Positions 1 to 46,278 of a stretch of 46,278 nt of DNA are shown one piece after another. The DNA is from Chloroflexota bacterium. GTDB lineage: Bacteria; Chloroflexota; Anaerolineae; B4-G1. Made by a program: the position numbers and the translations under genes. The stretch covers positions 1-46,278 of the forward strand of contig JAAEPW010000431.1 of the NCBI GenBank assembly GCA_024232355.1, in the 5' to 3' direction. The notes under the pieces were generated by a model. That model was not told where the DNA came from. It did not search any database and saw only the letters and a program-made list of their open reading frames with translations. Positions within the stretch are counted from its first letter, which is position 1; the number at the start of each line of letters is the position of its first letter.

Positions 1-63
1 CACGTATGCCAGTGCGTGTGAAATTCGCATTCGAACCAGGTTTGTACGGTCCACAAGCTAATC

Positions 64-2025
64 CTACCGCATCATCAGTGGTAAATAGACGGTGCGTCCA
101 TTGAGTATGGCGATGACCTCGCGTGTCCACGTGTTACCCAGGCCATCGTCCACCATCACGGTGTTGACGACCACCGTAGGCTCAATGATCCCCACATTCT
201 CAACGGCGCTGTACGTGATGTTCACGGGTTCTCCAGCCTCAACGGCCCCCGCCCAGGTGATTGTCCCGTCCGACTCGCCATAGCTGCCGGACGATGCCCA
301 TAAATCTCCCTGGTAGGTCACCTCGGCGGGCAAGGTGCTGGTGATTTGAACGGAGGGCAAGGTCGGGCCGGAATTCTCCAATTGGATGGTATAGGCCAGC
401 GTGGTTAGGGCCAACGTGCCGGTGCCGGACGTCGTGGAACGAACGCTCGCCCGCGAGTTAAGCGTCCCCTGCAAAATTGATCCTGTGCGCTGATAGTTTC
501 CGCGCCCCGTCCCCCACAATATGCGTGCGTTTTCCGTGCCGGGTAGGTCATAGGCCACGAACCCAGAGTGGGCCGTGTTGAGCACGATTTCCTGGTCCGC
601 ATCGGCGTCAATGTTCGCCAGGGTGGGAGCGGCCAGCGCGCCGTTCCAGTCGCCGTTGAGGGCCGGGGGCAGGTCGATCTCGTGCAGCACGTTGCCCTGG
701 TGGTCCAAGACGTGCAGCTTGCCGGTTTGGTTTGAGTCGTTTTTGGGCCACGAGCCAAAGATAACCTCGGCGTCGCCATTATTGTCCAGATCAGCCACGA
801 CTGGTTCCGAGGCAAAGCGGTAATCAAGCCCGCCTGGGTAAACGGAATAGGGCCAGTTGTGATGCTCGGTCTTGTCCAGCCAAAAGGCGTGCACGCGGCC
901 ATCGTAGGAGGCGTAGAGGATCTCTTTTTCGCCATCCCCGTCCAGGTCGGCCAGGACCGGGTTGGGCTGCGCGCTCTGGATCACGCGCCAGTCTTCGCTC
1001 AACGGTGCGCCGGTGTCCACGGGCAGCGTTTGCCAGTCATAGCCGCCTGCCTGAAAGCGGCTGCGGTCGGCATTAAAGATATAGACGCCGTTGTACTTGC
1101 CCGGCGGGTGGCCCACGTCGCAGTCGTAGACGTTGCCAGTGACGATCACTTCTGTCGCGCCATCGCCATCGACGTCGGCAATGGCAGCCGGACCATGGGC
1201 AAAGTTGGTGCGATAGCTCTCTGCGCGGACGCCATTGCACTGCCCCCAGCCGCGCAATTCGGTCTCCAGGCTTTCCCATACGCCGACCTTGCCCCAGTCC
1301 TTGTTGCCGTACATCGAATGGGCCGGAATTTGATCGCCATCCGGCTCGTAGGCGCAAATATAGTGCATATCCGAGGGCACAATGATCTCTCCCACGCCAT
1401 CGCCGTCCACATCACCGATGGCGGCGTTGTCGTTAAAGACCCCGTAGGCATAGCCAGAGTCGTCGTTCAACTGGGGCCAACCCGCGCGCAGCGTGCCGGT
1501 GTGTTCATAAACCCAAGTGTTGACCTTGCTGCCGACTGCGCCAGTGACGATGATCTCCATCGTGCCATCGTCGTCCAGGTCATAGACCGAAAGACCGCGC
1601 AGTTCGTTGCTGATGGGCCGCTGTGACCAGACAGCCTCGCCCGCGTGGTCAAACACGTACAAATAGCCGCCAAGTTGCGCGATGACGACCTCCAGGTCGC
1701 CGTTATCGTCAATGTCGGCGACGACGGTACCGGGCCATATCCGGTCGCCAGGCGTGTTCACGGACCACTGGGTGCTGCCATCCTCGCCATTGAGGGCAAA
1801 GAGTGTGTACGCCCCGGCGATGACCTCCATTGAGCCGTCGCCGTCCAGGTCGGCCACGGCGGGCGACGAGTACCAGCCGGTCTCGCACCAGTGGGTACAG
1901 CCCCCATGCTGCCACTTGAGCGTCGGTGCCTGGATCGTTTGCACGAGAGGAGCAGCCAACGAGCCGTCGCCGATCAGTCCGACGAGGAGCAAAAGTACAG
2001 CAATAGACAACCAAGTGTGCTTCAT
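64..2025 (-). CDS. Secreted FG-GAP/VCBS-repeat protein with LPL C-terminal tail
   Basis: This is a 653-residue secreted protein of unknown ligand. A signal peptide covers residues 1-25 (KHTW then a Leu/Val-rich stretch ending SLA-AP). About eight FG-GAP/VCBS blades follow, each with a calcium-type loop such as ADLDGDGSMEV, ADIDDNGDLEV, YDLDDDGTMEI or ADVDGDGATEV, together enough for an integrin-alpha-like beta-propeller (about residues 55-515). A DUF11/Ig-like domain (about 535-640) leads into the last residues RTVYLPLMMR. The start ATG overlaps the stop of the upstream gene as ATGA and has an AAAGGAG site 8 bases before it, so translational coupling is likely. It is the last gene of the secreted polysaccharide cluster. 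The propeller may bind carbohydrate or protein; no catalytic motif is visible, and substrate recognition or adhesion is inference. Confidence 0.85.
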   Translation of the reverse strand: MKHTWLSIAVLLLLVGLIGDGSLAAPLVQTIQAPTLKWQHGGCTHWCETGWYSSPAVADLDGDGSMEVIAGAYTLFALNGEDGSTQWSVNTPGDRIWPGTVVADIDDNGDLEVVIAQLGGYLYVFDHAGEAVWSQRPISNELRGLSVYDLDDDGTMEIIVTGAVGSKVNTWVYEHTGTLRAGWPQLNDDSGYAYGVFNDNAAIGDVDGDGVGEIIVPSDMHYICAYEPDGDQIPAHSMYGNKDWGKVGVWESLETELRGWGQCNGVRAESYRTNFAHGPAAIADVDGDGATEVIVTGNVYDCDVGHPPGKYNGVYIFNADRSRFQAGGYDWQTLPVDTGAPLSEDWRVIQSAQPNPVLADLDGDGEKEILYASYDGRVHAFWLDKTEHHNWPYSVYPGGLDYRFASEPVVADLDNNGDAEVIFGSWPKNDSNQTGKLHVLDHQGNVLHEIDLPPALNGDWNGALAAPTLANIDADADQEIVLNTAHSGFVAYDLPGTENARILWGTGRGNYQRTGSILQGTLNSRASVRSTTSGTGTLALTTLAYTIQLENSGPTLPSVQITSTLPAEVTYQGDLWASSGSYGESDGTITWAGAVEAGEPVNITYSAVENVGIIEPTVVVNTVMVDDGLGNTWTREVIAILNGRTVYLPLMMR

Positions 2026-4622
2026 AGCGAGTTCTCCTTTAGTATCAGGGGTAGGTAAACCTCGTGTGGGTTGACAATAATCGTGGCCGAGCGGACGATA
2101 GGCTCGTAACCCGGCATAGCAATGGTGACCGTGTTGATGATGGCCTGCGATGGAGTGAGTGTGGCAGTCCCAGAGACGACGTAGGGCACAGTGACAGCAT
2201 AGGTGATGGTGATGGTTGGGACAGGGGTCAGGACGCCTGTCCAGGTCAACGTGGGAGCAAGGGCATCGTCCCAGGTGCCGGATGAGGCGTGCAACGTGCC
2301 GGAAACGTAATCGAGACCGGATGGTACGACGTCGGTCAGGGCAACGGTATGCGTTATCGGGCCACTGAGATTATGCACCGTTATGGTATAAGTGACGAGG
2401 TCTCCCGCAGTGGGACCCGGCGCAGAGGCTGTCTTGGTCGATGGGCTGAGATCGGGCACCGCCTCGCCGTCATAGATCAATATCTGGGATGTATACGGCT
2501 GCAACGATATGCTGCCGACCCGCCTGTTCTGGTCCAGGTCCAGGTACTGGGCGGTGCCGAGATCGATCTCTTGGACCCGCGCCGTGTCGTTATAAAAGAT
2601 GTGTGAGAGCGGAGCTTCGCCAGTGCCCAGCGTAAACCAGGATTCCTTCGAATTGCCATCTTTGCCGCTGTAGCCCTGCCACGAGGCAAGCGAGTGATCT
2701 CCAACAGCCCGGATGTGATCTGCCTCGTAGGGGCTGAAAAAATAGTTGCGGTCAGAGGTCCCCAGGACACTCGAATCCTGCATCGATAGGGTCCAACTTT
2801 CCCCGTTGAGGTTGTAGAGCACGTTGTCGGTATGGGCCGAGACGTAGGTTGGCGAACCGGTCAGCCATACCTGGCCCGACCAATTCGCGGTTCTGCTGTT
2901 GTTGTACATTGTGTTGTCGGTGATGGTGCCCGTCGAATCTTGATACAGAATTCCGTGTACGGTCGAGCTGATGACGGTGTTCCCGGTCAGGGTCACGTCC
3001 CTGGAATAATGATCGATGTAGAAACCGAAACCGAACAGGGACTTGTATGTGTTGTGACAGCCGTCGGTGTTCCCAAGCGTGTCGATGATCATGTTCTCGT
3101 TGAACACGAGATCGTGAGCCGCTGTCTGCGACAAATTGTCTCTGCCAAAAGTGCGCACGCCGCCGCAGTCCCCCTTGGTGTAGCAAACTTGCTGGATGAC
3201 GTTGTGTTCAAAGGTGTTAGCGTATCCAAACACATCAACGCCGTTGTAGGCGATGCGCTCCAACCGGTTGCCCATCACGGTGTTGTTGTTGCCACTGTCG
3301 TCAGCCTCGTCAATCTTGATTCGGATGCCGTCGCCATCCTCGGTGCATTGGCCGCCGCCGTCGTCAAAGTCGCATCCCAACCCCGCTGCGCCCAGGTTCT
3401 CGATCACACCCACATCGTGGATGACGTTGTCGCTGATGGTCGAGTCCCGGCTGTACAAGTTGATGCCCATACGGTTGGCTGTGTCGATGGTGTTTCCATC
3501 GACCGTCATATTGTAGCCGCCGCGCCATCCATCCGCCCGACCATCCTCCGCGCCCCACACCCACGACATCAAGTTGATGCCCATACCGTCCACGTCCGAG
3601 ATGGTGTTGTTTTGCAGTGTGATGTGGTGGTTTTCGTAATGGGCGTGATTGGTCGGCGTGGCGATGCCGTGGCGGAACCAGCGCCGGACGTCGAGGTTCT
3701 CAACGACGACGTAAGCGATGCCCGGCTCGTTCAAGTCCTCTCCCAACGTGATGCCGCCCCACGACCGGTCGTCGTCCTGGAGCACGACGGAGCCTTCGAC
3801 TTTGCCGTCGGACGGTGCGCCGCCGGTGGTGTACAGGTAGACCTGGTCGGTCGCGGCGTCGTAATACCATTCTCCTTCCCGGTCGAGGGTGCTCAGATGC
3901 CGGTTGAGAAAGTAACCCCATCCTGTGCATCCGCCCCAGCAGTCGGGGTACGCGCCCAGGGTCAAGGTCTGCGCTGAGTCGCCGGTCACCTCGCGGTTGA
4001 GGATGTACCAGCGCATTCCCTTGATGTGTGCCGCCGCCCCGGTCCAGTCGCCGCTCGGAAGCTCGTTATCGGTGATCTGGCTGCTGGAATGGGCGTCGAT
4101 GGTCGAGTAGCCGGCGTCGCCCGTGTCGAGGTTGGGCCAGCGTCCCAGCATCAGCCGCTCGTCGTTGCGGAAAAGTTGATTGACACCGTACCCAAACTTG
4201 CCCGCGTTTTGCCCAGCGCCGAGAGGCGCGACGTAGATGTTGGCGCTGTGGCTGGTCCACCCTGATACTGGCTGCGCGCCGGAAAGGATCGGCTGGTCTG
4301 CGCAATCCGCCGGGTAAGAGCCAAAGGTGATCGGGTTGCCCGCCGTGCCGGATTGGGTGATGGTCAGCATCTCTGCCCGCCACGTGTCTCCACATTTGAA
4401 CAGCATGCTGTCCCCAGGTTGCAAATCGAGGCTGTTGACCTTGGCAATCGTCTCGAAAGGCGCTCCCTCCGAAAATCCATCGTTGTCATCGCCCCCGCCG
4501 CTGCTGGAGACATAGTAGGTGGTTCCGGCTTGTAGATAACGGCTCGCACCAACGGGGGCAACGAGGTTCGCGACGAGTAGAAATCCCAATAACGGTATGT
4601 AAAGCTGTTTTAATCTGTTCAA
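2022..4622 (-). CDS. Secreted right-handed parallel beta-helix protein with DUF11 and LPL tail
   Basis: This is an 866-residue secreted protein. I choose a TTG start at 4622 because AAGGAG lies 8 bases upstream and a signal peptide (NRLKQLYIPLLGFLLVANLVAP) follows directly. The GTG at 4649 would put the Shine-Dalgarno sequence inside the gene. The mature part opens with YYVSSSGGGDDNDG, the usual N-terminal strand of pectin-lyase-fold proteins. It continues as parallel beta-helix coils rich in 'xIxxNTIxxxxxxGI' turns (about residues 30-620). A DUF11 domain (about 720-850) ends in NPHEVYLPLILKENSL. The fold is typical of polysaccharide lyases and glycoside hydrolases, but I cannot assign a CAZy family. 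The four extra residues after the tail also encode the ribosome site of the next gene. It lies 28 bp downstream of the pectate-lyase-like gene. Confidence 0.83.
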   Translation of the reverse strand: MNRLKQLYIPLLGFLLVANLVAPVGASRYLQAGTTYYVSSSGGGDDNDGFSEGAPFETIAKVNSLDLQPGDSMLFKCGDTWRAEMLTITQSGTAGNPITFGSYPADCADQPILSGAQPVSGWTSHSANIYVAPLGAGQNAGKFGYGVNQLFRNDERLMLGRWPNLDTGDAGYSTIDAHSSSQITDNELPSGDWTGAAAHIKGMRWYILNREVTGDSAQTLTLGAYPDCWGGCTGWGYFLNRHLSTLDREGEWYYDAATDQVYLYTTGGAPSDGKVEGSVVLQDDDRSWGGITLGEDLNEPGIAYVVVENLDVRRWFRHGIATPTNHAHYENHHITLQNNTISDVDGMGINLMSWVWGAEDGRADGWRGGYNMTVDGNTIDTANRMGINLYSRDSTISDNVIHDVGVIENLGAAGLGCDFDDGGGQCTEDGDGIRIKIDEADDSGNNNTVMGNRLERIAYNGVDVFGYANTFEHNVIQQVCYTKGDCGGVRTFGRDNLSQTAAHDLVFNENMIIDTLGNTDGCHNTYKSLFGFGFYIDHYSRDVTLTGNTVISSTVHGILYQDSTGTITDNTMYNNSRTANWSGQVWLTGSPTYVSAHTDNVLYNLNGESWTLSMQDSSVLGTSDRNYFFSPYEADHIRAVGDHSLASWQGYSGKDGNSKESWFTLGTGEAPLSHIFYNDTARVQEIDLGTAQYLDLDQNRRVGSISLQPYTSQILIYDGEAVPDLSPSTKTASAPGPTAGDLVTYTITVHNLSGPITHTVALTDVVPSGLDYVSGTLHASSGTWDDALAPTLTWTGVLTPVPTITITYAVTVPYVVSGTATLTPSQAIINTVTIAMPGYEPIVRSATIIVNPHEVYLPLILKENSL

Positions 4623-4650
4623 GTTTTTATCTCCTTCCAACGCTGTCACG

Positions 4651-7311
4651 CTACGGTCCCGCCTGCCCCGAGTCCGGATCGACTATCAACGAGGATACGT
4701 CCACCGCCTCAAAGTCCGAGCCGTGCACCTGGCGCAGCTCGCGCAACACGTCGTTGTCCCAGTTTTCGTCAGGCACGCCCGAGATGTACCAACTGCTGCC
4801 GTTGTCGGCCAGGATGATGCCATAGGTCTTGAAGGCTTGCAGGATAACCTGCACCTCGGGCGAAAAGCCCGAAATATCAAAATTGGCCCTGAGACGGAAG
4901 CGTTGTCCCAGCGGTGGGTATTGCGATCCGGTCAGGCTGGACGCATAGTGCCGGGCGGGCCAGACGTAGTCACGGCGGGTCTGCGGCGCGGTGAAGCGGA
5001 TGGCGTGCCGGATCTCACCTGCGGCGACCTCGTCGTAGCGCACCAGTCCCGGCAGGATAGGCAGTCCGGCGGCGTCGGCCGAGGTCCAACCGTCCGGGCG
5101 CAGGGCGTTGGAACCCAGATCAAAGATCGCGCCGGACCCCGCGTACCAGCCGTCATTCTCCAAGTGCGCCGCGTAGAGTTCATATAGCACACAGTTGTCC
5201 CGGTCCACGATCAGGATGTGGCGGTCGCCGTCGCCGTCCGGATCGCCCTCGATGGGCGGGTTCGGGGGGATGGGATATGGACCGTCGTCGCTTTCGTCGT
5301 CGTAAGTGAAATTGACGCTTAGCCCGGCCTGCGTACTGGGCACGTCCACGTAAGGGATGCCGATGGGAAAGCCTCCCCAGGTGCCAGAACCAAAGTCGGC
5401 GTGCAAGTTGGTGTTGGCCCCGATGGTATTGACATAGGCCGTGGAATTCGGGTCCAACGGCAGCGTGTCGATGGGCGTATTCCAGATGTTGTCGGCGGGG
5501 AAGACGTCGCACCCGGCGATCTGTGGTGACTGTCTACCATCCCACCCACGCAGCACCAGTGGCAGGAGCACATAGAAATTCTCACCGGACCCGGTGCCAA
5601 AGTTCCAGATCGGCCCGATAGTCGTGCTGAGGCCATCGGTAGCGGTGATCTGCCAGTGATACGTCGTGCTGGTGATGAGCGCCGGTGTGTACAGGGTCTG
5701 TGTCACGGTGGCAATCACCGGCGGGCTGGCCGTCCCCCCTGTCGCCCCCAGGGCTATGGTGTAGGTCACGGGGTCACCATCCGGGTCGCCGCCCTGCCAG
5801 CTCAACGTCGTGTCGGCAGAGACGCCCACCGCGCCATCGGCCGGGCTGGGGTTGGCGGGGACGTTGGGGGCCGCGTTGCCCACGCCGGGGAGCAGCGCGT
5901 CTGCCAGGCCGTTGATGTATTCCTCAATGGCCGTGTACCCGGAGGGCATCACCGTACTGTGATCGTTGCCGTCCTGGGGACTGAGGCCGTGGGCTGTCTC
6001 CCAGGTGTCGGCCATACCGTCGCCGTCGTCGTCCGTTGGCGGCGTGCCGGGGGTCAGGCCTTGTAGCCAATCGCCGGGCCGGTGGTTTCCCCACGAGCCG
6101 GTGCGGTTGCGCGTCTCGGTGACGGCCTGCGTGTTGACAATGTCTCGAGGCCGGGCCCCGGCATAATCCAGGACATCGGTGTAGGCTTGCTGGGAATTCG
6201 CGGTCGTGACAGGCTCATAGTCAGAATAGGCTGTGAAATCAAACTCGCCCACCTGGTTAAAGTAGGAACTGTCCAGGCAGCCCGAGTCGTAAAAGGTATA
6301 AGCCGATACAAACCCGGACGAGTCGAAGGGATTATCGACCTGACCACTGAACGTCCCGGGATCATCGATCCAGTTATCAGAGAGCCAATAACGGGCATCC
6401 ACTGTGCTGCAATTTTCGGGGTCGAACCAAAAGGGCACCAAGGTGGTGCTGGGACCATCCCGATAATAGTTGCCCACGATGTTAAAGTCGCCGTCTGCCG
6501 GGTTGTGATGCACAAAGCCTTCACGGCCATTGTAAACCACGTTGTTACGCACCTCCGCCGGTCCCTCGGCCAGGGCCGGGGTGCGGGCTCTGGCGTGGGC
6601 AAACAGATTGTGGTGCAGAGAGATGCGACCACCGCCAGGGCCGTTGATCATTCCATAATTGTGGCTATCGCCGTCCGGATGCCCGCCGCCATAAACCGGA
6701 AAGGTGATGGCCGACCACTGGATGGTAATATCGGTCGCGCCGCCCCACAGATCGATGTTTTCGTCAATGCCGTGCGAGATATCGACGTGGTCCAGGATGA
6801 TCAGATTGTTACACGAGAACTGCACGGCGTCGTGCTGAGCGGGGGACCAATCGTCGTCGGGTGGGCGGACGCGGATGTGGCGGATGATGATGTTGCCCCA
6901 GGTGGTGCAGTAATCGGTGTATAGGTGTCCGTTGATGGTGATACCCGCCCCGGGCGCGGTCTGCCCGGCGATAGTCACGTCGCCGTGGGGAATGCGTACG
7001 TCGCCTACGATCACACCCGACACTGTAAACACAATGATGCGCGAGCCGGACTGGTCCAAGGCCCATTGCAGGCTGCCTTCTCCAGAAGCCGCCAGTGTGG
7101 TCACCTTGAGCACCGATCCACCCCGCCCTCCGGTGGCCGCAGCGCCAAAGCCCTGTGCCCCCGGAAAGGCCGGCAACGGAGGTGGAGCGCTGGCGTCGTC
7201 GGGAAGCGCCGTTGGCTCGACAGCTTTGCCGTTTGGCTGAGCCATCACCAGGCAAGCCAAAATGAGGGTCAATGTAAGGGGTATCCTTCCAACCAAAACT
7301 CGTCTAACCAT
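4651..7311 (-). CDS. Pectate-lyase-like (PL1-type) secreted protein fused to a second C-terminal domain
   Basis: The protein has 886 residues from ATG 7311, which is preceded by AAGGAGCTCAAA; the longer frame to 7392 lacks a site. A signal peptide (VRRVLVGRIPLTLTLILACL) is followed by FPGAQGFGAAATGGRGG, the hallmark opening of PL1-like pectate lyases. The beta-helix covers about residues 49-403 with IIVFTVSGVI, VTIAGQTAPG, IIIRHIRVRP, and DHVDISHGIDENID where catalytic-face residues usually lie. Next come a calcium-type DDDGDGMADTWE segment (about 426-437) and an FN3-like domain (about 480-573). The tail motif VLLPLVLRGW (580-589) is internal here. It is followed by about 290 residues starting CDVFPADNIWNTPID, which I recognise only as a conserved uncharacterised domain found in other secreted proteins. 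Eliminative cleavage of pectate-like glycan is likely but unproven. Confidence 0.85.
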   Translation of the reverse strand: MVRRVLVGRIPLTLTLILACLVMAQPNGKAVEPTALPDDASAPPPLPAFPGAQGFGAAATGGRGGSVLKVTTLAASGEGSLQWALDQSGSRIIVFTVSGVIVGDVRIPHGDVTIAGQTAPGAGITINGHLYTDYCTTWGNIIIRHIRVRPPDDDWSPAQHDAVQFSCNNLIILDHVDISHGIDENIDLWGGATDITIQWSAITFPVYGGGHPDGDSHNYGMINGPGGGRISLHHNLFAHARARTPALAEGPAEVRNNVVYNGREGFVHHNPADGDFNIVGNYYRDGPSTTLVPFWFDPENCSTVDARYWLSDNWIDDPGTFSGQVDNPFDSSGFVSAYTFYDSGCLDSSYFNQVGEFDFTAYSDYEPVTTANSQQAYTDVLDYAGARPRDIVNTQAVTETRNRTGSWGNHRPGDWLQGLTPGTPPTDDDGDGMADTWETAHGLSPQDGNDHSTVMPSGYTAIEEYINGLADALLPGVGNAAPNVPANPSPADGAVGVSADTTLSWQGGDPDGDPVTYTIALGATGGTASPPVIATVTQTLYTPALITSTTYHWQITATDGLSTTIGPIWNFGTGSGENFYVLLPLVLRGWDGRQSPQIAGCDVFPADNIWNTPIDTLPLDPNSTAYVNTIGANTNLHADFGSGTWGGFPIGIPYVDVPSTQAGLSVNFTYDDESDDGPYPIPPNPPIEGDPDGDGDRHILIVDRDNCVLYELYAAHLENDGWYAGSGAIFDLGSNALRPDGWTSADAAGLPILPGLVRYDEVAAGEIRHAIRFTAPQTRRDYVWPARHYASSLTGSQYPPLGQRFRLRANFDISGFSPEVQVILQAFKTYGIILADNGSSWYISGVPDENWDNDVLRELRQVHGSDFEAVDVSSLIVDPDSGQAGP

Positions 7312-7402
7312 TTTGAGCTCCTTGTATATACTATTGGGAGACATTGCCCCCTGACACAGTAAAGCTGCTTCACACTTTGAAAAGATCGCCAAGATTCATT
7401 CA

Positions 7403-8596
7403 CTATCTATCTTGCAACAGACAATGCCGACATTGATCCTCTGTACTGGGAACTACCTCGCCGTCAGGGGTAAAGGTTACGCAGATGATATCCTCATACT
7501 TGGCGGCAAACATCTCATCTTTGGGACACCATACCACATTCCAGAAAAAACCGGGGAAAAGTAGTCGAGGTTCATAATCTACACCCAGGCGGTATAAACC
7601 TTGATCAATCTCTGGAGACCCAAAAAGCCCTCCATTTATGCACAGCACAATAGTCTTGGTGTCTGGGTCAAGTGCTGCACCATCAAAGGGATCACTATAG
7701 AGTTGTCGTGTATTTCCTGTTTCAACATTTATTTCATGTAACCTTTGTGAGGATCTTTCGAAAACCCATGTTTCGGCAACAAATGTGTTGACAGAGGTCC
7801 AACCCAAGATGTTCTCTTGGTAGGGAGAGCCCGAGTACAGCTTGTGAGCTTGATTTTCCGTTACTGATACTGTCCATACCGCCTCATCGACTATATCTGT
7901 GTAAAAGGAATCATACGGATAGTTAGCAATTTCTCCATATACAATCCACTTGTTGTCAGGCGACCAACTCATCAAAATAGTCAAATGGTGCCCATCGGCA
8001 AGGCACTGGATGCTGTCTTGTTCCAGATCGTACACGCACACATCAGTGCTTTGTGCATCAAGAGCACTGACAAATGCCAGGTAGCGTCCATTGGGAGACC
8101 ACTTGAGTATTTTGGGATCTGTTACGAGACGATGAACTGTTGATGGGTACCATGCTGTGCCATCTTGTTCAAGTGCATTTCTGATTTTTTCACTCAAGAG
8201 TGGGATGCTACGCACCACGTTCGAGTTCTCAAGATCAAAGATTTCGAGTTGATAGTTATATTTACTTTCCGTGAGCATTACTACTGCTTTATACAGCCCC
8301 GTCGGAGACACACGTGTATGTTTTACTATTTGTGGCGCGGCAGTCACAGTGGGTCTCGGTGTGGGAGTAGGAATGGTCAGTGAAGGCAGTGGAGTAGATG
8401 GGAGGGAAGATGGTGGCATAGTCTCCGTCGCGGAGGTCAAAGTCGGTGGGGCAAAGGCGGGAGTTGCGGTGCTATCTTTTCCGCCCCGAGTAACCGGCAA
8501 GGTTTCACTCTGCTCGCAAGCTGAGAGCAGAAAACACACTGCCATAATGCCCCAAACGATATACCGACTATGATAAAGGTGTGATTTAGTGAACAT
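7403..8596 (-). CDS. Lipoprotein with TolB/WD40-like propeller
   Basis: This is a 397-residue protein from the second ATG of an ATGATG pair (8596; the first is at 8599). The pair is preceded by GGTGGAGA. The longer frame to 8677 would overlap the upstream GH44 gene. The N-terminus is a lipoprotein signal: hydrophobic WGIMAVCFLLSAC with Cys27 as the lipidation site, then a Ser/Thr/Pro-rich linker (about 28-85). The rest has repeated segments of TolB/WD40-like type, for example LKWSPNGRYLAFVSAL, MSWSPDNKWIVYGEI and VVWCPKDEMFAAKYED, about one per 45 residues. It sits inside the polysaccharide cluster, 35 bp after GH44 and 91 bp before the pectate-lyase gene. Its codon use looks more AT-rich than its neighbours, which suggests later insertion. 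Unlike its neighbours it has no LPL tail, consistent with a lipid anchor instead. Function unknown; a surface binding role is inference. Confidence 0.75.
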   Translation of the reverse strand: MFTKSHLYHSRYIVWGIMAVCFLLSACEQSETLPVTRGGKDSTATPAFAPPTLTSATETMPPSSLPSTPLPSLTIPTPTPRPTVTAAPQIVKHTRVSPTGLYKAVVMLTESKYNYQLEIFDLENSNVVRSIPLLSEKIRNALEQDGTAWYPSTVHRLVTDPKILKWSPNGRYLAFVSALDAQSTDVCVYDLEQDSIQCLADGHHLTILMSWSPDNKWIVYGEIANYPYDSFYTDIVDEAVWTVSVTENQAHKLYSGSPYQENILGWTSVNTFVAETWVFERSSQRLHEINVETGNTRQLYSDPFDGAALDPDTKTIVLCINGGLFGSPEIDQGLYRLGVDYEPRLLFPGFFWNVVWCPKDEMFAAKYEDIICVTFTPDGEVVPSTEDQCRHCLLQDR

Positions 8597-8631
8597 CATT
8601 CTCCACCGCCAGTTGTCTGTCCAGAGTCTTT

Positions 8632-11187
8632 TTAGCGCATCACCATTGGCAGATAAACCTTGTGCGGGTTGACCCAAATTGCAGCCGTTCGAATAACAGG
8701 ATCATAGCCAGGCACAGCGATGGTGGCCGTGTTGGTGATGATCTGCGGCAGAGCAAGCGTGGCCGTGCCAGAGATGATGTGGGGCACGGTGACGGCGTAG
8801 GTGATGGTGACGGCTGGGGTGGGTGTCAACACGCCTGACCAATGGAGAGTGGGGGCATCGGCTTCGTTGACTGTCCCAGACGTGGCGGCCAGGGTGCCAG
8901 GGGTGTAGGATAGCCCCGCTGGAACGGTGTCCGTAAATAGAACGGTGGTGGTCAATGGGCCGGTGCTGTTGCGGATGACGACGGTGTAGGTCACTTGTTC
9001 GCCATAGTTGGTGACTGGAGAGGAGACGGCTTTGTAGGAGGGGGTGAGGTCGGGTTGACTTGAGGCCTGGGACGGCACCACGAATAGCGTGATCGAGTTG
9101 GCCGGATAAGTGGTGGTGAACTCGCCGGTGGACACCGGTTGGTCCGCTTCTTGAACAATGGCGGATAGGTTGGCAGGGCTGTATCGGAACACCTGGGCGG
9201 TCGGGGCGAACGCAAAGTTTGCCAGCGAGAGGGTGCTGGTGAGCGACTCTCCAGTTTTGTTGATAGCGATCAGTGTCAGGGCCGCGTCACTGTCGCGCTG
9301 GGCGGCGTAAATCGCGAGTTGTTCCTGATCGGTGCTGGAGGCTTGAATGCTGGTCTCGCCAAAGGTGCTGCCCAGGCCGTCATAGTTCAGGTACAAACGA
9401 AAGGCGTAGGCGGCGGGTTCGTCGGTGTCGGGTGGCCCCCACAGCGTCGCCAGATCAAGCCCCTCGCGGCCAAAGATACCGAGCACGTCTGCCTGAGCCA
9501 GTGCACCATTGATGTGATCGAGCGCGCCCCAATTATACTCGGTGATTGCCGTTTTGGTGCCGGGATAGTTGTCGGCGATCCACTGCTTCATGCGCGGGAT
9601 AAATTGTATCGGGTCATTGGTAGTATCCGAAATCCAACTCTCGTCCTGGTAGGTGGGGTCCCATAGCGAGCGGGTCGAGCGTAAGCGCAACGCCTGGGCC
9701 TGGGCGTTTCCGGCGGACGAAAGCGCTACACCGTTTGCTTGTGGATAATAGTGCAAATCCAAATAGTCGAGGATGCGCACGCCGTTGGCTTGCTCGTAGG
9801 CGGCCATTTGCTGGAGGTACCAGGGCGTAAAGTCCATATTGCCGTGGCTTGCACGGTCGGGACCGGGGCTACATCCATCGGCAGCAGAGTATAAATAGGC
9901 ACACCAACCCCATACCACCGGCCCGAGTGTCTGGGCCGTGGGATCGGTGGCTTTGACCACCGCGCCATAATCGTAGGTGCGGTCGCGCATCTCGTCGTAA
10001 TCGGCAGGCTCGGGGTGTACGTCGCGGTGGGTGCTGTTCCACAGCATGGGCTCGTTGTCCAAGTTGTAGAACATTACACCGCCTTCGGCTGCCGTGCCGT
10101 ACTCGTCGGTCAAGTGGTTGATCCACGAGGTGACAAAGGTGGTGGTGATAGGAATGCTGGTGTCGGATGGATCGTTGCCCGTGATCTCTACGCCGCCCTG
10201 TTCGCCGCTTCCGCAGTCGGTATCCCACGGATCAACATTGTCCTGCGTGCCGTACACGCTCACCTTGAACCCACAATCGTACGGGTGGCTCTCCAGGCGG
10301 CGCTTGGGGGTCCAGCCGATGAGCGGCATGGTCAATATGGACTCGGTTCCGGTGCGTAGATTCTGTTCAACTATGGCATCAATCCTTCCGGGAGTGTCAG
10401 GAACATTCTCGAAATACCAGTCTAGGCCGGTGTTGTGCACGTCGATCTGCCAGTTGTAGCGCGTGGTCGAGTTGCCCCCCCAGCGGCGCACGGGCAGGCC
10501 GAGTTCGTCAGCCAGGTCCTCGCCCGTAAAATTCATCCCATAGATGTACGGGCTGATAGAGTGGCGGGCGGCGGCGACGTCCACGCTCAGGGCTGGGCCG
10601 GCGGAGGGAGTAGGTAGAGGAGAGCCCGTGTTCACAAAAGTTACGTCGTCCAGGTAAAAGGTGGGCTGGGCATCGTTGACGTTGCTTTGCCAGATGAGGT
10701 CTGAAACGGCGGTTGGGCTGCCTAACTCGGAAAGGGGAATTTCTACCTCTTGCCAAGTCCCCACCGTGGCAATGACTTGGTACGAACTACCGTTTTGGTT
10801 AATGCTGACGGAAATATCTTGGCCGCCAGCGCTGCCTCCGTGCAGCCAAAAGCGCAGCGTGTCGTAGGTGCTGAGACTGAGCGCGTTGGCGTGCAGGTAC
10901 AGCCCGCCCCAGGCTGCCGTGTGCGTGACACTGATAGAGTTTGTGCCGCTGTACACGGGGCTGCTGTTTGCGAAATCGATTGTAGTATCCCACGACCAGC
11001 TTTCCCAACCGGAGGCTAGGGCATCATCATACACAATCAGGTCAGAGGGAGCTTGGCTTTGGGCTGACCCCACAGTGACCAGTGCGGCGACCACCAAGGC
11101 CAGCAGAACGAACGAGGTGATCCATAAGGCTTTTCTGATTGTGGTTGGATGACCAAGTTTTTGGTTAGGGCTTGTAAGTGATTTCAT
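8632..11187 (-). CDS. GH44 family endo-glucanase/xyloglucanase, secreted, with DUF11 and LPL tail
   Basis: This is an 851-residue secreted glycoside hydrolase. The order is a signal segment (about 19-43), a carbohydrate-binding-like beta-sandwich (about 49-186: IVYDDALASGWESWSW up to FYLDDVTFV), a Ser/Pro linker, a GH44 catalytic region (about 200-695), a DUF11 domain (about 713-838) and the tail NPHKVYLPMVMR. GH44 hallmarks are ISPYIYGMNF, LPVRRWGGNSTTRYNWQ and NTGLDWYFENVP. The acid/base Glu is expected in FYNLDNEPMLW (Glu379) and the nucleophile in KTAITEYNWG (Glu550); both are present. Known GH44 enzymes cleave beta-1,4-glucan backbones of cellulose derivatives and xyloglucan with retention. 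The start has AAAGGAG 7 bases upstream and lies 17 bp after the DUF4091 gene. Family assignment is firm; the exact substrate is inferred. Confidence 0.92.
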   Translation of the reverse strand: MKSLTSPNQKLGHPTTIRKALWITSFVLLALVVAALVTVGSAQSQAPSDLIVYDDALASGWESWSWDTTIDFANSSPVYSGTNSISVTHTAAWGGLYLHANALSLSTYDTLRFWLHGGSAGGQDISVSINQNGSSYQVIATVGTWQEVEIPLSELGSPTAVSDLIWQSNVNDAQPTFYLDDVTFVNTGSPLPTPSAGPALSVDVAAARHSISPYIYGMNFTGEDLADELGLPVRRWGGNSTTRYNWQIDVHNTGLDWYFENVPDTPGRIDAIVEQNLRTGTESILTMPLIGWTPKRRLESHPYDCGFKVSVYGTQDNVDPWDTDCGSGEQGGVEITGNDPSDTSIPITTTFVTSWINHLTDEYGTAAEGGVMFYNLDNEPMLWNSTHRDVHPEPADYDEMRDRTYDYGAVVKATDPTAQTLGPVVWGWCAYLYSAADGCSPGPDRASHGNMDFTPWYLQQMAAYEQANGVRILDYLDLHYYPQANGVALSSAGNAQAQALRLRSTRSLWDPTYQDESWISDTTNDPIQFIPRMKQWIADNYPGTKTAITEYNWGALDHINGALAQADVLGIFGREGLDLATLWGPPDTDEPAAYAFRLYLNYDGLGSTFGETSIQASSTDQEQLAIYAAQRDSDAALTLIAINKTGESLTSTLSLANFAFAPTAQVFRYSPANLSAIVQEADQPVSTGEFTTTYPANSITLFVVPSQASSQPDLTPSYKAVSSPVTNYGEQVTYTVVIRNSTGPLTTTVLFTDTVPAGLSYTPGTLAATSGTVNEADAPTLHWSGVLTPTPAVTITYAVTVPHIISGTATLALPQIITNTATIAVPGYDPVIRTAAIWVNPHKVYLPMVMR

Positions 11188-11204
11188 TGTTGTACTCCTT
11201 TGTT

Positions 11205-13502
11205 TTATTGTTTGAGAACTAGTGGCAAGTATAAAAAGATATTCGTAGGCATCACCCGCACCGTGTCGGACATGACCGATGTGGTGTCCACCATCGCGTT
11301 AAGGGTGACGGTGTACCAGACATAGTTGGTCAGGTCCGTGAGCGTGTGGCTGCGGACGGTGCTGGTGGGGATGGTAATGGGTGGGAGGAGAACCGTGCCG
11401 GTCTCGCTGCTATAGTCGATCTGCCAGGTGCTGGTCGAGGATAGGGTGTTGGTGATTTCCCAGGTCAGGCGGATGGCCTGATCTTGCGGCGTGCCGTGCA
11501 GCACCAGGTTTCCTCTCTCAATGATGTCGGCTAGCTCGGCCCGTGCTGCCTCCCACACGTCGGGATTGGTGGACCAACTGATGTCGGAATATACATAGGT
11601 TGGATCATCCTCGGTCTCTACGCCGACCTCCCACAGCACTTGGGGGATCATCTCTTTGACGATCTCGGCGGTGCGCTGCGGGTCGATGGCTGCCGCCAGG
11701 GTGAGGTAATCCACGTCCTGGATGCCGCGCCGCCACAGCTTGAGCCGCAACGAGGCAAGCGGCCCCATCAGGTCATAGCTATCCTCCGGGTAGCGGGTGT
11801 CGGTGCCGGGGTAGAACAACACGCCGTCGCCGTTGCTATAGTTCCACCCAGTCTCGCCCTCTACGTCGTCGTCGCGGCTGTAACGGCCAAAGGTCTGCGC
11901 TTGTCGGAAGACGTTGGTCTGGGCCAGAGGGTCGTTGTAGCCATAGGCTTGAAAGTTGACGTAGTACGTGGATTCCCAGTAGAACCAGCGATCAAATTGC
12001 TTTTTGTATTGGGTCCACGCCAGCGCGCGCAGGGCCACGCCGTCATCCTCGGTGAGAAAAGTGCCGGTGGCCGGACGGCTGCCATTGTATATGTACGTCC
12101 ACTTGTCTGGATCTGCCAGGTATTGGTCGGCGGCGGCTTGCCACACATCGGTGATGCCAAACCCTGCGTACGTCGTGGGTACGTCGAGGGAAGGCGTTTC
12201 GGCTGCTGCTGCGGGCAACCCAATTGTCGCCATAGACTTGAGGCGCTGGCCGGGGCCGGGGTTGTTATCCATCCACTGGGCCCACTGCTCGGTTTGAGGA
12301 TAGTCGTGCGATTCGTCGATGAGATAGAGGAAATACTCGGTGGGCGTGCTAAAGGCTTGAGCATCGAACCAGTTCACCCAAGCGTCGGTGTTGTCCCACA
12401 TCTCTTGCTCACTGTCCTCATCCCACATCCAGCGCCAGCTCCCATAGGTGCCGACAGAGTAGACGTTGTTGCCTACGCCCACGCCGACGCCGTCGTATTC
12501 TTGAGCCGAGGTAAAGAGTTCGCCGGTCAGGCGAGCTGTCCAGGCCTCGTCCATCCGATTCAGGGTGCCGCCGCCGATGAGGGATATCTTGTGCCGGTGG
12601 GCGAGTTGAAAGTGGCGGTCGGCCAATGCGAGGGATTGAGTGTAGACGGATGTGCCGGGATTGGGCCACGGCTCGTCGAGGTAAACGGCATTGATGTCCT
12701 CCCCAACCACCAGCATCGTCCGGGCGTTGGGAAGGTCGGGGAGTTCAAAGTTGCGCACTCGCAGGTGGATGGGAACCTGTCGCGCGGGCGCACCATCCTC
12801 GGTGATCTCGATAGTGCCCTCGTAGATTCCGGGGGGCGTTGTCTTGGGGACATAGATATCGCTCCATATGGATTGGTTGGTGCCAGCGGCGATGGTAAAG
12901 GGCGTGTGGAGTTCGAGAGGGACGGCGATGTCGGGGGAAAGTTGGTTGTGACAGGGCCGATCTTCCCAATCTGTGCCAGGCAGAGCATAACGGCCGTCGT
13001 GGGGACGGCGGCAGCGTTCGGGGACGTGCCGCTCGTCGTAATAATTTTCGTACCCCAGGTGGCTGAGCCCGCGGATTTCCAGGTAGCGCACGAAATAAAG
13101 CTCAATGTTGCGCCCGATATAGTTGAACAGGTCATCGTCGGTGCTGGTAGATCGGGTGGTGATGCTGGCACCGCCGGGACCGGTCAAGGAGGTCAAGCTC
13201 ACCTCGACGTTGGCGGCGTCGGAGGAGGGCGCTTCGAGCACCAAGTTGAAGCCCACCACCTCGTTGCGCGCGCCGAATAGCGAGATGGTCGTGCCATCCC
13301 AGACCGAGTTGTACACCGCGCTGGGGTCGCTGGTGGCGCGCAGTTCGCTTTGCCAGACCTTGTCCTGCCCATTGTTGGCCCAGACTTGGGTGATGTCGTT
13401 GGGGGTAAGAGGGGCGGCTATGGCGTCTTGTTGCTTGACCGGTGACTGGCAGATTGATAATGTGATCAAGGTCAAGAATACCCAAAGCTTTTGTGTTTTC
13501 AT
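11205..13502 (-). CDS. Secreted DUF4091 (glycoside-hydrolase-like) protein with FN3 module and LPL tail
   Basis: This is a 765-residue secreted protein. ATG 13502 is preceded by AAAGGAGAAAAA, and a signal peptide ([17 protein letters not shown]) follows; the longer frame to 13550 runs back into the upstream gene. An N-terminal beta-sandwich (about 30-250: [33 protein letters not shown]) precedes an (alpha/beta)8-like region (about 260-660). That region ends in [12 protein letters not shown], the characteristic C-terminal signature of DUF4091 proteins. An FN3-like module (about 665-750) ends [18 protein letters not shown]4091 proteins are usually treated as putative glycoside hydrolases, and acidic residues such as [13 protein letters not shown] fall at an expected active-site strand, but no activity is established for this one. 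It sits 17 bp after the large beta-helix gene and 17 bp before GH44, so one transcript is likely. Confidence 0.85.
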
Positions 13503-13519
13503 TTTTTCTCCTTTAAGAA

Positions 13520-16500
13520 TCAATGATACCGCAAAACAAGGGGCAGGCAAACAAAGATATTCGTTGGCATCACTGTCACCGTGTTGGTCATCAAAGGGGT
13601 GCTATCGAGCATGGCGTTGAGGGTGACGGTGTACCAGACGAAATTGGTCAGACCGGTGATGGTGTGACTGTGCGCCGTGCCGGTCAGGCTGATGGGCGGG
13701 ACGAGGACTGTGCCGGTCTCGCTGGCATAGTCGATCTGCCAAGTGCTGGTCAGCGGCGGCGTGATGTTGACCGTCCAGTTCAGATGAATGGCCTGATCGT
13801 CCGGTATGCCCAACAGATCTACCTCTGGCACAGCCTCGTGTGCACCAATGTCCCACGCCCAGCCCTGGGGCCGGCTGACGACGTTCATATCATAACTGAA
13901 TTCGTGCAGCGTGATGCCTGCATCAATGGCGGGCGAGTTCACGCGCAGGTAGAAATCACCCGCTGCCGGACCGACGAACCGGGGATCGACGCCGAACGTG
14001 CTGTGTTGGTCATATTCGGGCTGTTTGGGCGGCCAGTCAAAGTCGGGGTAGTGGATGTTGTAATCCCACACCGTGCCAACCTTGGTGTCTTGATCCCCGA
14101 TCTGGGAACCACCACCGTTATTGTAAAAGATATTGTTCAGCACCGTCAGATAGGGGCTGCGGCCCAAACCGATAGCGCCATAGTGGCTTTCGGCCACTAC
14201 GTTGTTGACGAACGTAAAGTGATCCACAGATCCGTTGAACGCGATCGCCCGAGCGCCTCGCAAGATGTTGTTGCGAAAGGTGATGTGATGCACCGCGTTG
14301 CCCGTTCCGCTTGACTCACTCTGATCCTCGACCATGAACATTTGGCCAAAGTTGTCACAGATGTTGCCCTCAACCAGGATGTGGTGGGCGAACTGGCTAT
14401 CTGGCCAGACCGAAAAGGTCTGGAAACAGTCGATGTGGGGATCGCCATACTGTTCCTCGTCCAAATAGTCGTGCATATAGTTGTTCCGAATGACGTGCCC
14501 GCTGCCAAAAAAGCGCATCGCGTCGGAATCGCCTCCGACCTCCGCGCCGGTGTCGGTGTTGACGTCCAGCCCGTGGGAAAGCTCGTTCCCTTCCACGACC
14601 CAGTTTCGCCCGACGATGCTGATCCCCGTGCCCTGCACCCGGTAGAGGGTATTCCCTTTGATCACGGTGTTTGCGTTGTCGTGGCTGCTGGCCCGGACTC
14701 CCACGTAACCATAGCTGGAAGGATCAGGGTTGAGTTCGTGGACAAAGTTTCGCACAATCTCGACACGTTCGGTATTGCCCAAGAAAATGCCCCCTTGCCC
14801 GGAATCTCCCCCGCCGTGAATATCGGTGATCTCGAAATTCTCGATTCTCACATACACTATCGGCACGGTACTGGGATAGGCCGGCTGGAGCACAAATCCT
14901 CTGGTGACGGCGTTGACCGTCGGATTGCTCGGCACTTGTGTCGGGTTATCGGGATCGAAAATCGCGTTCGGGTCGACCAGGCTCTGGTCAGGCACGTTCA
15001 GCCCTTTGTAGGTGATATAGTTGCCCGGCGAGCCTCCTTCGCGGATCGCCACGCGGTCATAGCTCCCCGGATAGACGATGATGGTGTCGCCCGACTGGGC
15101 CACATCCGCCGCGTGTTGGATTGTCAGCCACGGTTCGGATTCGGTGCCGGGGTTCTCGTCGCTGGCCTGGGGGTGGTTTTGATCAACGTAGAAAAAGCTA
15201 TCCAGGACGGTGGTCGTAGAGGTGTAATGGCCCGACGCCGTCTCGTTGTACGCCACGTCCTGAGACCGCACCCGAAAGTGATATGTTGTTTCAGGGTACA
15301 GCCCCGCCAGCGTGACCGAGTGCGAGGTCACCCGCGTACTCGTGATGGGAGTGATGGTGTCATAAGCGCCCGTCTCTCCGTATTCCACCTGCGATGTGCA
15401 GTCCTCGTCCGTCTCCCACGAGATCTCGGCTGAATAAGGGGATACGTTGATCGCTTGAACGTTGGATATGACAGGCGGCACAGTGTCAGAGGAAAAAATA
15501 TAGAAACTAATCTTGTAATCGTCGTCGTTCGCGCTTCCGGCTGTGTCCTGGCACCGGACGTAGTAGGTATAGGTCTGCTCGTCCACCAAGCCTGCGACCG
15601 GGTGCGTGTGTGTGATGGAGCCGGTCACGGCAAAGGTGTTGGGCATCGCGGCAAAAGAGACGCCGGGTGATGTTGCGTAGCGGCATGTCGCCGACTCGTT
15701 CGTCGCCAGGTAGAGGGTGACCTGGGTGGTGTCTGAGGGGAGAATGCCGCTGGGCGCGCCGTCGGATCGCAGGGGTGGTACGGTGTCAGTGCCGGTACTT
15801 GCTTCGTCGGCCCCAATGTCCCAACCGCCGGTGCGGGCATCGCCGTCGACGTCGTCTGCGAAAGCGATCTGGGCGTCGGTCGAAAGGTCGGTGCCATAGT
15901 TGCGCGCGCCGGTATCGGTGGCGGCGAGGTGGAAATTGTCGTTCCCACTGTCCACAAAGGCAAAGGTCTGATCTATGCGCGAGTTGAATCCCGGCGCGCT
16001 ACCGTCGGAGGATGCGTTGAAATCGGAACCGGGATAAAAGATGCCGTAAAAGTCGTCGTTGGGTGCCTCGGTCAAATTGTTCTTGGCGACGACCATACCG
16101 CCGGACCGGATGGCAAAGCCTTCGATAACGTCTATGATCGTATTGTTATAGATGTAGGACGCGCCCGCCGAGGTCTGGATGCTGCCCAGGTAACCGATAG
16201 CGCCCACGTCATAGATGATATTGTTCCACGCCTTGAGCACTCCGGTGTAATCATAGATATAGATGCCGCTGCCCGTGTCCACGCCGTTCCCGTGGATCAG
16301 GTTGTGGCTGAGGTGGATATCGCCCACGCCCTCACCAGCATAGGGGCGGACGTAGACCAGGCTGCCATCGTACAGGCCGTGTATCTCTAGCCCCTCGACC
16401 CGGAAATAGGCCACGCCGCCATAGATGGGGCGGTCGCCCGTCGTCACCAGCCGGTAGCCGCTTCCGACTGTGCCGTCGTGCTGGGCCTCGACTGTCGTAT

Positions 16501-16831
16501 ATATCCTGATGTAATGATCGGCATCCGTCGTCCAACCGCTGAGATTGAGCGGCTGGGTGTCTGCTAGAGTCCACGTGCCCTCGATCCGGGCCACGGCGAT
16601 TTTGTCCGCCGCAACCAGGTCTCCCGGCTGGTTGCCCGCAAAGTCGATGCCGCCATAATCCGCCTCCCAGGCCGAAAGGGATGTGTAGCAATCGCTGTAA
16701 CCGCCGCAATCCTGCCGAATGATGCTGATTATTTCCTCAGTCACGGTTTGATTTTGGGCGCGTCCCACACCGCCCGATGCCGTCAGCAATACGAGTGTGA
16801 GTATCAATGTGAGTAGTTTTTGTGATTTCAT
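13520..16831 (-). CDS. Large secreted double beta-helix / FN3 protein with LPL tail
   Basis: The protein has 1103 residues from ATG 16831, which is preceded by AAAGGACACAA; the longer frame to 16960 overlaps the upstream gene. A signal peptide ([20 protein letters not shown]) is followed by a first right-handed beta-helix (about 35-340: [35 protein letters not shown]). Two beta-sandwich modules follow: a Cys-containing one (about 345-450) and an FN3 domain (about 453-540: [18 protein letters not shown]). A second beta-helix starts [18 protein letters not shown] (about 547-1000) with many 'NNxF/IxxN' turns. A terminal FN3-like module ends [16 protein letters not shown]. Both helices resemble polysaccharide lyase or carbohydrate-epimerase folds; I cannot name a family. 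The C-terminal module closely resembles that of the next gene (DUF4091), suggesting module duplication within the cluster. Confidence 0.85.
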
Positions 16832-16850
16832 TTTGTGTCCTTTTTGCTTT

Positions 16851-17696
16851 CTAGCGTTTCGCCCCGCAACACTTTTTGTACTTGACCCCGCTTCCGCATG
16901 GGCAAGGTTCGTTGCGTCCCACCTTTCTCTTGATCTGGAGCCTTTCTCGTGGCTCGTCAAAGCAAGCCCACCACTCCATCTCTTTGATGGTATCGTCTAT
17001 ATAACTGTATCTGCTTTCCCCTCTCAAATCTGTTAGCATTCGATCCTTGCCTTGTTCAATTTGCCCTTGCACCCATTCCAAGTTAGTGTAGTTTTCATCC
17101 ACCAGACCTTCCGCAAAGGCTTGGCTGATTTCTTCTAACAACTCTTTGGGGTGCAATTCACAACAGCAGTCAACCAGGCTTCCCCAGACAAGGGAGGGTT
17201 TTCTTTCAAGCTTTTCTCGGAACAGTGCTCGGTAATAGCTCATTATCTCTTCGCGGCTCTGGTCTCCACGAGCCACCAACACCAGCAATCCTTGCAAGGC
17301 CGCGCTGCGTACGTATTCGTTGACATTCTCATTTTCTATCAGCGATTCCATCAGACTCGTATCATTTCCGCACACAGAGGCCAGGATACGATTGAGGTCC
17401 TCGGTAACGAGTTCCCCCGTAACATCCAGCGTGACCTCACCCGGAATGGAGAAAAACTCGACGATCAAGGGATATGCGCGTCTCTCTCGAAACTGGGCGA
17501 GCAGGTACATCGCATACATGTGCGCCATATAGTTCTTTTCATATGCCAACTCGTCTATGTTTTCTGCTGCATCCTGGACGATTGCCAAGAGTTCGGGTGT
17601 GATCGACTCTTTTCTGGTCATCGCGTCTCGCAAAGCTCGACGTGGAAACCTTTTGTTATAGAATTCAATTTTGTCTAGGATTTCTTCGATTTTCAT
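16851..17696 (-). CDS. DUF1186 protein with C-terminal SEC-C zinc motif
   Basis: This is a 281-residue predicted cytoplasmic protein. The body is mostly helical HEAT-like DUF1186 sequence ([55 protein letters not shown]). The last 20 or so residues are a SEC-C motif, [17 protein letters not shown], with Cys-x-Cys and Cys-Cys zinc ligands as in the SecA tail. The start has ATAGGAGAGAAA just upstream. The family has no established function that I know; the SEC-C motif suggests a ribosome or protein-targeting contact, which is inference. It precedes the secreted-enzyme genes with a 19 bp gap, so it may be the first gene of that transcript or merely adjacent. Its base composition is more AT-rich than the enzyme genes. 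Confidence 0.85.
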
Positions 17697-17791
17697 TTTC
17701 TCTCCTATTTTAACGGGTTGCTTTTCAACGGATGCTTTGATTGAGAGCCTAACCTTAACAAGGCCAAGTTCTTGCTGACGAACTGGGCGGG

Positions 17792-18157
17792 TCAGGCTGG
17801 TTCAACTAGTTCGAAATAGTAGGCTACAAATTCAAACTCATCTGTCGGGTGGTCAAAGTAATCGAGGTGATCTGCCCTGAACTCGTCCGCACTGGCATTG
17901 GTTTCACCTCGCCATAGCCGTTCCGGGATATCATCCCAACGGCACAATTCCATTGCCACGATTCGGATGGCGCACCTTTTTATCAGGGTGCTGTCGTATA
18001 CATCATAATATTCTCCAACTGTGAGCGCGCTGTTGTACTCATCTTCGTCTATATCTATCTCACCCAGATGGGCAACACTGGCAGTCTTTTGCCCCTTGAT
18101 AATTTGCCCAACGAGATTATCCGAAACAAATTGAATACGACGGGTTGCGTTTGACAT
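17792..18157 (-). CDS. ASCH-domain protein
   Basis: This is a 121-residue single-domain protein with features of ASCH (PUA-like fold): an N-terminal strand and helix [17 protein letters not shown], with the Gly-x-Lys-Thr-Ala-Ser motif usual in the family, a central [21 protein letters not shown], and a C-terminal [16 protein letters not shown]. The start ATG at 18157 has a strong TAAGGAGG six bases upstream. ASCH proteins are thought to bind RNA or modified nucleosides, and some are amidohydrolases acting on N4-acetylcytidine; no specific activity can be assigned here. It stands alone, 95 bp before the DUF1186 gene on the same strand. Confidence 0.8.
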
Positions 18158-18267
18158 GAGTATCCTCCTTATTAAAAAGCGTCCGGCAGTGAATTTCTTT
18201 TGATGTTTGTGATAGGTTTGTATTCTTCAATTCTGCCTCCACGGTGAACTCGGCGACCTCGATCAAA

Positions 18268-18683
18268 TTAGCGCTCTTTGGTCATAAACTTGAAGAACGG
18301 TGCCTGCGCACTGCCCACGTATTGCAAGATGATTGTGGCATCCTTTTCTGTTGAAAGACCCCATTGGGTTATGCTTGTTACCTGGTTCACACTTGGAGTT
18401 TGCAAAATCGTTCCTGCATCGCGGATCTTGATGATGTGACGGCGAAACTTGACTAACGTGGTTGTCGAACCAAGAATAGCCAACAGTGTTAGGGTGATAT
18501 GTTTGAGACCACCTAAAGATTGGCTGTGCAGTGTTTGGCCCAGGGGCAGCACGACGAGACCGATGCAAAAGAGACCAGGCACCCCTTGAGCCATCCCCCA
18601 AAGAATATGACTTGGGGAAGCGCAAGATAGAACAGGGATAAGGGGATCAGATAGCGTGTTAGGGTTTTGGATCGCAGTATCAA
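18268..18683 (-). pseudogene. Frameshifted remnant of a polytopic membrane protein
   Basis: Two overlapping frames read as one damaged protein. From about 18683 a frame gives ILRSKTLTRYLIPLSL, then FYLALPQVIFFGGWLKG. One base change in the G-run near 18578-18583 (AAGGGGTGCC) moves into the frame that continues VPGLFCIGLVVLPLGQTL, then LTLLAILGSTTTLVKF. Joined, this resembles the first two or three membrane helices of a glycosyltransferase-like integral membrane protein. No full-length protein follows: after about 18440 the frame continues with unrelated-looking sequence to a stop at 18268. The start lies only about 10 bp after the stop of the SLOG gene, with no clear ribosome site. I read it as a decayed fragment; a base-calling error could explain the frameshift but not the truncation. 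Confidence 0.4.
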
Positions 18684-18692
18684 ATTTTCATT

Positions 18693-19187
18693 TTACGGGT
18701 GCTGTCCGCGTGCCAAAGCCAGTGCGTGTTTGACAGCCTCTTTGGGTGTGGCAGCGTACACAATAGGCGCGGGGGAATGATCCTCGCGCTCGATTTTCCA
18801 CGTCCCTAACCCCACCACCGGCGTGCCGAACGATAGGGCAAAGGCGATCTCGCTCAGTGTGCCGTAACTCCCACCGACGGCGATCACTGCCTGGGCGGTG
18901 CGGGTGATGATGACGTTGCGCGCGCAGCGGATGCCGGTGACGATGGGAATGTCTACGTAGGGGTTGGCCTCGCTGCGGTTGGTGCCGGGCAGAATGCCGA
19001 TGGTGAGGCCGTCGGCAGACTTGGCTCCGCGGCAAGCGGCTTCCATCACACCACCGCGTCCGCCGCAGACAAGCGTGCCCCCTCCCTCGGCCAATGCCCG
19101 CCCCACGACCTCGGCTGTTGCGATTTCCTCTTTGCTTGGCGCTGACCCGCCGATGACGCCAATGATCGTACCGGTGATCGATCTCAT
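18693..19187 (-). CDS. SLOG/LOG-like Rossmann protein (TIGR00725 type)
   Basis: This is a 164-residue Rossmann-fold protein of the SLOG superfamily. It shows an N-terminal nucleotide-binding strand TIIGVIGGSAPS, the motif VCGGRGGVMEAACRGA where LOG enzymes have GGGxxGxMG, and AVIAVGGSYGTLSEIAFAL corresponding to the PGGxGTxxE motif with its Glu kept. LOG enzymes release free cytokinin bases from nucleotides, but this short branch is mostly uncharacterised; a nucleotide-binding or hydrolysing role is inference. The ATG overlaps the thpR stop as ATGA, so the two are translationally coupled. No paralogue is seen in the window. Confidence 0.85.
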   Translation of the reverse strand: MRSITGTIIGVIGGSAPSKEEIATAEVVGRALAEGGGTLVCGGRGGVMEAACRGAKSADGLTIGILPGTNRSEANPYVDIPIVTGIRCARNVIITRTAQAVIAVGGSYGTLSEIAFALSFGTPVVGLGTWKIEREDHSPAPIVYAATPKEAVKHALALARGQHP

Positions 19188-19780
19188 TGGGTGTTCCTTC
19201 CGTGTAGGTGGAACTCTTTCAGTGTCGTGTACTCGGCTCCTGTGGGCTTGAGCACGCTGCGGATTAGATCAAAGCTGTCGACGGTTATTTCGCCCAGCAA
19301 TCCTACCGTGGCGTTGACGACGGCATCCCCCACCTGTGCTGCATCGTCGCGGGATGTGCGGCGGTTCACCCGCCCTATGGTCAGGTGCGGCTTGAATTTC
19401 CGTTTTTCCCGCTCGTAACCGAAATGGGTCATTGTCTCTTCGACGGCGTCTTGCAGCACCTCTAGCCACCCGGTCGGGTCCTTGACACCGACCCAGACGA
19501 TGCGAGGCTTGCGAGGATTGGGAAAGCAGCCCAATCCCTCGACGCTAAAGGTAGTCGTCGGGGCGTGCCGGGCCACGGCTGTCAGCGCCTGTTCGATGCC
19601 GGGTAGTTTTTCTGTCAGCGTGTCGCCCAGGAATTTAAGCGTCAGATGGACGCTCTTCACCCTCACCCAACGCACGCTGCGAGCCGGAACTTGATCTCCC
19701 AATTGTTGTTGAAGGGCGGCGATTTGGTCCAACAGCGAGCGGGGCAGGGGGACGGCGATAAACGCGCGAATGATCTCCAT
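19184..19780 (-). CDS. thpR: RNA 2',3'-cyclic phosphodiesterase (LigT/ThpR)
   Basis: This is a 198-residue 2H-phosphoesterase. Both catalytic HxTx motifs are present: HLTLKF (His45, Thr47) and HLTIGR (His132, Thr134). The N-terminus RAFIAVPLP and the stretch GLGCFPNPRKPRIVWVGV are typical of ThpR. Such enzymes open 2',3'-cyclic phosphate ends of RNA to 2'-phosphates. I use ATG 19780 (AGAGGTGATCAAA upstream); the longer frame to 19864 invades the upstream gene. It lies 16 bp after the ParB-like gene and overlaps the SLOG gene by 4 bp, so the three are likely one operon. Confidence 0.93.
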   Translation of the reverse strand: MEIIRAFIAVPLPRSLLDQIAALQQQLGDQVPARSVRWVRVKSVHLTLKFLGDTLTEKLPGIEQALTAVARHAPTTTFSVEGLGCFPNPRKPRIVWVGVKDPTGWLEVLQDAVEETMTHFGYEREKRKFKPHLTIGRVNRRTSRDDAAQVGDAVVNATVGLLGEITVDSFDLIRSVLKPTGAEYTTLKEFHLHGRNTQ

Positions 19781-19796
19781 TTTGATCACCTCTTGA

Positions 19797-20807
19797 TTAT
19801 GGCTGCCAAGGCTTGCCATTGTACACAGGCCAGCGGAGCACTTTGCGCCGGAGCCACGAGACAAAGCGACGCCAGGGGCTGCGATGGGCCAGTCCGGCGA
19901 CTTCCCCGGCCAATTCCTCGGAGGGGATCTCTTGACCGCTGTATTGCTGGCGTAGGTGGGCTTGATGGCGTATAATCCAGTTTACCAGATCGGCCTCGGT
20001 GCGTCCGGGAAAGAGCTGCAACATGTGCTCGCGGTGGATCACTTCGACGATGGGGCAATAGATGCGGTCATACCAGTGGATGGCGGCCTCTTTGAAGGAG
20101 ACGTTGCAATCACGCTCCAATTCCATATAGTGACGGTGGATGGCTATCTGTTCCTCAAAATCCTGGTAGCGTCCCGCTGAGGTCAAGATAATGTACTGCT
20201 CTGGACGGTGCTTGTCGAGTTGTGTGCGTTCGAGAAATGTGAGGTATTCCTGACGGATCGGCACGTCCTTGGGTGCGTCGTCGGGCTCCAGGGGGACGCG
20301 CGTCTCGTATTCCCACACGTGAGCGTCGATAGTCGTGGCCCCCATCTGGCGAGCGACAGAGACACGGTGGTTGCCGTCGAGGACAAAATAGACCTGGCCT
20401 ACCTGGTACACGCGGATGGGAGCCATACCGCGCGTAGTGCTAATTTGATCCACTCGCTGCCAGCGACTGCGCACACTTTCGGTGCGGGGGAGAAAGGTGC
20501 GCGTAAAATCATTGTACCGGCCTACGCTGCCCACGATCTGGTCGAGCAGGATGGATTGGACGCCGTTATATACTCTTTCCCCCAGACCCAGTCGTTCACA
20601 CACCGCTTCGAAGGAAAGCAGATGGGGCGAGTCGTGACGCAAGAAAGAGAGGGCATCCTGAATGAACGCTCGCTGGTGAGCACGGTCGAAATCCCGTTCT
20701 GCTTTGGGACGAACCACGACAGTCCCGCTGCTGGTGGTGTGAACGGTTAATTGGTCGGCCTGGGATTCCGGCGGTGATGTAGGCTGGTGCTTGTGACGTT
20801 CTTTCAT
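19797..20807 (-). CDS. ParB/sulfiredoxin-like domain protein
   Basis: This is a 336-residue cytoplasmic protein with a ParB/Srx-like core. The segment VYFVLDGNHRVSVARQMG (about 139-156) contains the DGNHR motif that binds nucleotide in ParB-N and sulfiredoxin-like proteins. The N-terminal 110 residues are helical and polar. The C-terminal part (about 190-310) is helical with a long Glu/His/Tyr-rich stretch. There is no classical ParB helix-turn-helix that I can see, so a chromosome-partition role is unlikely; a transcription-related or nuclease role is possible. The start at 20807 lacks a strong ribosome site. It is followed after 16 bp by thpR. Confidence 0.75.
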   Translation of the reverse strand: MKERHKHQPTSPPESQADQLTVHTTSSGTVVVRPKAERDFDRAHQRAFIQDALSFLRHDSPHLLSFEAVCERLGLGERVYNGVQSILLDQIVGSVGRYNDFTRTFLPRTESVRSRWQRVDQISTTRGMAPIRVYQVGQVYFVLDGNHRVSVARQMGATTIDAHVWEYETRVPLEPDDAPKDVPIRQEYLTFLERTQLDKHRPEQYIILTSAGRYQDFEEQIAIHRHYMELERDCNVSFKEAAIHWYDRIYCPIVEVIHREHMLQLFPGRTEADLVNWIIRHQAHLRQQYSGQEIPSEELAGEVAGLAHRSPWRRFVSWLRRKVLRWPVYNGKPWQP

Positions 20808-20860
20808 CTCGGCTCTATTATATGATGGGTGGGGGGGATGTCAAACAAGAGACGAGAACC

Positions 20861-20893
20861 AGACCTGCCAGGTTTTAGAAACCTGGCAGGTCT
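20861..20893. repeat. Perfect 14-bp palindrome upstream of the deacetylase gene
   Basis: AGACCTGCCAGGTT (20861-20874) and its exact complement (20880-20893) flank a 5-base loop TTAGA. The element sits between divergently transcribed genes, and its right arm ends only a few bases before the AGGAGG ribosome site of the deacetylase. No T-run follows, so it is not a standard terminator. I recall the same AGACCTGCCAGGTTT sequence as a dispersed palindrome in other Chloroflexota genomes, which favours a REP-like element over an operator. Confidence 0.75.
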
Positions 20894-20908
20894 ATACAGG
20901 AGGAATCT

Positions 20909-21736
20909 ATGCACACACATACGGTTTGTCTGACGTTCGATTTTGATGCCTTGAGTGTCTGGTTCAGTTACCCTACTGTTACTCCGGCGATGCTCTCTCG
21001 TGGAGAGTACGGGGCGCGGGTGGGGGTGCCCCGTATTTTAAAGTTACTGGCAGCTTGTGACGTTCCTGCCACGTTTTTTATCCCTGGTCACACTGTCGAG
21101 TCCTTTCCCAGCACCGTCGAGGCGATCTTGGCTGCGGGTCACGAGGTGGCCCATCACGGCTATGGTCACGAGGACCCCAGCACGCAAAGCCCCGACGAGG
21201 AGCGGAAGAGTCTGGAGCAGGGTTTAGCGGTCCTGGATCGCTTTCTGGGGCATCCGCCTCTGGGTTACCGTTCGCCTTCTTGGGATTATAGCCCGGTGAC
21301 TCTCTCGTTGTTGGTCGAATATGGCTTTCTCTACGACTCGAGTCTCTTTGCCGATGACTTTCAACCGTATCACCCTCGGATAGGAGATCGGGTGGGCGTC
21401 GAGGAGCCGTTACAATTGGGAGAAGAGGTGGCCCTTTGGGAGTTTCCGGTGGATTTCTGCCTGGATGACTGGCCGCACTTTACTTTTAACTTTAGCCCCC
21501 TGCGGGTGGGTCTCTCTGCACCGTCCAAAGTCTTTGACGTTTGGGCTGGCGAGTTTGACTATATGATCGAACACGAAGAGAGTGGTGTCTTTACACTGAC
21601 TATGCATCCCCAGGTGATCGGGCGCGGCCATCGAATGGCGCTTTTGGAGCGTTTGATTCAGCACGTTCTTTCTCGAAATTCGGTCCGCTTTGCCAAGATG
21701 GGGGACGTAGCGAAAGAGTTGTCAATATTAGATTGA
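20909..21736 (+). CDS. Polysaccharide deacetylase (NodB domain)
   Basis: This is a 275-residue NodB-fold deacetylase without a signal peptide. It has the motif TFDFDAL (Asp11, Asp13), metal-binding histidines in HEVAHHGYGHEDP, the motif GYRSPSWDYSP, and FTLTMHPQVIGRG at the C-terminal catalytic His. This arrangement is closest to cytoplasmic HpPgdA/PuuE-like deacetylases rather than exported chitin or peptidoglycan deacetylases. It would remove acetyl or formyl groups from a sugar or a small amide; the substrate cannot be read from sequence. The ATG has AGGAGG 5 bases upstream. It lies 10 bp before the SDR gene, which is followed immediately by the O-antigen-ligase-like gene, so the three are probably one transcript. 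Confidence 0.88.
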   Translation: MHTHTVCLTFDFDALSVWFSYPTVTPAMLSRGEYGARVGVPRILKLLAACDVPATFFIPGHTVESFPSTVEAILAAGHEVAHHGYGHEDPSTQSPDEERKSLEQGLAVLDRFLGHPPLGYRSPSWDYSPVTLSLLVEYGFLYDSSLFADDFQPYHPRIGDRVGVEEPLQLGEEVALWEFPVDFCLDDWPHFTFNFSPLRVGLSAPSKVFDVWAGEFDYMIEHEESGVFTLTMHPQVIGRGHRMALLERLIQHVLSRNSVRFAKMGDVAKELSILD

Positions 21737-21746
21737 GGAGGAGATT

Positions 21747-22538
21747 ATGAAGATCATTGTTGTTACGGGCAGTACCAGAGGTATTGGATACGGTCTCGCT
21801 GATTCGTTCCTGGCGCTTGGATGTGCCGTTACGGTCAGTGGACGCACGCCAGAGGCTGTCGAAAAGGCCGTAGCGGAGCTGTCCGCCAAACATCAGGCCG
21901 ACCACGTATTTGGGCAGCCTTGCGACGTGACCGACTTTGAGCAGGTACAAGCGCTGTGGGACGCAGCCAAGGCTCGCTTTGACAAGATTGATATTTGGAT
22001 CAATAACGCCGGGCTGAGCAACCCGCAGAAGGATTTCTGGGAACTCGCACCGGAGCGAATTCAGACCATCGTCAGCACCAACGTGATCGGGGCGATGTAT
22101 GGTTCCAAGGTGGCTTTGCGCGGCATGCTGGACCAGGGTTTTGGGGAGCTTTACAATATGGAGGGCCTGGGCAGCGACGGTCGCAAGGTGGATGGCCTGG
22201 CGCTCTACGGAACCACCAAGAGCGGCCTGCGCTATCTCAACGAGTCCTTGGCGCAAGAGACAAAGGGAACACCTGTACTGGTGGGCGCACTCAGCCCAGG
22301 CATGGTGGTGACCGATTTTCTGACAGCGCAATATGAAAATCGCCCGCCGGAGGATTGGGAAAACGCCAAGCGCATTTTCAATATCCTGGCCGATCGGGTG
22401 GAAACCGTCACCCCCTGGTTGGCTCAACAAGTGCTCGCCAATGACAAGAATGGCGTGTGTCTTCAGTGGCTGCCCGCGTACAAGACCATGTTTCGTTTTC
22501 TCTCGGCACCCTTTAGCAAGCGGAATCTGTTCGAGTGA
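21747..22538 (+). CDS. Short-chain dehydrogenase/reductase (NYC1/NOL-like)
   Basis: This is a 263-residue classical SDR. It has the cofactor loop TGSTRGIG (residues 7-14), NNAG (86-89), catalytic Tyr154 and Lys158 in YGTTK, and Ser143 in GLGSDG. Arg33 after the second strand (SGRT) suggests NADP(H). The stretches around GLGSDG, ALYGTTK and LSPGMVVTDFL resemble the plant chlorophyll b reductases NYC1/NOL and their bacterial relatives more than generic SDRs. No other chlorophyll gene is in view, so I do not assign that activity. ATG 21747 follows GAGGAGGAGATT. It is 10 bp after the deacetylase gene. Confidence 0.88.
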   Translation: MKIIVVTGSTRGIGYGLADSFLALGCAVTVSGRTPEAVEKAVAELSAKHQADHVFGQPCDVTDFEQVQALWDAAKARFDKIDIWINNAGLSNPQKDFWELAPERIQTIVSTNVIGAMYGSKVALRGMLDQGFGELYNMEGLGSDGRKVDGLALYGTTKSGLRYLNESLAQETKGTPVLVGALSPGMVVTDFLTAQYENRPPEDWENAKRIFNILADRVETVTPWLAQQVLANDKNGVCLQWLPAYKTMFRFLSAPFSKRNLFE

Positions 22539-22550
22539 TTGAGAGATACT

Positions 22551-24266
22551 GTGAAGACTTTTGAAAACTCGACCAAATTCAGCATATTCTGCGACTGTGT
22601 GCTGGAGGTCGGATGGCTGCTGGCCATAATTATCACGTCGATGTTCTTTGATGTGTACTCCAGTCGAGTTTTCGAACCGGACAAAGTGACGACGCTGCGG
22701 ATGCTGGCCGTGGTGATGGCCGCATTCTGGGTTGTGCGACTTGTGGAAGAAGTGTTGAGCGGGCAAAGACCATTTCGTTTTTCTTGGCGCACGCCGATGG
22801 TACTCCCGGCCTTGCTGACCATGACATCCTACTTGATTAGCTCGATCTTGTCCGTAGCACCGTACAAGAGCTTTATGGGGTCGTACCAGCGCCTGCAAGG
22901 GACATACACCCTGTTTGCCTACCTCGTCATCTTTTTTGCGATCCTGACCAGCCTGCGCACCCGGTCGCAATTGAGACGCCTCGTGACGGTGCTTATTCTC
23001 AGCAGTCTGCCTGGTGCTCTGTATGGGATGATCCAGCGTATGGGCCTGGATCCACTTCCTTGGGGTGGCGATGTGCGACGGCGTGTAGCATCAACAATGG
23101 GCAATGCCACGTTCTTGGGATCTTATCTAGCGATGATCGTGCCCCTCACAATTGTCCGGGTTGTAGAAAGTGTCCTCAATATCGTTGATGGTGGGTGCAA
23201 GCGTGGCATCAATTTCATCTTGACACTCGTGTACACATTCATAGCTGTGGTTCAGGCTATAGCCATTATCTACGCGGGAGGTCGAGGTCCATGGTTTGGA
23301 ATTTTGGCAGCGTTCTTCATTTCTCTTTACATAGGTTTGATCGTGATGGCACGTAATGGAGGACGACGGTTGTGGATTGCTTTGGGTAGTATAGGATTGA
23401 TCATCGTAATCGTGATCATCATATTCAATATCCCCGGCCCATTGAACAATCGAGTTGCTCGAATTGCTTTTCTACGCCACACCACACAATTCAGTGAACT
23501 GCGTGGGGGGACCGGAAGGGTGCATACCCTCATTTGGCAAGGAGCGCTGGACCTGATTCTTCCTCACGATCCTATCGAGTATCCCGATGGGTCTAGGGAT
23601 GCGTTCAACGCCATCCGTCCACTGGTGGGCTATGGTCCTGAGACGATGTATGTGGTATACAACAAGTTCTATCCGCCTGAATTGGGTCATTACGAATCCC
23701 GAACGGCTGGACCAGATCGTTCTCATAATGAAACACTGGATGTTTTGGTGACCACAGGTATCCTGGGATTGGCGACATATCTGTTCACATTTGGTGGCGT
23801 TTTCTATTGGGGTTTGCGTTGGTTGGGGCTGATCGAGACTCGTCGGCAGTTTTGGACCTTGGTGGGAATGAGCATAGCTTTTGTATTGTTATTCTTCCTA
23901 CTCGGTTGGTGGATAGAGGGGCCACATCTTGTAGGTGTCGCAGTACCATTGGGTGTTCTAGCGGGCATCATAGTCTATTTGACTATTCAGGGCTTTTTGA
24001 CCATAGGCCAAAAGAGGGTCAATGCTGAGAAAGCTTTGCCTCGTCTCGATACCATCCTTCTTGTGGGCGTTTTGTCCTCAGTAGTTGCATGTTTTGTCGC
24101 GATCAATGTTGGGGTTGTCGTCTCTGCCACCTATACTACTTTTTGGGTGCTCGTGGGCATAATGGTCGTCTTGGGGCAACAATGGATGATCGAGACATCA
24201 ACTGAAGAACATGATCTAGCAAGCGAAGATTTGACAATAGAGTATGAAAAAGAACAGCATGAATGA
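22551..24266 (+). CDS. O-antigen ligase/Wzy-like polytopic membrane protein
   Basis: This protein of about 571 residues has roughly a dozen hydrophobic helices. A large extracytoplasmic loop (about residues 300-395) holds the motif GYGPETMYVVYNKFYPPEL followed by RSHNETLDVLVTTGILGLATYLF. That H-N-x-x-L-D segment is the hallmark of Wzy_C/O-antigen-ligase family proteins in this phylum. Upstream helices contain GSYQRLQGTYTLFAY and MGNATFLGSYLAMIVPL, also characteristic. Such proteins polymerise or transfer lipid-linked glycans. Phylum relatives often carry a long C-terminal TPR region; this one lacks it. The start is uncertain: GTG at 22551 with GAGAG upstream, or TTG at 22539 directly after the SDR stop. 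Confidence 0.85.
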   Translation: MKTFENSTKFSIFCDCVLEVGWLLAIIITSMFFDVYSSRVFEPDKVTTLRMLAVVMAAFWVVRLVEEVLSGQRPFRFSWRTPMVLPALLTMTSYLISSILSVAPYKSFMGSYQRLQGTYTLFAYLVIFFAILTSLRTRSQLRRLVTVLILSSLPGALYGMIQRMGLDPLPWGGDVRRRVASTMGNATFLGSYLAMIVPLTIVRVVESVLNIVDGGCKRGINFILTLVYTFIAVVQAIAIIYAGGRGPWFGILAAFFISLYIGLIVMARNGGRRLWIALGSIGLIIVIVIIIFNIPGPLNNRVARIAFLRHTTQFSELRGGTGRVHTLIWQGALDLILPHDPIEYPDGSRDAFNAIRPLVGYGPETMYVVYNKFYPPELGHYESRTAGPDRSHNETLDVLVTTGILGLATYLFTFGGVFYWGLRWLGLIETRRQFWTLVGMSIAFVLLFFLLGWWIEGPHLVGVAVPLGVLAGIIVYLTIQGFLTIGQKRVNAEKALPRLDTILLVGVLSSVVACFVAINVGVVVSATYTTFWVLVGIMVVLGQQWMIETSTEEHDLASEDLTIEYEKEQHE

Positions 24267-24312
24267 TGCATGGTAACAAAGCAATCTTTTAAAAACTAGG
24301 AGGTCAAGCAGA

Positions 24313-25217
24313 ATGACGAAATCTTTTTCTCCACCCCATCGAGACGTATGGAGTGGTTTGTTCAGCGATGACCCTACTGCAGAGATAGGCGTGATGGGGG
24401 TTCCCTTTGATAAAGCGATCAGCTTTCGAAGCGGGACGGGCCTTGCTCCGACCAAACTGCGGGAACTGACCACTCATATGGCCAGCGCCACCAAAGATGG
24501 TCAAACCCTGACCCTGGGCGTGCGTGACTATGGCGATGTGGCTACAGACCTAGAGTGGTCCCGCTACTTTCAGACGGTGGAAGAGCGGGCGAAGGACGTT
24601 CTCCAGCATCCACTGGCCCTCTTTCTGGGCGGCGATCATTCGGTGACGATTCCCTTGATCCGGGCGTTTGACCGGGTGGTGGATGGGCCGTTTGGCGTGT
24701 TGCACTTTGACGCGCACTTTGACCTGTTCGATTCGTACGATGGGCATCGTTGGTCTCATGCTTGTACAGAGCGGCGGGCGCTAGAGTTGCCGGGTCTGGA
24801 TTCCCAACATCTAGTCTTTGTTGGGCAGCGATCCTTTCCCAAGAAAGAGTTGGACTTTTTGCAAGCGCATCCCGAGATCACTTACTTTGCTGCCCGTCAG
24901 TGCTACAAGCAAGGTATAGAAGCGATAGCTGATCAAGTCGTGGAAAAATAAAGGATGTGCAAGCCGTCTACTTTACCTTGGACATTGACGGCCTGGACCC
25001 AGCCTATGCGCCCGGGACCGGCACACCCGAGGGAGGCGGCGTGTCTACGAGAGAGTTGATGGAACTGGCCCGAATCGTCGTGCAGAAACTGCCGGTGCGG
25101 GCGATGGACATGGTAGAGGTATCGCCTCCGCTGGACAGCGCGGATATCACGTCCGTTGCCGCTCTCAAGGTAATTTGCGAGGTTTGGGGTGTGATTCAGG
25201 AAAGAACTAAAACGTAA
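24313..25217 (+). pseudogene. speB: Agmatinase/arginase family gene split by one frameshift
   Basis: Two adjacent frames together give a complete ureohydrolase. Frame 1 (24313-24951) carries IGVMGVPFDKAISFRSGTG, LFLGGDHS and LHFDAHFDLFDS (metal ligands His and Asp) and stops at TAA 24949. Frame 2 (from about 24951 to 25217) carries VQAVYFTLDIDGLDPAYAPG then TGTPEGGGVSTREL, the second metal motif DxDxxDPxxxPGTGTP. One added A in the run 24944-24948 restores VVEKIKDVQAVYFTLD, so the lesion is a single missing A. Agmatinase releases urea from agmatine to give putrescine; arginase or guanidinobutyrase activity is possible. It may be a recent pseudogene, a base-calling error, or A-run slippage. 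The ATG has AGGAGG at 24299-24304. Confidence 0.88.
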
Positions 25218-25270
25218 AGCGTGAGGTATGAGATGCCGTAATTCCATTTCATGCGCTGTTGCCAAACTAG

Positions 25271-25304
25271 AAAAGAGATTGAGGTGAGAATCTCAATCTC
25301 TTTT
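25271..25304. terminator. Bidirectional hairpin terminator
   Basis: AAAAGAGATTGAG (25271-25283) pairs perfectly with CTCAATCTCTTTT (25292-25304) over an 8-base loop. Terminal A and T runs give a U-tail in either direction. It lies between the convergent agmatinase and thioredoxin/CcdA genes, as expected for a shared terminator. Confidence 0.85.
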
Positions 25305-25328
25305 CATTGTCGGGCTCGAGTTTTTATA

Positions 25329-26933
25329 TCACGTTAGCACAGAGATAGCCAACCACAACCCCAATGCGGCAAAGAGGAGCGTCATTCCCAGCTTGACCAT
25401 CGCCGCCCGCTGCTGGAGGAACTGGGTCAACTGCTTGGAGCCGGTGCCATAGTACGCCAGGATAAAGACTACTACCAGTGGCAGGATAAAGAACAGATTG
25501 TAGAGCGCGAGGAAAGTAAATGCTTGCACGCGCATTCCGGGTTGACTGATCACGAAAATAATTGTTGGTAGATAGACTTGCCCTGTGCAAGCCAACTCTA
25601 GGAACGAGACCACCACACCGGTGACAAAAGCGCCAATGATAAATGATTGTGATTTTCGCCCCCTGCGGATGACGGCATTGATGCGCATCCTCAGGCTGTG
25701 AGGCAAGTTCAGTGACATGTCGCCAATATCACCCCGGCGGGCCTTGAGAAAGTCGAGAAAACTGAACACGGCCAGCCCAATACACAAAAGAGCGGTCAGA
25801 CCATACACCCAACGTCCTAGGGTCGTTAATACATCACCTAGCAAATCGAGCACTTTGTAAAATCCCAATCCTACGACCAGATAAGCAAGGAACACACCGA
25901 GAGTGAACGCCGCTCCCACGAACAAAACCTCTCGCCCCTTGCGACCACTCAAGGACAGATAAGAAACGAAAAAGATCAACGTGGCAAAGGCGCAGGGGTT
26001 GAGACCATCCACCAAACCCGCGAGAATCACCGTTATTATCTCAGGAAGATCAACTGTTAGAGAACCACATTCCTCCCAAATTCTTTCTGCTCCTGTGGAC
26101 TCGTATTTTGCGATCAGCGCTTTTAGATTCTGCGGGGTAATCTCCTCTTGCCCAACCAGTACGTCATTGCCTATGAACAGCATGGGCGTATGCAAATTTT
26201 TCTCTCGCTCTGCATGCTTTGCTAGACACTTGACCAGATCCACACTGTCGTAGATATCGAACTCTTCGACGACCAACTGTGAGTAGCGGCTGCGCACGTA
26301 TTGAATATCCGACTCGGCCCGGCTGCACTCTTGACAACCAACCTGGTAGAAATAGGCCGCCCAGATCGAAGCCGCGCCCGGCTCGCACACCAGTTCCTCC
26401 TCATCGCAAGGTTCTACTTCTTCCACTATTGGTGGGACCAAACCAAAGTTCAGTGTTCCCTCGCTTGCAATGGGAATTTCCTCCAGACCGGGGATATCGG
26501 GCCAAGATGTTCCACCCGTTCCCAAGCCGGCATCGATCAGGTGGGATAACCGCTCGCGGATTTCATCCTCACCGACGAGTGCTTGCTCGTCAATCACCAG
26601 CGTCGGTATCCCGCGCCTCTCTGCAGAAACACCAAACATTTCCTCAGCACGAAGCAACATCTCGTACTTGGCAGGGTCGACTTTAGTCGGCTGGGTTGGG
26701 TCGTGGTACTGGACCCATTTGATCTGCAGTTGGCCATCATATTCAGCTTGCAACGGAGTCAACAAGTTGTTGATCACAGCAATGCAGTGGGGACAATCAT
26801 CACGGTAAAAGTAGACCACCTGCACGATAGAGTCATCCTGAGCTTGGGCCACATTTTTTCCCAAAACGAGAGCCAAAACTAGAGCCAGCAAGACCGGCCA
26901 CAGCCGGTATTTCAATTGGATTGAATCATCCAT
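25329..26933 (-). CDS. Two-thioredoxin/CcdA-DsbD-like membrane thiol protein
   Basis: The protein has 534 residues: a signal or anchor helix (12-32), a thioredoxin-like domain with CPHC (Cys47, Cys50) and cis-Pro region RGIPTLV, a second thioredoxin-like domain with CQEC (Cys200, Cys203) and LHTPMLF, then about six membrane helices (about 296-534). The membrane part has NPCAF (Cys314) and LACTGQ (Cys449), the cysteine pair that carries electrons in CcdA/DsbD. The layout is a DsbD-like relay moving reducing power across the membrane to outward-facing thioredoxin domains. It lies 26 bp after the SufB-like gene, so a link to Fe-S assembly or thiol protection is plausible but inferred. The ATG site is weak. 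Confidence 0.87.
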   Translation of the reverse strand: MDDSIQLKYRLWPVLLALVLALVLGKNVAQAQDDSIVQVVYFYRDDCPHCIAVINNLLTPLQAEYDGQLQIKWVQYHDPTQPTKVDPAKYEMLLRAEEMFGVSAERRGIPTLVIDEQALVGEDEIRERLSHLIDAGLGTGGTSWPDIPGLEEIPIASEGTLNFGLVPPIVEEVEPCDEEELVCEPGAASIWAAYFYQVGCQECSRAESDIQYVRSRYSQLVVEEFDIYDSVDLVKCLAKHAEREKNLHTPMLFIGNDVLVGQEEITPQNLKALIAKYESTGAERIWEECGSLTVDLPEIITVILAGLVDGLNPCAFATLIFFVSYLSLSGRKGREVLFVGAAFTLGVFLAYLVVGLGFYKVLDLLGDVLTTLGRWVYGLTALLCIGLAVFSFLDFLKARRGDIGDMSLNLPHSLRMRINAVIRRGRKSQSFIIGAFVTGVVVSFLELACTGQVYLPTIIFVISQPGMRVQAFTFLALYNLFFILPLVVVFILAYYGTGSKQLTQFLQQRAAMVKLGMTLLFAALGLWLAISVLT

Positions 26934-26959
26934 TCTTTGTCACCTTTGTTGTCGCGGCG

Positions 26960-27958
26960 TTATGCCAGCATCCCACGGATGATAATGTCTACGGCCTCAT
27001 CTTCATCCAGGCCGCGGGCCATTAGCGTCTCTAATTCCTTCTTCCCCACACTGCCGATGGCGGCCTCGTGGGTCACCCGCGCTTGATCGTTCCGCACGAC
27101 GACGATCGGCACATTCTGCGCTACCGCGTTTCCGCGCACGATCTCGGTACAGTCCATATGCCCCACCGCGCCGGGTGCGTTCCCTTCCGCAGTGGTATAG
27201 ATCGCGCTGACGGCATGATCGCGTACCGCGACTCGTGTCCACGTCAATCCGCGCGCGCCCTCGCCGTTGAGACGCACCACCTCATTCACCTTGATATCAT
27301 CATCATCTGATCCAAAAGCCTTGACTCTCAATTCGGCCACACCACCAGCAGCCACGTCTACCTCGAACTGAATATCCAGTTGTCCGACTCTGCCATGCAC
27401 TAGGTTAAATTCAGACTCTAGCCGCCCACCCTCGTCTATCTGGGCGTGAGTGGTGGGCAACACCTCAATGCCGCCCACGGGGCCGTGATAGTGGCCTTCA
27501 CTATAGCGCATCGTCGCGTTGGGCCCGATGTGAATGTGGGCATCCATCACGTGCTTTAGGTCTACTGCGTTGGGAAAAGTGCAGTGAGCCAAAAAGCCGA
27601 TCTCTGCGCCTTCTCCAATCTCAAACACGGGCAGGATCTCTTGCAAACCGTTTTCGTCCGTCATTCCAAAACAGAGGTGCACCGGATAGTCTACTTTTGT
27701 GCCCGGCGCGACCGTAATTTGAGCGCGCACGCCGTTTTCCAGTTCCTCGGCTGTGATATCTACACCCTCGACCAAATTGACGGCCAGCACTTTGTTGCCA
27801 CTGATAACGGCGCTGGCGACCTTGGGAGTTTTCAAGAGGTCAGACTTGCCGCCTGCTTGCTCGTAAGCCTTTAGGATCGCCTCAAACTCGCGCGCCCAAG
27901 CCGGATTGCGTTCTCGGAGAACAGAAGGTTTAACTTGTGTTGTAGAATGGCTACTCAT
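26960..27958 (-). CDS. SufB/SmsB-like Fe-S cluster scaffold (short form)
   Basis: The protein has 332 residues from ATG 27958 (GAGGGAG upstream, 8 bp overlap with the sufC stop). It matches the SufB/SufD core: a long beta-helix with IGPNATMRYSEGHYHGP and a C-terminal block from DCTEIVRGNAVAQNVPIVV to THEAAIGSVGKKELETL. The Cys in MDCTE (Cys270) and the His-Glu in THEA (His297, Glu298) line up with Cys405, His433 and Glu434 of E. coli SufB, so this is a SufB-type rather than SufD-type subunit. It is clearly shorter than SufB (about 500) or SufD (about 420) and lacks the N-terminal region. That fits the minimal SUF-like (SMS) system with one scaffold gene and one ATPase. No cysteine desulfurase gene is nearby. 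Confidence 0.88.
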   Translation of the reverse strand: MSSHSTTQVKPSVLRERNPAWAREFEAILKAYEQAGGKSDLLKTPKVASAVISGNKVLAVNLVEGVDITAEELENGVRAQITVAPGTKVDYPVHLCFGMTDENGLQEILPVFEIGEGAEIGFLAHCTFPNAVDLKHVMDAHIHIGPNATMRYSEGHYHGPVGGIEVLPTTHAQIDEGGRLESEFNLVHGRVGQLDIQFEVDVAAGGVAELRVKAFGSDDDDIKVNEVVRLNGEGARGLTWTRVAVRDHAVSAIYTTAEGNAPGAVGHMDCTEIVRGNAVAQNVPIVVVRNDQARVTHEAAIGSVGKKELETLMARGLDEDEAVDIIIRGMLA

Positions 27959-28742
27959 TGCATACTCCCTCTTCGACCACGCGTTGATAGGTGCCACCGG
28001 CATCTTTGCCCCACGGTTGGCTGCCCAGCAAGTCCCCGTGTGGTCGGCAATGCTCTGCAAAGTACTCGCGTACCTCGGCCGGCGTTCCAGTACTGATCAC
28101 TGCGCCGCCACACATCAGTGATGTGGTATCGGCCACGTCGGCCAACTCGTCGCGATGCGTGATCAAAAGTACAGCTGTGCCTCCTGCTGCCATGCGGCGG
28201 AGCAGTATGGAGATCTCTTCAATGCCCAGTACATCGATTCCCGAATCCGGTTCATCGAGGACGGCTAGTAGAGGTTGCATTGCATAGACTGCTGCCAACT
28301 CGATCCGTTTTCTTTCTCCGCCAGAGAGTGCCGTATCCACCGCGCGGCTCATATAGGCCGAGGGCGAGAGCGCTACTGCCGTCAACGCTTCTTCAATGCG
28401 CTCCCGCGATGGTTCCTTCATCCCCAGGGCCAGATAATCGGCTGTGGCCAGCCCTTCAAAGCGGGCTGGTTCTTGCCAGCCCAATGTCAACCCCAACCGC
28501 GCACGCTCGGTCACTGAAAGATCGGTTATATCTTTTCCTTCCAACAGGATGTGGCCCCGAACGGGCACATAGCCATTAGCTCCCATCAACGTGAGTGCCA
28601 GGCTGGTCTTGCCGGAACCGTTGAGGCCCAGTAGTGTATGCACCTCGTTATGCCGGACGGTCAGATCGACCCCACGTAGCACCTCTGCGCCGGGCCGTTC
28701 AACCCACAGGTCTTGTACTTTTAACAACACGTCATTTATCAT
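27951..28742 (-). CDS. sufC: SufC/SmsC-type Fe-S assembly ATPase
   Basis: This is a 263-residue soluble ABC ATPase. It shows Walker A GLNGSGKTS (39-47), signature LSGGERKR (139-146), Walker B LLAVLDEPDSGID (158-170) and the switch His in LLITHRDEL. The Q-loop region LGWQEPARFEGLATADYL and the DEPDSGID ending (in place of DEPTSGLD) are SufC hallmarks. It powers conformational change of the SufB-type scaffold encoded by the overlapping downstream gene. It is the first gene of a three-gene unit transcribed leftward from a 246-bp gap shared with the divergent GAF kinase gene. Because the partner is a single short scaffold, the SmsC name is equally apt. Confidence 0.92.
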   Translation of the reverse strand: MINDVLLKVQDLWVERPGAEVLRGVDLTVRHNEVHTLLGLNGSGKTSLALTLMGANGYVPVRGHILLEGKDITDLSVTERARLGLTLGWQEPARFEGLATADYLALGMKEPSRERIEEALTAVALSPSAYMSRAVDTALSGGERKRIELAAVYAMQPLLAVLDEPDSGIDVLGIEEISILLRRMAAGGTAVLLITHRDELADVADTTSLMCGGAVISTGTPAEVREYFAEHCRPHGDLLGSQPWGKDAGGTYQRVVEEGVCNE

Positions 28743-28988
28743 TTTGCCCTCTACAGTATACCTTGAATGAATCTCTTAGCAGCGAACTATTTGCATTCCG
28801 GAGTATACCACAGACTGTCTCAATGTGAAGAATCCGCTTGCCTGTTCTTCTTGTGTTAACCAAATCGTAACGACATCGCAACCCCTACTAACCTTTTTTA
28901 ATGGTATTCTTTGTTAAAGTTAACGATCAACTGTGGTAGGGAAAATGCCCTATTGATTTTGTGGAATTTTTGATATGGAGGAGCAATA

Positions 28989-30800
28989 ATGAGTGGAAAA
29001 ATTACTATCAAAAGCACAGCGGCAGCGGCACTCTTGGACAGTATGCATATTGTGCGGCAGGCATTAATGAAACCGAATGGCATTTCCCATGACCAACTGG
29101 GGCAGCGGATCCACGAATGGCAACTCATGATGGTGGAATTACTTGGAGACACGGTAAAAGGAGCCGAGCTTACCACTCTTTATGAAATCATTGGAGTCAT
29201 GAACTCTTCCCTTGACCTGACAAAGACGCTGGGTTTGGTTATGGATTCACTGATCCATCTCACAGGGGCTGGGAGGGGTTGTTTGATGTTGCTCGACGAT
29301 AAGGGGAACCTGGAAATTCAGGCCGCGCAACATTTCGACCGGGAGAGTGTCGATGATTTTGAATTGGAACTTTCCCACACAGTGGTTCAGGAAGCTATAG
29401 AGAAAAAACAGGCAGTACTGACTACCAATGCGCAGCTTGATCCGCGCTTTTCTGGTCAGGAAAGCGTCATCGGTTATCAATTGCGCTCTATAATTTGCGT
29501 GCCCCTTCATGTCCGAGAGCAAGTGACTGGTGCTCTATATCTGGACAACCGAATGCGGGATGACGTATTCTCCCAAGAAGACCTGCCTATCTTGACAGCA
29601 TTCGCTAGTCAGGCTGCTGTTGCTATCGAGAATGCCCGTCTATACACAATGACCGACCAGGCACTGACCGCGCGGGTAGAGGAACTGACAACCTTGCAGC
29701 AGATTGATCGGGAACTGAGTACCAATTTGGATATCGAACGTGTGCTGGATGTAACGCTCTCTTGGGCACTGCAGGCCACCGGGGCAGAGCGGGGTACGAT
29801 CAGCCTTTTGGATAACGAGGGAGCAGTTGATACAATAACTTGCGCAGGCGATGAAACGATGACCGAGCCTGAAGCAGCAGTGATACAACTGGCAAAACAT
29901 AATGAAGGCGCATGTGTCATGGGTGGCACACGAATACTGGTGCCCATTCACTACAAAGATCGGATGGTGGGCTTGCTAGATCTCAGGAATGACAACGACA
30001 CGCCATTCCAATATGATCAGGTACAGTTTGCTGGTCGGTTGGCAGACCATGCTGCTGTCGCTATCGAGAATGCCCGTCTATATGAACAACTGCGTCGGGC
30101 CAACGAGGACAAATCCAAGCTGGTTGCCTTTATCGCTCACAAACTGTCCACGCCATTGACCTCAATCCGAGGCTATGCCGAAATACTAGAAAAGGGTGTC
30201 GCCGGGACACCGTCGCCGGATCAAATAGATTTTCTCCGAACCATCACCAGAAACACAGAACGGATGCAAGTCCTGGTTTCTAACTTGCAGGACATTTCTA
30301 GGATTGAGAGTAATCAATTGCGACTCGAGATGAAACCCACAAAGTCTGCAAAAGCACTAGAGAATGCTCTGCAAACGATGGAGAAACATATCACAGCCCA
30401 ATCTCAACAGCTAACAGTACGAGTGTCCGACGACTTGCCACTGGTCCACGCTGATCCGGGTCGTTTGGAACAGGTCCTTACTGCTTTGCTTGACAATGCC
30501 TGTAAATATACCCTACAAGGCGGACAGATTGATGTGCAGATGTGGCAGCAAGGCAAATATGTCCACTGCACTATCTCTGATAACGGCATTGGCATCTCGC
30601 AAGAGGATCATGATCGACTGTTCACCAAGTTTTTCCGTTCCGAGAGCTTGCAAGTGCGCGAAAAGTTTGGGGCGGGGTTGGGATTGTGTATCGCAAAGAG
30701 CCTGATCGAGTTCCAGGGAGGGGAAATCAAAGTCGAGAGCCAACTAGATGAGGGAACGACCTGCACGTTTACGATGCCAGTCGCCGCAGAGGATGCATAA
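28989..30800 (+). CDS. GAF-GAF sensor histidine kinase, cytoplasmic
   Basis: The protein has 603 residues and no membrane segment. A short helical N-terminus (1-55) precedes two GAF domains (about 60-220 and 230-370), both ending in the same A-A-V-A-I-E-N-A-R-L-Y helix. A HisKA domain has phospho-acceptor His384 in FIAHKLSTPLTSIRGYAE, and an HATPase domain has LLDNACKYT, DNGIGIS, FTKFFRSE and GAGLGLCIAKSL. The residue after the acceptor His is Lys where most kinases have Glu; in HisKA kinases that Glu helps phosphotransfer and phosphatase activity, so kinetics may differ. No response regulator is adjacent, so it is an orphan kinase. ATG 28989 has GGAGG 7 bases upstream. The ligand of the GAF domains cannot be told. 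Confidence 0.9.
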   Translation: MSGKITIKSTAAAALLDSMHIVRQALMKPNGISHDQLGQRIHEWQLMMVELLGDTVKGAELTTLYEIIGVMNSSLDLTKTLGLVMDSLIHLTGAGRGCLMLLDDKGNLEIQAAQHFDRESVDDFELELSHTVVQEAIEKKQAVLTTNAQLDPRFSGQESVIGYQLRSIICVPLHVREQVTGALYLDNRMRDDVFSQEDLPILTAFASQAAVAIENARLYTMTDQALTARVEELTTLQQIDRELSTNLDIERVLDVTLSWALQATGAERGTISLLDNEGAVDTITCAGDETMTEPEAAVIQLAKHNEGACVMGGTRILVPIHYKDRMVGLLDLRNDNDTPFQYDQVQFAGRLADHAAVAIENARLYEQLRRANEDKSKLVAFIAHKLSTPLTSIRGYAEILEKGVAGTPSPDQIDFLRTITRNTERMQVLVSNLQDISRIESNQLRLEMKPTKSAKALENALQTMEKHITAQSQQLTVRVSDDLPLVHADPGRLEQVLTALLDNACKYTLQGGQIDVQMWQQGKYVHCTISDNGIGISQEDHDRLFTKFFRSESLQVREKFGAGLGLCIAKSLIEFQGGEIKVESQLDEGTTCTFTMPVAAEDA

Positions 30801-31118
30801 ACCGGACAACCGCTAGTTGGCTCATATCGGGAAATAGGTGAAATCAGGCACTCACGTCCGAGTCATTCGCTCGGTGTCCACTCGGGGCACTATCCGTGTC
30901 CTAGGACAATCGTTCTAGGTTGGCAGGCGTCTCAAATATCAACAAGTTAAGGTCACCATTTTTACCAAGCATCAAAGAGTAAAAGTTTACCATAAAGGCA
31001 AGTAGAGCAATTTGTCATAACAAGCTGACGATTACCAATGCTCGAATGTCTATGATTTGCTGGCACTTGAATGTCATCAATGTATGCGATGGTCTGCTGT
31101 CACATCGTAAACTGCTTT
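30801..31118. other. 318-bp gap between convergent genes
   Basis: I see no convincing gene. The left part has two small inverted repeats: CCGAG/CTCGG (30858-30874) and CCTAGGAC/GTTCTAGG (30900-30919, one G-T pair). Neither has a T-run. The right part is AT-rich and ends in the palindrome at the stop of the EFR1 gene. Both flanking genes end here, so weak termination is the likely role. Confidence 0.5.
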
Positions 31119-31132
31119 CTAGAAAGCAGTTT
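31109..31132. repeat. 24-bp perfect palindrome centred on the EFR1 stop codon
   Basis: AAACTGCTTTCTAGAAAGCAGTTT is self-complementary. Read on the minus strand it covers the last codons and TAG stop of the EFR1-type gene. It could fold as a 9-bp stem with a TCTAGA loop and act as a weak terminator or mRNA 3' stabiliser; no long U-tail follows. Confidence 0.7.
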
Positions 31133-31976
31133 GCCAGGCTTGCGTAATGACCCTGCTCCTTTTTTTGTCCATCATATCTTTGGTCAAATGCCAATTCTCT
31201 AAAAAATTAGAGTAGACATCTTTCATTCGCTCATTCACTTGCAGGACTTTATCCGGGCACACGTACACACAATGCATACACTCGATGCACTTCAGCGGAT
31301 CTGACAGACCTGTATCGGCATCGAATGCCTGGTTGGGGCATTCGATCTCGCATCGCAGACACATGCTGCATTCTTTTGCGAACCGGAATGGATGCGTCCA
31401 TCTTCTTTCGGCACTCTTTTCTTTCTGCTTTCCTAATTCTATAACCTCGTTATACTTGAAAGGCTTTTGCAGAGCCAAGACCTCGTCCGAATCCTGAGAA
31501 AATCGTTCAACAGCCAGAGCGGCAAATGCCCGCGCGACGACAAAATCGCTCTCGTTCGGACGGTTGGGCAGGATGCGCCAGCCAGCGACGTTAAAGCTGT
31601 GTCGTCCCAGGAATTCCGCCGAGAACTGCACTTGGAACCCCGCTTCTTCCAGGAGTAATTTGGTGTGAAAATGAGCGTATCCCGTTGTTCTTGCTCCATA
31701 CGTGAAGAACGTAGTGCATCTCTTGCCCTTTCCATTGAGGGTCGGAATCCACTCGTTGATCACGCTGGGAGCGAAATCCGAAAACACGGGAAACCCAAAG
31801 ATGAAACCATCGAAATCATCTACCGGCAGGAGGTCCTGCCGGGAAGCGTACGGCGTCACGTCTATCAACTGGGCACCGCATCCTCTTTCGATTAGTTCAT
31901 CCCTGATGACCTCGGCATAGATTTTCGTCACGTGGGTTGCGGAGAAATAAACTATGGCGATTCTGTGATCAGACAT
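31119..31976 (-). CDS. EFR1-type flavodoxin / 2[4Fe-4S] ferredoxin fusion
   Basis: This is a 285-residue redox protein. A flavodoxin-like domain (about 5-160) opens with IAIVYFSATHVTKIYAEV and has FGFPVFSDFAP. The C-terminal domain has two [4Fe-4S] sites: Cys203/206/209/213 (CSMCLRCEIECP) and Cys230/233/236/240 (CIECMHCVYVCP). This fusion is the EFR1 family, common in anaerobic Firmicutes and other anaerobes. Its role is low-potential electron transfer to an unknown partner. GAGGAAG lies 6 bases before the ATG. It stands alone, AT-richer than the enzyme clusters, so lateral gain is possible. Confidence 0.9.
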   Translation of the reverse strand: MSDHRIAIVYFSATHVTKIYAEVIRDELIERGCGAQLIDVTPYASRQDLLPVDDFDGFIFGFPVFSDFAPSVINEWIPTLNGKGKRCTTFFTYGARTTGYAHFHTKLLLEEAGFQVQFSAEFLGRHSFNVAGWRILPNRPNESDFVVARAFAALAVERFSQDSDEVLALQKPFKYNEVIELGKQKEKSAERRWTHPFRFAKECSMCLRCEIECPNQAFDADTGLSDPLKCIECMHCVYVCPDKVLQVNERMKDVYSNFLENWHLTKDMMDKKRSRVITQAWQTAF

Positions 31977-32009
31977 TGAGAACTTCCTCGTTCTTGTTAC
32001 TGGGCTGTC

Positions 32010-32885
32010 TTACACCTTGATGTAGCATCTGCTGCAACCTTGTCTATCGAATTCTCGCGCCTCGTAAAAGTGCTGCGCTCTCAAGTTGTCACTTGCTGTG
32101 TCGGTGTGTAGGTAGCGATAGCCCTTGCTCGTCAAGTATTCGACCAGCAGTTGCAGGAACTCTGTTCCGATTCCTTTTCCTTGATGTTGCTCGTGCATGC
32201 CGATCCACGTCAGATATGCAACGTCGTGGGCATAACCGTTGGTCAGTGCACCCATGTATCTCACCTGCGCGGTAGCTATTGTTTCGTCGTTCAACTGCGC
32301 TTGGAAATTTTCCTTGTTTCCCTCAGGAGCACTTTTGAGTTGCAATCTGCCGTCCTCTATCGACTCGACGACGTTCATATCAAGCACATAATAAATGTTT
32401 TCGTGCTCGACGGCAAAGCCGTGCGCCTGCAATAATTGTTCCACGTGAGATTGGCTGCTATGCAGTTTTCCATGGTGGGCGTTGCAGCTCATGCCAAAGG
32501 CGTGGTAAAATGCGTGGTTCTGTTGAAACTGTGTCATACGATCACTGATCTTGGCCAGCAATGCTTCTCCGACATCGTTTCGCCCCCTTTCAAAGTACAG
32601 GTGGCGAATCACACCGATTTGCGGATCGGAGTATTTATTGCCGTTCTCGTCCCAGGCGAAATTGGGTTGTCCATATTGAACAAAACCCAACACTTGATCG
32701 CTCTCTGTGGCAACGTACGTTTCCAGGCTCTTGAAAACTTTCTCGCCTTCCAATTCATCCTCAAGCAGGCAGGTTTGCCATTTTGAGGCCGATACAGGGA
32801 AAAAGTAGGGAATGGCTGCTCCCATTTTTTGCCAGTACTCGAATAACTTGTGCAGATCGTCTTTTTTGTATTCTTTGATGTTCAA
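32010..32885 (-). CDS. Tandem GNAT-fold N-acetyltransferase
   Basis: The protein has 291 residues with two GNAT lobes. The N-terminal lobe (about 1-165) has the fold but a degenerate acetyl-CoA loop. The C-terminal lobe (about 175-291) has the motif HEQHQGKGIGTEFLQLLVEYL with the Q-x-x-G-x-G/A loop, followed by LHTDTASDNLRAQHFYEAREF, a typical C-terminal Asn and Tyr region. Such proteins acetylate amines on small molecules, antibiotics or protein N-termini; the substrate is unknown. The start appears to be TTG at 32885 with AAAGGGG upstream. It lies 33 bp upstream of the EFR1 gene on the same strand. Confidence 0.85.
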   Translation of the reverse strand: MNIKEYKKDDLHKLFEYWQKMGAAIPYFFPVSASKWQTCLLEDELEGEKVFKSLETYVATESDQVLGFVQYGQPNFAWDENGNKYSDPQIGVIRHLYFERGRNDVGEALLAKISDRMTQFQQNHAFYHAFGMSCNAHHGKLHSSQSHVEQLLQAHGFAVEHENIYYVLDMNVVESIEDGRLQLKSAPEGNKENFQAQLNDETIATAQVRYMGALTNGYAHDVAYLTWIGMHEQHQGKGIGTEFLQLLVEYLTSKGYRYLHTDTASDNLRAQHFYEAREFDRQGCSRCYIKV

Positions 32886-33038
32886 TTTAAAATAGCCCCT
32901 TTACACTCATATAGCCCTGACGGCATCGGAAAAGATGTTGCGGATCGTCTGGGCCTGCATTCTATGAACTATGTTAGTTTGTATTGGCTGATATAATTTG
33001 CGCAATATTACGCAGATCGCGTGAGTCTTGTATATTGG

Positions 33039-33545
33039 CTATTGATCGGTGAATATGGCGCCAAGTTTCAAAAAGCACCGAATCTTTTCTGCCGCGTTCG
33101 ATACCTCGTCAAAATCCTTGCTCATCGTCCCAGGTACGTCCAAATATTCCCCAGACCTGTCCAAAAGGTAGGCATAGTAATGACAAACCAGCATTGGGGG
33201 ATTGTACATTGCATTACTCCTGCCTTCTCGAATATAGGTTGTCTTTATCCCCACACCTACAATTTCTGCCAAAGCCCTCTTGGTCACTCGTTTACCCTGC
33301 ACGCCCGCGCGCTCAATGGTGACAGTACCCGCAAGCTTGTCCAGGGTACAGGTCTCCTCACGCCCGAATCGCCACATGATAACTAGTGCCTGCAAGACCA
33401 GCAAAATAGCAAGCAACTGCGGCCCTTTCCACCAGATCAAAACTGCGAGCAGAATCAGTATACCCACATTGGATGCGACACCAAAGGTAGCACCTCGAAT
33501 CACGAGTTTGTCGTCTGCCCCGAAATCCTCAAAAGTGATATTCAT
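33039..33545 (-). CDS. Small two-helix membrane protein, unknown
   Basis: The protein has 168 residues from ATG 33545; an in-frame ATG at 33575 adds ten residues and neither has a clear ribosome site. Residues about 22-39 and 43-57 are two hydrophobic helices in a hairpin. The remainder is a soluble beta-rich domain (ETCTLDKLAGTVTIERAG, KRALAEIVGVGIKTTY, YAYLLDRSGEYLDVPG) that resembles bacterial PH-like domains of small membrane proteins. I do not recognise a named family. It stands between the GNAT and lactonase-like genes, with gaps over 90 bp on both sides. Confidence 0.65.
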   Translation of the reverse strand: MNITFEDFGADDKLVIRGATFGVASNVGILILLAVLIWWKGPQLLAILLVLQALVIMWRFGREETCTLDKLAGTVTIERAGVQGKRVTKRALAEIVGVGIKTTYIREGRSNAMYNPPMLVCHYYAYLLDRSGEYLDVPGTMSKDFDEVSNAAEKIRCFLKLGAIFTDQ

Positions 33546-33666
33546 AGTGCTTGATCTGCTAACGGAACATGTCATCCTAATAGATCGTTCGAAAATAACT
33601 TGTATTTTCCAACTCGTTTCCTACACAAAAATGCTCGAAAAGTGCAACGTTGTTTCTGAACAACGC

Positions 33667-34503
33667 CTAATGTCCACAGATCATTTCTACCTGAGGATGC
33701 TGCCCAACAAACTTGATCATTTTATCGAGACTTTCTTGACCCATTTTGACATTCACACTATACGACCCCGGCCCGATTCCGCTCGTAAACTTTTGTTCCA
33801 ATGCACAGGCGTCTCCCGCAATGAGAGCGACTTTTTCACGACCATTGACCAAGAACGAAGTGTGCCCGCCCGTGTGCCCAGGCGTCGGTATCGCCCACAA
33901 CGTGCCGTCTCCAAAAATATCCGCGCATCGCCCCAATATGGGCATCTCTTTGGCCTGGTCAAAGTCGATCTCGTACAACGTCTCGACCCCTTGCAGGTGA
34001 TTGCCCTCGTACAGGAACTTGATGTTGAGATATCGCTCCCCCTTGCCCACCACGTACTGAATGTCCTTGGGCAGGTTCAGCGCGCCTGCCACGTGGTCAA
34101 AGTGTAAATGTGTCAGGAACACGCCTTTGACCTCTATCCCCCTCTCCCGCAAATGGGTCGCAATGTCTCGACCTTTATCTTGGCACGATTCGCCCATAAT
34201 TATCTTGACCAGCAAGCCTTTCATCGTTCCATAAGGATTCCGTTGGAACGAAACATCCAACCCACAGTCGATCAGAAAATCTCCAAACCTTTCGTGCCGG
34301 ACGAGATGGGACATGATCGGGACCTGGATTTTCTCGTTCTCCATCGCCTCTGCTTTCGGGTGTTTCAGGTTGATCATCCCTGATAACGGGACGGTCGCTT
34401 TCCCCGTTTCAAAGGTATGCAGTTCAACGTTGCCAGGACTGCTAAACACATCATCCCAATTTTCCTTCGAGTCGACATTAATGGGGAAATTCTGCCTTCT
34501 CAC
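33667..34503 (-). CDS. Metallo-beta-lactamase-fold hydrolase (AHL-lactonase-like)
   Basis: This is a 278-residue cytoplasmic enzyme of the MBL fold. Metal ligands are visible in THLHFDHVAG (His132, His134, Asp136, His137), PTPGHTGGHTS, ALIAGDACALEQ, and the final residue His278 in MICGH. This ligand set matches quorum-quenching AHL lactonases such as AiiA, where the last ligand lies in an F-G-H-D motif. Here the protein stops directly after that His, so the usual short tail is absent. Lactone hydrolysis is likely; the actual substrate is unknown. The GTG start at 34503 has AGGAGAG 6 bases upstream. Confidence 0.87.
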   Translation of the reverse strand: MRRQNFPINVDSKENWDDVFSSPGNVELHTFETGKATVPLSGMINLKHPKAEAMENEKIQVPIMSHLVRHERFGDFLIDCGLDVSFQRNPYGTMKGLLVKIIMGESCQDKGRDIATHLRERGIEVKGVFLTHLHFDHVAGALNLPKDIQYVVGKGERYLNIKFLYEGNHLQGVETLYEIDFDQAKEMPILGRCADIFGDGTLWAIPTPGHTGGHTSFLVNGREKVALIAGDACALEQKFTSGIGPGSYSVNVKMGQESLDKMIKFVGQHPQVEMICGH

Positions 34504-34533
34504 GAGTTACTCTCCTTTTGATGATGGTATTTT

Positions 34534-35175
34534 CTAGCTTGCCAGACCGTGTTTAAGGGCCATAATTGCAGCCTGCGTTCGATCGGGCACGTCGAGTTTC
34601 GCCAGGATCGAGCTGACGTAATTGCGCACTGTGCCTTCCGATAGAAAAAGCTGCTGGGCGATGTCGGCGTTGCTGAGGCCGCGCGCTAGCAAACGCAGCA
34701 CGTCCAACTCGCGGTTGGTCAATGTGTCAGCAATAGACGTGCTCGGCTGACCGGTGCTCTGCACGACGTGGGCAAACAGCTTGCCGCCCACAGTTGGATC
34801 GATGTGCGTGTCCCCCGCGGCGGTGCCTTTTACGGCTGACACCACCAGGTCCTTGGGAGTTCCTTTGAGCAAATATCCGGCGGCCCCACTGCGAATGGCG
34901 TCGAAAACCCACTCGTCGGCACTGTAGGTGGTGAGTACCAGTATCTTGATCTGGGGATATTGTTGGTGGATTTTGCGCGTCGCCTGCAAGCCGTCCATCA
35001 CGGGCATTTTGAGGTCCATCAGGACGACGTCGGGTTGGGTTTTGGGGATCAGTTCGAGCGCCTCGGCCCCGTCGTAGGCCACGCCGACCACCTCGATCTC
35101 TGGGTCAGCGTCCAGGATGGCGTGTAATCCATCGACTACGATCCGCTGGTCATCGCAGACAAACACACGGATCAT
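34534..35175 (-). CDS. NarL/FixJ-type response regulator
   Basis: This is a 213-residue two-domain regulator. The receiver domain (1-120) has acidic residues CDDQ (Asp8, Asp9), phospho-acceptor Asp54 in LMDLKMP, Thr82 in VLTTYS and Lys104 in YLLKGT. The LuxR-type DNA-binding domain (about 148-212) reads LTNRELDVLRLLARGLSNADIAQQL then VRNYVSSILAKLDVPDRTQ. Its partner is the HisKA_3 kinase whose gene ends 121 bp upstream. The divergent ABC-export genes are the obvious candidate target, which is inference. Confidence 0.93.
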   Translation of the reverse strand: MIRVFVCDDQRIVVDGLHAILDADPEIEVVGVAYDGAEALELIPKTQPDVVLMDLKMPVMDGLQATRKIHQQYPQIKILVLTTYSADEWVFDAIRSGAAGYLLKGTPKDLVVSAVKGTAAGDTHIDPTVGGKLFAHVVQSTGQPSTSIADTLTNRELDVLRLLARGLSNADIAQQLFLSEGTVRNYVSSILAKLDVPDRTQAAIMALKHGLAS

Positions 35176-35199
35176 GCTTGCAGCCTCGAAAACAGCCCT

Positions 35200-35269
35200 G
35201 TAGCTGCGGATTCCGCCGCAACGAGTTGCGCACGCGTATCAGGCGGCGCGCTATGGAAAGCGCGGCTAC
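35200..35269. repeat. REP-like two-hairpin element, copy A
   Basis: GTAGC at 35200-35204 pairs with GCTAC at 35265-35269, enclosing a left hairpin (TGCGG..CCGCA) and a right hairpin (CGCGCT-ATGGAA-AGCGCG), with about 25 bases between. The same outline appears at 40122-40174. It lies between the kinase and response-regulator genes, where it could affect their mRNA, though dispersed-repeat origin is more likely. Confidence 0.7.
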
Positions 35270-35296
35270 ATTTTCGTTCTCCAGAGTGAATATACT

Positions 35297-36553
35297 TCAC
35301 AATGATTGCCTCCAGACCAGGTTGACCGTCGTGCCCGATTCTGCTTGACTTTTGATATCGAGTGTCGCGCTGATCATCTCGACTCGCTCGCGCATCCCTT
35401 TGATCCCCAGTTGATGGTTTTGCGCGGCAGTTTCGGTCGTGAATCCTATCCCATCGTCAGAGATCGTCAGCATCAAATACTCGTCTGTCTGCATCAAATA
35501 GATGGTCACTTTTTGTGCATCAGCGTGCCGGACGACATTTTCCAGCGCTTCCTGGGCGACCCGGTAGACGCAATGCTCCACCTCCGGCGGCAGGTTGTTG
35601 ACCTCTTTGGGCAGTTCGATTTCCAACGACAGTTTCCCTCTGGACACGACTTCTTCGGCCAAGGTGCGGATCGCCAGGGCCAGTCCCAAATCTTCCAACG
35701 GCGTTGCCCGCAGGGCTTGCAGCGCCCGCCGGGTCTCGTCTAGGCCGGAGCGGATGGTGACCAACGATTGCTCCAGCATGGCACCGGCTTGAGACGGAAT
35801 CGAATCCCACAGGGTCGTGACCGAATCGAGTTGAACGGCCAGCCCGCTCAGGGTGTGGGCCAGGGTGTCGTGCAGCTCGCGCGCCATGCGGTTTCGCTCG
35901 CGGCTGATGGCCAATTGTTCGAGGGTGGCGGCATAGGCCACCACCCGGTCGTTAGCCTCCGCAAGCGCCTGGCGTTGTCGGCGCTGTATGTTCATCAATC
36001 GAACGACCAGGTATCCCACGATAATAAAGACGATCGTGCGCATGACGAGTTCTTCCCATATGAATTCGATTAGGAGGGGCGAACCGTTGCGCATGATGGG
36101 GGTAAAGACCGCGATCTGGAGTAGGGCGGTTCCAAAAGAAAAGAATAACACGGTGCGAACGTCGTACTGCCAACCGATCAAAAACAGGGGAAAGAGCAGC
36201 ATCCTTAATTGCTGTGTGTGCTCCCAAACGAAGGCCAGTTGCCCAATGTCGTCCATAAAGGCACTGTGGCGCAGGAGGAAGCCTACTTCAACGATCTGCA
36301 TAACCGAAGTAGTGACCAACGCAATAGGTAGGTACCAACGTCCCAGTTTGCGTTGCAGCCAAGGCCAAAAGAGGTAGAGCGATAACAACCCGACTTCGGT
36401 CAAACTGAGAATAAAGAAATGGGAGGAGCGTGTTCGGATTCTATTTTTTTCGACGAGTGGCTCAAATACGGAATATATGAGGATCAACCACCGCAATCCG
36501 ACGTATAGTCGAAAGACCGGCAGCAAACCGCGTTCGATGTTTGACTCTTTCAT
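35297..36553 (-). CDS. NarX/DesK-type sensor histidine kinase
   Basis: The protein has about 418 residues from ATG 36553; ATG 36562 is also possible, and the longer frame to 36604 has no support. Five or six membrane helices fill the first 190 residues with almost no external loop, so sensing is probably within the membrane. A short coiled coil (RRQRQALAEANDR) leads to a HisKA_3 domain with acceptor His in RELHDTLAHTLSGLAVQLD (about residue 228). An HATPase domain follows with ALENVVRHADAQKVTI, SDDGIGFT and LGIKGMRERVEMI. It is the cognate kinase of the downstream response regulator. It resembles kinases that watch membrane stress from antibiotics and control nearby ABC exporters. Confidence 0.9.
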   Translation of the reverse strand: MKESNIERGLLPVFRLYVGLRWLILIYSVFEPLVEKNRIRTRSSHFFILSLTEVGLLSLYLFWPWLQRKLGRWYLPIALVTTSVMQIVEVGFLLRHSAFMDDIGQLAFVWEHTQQLRMLLFPLFLIGWQYDVRTVLFFSFGTALLQIAVFTPIMRNGSPLLIEFIWEELVMRTIVFIIVGYLVVRLMNIQRRQRQALAEANDRVVAYAATLEQLAISRERNRMARELHDTLAHTLSGLAVQLDSVTTLWDSIPSQAGAMLEQSLVTIRSGLDETRRALQALRATPLEDLGLALAIRTLAEEVVSRGKLSLEIELPKEVNNLPPEVEHCVYRVAQEALENVVRHADAQKVTIYLMQTDEYLMLTISDDGIGFTTETAAQNHQLGIKGMRERVEMISATLDIKSQAESGTTVNLVWRQSL

Positions 36554-36730
36554 AGTCTCCATTTTAACACAAGTATACTCACAATGGAATATGACGCCAG
36601 TCATATTCTTTCCAGAAATCGCCGTTTGACGTGACTGCGATCATGGGGCCATTGTTACTCGGCACACTACAATGTTACGGAGCATTTTGCTATAGTAGGA
36701 TCAAGATAACAGAGGTTCACTATCGAATAC

Positions 36731-36827
36731 TTTTTTTGCCACGAATTTCACGAATTAAGGCAACCATAGGTCGCACCGAATGTGGAGAGAAAAATTCGTG
36801 AAAATTTGTGCAATTCGTGGCAAAAAA
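36731..36827. repeat. Nested inverted repeat of GCCACGAATT type
   Basis: TTTTTTGCCACGAATT (36732-36747) is matched exactly by AATTCGTGGCAAAAAA (36812-36827). Inside, CACGAATT (36749-36756) is matched by AATTCGTG (36793-36800). The 36-base centre is unique. The element fills the gap between the divergent kinase and ABC genes. I recall similar GCCACGAATTTCACGAATT strings scattered in Chloroflexota genomes, so it may be a mobile REP-like unit that now sits over a promoter. Confidence 0.75.
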
Positions 36828-36881
36828 CAATGTCTCTCAATCACGTGTGAAAAGTGTCCAGTAGTAATGATAGGAGGTGCA

Positions 36882-37592
36882 ATGAAAAACAACAAAGTTC
36901 TGATCGACCTGCAAAACGTAATCAAGACCTACGAGACCGGCGCTGGAGGCGTGACCGTCCTCAAAGACATCACGTTGAGTATGCAGCCCGGCGAATTCGT
37001 CGGCGTGGTGGGGCCTTCAGGCTCTGGCAAATCGACGCTTTTGAACATGATCACCGGCATCGACCGGCCCACCGAAGGCGAGGTGTACGTCTCTGGCGAG
37101 GCTGTCCATTCCCTGAGCGAGAATCAATTGGCGCGCTGGCGTGGCCGTCACATTGGCGTCATCTTTCAGTTCTTCCAACTGCTGCCCACGCTGACGATCC
37201 TGGAGAATGTGATGCTGCCGATGGACTTTTGCAAAATGTACAAGCGGCGCGAGCGCAAAGAGCGGGCGATGCATTTGTTGGAACAGGTGAACATCGCCGA
37301 CCAAGCACACAAGCTGCCCAATGCGCTCAGCGGCGGCCAGCAGCAGCGGGCGGCTATCGCCAGGGCGCTGTCCAATGATCCATCCGTCATCGTCGCCGAC
37401 GAGCCGACGGGCAACCTGGATACAGGCACCGCTGACGAGGTGTTTGCGTTGTTCGAGGACCTGGTGAGCCAGGGCAAGACGATGCTGATCGTCACCCACG
37501 ACCAGGGCTTGAGCGCGCGGGTGGGACGGGTGATCCATCTGCTCGATGGGTGCGTGCATCGGGATCATAGCAATGGGAGGGCGGTCGCATGA
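36882..37592 (+). CDS. ABC transporter ATPase, MacB/LolD type
   Basis: The protein has 236 residues from ATG 36882, which has ATAGGAGGTGCA before it; the longer frame to 36780 runs into the repeat and is rejected. It has Walker [10 protein letters not shown] (44-52), Q-loop [13 protein letters not shown], signature LSGGQQQR (149-156), Walker B and D-loop [10 protein letters not shown] and H-loop LIVTHD. The FFQLLPTLT and DEPTGNLD segments are typical of the LolD/MacB group, which drives FtsX-type permeases by transmitting force rather than moving substrate through a channel. It overlaps the permease start by 4 bp (ATGA). Confidence 0.93.
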
Positions 37593-40015
37593 GCGTGATC
37601 TGGCGTAAAGTATGGCGCGATCTGTGGCACAACAAGCTGCGCACACTCTTGGTCGTGCTTGCCACCACCACGGGTGTTTTCTCGATCGGCATGATCTTTG
37701 GACTATCTGCCGTGATGACCGTCCGGCTGGCGGAGGATTACCAGGCCAGCGTCCCGCCACATCTTTCATTCGATACCGGTCTGTTCGACAAATCTCTGGT
37801 CGAAACGATCCGGCGCGAACCCGGTGTCGCCGTTGCACAAGGCGAAGCTCGAACCAGCTTTCGATGGAAACTGGAAGGCGAAACCGACTGGCGTCCTGGC
37901 GAGATATTCGCCCGCGACGATTACGAGGCGCAGAGTCTGTACTTGATCGACCTGATGGACGGCAATTGGCCCGCCAAACGCACACTGGCGGTGGAGCGTT
38001 TGTCGTCCAGCTACTTTGACCTGCCCATCGGTACAAGCATCCTGGTCGATGTAGGGCAGCGCCAGTACAGCTTGCCTATCGAGGGGATCGTGCGCCACCC
38101 TCATACAGAGCCTCCACAGATCGGCGAGGGTGACGCGGCTTTTTGCGTCACTCTGGAGACGTTCGCCTGGTTGACTAACCAGGCGCAAGGGTTCGACTCG
38201 CTCCAAGTCCGCACAGAGTCATTCAGCCAGGAGGCCGCCCGCGAGATCGGCGACCGCATCGACGACCGGCTGGAGAACGCCGGTGTTCAGGCTAGGCAAG
38301 AAGAGACCGAGGGCGAGGAACACGGAGAAAGCGCCAGTGGGGCGGCAAGTGTCTGGAGCATCATCGACCCGGACGTTCACTGGGGACAAGAGATCATCGA
38401 CACGACGACCCTCATCCTGGCGATTTTGGGTGTGCTCTCGCTGGGGTTGAGCGGATTCTTGATCGTCAACACGATGAATGCCACCGTGGTGCAGCAGGTG
38501 TGGCAGATCGGCGTGATGAAGGTGATCGGCGCATCTGCCGGGCGCGTGGCGCGCGTCTATCTGGCGACGGCGTTGGTCTATGGCCTGTTTTCTCTGCTCG
38601 TGGCTGTGCCGCTGGGCGCGGTTGTCGCCAACTTTATGGCGGCCTGGCTGCTTGACCTGTTCAACGTCATTCTCGGCGACTTTCGGTTGATGCCAGAGGC
38701 GGTAGTCCTTCAGGTCGTGGCGGGGGTTGGCGTGCCTCTGCTGGCAGCGTTGGTGGCCGTGGTTGGCGGCGCGCGCATCACGGTGCGTGAGGCGATCAGT
38801 TCCCACGGCCTGGGGGGTAAATTCGGCTCTGGCTGGCTCGACCAGTTGATCGGACGCATCCGCCGGCTGCCGCGCCCGATGGCCCTCAGCCTGCGCAATA
38901 CCTTTCGACGCAAGGCGCGCGTCGCCCTGACACTGTTCGCGCTCGCCGGTGGCGGTGTGATGTTCATCATGGTGATGGGGGTTTCGGTGTCGTTCAACCA
39001 CACCCTCGACGTTTTGCTCAGCGATTTCGGTTTTGATACCATGGTCATTCTCGACCGCCCGTACAGCGCGGCGCGTTTGATCGAGGCGTCGGAGAGCGTG
39101 CCGGGTGTGCGCAGGGCCGAGGTGTGGAACCGTGGGGGCGCGCAGATTGTGCTGCCCAACGGCGAGGATCTGGGCGTCGGCCTTTGGGCTGTACCGCCCG
39201 ACACCGAGATGTTCCATCCGCGCATCGTCAGTGGTCGCAATTTGCTGCCCGAAGAGGGAAACGCGCTCTTGCTCAACAACAAGATCGCCATCGACGAGGG
39301 GTTCCAGGTCGGCGACGAGATCGAGTTGGTCATCGACGGGCGCAAAGCGACGTGGACTGTCGTGGGCCTGGCCGTTAACATTGCCGGTGGCTCTCGCGAT
39401 AACTTTGTCCCCTTTGACGCGCTGGCACGGGCCACCGGCGGCGCCGAGCGCGGTGGGCGGGTGTTGGTGACTTTTGACACGCAGACCCCAGAGGTTCAAC
39501 AAAAGCTGACCGAGGACCTGCGCAACGTCTACGAAGCGCGTCGGATCAAGACCACCCAGATCGAGAGTGCCAGCGAAATTCGGGAACGAAATATAACAGA
39601 GTTTAACATCATTCTGTATTTGTTGTTGGTGATGGCGGGCCTGGGAATCGTCGTGGGCAGCGCCGGATTGATGAGCACGATGTCTATCAGCGTGGTGGAG
39701 CGGGCGCGAGAGATCGGCATGATGCGCGCCATCGGTGCGACGTCGCTCGGCATCGTGGGGATATTTGTGGTCGAGGGCATGGTGATTGGTTTGCTGAGCT
39801 GGCTGCTATCCGTGCCGATCAGTTATCCGGGGGCGCGCATTTTCAGTGATCTGGTCGGCGGTCGAATCGTGGATATACCGCTCGATTTCACCTATCCCGT
39901 GAATGTGACGGTGTTCTGGTTGGTGATCGTCGTGGTGGTTTCGGCACTGGCGAGCCTATGGCCAGCGTTACAGGCGACAAAGATAAGCGTGCGGGAAGCG
40001 TTGGCGTACGAATGA
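37589..40015 (+). CDS. Double-FtsX ABC permease (MacB-like)
   Basis: This is an 808-residue permease with about eight membrane helices: one at about 18-45, three at about 270-410, one at about 445-470 and three at about 670-800. Two large extracytoplasmic domains are present, the first (about 50-265) with an acidic linker [14 protein letters not shown], the second (about 480-665) with MacB-core features. Two FtsX modules end in [11 protein letters not shown] and [13 protein letters not shown], the usual coupling motif. Such proteins with a LolD-type ATPase act as mechanotransmitters for export of peptides, lipoproteins or macrolides. Two adaptor genes downstream fit a MacAB-like tripartite layout. 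The substrate is unknown. Confidence 0.9.
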
Positions 40016-40121
40016 GCGGTGCCCAGTTTGTTGAACCCTCAGAATTCGATGTTAGCTGGCAAAACTCGCTCGCGAATCAAGAGTATCTTTAAAAAGTATC
40101 TTTGCAATAAAGTGGGGCAAC

Positions 40122-40174
40122 GTAGCCGCGATTTCCATATCGCGCCACATGCGAGGTATAGAAACCTCGGCTAC
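40122..40174. repeat. REP-like two-hairpin element, copy B
   Basis: GTAGCCG (40122-40128) pairs with CGGCTAC (40168-40174). Between them lie hairpins CGCGAT-TTCCAT-ATCGCG and CGAGGT-ATAGAA-ACCTCG, so the unit can fold as a three-way cruciform. It lies in the 219-bp gap between permease and propeller genes. Copy A is at 35200-35269. Confidence 0.75.
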
Positions 40175-40234
40175 ATCACAATCGCCTCACAATATTGAGA
40201 GGATACTTGAAAAAGTTATCGTATAGGAGATGCA

Positions 40235-41245
40235 ATGAAAAAGTACCTAATAGTAGGCATCGTATTGGTTGTTTTGGTCACAAGCGCAGGGCTAGGATCC
40301 TCTATTTGGGAACCAAAAGAATTAGATGATATAGCCGAAAATGGGCCGATTCAAAGCGAACTCGTTTCGCCGTATGAGCAAAAGCCGCTGTTTGAAGGTA
40401 TTCTCGCGGCAGGCATTAGTTGGGACTATGACAATGAGCGCTTTTTCGTCTCGACGGATCAACCGCAACGTTTGTTTGCAAAGACCGCCTCTTTCTACGT
40501 AGTAAATGCGGCGCTAGATCAAATACTCTACCAAAAAGACCTCGAACCGGATGGAGATTTGGAAGGCATTGCCTATCTCGGTAACAACACAGTGGTTATG
40601 GTTTCTGAAATTGGAACTTTGTACTATTTGAGAGATAACGGCAATGAATGGATAGTGACACAAAGCGTCGCTATCTTTGATGGGAAAGGTGAAAAATCCC
40701 AGCGTAAACATCTGGGACTTTTGAGCGCTCAACCTGGGGTTTTTCATAAGGAAAATCCTGTTGAGCGTTGGTGCGAACAAGGGATTGAGTCTTTCATCCC
40801 CCCGGTAAACCAGGGGAGCTTTCCCGGATTTTCCCGCAAGCACAAACTGGGATCGTTGGCCTATGACCGGGACAATGAGATACTCTATACTGCCGAGAAG
40901 GAAGGCACAAAAACCATTTATCAGATCAGTCGCACGGGGGAATTGATAGATAGTTTCGAGTTGACGGCCAAGAATTTTACTGCTGAACGCGAATTCGATA
41001 TGGCCACAGACTATACCATCTCGGGAATGAGCTACAGTGATCAACATTTGTACATCTTGAGTGAAGCCTATTCCACGGTTTTCGTGTTTAGTCTGGAGAG
41101 CGATCAGATTGTTCGTGTATATGGAGTGACCGGCATTCATGAATCAGCGGGCATCACTTTGAAAGAGGATGTAGCTTGTCTAGTAGGCGACTTTGAGAGT
41201 TACCTACCTCCGGCTCAATTCTATCTAGTCGATATGCCCAAGTGA
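40235..41245 (+). CDS. SdiA-regulated/YjiK-like beta-propeller, membrane anchored
   Basis: The protein has 336 residues. The N-terminus (KKYLIVGIVLVVLVTSAGLG) is a signal or anchor helix with no lipobox. The rest is a beta-propeller: ISWDYDNERFFVSTDQP, GDLEGIAYLGNNTVVMVSE, LGSLAYDRDNEILYTAEKEG, ISGMSYSDQHLYILSEAYS, HESAGITLKEDVACLVGDFE. The DLEGI and E-x-x-G patterns are typical of the SdiA-regulated family, whose biochemical role is not settled. Its leader (ATAGGAGATGCAATGAAAA) is nearly the same as that of the ATPase gene. Placement between permease and adaptors suggests an extracytoplasmic accessory of the exporter, which is inference. Confidence 0.75.
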   Translation: MKKYLIVGIVLVVLVTSAGLGSSIWEPKELDDIAENGPIQSELVSPYEQKPLFEGILAAGISWDYDNERFFVSTDQPQRLFAKTASFYVVNAALDQILYQKDLEPDGDLEGIAYLGNNTVVMVSEIGTLYYLRDNGNEWIVTQSVAIFDGKGEKSQRKHLGLLSAQPGVFHKENPVERWCEQGIESFIPPVNQGSFPGFSRKHKLGSLAYDRDNEILYTAEKEGTKTIYQISRTGELIDSFELTAKNFTAEREFDMATDYTISGMSYSDQHLYILSEAYSTVFVFSLESDQIVRVYGVTGIHESAGITLKEDVACLVGDFESYLPPAQFYLVDMPK

Positions 41246-41343
41246 GAATTTCTCTGATACTATAGAATTGGGCTTGGGACAAAAGTGACTGGCACTAAAA
41301 GCGAATGTACAAATCTATGGAAATAAAAGTGGAGGCAAAAAAA

Positions 41344-42630
41344 GTGAAAGAGATAAGAAACAAGGAAAGCAGTATTGTGTCAGACAAAGCACCAAATCTA
41401 AAATCTCGAATATTGCTAGGATTGCTGGCACTGGTGACCGTCGGGATGCTGGCGGGGTGCAGCGGGACAGTGTCGGCGGAGGCTGTGGTGGAGACGCCGG
41501 TACCCGCGGTAGCTCAACAGGCAGGGAACGGGGTGGTGGCCGAGGCGGTCATCGAGCCTGCTCATTGGAGCGAATTGCGCGTGCCTATGGACAGCAGCGG
41601 CGAGGTCGTCGAGGTGTTGGTGAATGAAGGAGATGTGGTTTCCAAGGGCGATCTGCTCGTGCGGCTCGACCCCACAGACGCGGAACTGGCGATCCAGCAG
41701 GCGGAGGCGGCGATCAGCTTGGTTCAGGCACAACTGGCACGGGTCAAGGCCGGGTCGCGCCCAGAAGAGATCGCCGTGACCGAGGCGCGGTTGGCAGCGA
41801 TGGAGGCGGCGCTCTCCCAGGCGGTGGCCCATCGGAACACCCTCGCCAACGGAGAAGCGGAGGCAGCCATCGTCGCGGCGCAAGCGGCGCTGGCGACGGC
41901 GCTGGCGGAGCAAAAGCAGTCTTTTAATCAACACGAACAGACGATGGTGTGTTATGATTTCAACGTGCCAGGTGGCGGCGAAAAGACCATCTGCCCGGCG
42001 CTGGGCACCTATGAAGAGCAAGCCCGCTTTGCGCTCCACGCCGCCGACGATGGGCTGGAAGCAGCACAACTGAGGCTGGCAGCCGCCGAGAACCAGGCCG
42101 TGGCCGGGCTCCGCGACGCCAACGCCGGGATACAAGGGGCTGAGGCTCAACGGGATGCCACGGAAGCCCAACTCGAACTGCAAAGGGCAGGGAGCCAGCC
42201 GGAGAGGATCGCCTCGGCGGAGGCCCAGGTAGCACGGGCCGAAGCAGCCCTGGCAGCGGCAGAGGCGGCCATGGCGCGCACTTTTATCCGCGCACCGTTC
42301 GATGGTGTGGTAGTAAAAGTCCACGTCGACACGGGTGATACATCCGTGCCTGGTCAGGTGCTGGTCCTGCTGGCCTCGTCGGATCGGCTCCAGGTGCGCA
42401 CCAAGGACCTGACAGAACTGGACGTGGTGCGCGTGGCCGAGGGGCAGCCCGTGGTTGTGACGTTGGACGCGCTGCCCGGCAGGCCATTGGCGGGACACGT
42501 CGTCCGCGTCGGACGGCAGTCCGAGGACTATCGGGGCGACCCAGCCTATCCCGTGACCGTCGAACTGGACGAGGATGTGCTCGAGCTCCGCTGGGGGATG
42601 ACGGCGATGGTCGAGATTGATACGGAATAA
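41344..42630 (+). CDS. HlyD/MacA-type adaptor, lipoprotein, copy 1
   Basis: The protein has 428 residues from GTG 41344 (GGAGG 8 bases upstream). ATG 41305, ATG 41317 and GTG 41377 are other options. A lipobox VGMLAGC puts the lipidated Cys at residue 39 (28 from the latest start). A lipoyl-like half (about 70-110: VEVLVNEGDVVSKGDLLVRLDP) is followed by an Ala/Glu-rich coiled-coil hairpin (about 115-310) holding one Cys-containing insert, TMVCYDFNVPGGGEKTICP. Next are the second lipoyl half FIRAPFDGVVVKVHVDTGD and a beta-barrel domain. Such adaptors link an inner-membrane pump to outer parts in diderms. Here the pump would be the FtsX permease encoded upstream. Confidence 0.88.
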   Translation: MKEIRNKESSIVSDKAPNLKSRILLGLLALVTVGMLAGCSGTVSAEAVVETPVPAVAQQAGNGVVAEAVIEPAHWSELRVPMDSSGEVVEVLVNEGDVVSKGDLLVRLDPTDAELAIQQAEAAISLVQAQLARVKAGSRPEEIAVTEARLAAMEAALSQAVAHRNTLANGEAEAAIVAAQAALATALAEQKQSFNQHEQTMVCYDFNVPGGGEKTICPALGTYEEQARFALHAADDGLEAAQLRLAAAENQAVAGLRDANAGIQGAEAQRDATEAQLELQRAGSQPERIASAEAQVARAEAALAAAEAAMARTFIRAPFDGVVVKVHVDTGDTSVPGQVLVLLASSDRLQVRTKDLTELDVVRVAEGQPVVVTLDALPGRPLAGHVVRVGRQSEDYRGDPAYPVTVELDEDVLELRWGMTAMVEIDTE

Positions 42631-42671
42631 CGTGAAACGTGATGCGTGAATTTTTCAGGAGGAATTTTGTG

Positions 42672-43856
42672 ATGAAAAAGAGAATGATCTGGTTACTTGT
42701 GGGAATGTTGCTGCTCGTGGGTTGCAGTGTGGGGCAGACGGTGGAGCCTGAAGCGGTGGCACAGGCCCAGGCGGCCTCTCAGACCGTCGAGGGTGGGGTG
42801 ATTGCCGAGGCGGCTATCGAGCCGGTCCGGTGGAGCGAGGTACGTGTGTTCGGCGGTGCTGGGGGGACGGTCGTCGAGGTGGCAGTGGAAGAAGGGGACG
42901 AGGTCTCGGCAGGCGACGTGCTGGTGCGGTTCGATCCCATCGATGCCGAGATTGCGGTGCTGGAGGCCGAGTTGGCGTTGGCGTCAGCACTGGCGGAGCT
43001 GGCGCTGGTGCATGCGGGGCCGCGAGCGGAAGAGATCGCCGCTGCCGAATCGGCGCTGGAAGCGGCGGGAGCGACCCTCTCCCGATCCGCTGCCTGGCGG
43101 GACCAGCTCACCGGGGGAGCGACGGAGGCGGACATCGCCGCGGCAGAGGCAGCGCTAGCGGCTGCGGAAGCGAACCTCTTGGTGGTGCGAGAACAACACC
43201 GGCTCGTTCACGATCAGACGGATGATCGTAGAAAGAAGGAGGATGCCGACTACCGCCTCTACGCAGCCCGGGAGATGCTGGCGGCGGCGCAGGCCCAGCT
43301 GGAGATACAGCGCAACGTCGCCGGGAACCGAGTTCGAGAGGCGCAGGCCGGGGTGGGGGCGGCGGCGGCACAGCAGGATGTGGCCCAGGCCGAACTCGAC
43401 TTGGTGAAGGCGGACAGCGCGCCGTGGGAGATCGCCGCGGCTGAGGCGACAGTGCAGCAGGCCGAGGCAGTGCTGGCGGCGGCTCAGGTCAGGCTGGCAC
43501 GCACGGTCGTTCTGGTACCCTTTGATGGCGTGGCGACCAAGGTCCACGTCGAGGTCGGCGACTCGGCAGCACCGGGCCAGGTGGTTATAACACTGGCAGC
43601 GTTGGACCAACTCCAGGCGCGCACCATCGACTTGATGGAGCTGGACGTGGTGCGCGTCACAGAGGGACAGTCGGCCACGGTGACGGTAGACGCGCTGCCG
43701 GGGCAAGCGTTCGACAGCGTGGTGAGCGAGGTTGCTCTGCGCTCTGAGGACTATCGCGGCGACGTGGTCTATGCCGTCACCGTCGAGTTGACCGACGAGG
43801 CCGATGCCCCTCTGCACTGGGGGATGACGGCCTTGGTCGAGATCGAGCTAGACTGA
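42672..43856 (+). CDS. HlyD/MacA-type adaptor, lipoprotein, copy 2
   Basis: The protein has 394 residues from ATG 42672; the GTG just before it at 42669 is equally placed relative to AGGAGG. The lipobox MLLLVGC gives lipidation at Cys18. The order matches copy 1: lipoyl half (VVEVAVEEGDEVSAGDVLVRFDP), coiled-coil hairpin rich in Ala/Glu (about 90-280), lipoyl half (VLVPFDGVATKVHVEVGD), beta domain. The last 110 residues are clearly paralogous to copy 1 (LDVVRVTEGQ, VTVDALPGQ, SEDYRGD, HWGMTALVEIELD). The Cys-containing hairpin tip of copy 1 is replaced by a charged DDRRKKEDADY segment. The pair likely arose by tandem duplication and may form a hetero-oligomer. Confidence 0.88.
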   Translation: MKKRMIWLLVGMLLLVGCSVGQTVEPEAVAQAQAASQTVEGGVIAEAAIEPVRWSEVRVFGGAGGTVVEVAVEEGDEVSAGDVLVRFDPIDAEIAVLEAELALASALAELALVHAGPRAEEIAAAESALEAAGATLSRSAAWRDQLTGGATEADIAAAEAALAAAEANLLVVREQHRLVHDQTDDRRKKEDADYRLYAAREMLAAAQAQLEIQRNVAGNRVREAQAGVGAAAAQQDVAQAELDLVKADSAPWEIAAAEATVQQAEAVLAAAQVRLARTVVLVPFDGVATKVHVEVGDSAAPGQVVITLAALDQLQARTIDLMELDVVRVTEGQSATVTVDALPGQAFDSVVSEVALRSEDYRGDVVYAVTVELTDEADAPLHWGMTALVEIELD

Positions 43857-43862
43857 TTGGCA

Positions 43863-43886
43863 AGCCTGGCAAATTAGGGCCAGGCT
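43863..43886. repeat. Small hairpin after copy-2 adaptor
   Basis: AGCCTGGC (43863-43870) pairs with GCCAGGCT (43879-43886) over an 8-base loop, immediately after the adaptor stop. It has no T-run and precedes a stronger hairpin, so it may protect the 3' end of the message. Confidence 0.6.
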
Positions 43887-43897
43887 CAAAGTACAAC

Positions 43898-43950
43898 AAC
43901 CCTACTGCGCTGGTTGCAAGTGAACCAGCGCAGTAGGGTTTGGTGTTTTC
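43898..43950 (+). terminator. Strong intrinsic terminator of the export cassette
   Basis: AACCCTACTGCGCTGGTT (43898-43915) is fully complementary to 43923-43940, an 18-bp perfect stem with loop GCAAGTG. The sequence TGGTGTTTTC follows. It ends the ATPase-permease-propeller-adaptor run before the unrelated kinase gene. Confidence 0.8.
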
Positions 43951-44121
43951 TGTCTCCATCCTTTTGTCTCCTTCGCCTTGTATCCATTTCCCTTACGTGC
44001 TAAAATTGACTTTGCAAAATAATCCATCAACTTGCATACTCAAAACAACCATCATCCAGCCGCTTCAAGGGGATGTGTTATCTTTGTTCAAACATAAAGA
44101 CTCACACAACAGGAAAAGCCG

Positions 44122-45639
44122 ATGACTGATCACAATCAACCCAAACAAACCGATCCCCTAACCATCGGCCAACGCTATCTATTGCACGAACAAATGGCCA
44201 TCGGCGGTATGGGCATCATCTACCGCGCCACCGACCGCCTCACCGGCACCCCCGTTGCCCTCAAACGAGTGACCATACCCACAGACCACCTCGCCTTCAC
44301 CTCTCGCAGCGGAGACACATCCCTGGCCCTATCCCTAACTCGCGAGTTCAAGACCCTCGCCTCCTTGCACCACCCGAACATCATCAGCGTGCTCGACTAT
44401 GGCTTTGACGAGCAGCGCTGTCCCTTTTTCACAATGACCTTGTTGGAAAACGCCCAGACCATCGTGCAGGCCAGCCGAGGACGCGACACCCAAACCAAGA
44501 TCAACTTGCTGGTCCAAGTACTGCAAGCGCTGTCCTATCTCCACCGGCAGGGAGTGCTGCACCGCGACCTCAAGCCAGAGAACGTGCTCGTCATATCAGA
44601 CAATGACCAGGTCCAAGTCCTCGATTTCGGCCTGTCCGTGATCACCTCCCGAACGATGGAGGATGAAATCCAGTCGGTGGTCGGGACGTTTCCCTATATG
44701 GCGCCCGAATTGTTCCAAGACGAACCAATGACCACAGCCGCGGACCTGTATGCTCTGGGAGTGGTCGCCTACGAGATCTTTGCCGGACGCTGTCCATTCG
44801 AGGCCCAGAACGCAGTAGCCCTCGTGCTCCAAATCCTCAACGAACCCGTCAACGTAAACGCCATCGGTGTGAACGGCGAACTAGCATTGGTGCTCGCGCA
44901 GCTGCTGACCAAAAAGAGGGAAGAACGATACGACGATGCAAACCGAGTGATCCGTGACCTGTGTCAAGCAACTGGACAGCCATTGCTGCCAGAGACAATC
45001 GAAACCCGTGAAAGCTTTCTCCAGGCTGCCAAATTCGTGGGACGGGACGCGGAACTGGCCCGACTCTCTCAATCACTAGACGCAGCGCTGGCTGGGCAAG
45101 GAAGTGCCTGGTTGATCGGCGGTGAGAGCGGCGTGGGCAAGTCACGCCTGGCCGACGAACTCCGCACGCTGGCGCTGGTTCAAGGCGCTCCGGTGCTGCA
45201 CGGACAAGCAGTGAGGGAGGGCGGCACACCATATGATACCTGGCGGAATATTCTACGTTGGCTCGCCCTCGCGTCCGATCTGTCACTCACCGAAGCCAGC
45301 GTGCTCAAGCCGTTTGTGTCTGATATCACAAATCTACTTGGAGTTGATGTGCCCGATCCCTATCCCCTCGACCCCCAGATGACCCAGACTCGTCTATTCC
45401 ACGTCGTGAGCGAGGTCTTTAACTCCTGTCATAGGAAAATAGCAATTAGAGGCAACAGTTCTCCTATCGAAGCGAAATCACGCTTCTGCAGCGAAACGAC
45501 TGGGCAGCGAACACAGTTCCGATGGCGATTCAGAGCGAGGGTAGTTAGTGAGCCAATGGTCATCTGTGCTGGGCGAGGAAAAACCTTACGCAGGTATTTC
45601 GCACAAAAGCCACTCTCTCAGGCACATCCTCGGCGATGA
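44122..45639 (+). CDS. Ser/Thr protein kinase with AAA domain, truncated by IS
   Basis: The open frame has 505 codons, but only the first 435 or so are native. The Hanks-type kinase domain (about 15-280) has a Gly loop AIGGMGIIYRA, Lys48 in VALKRV, HRDLKPEN (Asp149), DFGLS (Asp168) and APE in MAPELF, so it is likely active. An AAA/STAND ATPase domain starts at about 305 (FVGRDAELARL) with Walker A GGESGVGKS (333-341). It breaks after LFHVVSEVFNS, before the Walker B region. The rest of the frame (436-505) has no domain character and is IS-derived. Full-length relatives in this phylum are usually over 1000 residues with TPR repeats. The truncated protein lacks its signalling ATPase core. Confidence 0.85.
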   Translation: MTDHNQPKQTDPLTIGQRYLLHEQMAIGGMGIIYRATDRLTGTPVALKRVTIPTDHLAFTSRSGDTSLALSLTREFKTLASLHHPNIISVLDYGFDEQRCPFFTMTLLENAQTIVQASRGRDTQTKINLLVQVLQALSYLHRQGVLHRDLKPENVLVISDNDQVQVLDFGLSVITSRTMEDEIQSVVGTFPYMAPELFQDEPMTTAADLYALGVVAYEIFAGRCPFEAQNAVALVLQILNEPVNVNAIGVNGELALVLAQLLTKKREERYDDANRVIRDLCQATGQPLLPETIETRESFLQAAKFVGRDAELARLSQSLDAALAGQGSAWLIGGESGVGKSRLADELRTLALVQGAPVLHGQAVREGGTPYDTWRNILRWLALASDLSLTEASVLKPFVSDITNLLGVDVPDPYPLDPQMTQTRLFHVVSEVFNSCHRKIAIRGNSSPIEAKSRFCSETTGQRTQFRWRFRARVVSEPMVICAGRGKTLRRYFAQKPLSQAHPRR

Positions 45640-46278
45640 GACTAACGAAACCGCTCTACTAGCCAGCTTAATTCCAGCACTAGTCAGCTGGATTGGGTTG
45701 AGTACCTGGAGGCCCCTTCTTATGCAGACGAGGTCAGATAGACCAAACCATCAGCGAGGACTAGGAGGCAACTTGAAAGTTGGTACCTGGGACTCGACCG
45801 TGACCGACCGTGAAACCAACGGGAACGGACCAACCCATAGTCAGGCAACGTTGGAGATGGTCGCGGCCCAACCGAAACAGACTGTAATTGGTCTTGGTGT
45901 TGGGGGTCAAATTGCGATGATGACCGTGGTAGGTCAACCAATCACCGATATGGATCATCCAAATTGTGGTCAAGGCCATTCCCAGAACCAACCCATTTAG
46001 ACGGTGAGGATCATTGATCTTGCTCCTTTCCAAATCGAAACCATAGCTTTTCCAATCACGGAAAGTGGGTTCGATCCAAAAACGTTTTCGCCCACGTCGC
46101 CAGGCTTGAGGAGTAGCTGGCAAATCCAGGGTCCAATACCGTGGATACTCTTGCTTGGACGACCAGTCAGCGATCAAGTTGATAGGGCCAAAGTCGTGTT
46201 TTTCGGTCAGGTAGATGTTTTGCAGGTAGTGGCGTTGACCGTGTTTCAGACCCAAGTCTCGCAGAGGTTGCCACGGTC
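45427..46278 (-). mobile_element. Insertion sequence (IS4-like), left part only
   Basis: The native kinase sequence stops at about 45426, and what follows has no kinase character and leads into a transposase on the opposite strand. The element's end therefore lies near 45427, around TGTCATAGGAAAATAGC. About 330 bp lie between this edge and the transposase stop; they include a small hairpin GAAGCG/CGCTTC (45469-45486) that could block read-in. The other end and the target duplication lie beyond the window, so the exact boundary and family are not proven. Confidence 0.75.
45761..46278 (-). CDS. IS4-family-like transposase, C-terminal part (runs off window)
   Basis: This is an open frame from the window edge to TAG at 45761, about 172 residues seen. 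The DDE-type C-terminal signature is visible in RKRFWIEPTFRDWKSYGFDL, with the catalytic Glu and the following Arg and Lys in the spacing of the IS4 YREK motif. The next helices, LNGLVLGMALTTIWMIHIGDWL, are usual for this group. The N-terminal catalytic Asp residues lie outside the window. A TTG at 46255 is not taken as the start because the frame is open further upstream. Confidence 0.85.
   Translation of the reverse strand, partial: PWQPLRDLGLKHGQRHYLQNIYLTEKHDFGPINLIADWSSKQEYPRYWTLDLPATPQAWRRGRKRFWIEPTFRDWKSYGFDLERSKINDPHRLNGLVLGMALTTIWMIHIGDWLTYHGHHRNLTPNTKTNYSLFRLGRDHLQRCLTMGWSVPVGFTVGHGRVPGTNFQVAS

Follow-up and report, generated by a model that had tools for sequence, protein, structure and literature searches.

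Several systems are known in which bacteria mark exported proteins by their C-termini. PEP-CTERM with exosortase, GlyGly-CTERM with rhombosortase and MYXO-CTERM with myxosortase each use a short C-terminal tag that is common to many exported proteins and is read by one enzyme, and these tags are described as a motif joined to a membrane helix and a basic cluster (PMC11980579). The signal of type IX secretion is described as a beta-sandwich C-terminal domain (PMC4804311), and the Chloroflexota are described in one account as having neither a BAM complex nor LPS (PMC13319060). The seven-residue element considered here, which we call the box, is likewise a short C-terminal tag, but it has no helix; it shares a Leu-Pro core, a C-terminal position and exported carriers with the LPXTG signals of sortases, but has neither their Thr-Gly nor a membrane segment; and it is C-terminal like the type IX signal, but the shared element is about seven residues outside a fold rather than a beta-sandwich domain. 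Identical to it in motif and position are two NCBIfam entries, NF050076 (sort_motif_YLP) and NF053834 (ultrashort_CTERM, "YLP-box putative sorting motif-containing protein"), which name a putative motif and give no mechanism. The preliminary description of this locus knew of no established function for the tail; yet the motif had already been catalogued under this provisional sorting name. Searches of the published literature for the motif strings, the YLP-box names and Chloroflexota sorting found no paper on the motif among the matches listed.

In the window, by which we mean the whole stretch of 46,278 nucleotides that was analysed, a six-frame scan found the pattern [YFVCL][LFM]P[LIVMF][LIVM][LIVM][KR] six times, always within the same gene run, and nowhere outside it. 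The genes and boxes of the run are these:

64..2025, minus strand: predicted exported protein with FG-GAP and DUF11, 653 aa, C-terminus ..TVYLPLMMR
67..87, minus strand: box YLPLMMR, exact C-terminus of 64..2025; 15.4 bits with NF050076 as a 50-residue tail (cut-off 15)
2022..4649, minus strand: predicted exported protein with beta-helix and DUF11, 875 aa, C-terminus ..VYLPLILKENSL
2037..2057, minus strand: box YLPLILK, 4 residues before the end, past the last modelled strand
4651..7392, minus strand: predicted exported pectate-lyase-like protein, 913 aa, with an internal box
5548..5568, minus strand: internal box LLPLVLR of the pectate-lyase-like protein
7403..8677, minus strand: lipoprotein-like neighbour with beta-propeller repeats and lipobox LSAC, without a box
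8632..11187, minus strand: predicted exported protein with GH44 and DUF11, 851 aa, C-terminus ..VYLPMVMR
8635..8655, minus strand: box YLPMVMR, exact C-terminus of 8632..11187
11205..13550, minus strand: predicted exported GH123-like and fn3-like protein, 781 aa, C-terminus ..YLPLVLKQ
11211..11231, minus strand: box YLPLVLK, 1 residue before the end, past the last modelled fn3 strand
13520..16960, minus strand: predicted exported beta-helix/fn3 protein with a choice-of-anchor Q match, 1146 aa, C-terminus ..CLPLVLRYH
13529..13549, minus strand: box CLPLVLR, 2 residues before the end of 13520..16960

The preliminary description had reported one tail shared by six secreted proteins. The six boxes are indeed there, but only two of the proteins end exactly at the box; in three others it is followed by 4 (ENSL), 1 (Q) or 2 (YH) residues, five of the six boxes thus lying at most 4 residues from the C-terminus, and the remaining one is internal, as had been noted, with 298 residues resembling a separate domain on its C-terminal side. 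A heuristic finds a signal-peptide-like N-terminus in all six box proteins and also in the boxless lipoprotein amid the run. In 20,000 shuffles of the C-terminal 20 residues of the run's seven proteins, no box arose in 19,911, one arose in 89, and more than one never did. Ahead of their boxes, 64-2025, 2022-4649 and 8632-11187 have DUF11 domains that are related to one another (35-58% identity), and 11205-13550 and 13520-16960 have pre-box domains that share 66% identity, so that the window alone offers about three independent contexts rather than six; the case is carried by the wider sample rather than by the window.

Scored as 50-residue pieces, three of the six window tails reach at least one NCBIfam YLP cut-off, namely those of 64-2025, of 8632-11187 (18.8 bits with NF050076) and of 2022-4649, the last with NF053834 only (12.8 bits, cut-off 10; 14.2 with NF050076, cut-off 15), and the pieces from the internal box, 11205-13550 and 13520-16960 gave no reported match to either model. 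As whole proteins the sole match is 8632-11187, which lies above the NF053834 cut-off in both forms and scores 13.8 bits with NF050076. A profile search of seven whole genomes with NF050076 at E 0.001 found nothing, which we think is due to the extreme shortness of the model, and no solved structure related to two of the 50-residue box tails was found.

Across 572 genes at 60 loci in six genomes, 59 boxes are terminal and 2 are internal, the loci having been picked by a terminal DNA pattern. The 59 boxes have 59 distinct 21-base sequences, and Leu-Pro is present in all of them, the motif itself demanding Leu and Pro. A signal-peptide-like start was found in 48 of the 56 box proteins with a complete start and in 138 of the 464 other genes at these loci; the co-occurrence with signal peptides that the preliminary description had wished to see is therefore present, and the equal occurrence in non-exported proteins that would have counted against its reading is not. 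In the fn3 family, where 74 of 77 proteins were used (after setting aside the two window entries and a protein that lacks its C-terminus), 73 of 74 carry a box with 0-6 trailing residues within the last 25 residues; among the GH44 relatives, searched over the last 18 residues, 89 of 119 carry one with 0-5. Both counts take the last motif match, an earlier fn3 count having taken the first. Position 7 is E or A in 8 of the 89 box-bearing GH44 relatives and, together with the trailing residues of the three window proteins, this means that neither a basic residue nor a free carboxylate is strictly required. The consensus of the tail is [YF]-L-P-hydrophobic-hydrophobic-hydrophobic-[RK], a few residues from the C-terminus, in part of the Chloroflexota.

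Some proteins without the box carry other C-termini, among them candidate alternative anchors: four boxless DUF11 relatives have LPXTG/TM-type tails and one a T9SS-like tail, as judged by eye, and the giant DUF11 proteins of genomes G074, G114, G038 and G047 have a different tail. A lipobox was found in 2 of 47 box proteins versus 17 of 87 other exported proteins. The gene families recurring beside box genes were at first general ones only. The genome-wide counts used below are of DNA pattern matches, whose TRR end admits TGG, so that raw counts include non-stops, as does the reversed control, and whose exact end misses lineages with extra trailing residues. None of the eight matches in G016 and G061 is a gene tail (four end in TGG and four close reading frames of 0-4 residues), and one match in G018 is likewise TGG.

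These observations lead us to propose, with a probability of about 0.62, that Sec-type exported proteins of part of the Chloroflexota carry the tail as an ultrashort C-terminal tag dedicated to sorting, for retention at the surface. The N-terminal signal peptide would export the box protein, the flexible tail would emerge last and be bound outside the cell by a receptor or transpeptidase, which would keep its carrier on the cell surface or within an outer protein layer. Since the box cannot span a membrane, its reader would have to bind directly outside rather than await a membrane-stalled precursor. The idea of a dedicated C-terminal signal in the preliminary description is thus supported; among the roles that it listed (anchoring, secretion or processing) our choice is one that we infer.

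A possible reader, which we put forward tentatively, is a C25 cysteine peptidase that would act outside the cell and is related to PorU, which serves as C-terminal sortase in the type IX system of the Bacteroidota. A strong C25 match was found in all ten genomes that have 5 or more pattern matches versus 18 of 191 others, a count that ignores phylogeny; a first tally at a threshold of at least 4 matches gave 11 of 13 genomes, with G016 and G061 counted as box-rich. All five C25 proteins scanned match the PorU model NF033707 (E 1e-46 to 9e-69, 159-232 bits), all below its cut-off of 420, and the catalytic-type His and Cys are invariant in 25 of 25 aligned sequences. The C25 loci were read in 22 of the 28 strong-C25 genomes (the others being G038, G047, G068, G082, G106 and G148), and in 11 of these 22 a gene with an LPXTG-like tail adjoins the C25 gene and could encode a scaffold or acceptor. 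One clade of 11 members stands out, branch support aside: all 11 end in a box-like tail 14-15 residues past the domain, three of them with Val for Leu before Pro, and 10 of the 11 adjoin an LPXTG-like gene. The C25 genes do not form a single orthologous group, however: at the loci read, members of this clade turned up in only 6 of the 10 genomes that have 5 or more matches. The LPXTG label is itself mostly a pattern match: of five such neighbours compared with the NCBIfam LPXTG models, only that of L146 reaches the cut-off, one scores 14.5 against 15.9 and three give no match. It is improbable, though conceivable, that a PorU-like C25 transpeptidase recognises the YLP box as its tag and joins exported proteins to an LPXTG-anchored scaffold whose gene adjoins its own. 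There is no C25 peptidase within the window, and no paper tying C25 or PorU to Chloroflexi was found among the literature matches listed.

Alternatively the tail may dock non-covalently, as a peptide that adds a strand to a receptor or to a protein of the surface layer; no enzyme would then process it, and C25 would be co-travelling cargo. We consider this rather unlikely but deserving of serious attention. A hydrophobic peptide as short as this one, strand-like, basic at its end and tolerant of a few trailing residues, would suit such a role. Of the 27 C25 genes, 19 have a box-like C-terminal tail themselves, so that C25 may be mere cargo, and C25 is not universal, since two genomes (G009 and G154) have no C25 match and each have a verified exported box protein. 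Against docking, the invariant Leu-Pro, seen also in 44 of 44 boxes that directly follow a GH44 core, would be unusual for a strand-addition peptide, and there is no candidate receptor.

A disguised form of a classical sortase or exosortase signal is a very improbable reading of the tail. Its Leu-Pro core, with hydrophobic and then basic residues behind it, does look like a shrunken tripartite signal, and 10 of the 13 genomes that have 4 or more pattern matches contain sortases; but so do 128 of 188 others (p 0.76). With G016 and G061 set aside the count is 9 of 11, the absences being G172 and G204, and no sortase match was found in G172 despite 31 pattern matches (8 in the control) and exported box proteins. 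Of 12 genomes tested for exosortase (a sample that includes G016, later found to have no real tails), one has a match above the cut-off, and a second, weak match lies below it. We therefore reject both sortase and exosortase as general partners; C25 shows an association with the box and sortase does not. The window boxes leave no residues for a membrane helix beyond Leu-Pro; their translations show neither the motif, helix and basic tail of an LPXTG-like signal nor the features of GlyGly-CTERM, MYXO-CTERM or PEP-CTERM, which upholds the earlier remark that the tail has no PEP-CTERM or LPXTG layout. Rhomboid proteases (13 of 13 genomes) and CPBP proteases (12 of 13, the exception being G061, which has no real tails) are widespread in controls too, and being nearly ubiquitous they do not discriminate as partners, although either could act as a general protease. 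The S8 subtilisin-type proteases used as a control, present in 169 of 201 genomes, among them 12 of the 13 that have 4 or more matches, are so common that they give no contrast and have limited power.

The rival view raised in the preliminary description, that the tail simply forms the final beta-strand of the preceding DUF11 or fn3 domain, is highly improbable and we reject it on the structure models and the GH44 relatives. Most window boxes do come after such a domain, and 72 of the 74 fn3-family proteins have a spacing of 4 residues between the last strand motif and the box. However, the models finish the last strand ahead of the box, at residues 121-130 in the DUF11 segment of 2022-4649 (box 135-141; last-block confidence 57) and at 81-90 in the fn3 segment of 11205-13550 (box 98-104; last-block confidence 44). 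Among the 119 GH44 relatives the box directly follows the catalytic core, with no DUF11 or fn3, in 44 (37 with the full motif and 7 with a relaxed one); by an automatic cut it follows an added domain or linker in 42, with 4 unresolved, and it is absent from 29, two of which have SLH. It also stands straight after a GH123 core in L011 and after Pro/Thr-rich linkers in several G074 proteins, and an fn3-box cassette is fused to many catalytic domains. The sequence comparisons and models thus show a box that is under constraint as a peptide in its own right, whatever domain precedes it, and that is C-terminal and predicted to lie outside the fold. Scarcely credible, finally, is a partner-free weak lipid anchor or anti-carboxypeptidase cap, for although the tail is hydrophobic, C-terminal and borne by exported proteins, a mean summed interfacial transfer energy of -0.9 kcal/mol over the 59 boxes (Wimley-White scale) would be too small to hold a large protein, and a greasy tail would have no need of a conserved Leu-Pro.

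While the motif was already known and provisionally named in NCBIfam, a candidate reader enzyme, the C25 peptidase, is added here. A sorting tag that has no membrane segment departs from the tripartite plan, and its reader would have to work by another route; this is of interest in a phylum whose surface layers are described as unusual and, in the same account, as unclear in composition (PMC13319060). If the reading that joins C25 to a scaffold is true, a Bacteroidota-style C-terminal sortase system would have been cut down to a seven-residue tag and coupled to Gram-positive-style sortase anchoring, with a transpeptidase acting on free tails outside a cell that has no classical outer membrane. 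The co-occurrence of the C25 locus and the box provides a concrete gene for testing in cultivable genera, and may turn an unexplained named motif into a testable system. Public proteomics data exist for Litorilinea aerophila (PXD066799, named in PMC13319060), whose hook protein GhlA (WP_141610714.1, 6596 aa) is covered by peptides as far as residue 6566. In practice, the box flags likely surface enzymes, among them GH44, GH123 and pectate-lyase-like proteins, of uncultured Chloroflexota.

Six of the seven proteins encoded by one gene run of the window, all six exported, carry a seven-residue tail of the YLPLVLK type, here called the box, whose core is Leu-Pro, hydrophobic residues and then K or R.

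64–16960, minus strand: run of seven genes, neighbours overlapping or at most 17 bases apart
7403–8677, minus strand: seventh gene of the run, lipoprotein-like, without a box

A six-frame scan of the whole window returned six motif matches, all within the six box genes, which confirms the shared tail reported in the preliminary description. That the proteins finish in this tail is exact for two of them, while three continue for 1–4 residues and the sixth, a pectate-lyase-like protein, has the box internally. The domain downstream of this internal box (4651–5547, minus strand) recurs at the end of a GH123 protein that has a dockerin-like domain (fetched locus L001, 3115–6357); it is thus a C-terminal domain that is exchanged among proteins and that the window places behind a box.

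Mechanism aside, the box is already catalogued: NCBIfam (release 20.0) includes a pair of short models for a YLP-box putative sorting motif. Their cut-off is reached by three of the six window proteins when 50-residue tails are scanned, and with whole proteins only the GH44 protein is listed among those of the window. No paper on the motif strings or the YLP-box names was found in the full-text literature, the coverage of which excludes most subscription journals.

The window alone gives no proof that the box is independent of the domain before it, because the DUF11 domains preceding three of the boxes are relatives of one another and the two fn3-like domains are 66% identical. Among relatives of the window proteins, the box is independent of the preceding domain. 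Searching for homologues of the fn3-like tail domain of 11205–13550 gave 77 proteins, which combine this cassette with GH123, heparinase-like, beta-helix, PKD and further domains; its named relatives belong to Chloroflexi, Anaerolineae and Thermoflexales, and the GH123 core of the window protein is found across many phyla. With the GH44 core of 8632–11187, 119 of the best 120 of 7788 relatives were examined, the window's own being omitted. A script placed the box straight behind the core (at most 30 residues) in 37 relatives with the full motif and 7 with a relaxed one, and behind an added domain or linker in 33 and 9, respectively; four of the 119 could not be cut by the script, and several of the nine relaxed cases sit directly behind the core by eye. 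Leu-Pro is invariant in the direct set (44/44) and the linker preceding it is variable. No box was present in 29 of the 119, two of which are SLH proteins (Pfam) and five of which stop at the core. Seven GH44 relatives (P0151, P0170, P0172, P0174, P0180, P0184 and P0210) terminate in YLP followed by three hydrophobic or Thr residues and a final E or A, not K or R, and this tail is possibly a lineage variant of the tag.

Among 43 loci with GH123 relatives in named genomes, one (L011) has the box immediately after the GH123 core, L001 has its dockerin-like domain (by eye) in place of the box, and several end with neither box nor replacement domain. In L011 (11801–12028, genome G215) the GH123 core has a clear box, and the genome shows no excess of the terminal DNA pattern encoding the box (1 match versus 3 in the control), and a transfer or a binning error is possible. 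By eye, four boxless DUF11 relatives have LPXTG/TM-type tails and one has a T9SS-like tail. Giant DUF11 proteins of about 3440–3640 residues in L136 (6551–17485), L142, where the protein is cut by the locus end, L143 and L144 end in ..PERP.. instead of the box.

The preliminary description had weighed the view that the box is merely the last beta-strand of the preceding domain. AlphaFold2 models of the DUF11 segment (from 13 sequences; mean pLDDT 86.6) and of the fn3 segment (from 27 sequences; mean pLDDT 77.2, the five models ranging from 50 to 77) end the last strand 4 and 7 residues before the box, respectively, and leave the box without secondary structure and at low confidence, so that this view is rejected for these domains.

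Matches to a DNA pattern for seven codons followed by a stop-like codon were tallied across 201 Chloroflexota genomes, the same pattern in reverse serving as control. Thirteen genomes, each having four or more, account for 134 matches versus 15 in the control, and the remaining 188 for 62 versus 117; G016 and G061, which belong to the thirteen, are false, their matches being no real tails. There was no excess in 32 genomes reached via loci not labelled Chloroflexota (64 versus 67). Within the reach of this exact-end pattern, the signal is limited to a subset of Chloroflexota; the pattern largely misses lineages with a few extra trailing residues, the window's own among them.

Sixty loci around pattern matches were taken from six genomes (G170, G019, G065, G029, G074 and G172) and their genes called by script. 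The box is C-terminal in position: the core motif lies within the last 12 residues of 59 of 572 genes, and only two boxes in 247,121 residues lie more than 20 residues from an end, a contrast that is partly selection, the 59 being no rate, as the loci were chosen by the terminal pattern. By eye, both internal boxes precede a CARDB-like domain. A further eight box-like tails, six stopping at the basic residue and two adding one Pro, do not fit the strict pattern. The constraint acts on the peptide, the 59 boxes being 30 peptides encoded by 59 different DNA sequences. Box proteins carry an export signal, a signal-peptide-like N-terminus being found in 48 of 56 with a complete start, compared with 138 of the 464 remaining genes (p 4e-16); several of the eight exceptions look like wrongly called starts. 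A lipobox is rarer among box proteins (2/47 versus 17/87, p 0.018); for a membrane segment at the C-terminus the difference is not significant (1/47 versus 8/87, p 0.16).

Exosortase/archaeosortase exceeded the cut-off in just one of 12 genomes tested. Sortase did so in 138 of 201, was not enriched in box-rich genomes (10/13 versus 128/188), and gave no match in G172 although that genome has exported box proteins. A C25 cysteine peptidase, related to PorU, is encoded beside box genes; two such proteins match Pfam C25 (E 1e-83 and 2e-89), and matches to the PorU model stay below cut-off. Pfam C25 occurs in 32 of the 201 genomes, in 28 with E below 1e-50, and these strong matches co-occur with the box: they are present in 10/10 genomes where the pattern matches five times or more versus 18/191 others (Fisher 6e-10, counting genomes as independent, which related genomes are not), and 11/13 with at least 4 versus 17/188, the exceptions being G016 and G061, both without real tails. 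The control family S8 (169/201) showed no contrast. Against the association, G009 and G154 have no C25 match, yet each encodes an exported box protein that was verified. Since few families were compared, a different partner may be the better fit.

The C25 locus was read in 22 of the 28 strong-C25 genomes, and in 11 of these the C25 gene is directly adjoined by one whose product carries an LPXTG-like motif and a membrane tail (script tag or eye). In an NCBIfam scan of five such neighbours, one reached the LPXTG cut-off, one fell just below and three had no match. The C25 genes number 27, including a fragment and a gene located by its coordinates alone. By eye, 19 of them have a box-like tail, in which V or A sometimes replaces L before Pro; seven lack it and one is masked. 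In a tree of 25 C25 domains, all with the catalytic-type His and Cys, topology alone marks a clade of 11, all of which end in a box-like tail 14–15 residues past the domain and 10 of which adjoin the LPXTG-like gene. Genomes G122, G138 and G065 have a run of a DUF11 protein with a box or box-like tail (split across two reading frames in G138), an LPXTG-like protein and the C25 peptidase. In L145, L146 and L095 a DUF11 protein with an LPXTG-like tail adjoins one with a box or box-like tail, so that the two tags occur together within a single run of genes.

Other surroundings of C25 genes were also seen. L168 (G074, 213–9848) holds a cassette of C25, PqqD-family, radical SAM and HprK-related genes adjoining a sortase gene, which could be a peptide-modification system; by eye, L179 (G114, 6479–15989) has the same order, including a sortase match in the corresponding position, and L167 (G172) and L169 (G204) have a similar order without sortase. 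Genes behind the C25 gene in L174 (8654–13106) end in a hydrophobic stretch and arginines, a tripartite-looking tail, and their genome, G018, also has exosortase.

PMC13319060 describes a Chloroflexota species whose envelope is multilayered and whose hook protein, a DUF11 protein of 6596 residues, has peptides extending to residue 6566. As proposed in the preliminary description, a tag of this length cannot span a membrane; it is also too weak for lipid anchoring by itself (mean transfer energy −0.9 kcal/mol on the Wimley-White scale). The reading of the box as a dedicated C-terminal signal is supported by its position, export and domain independence. Such a tag would be read outside the membrane, with the C25 peptidase as putative reader and the LPXTG-like protein as a possible scaffold, and may retain the exported protein at the surface. 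What is new here for a motif already catalogued is evidence that it does not depend on the preceding domain, together with a candidate reader that can be tested.
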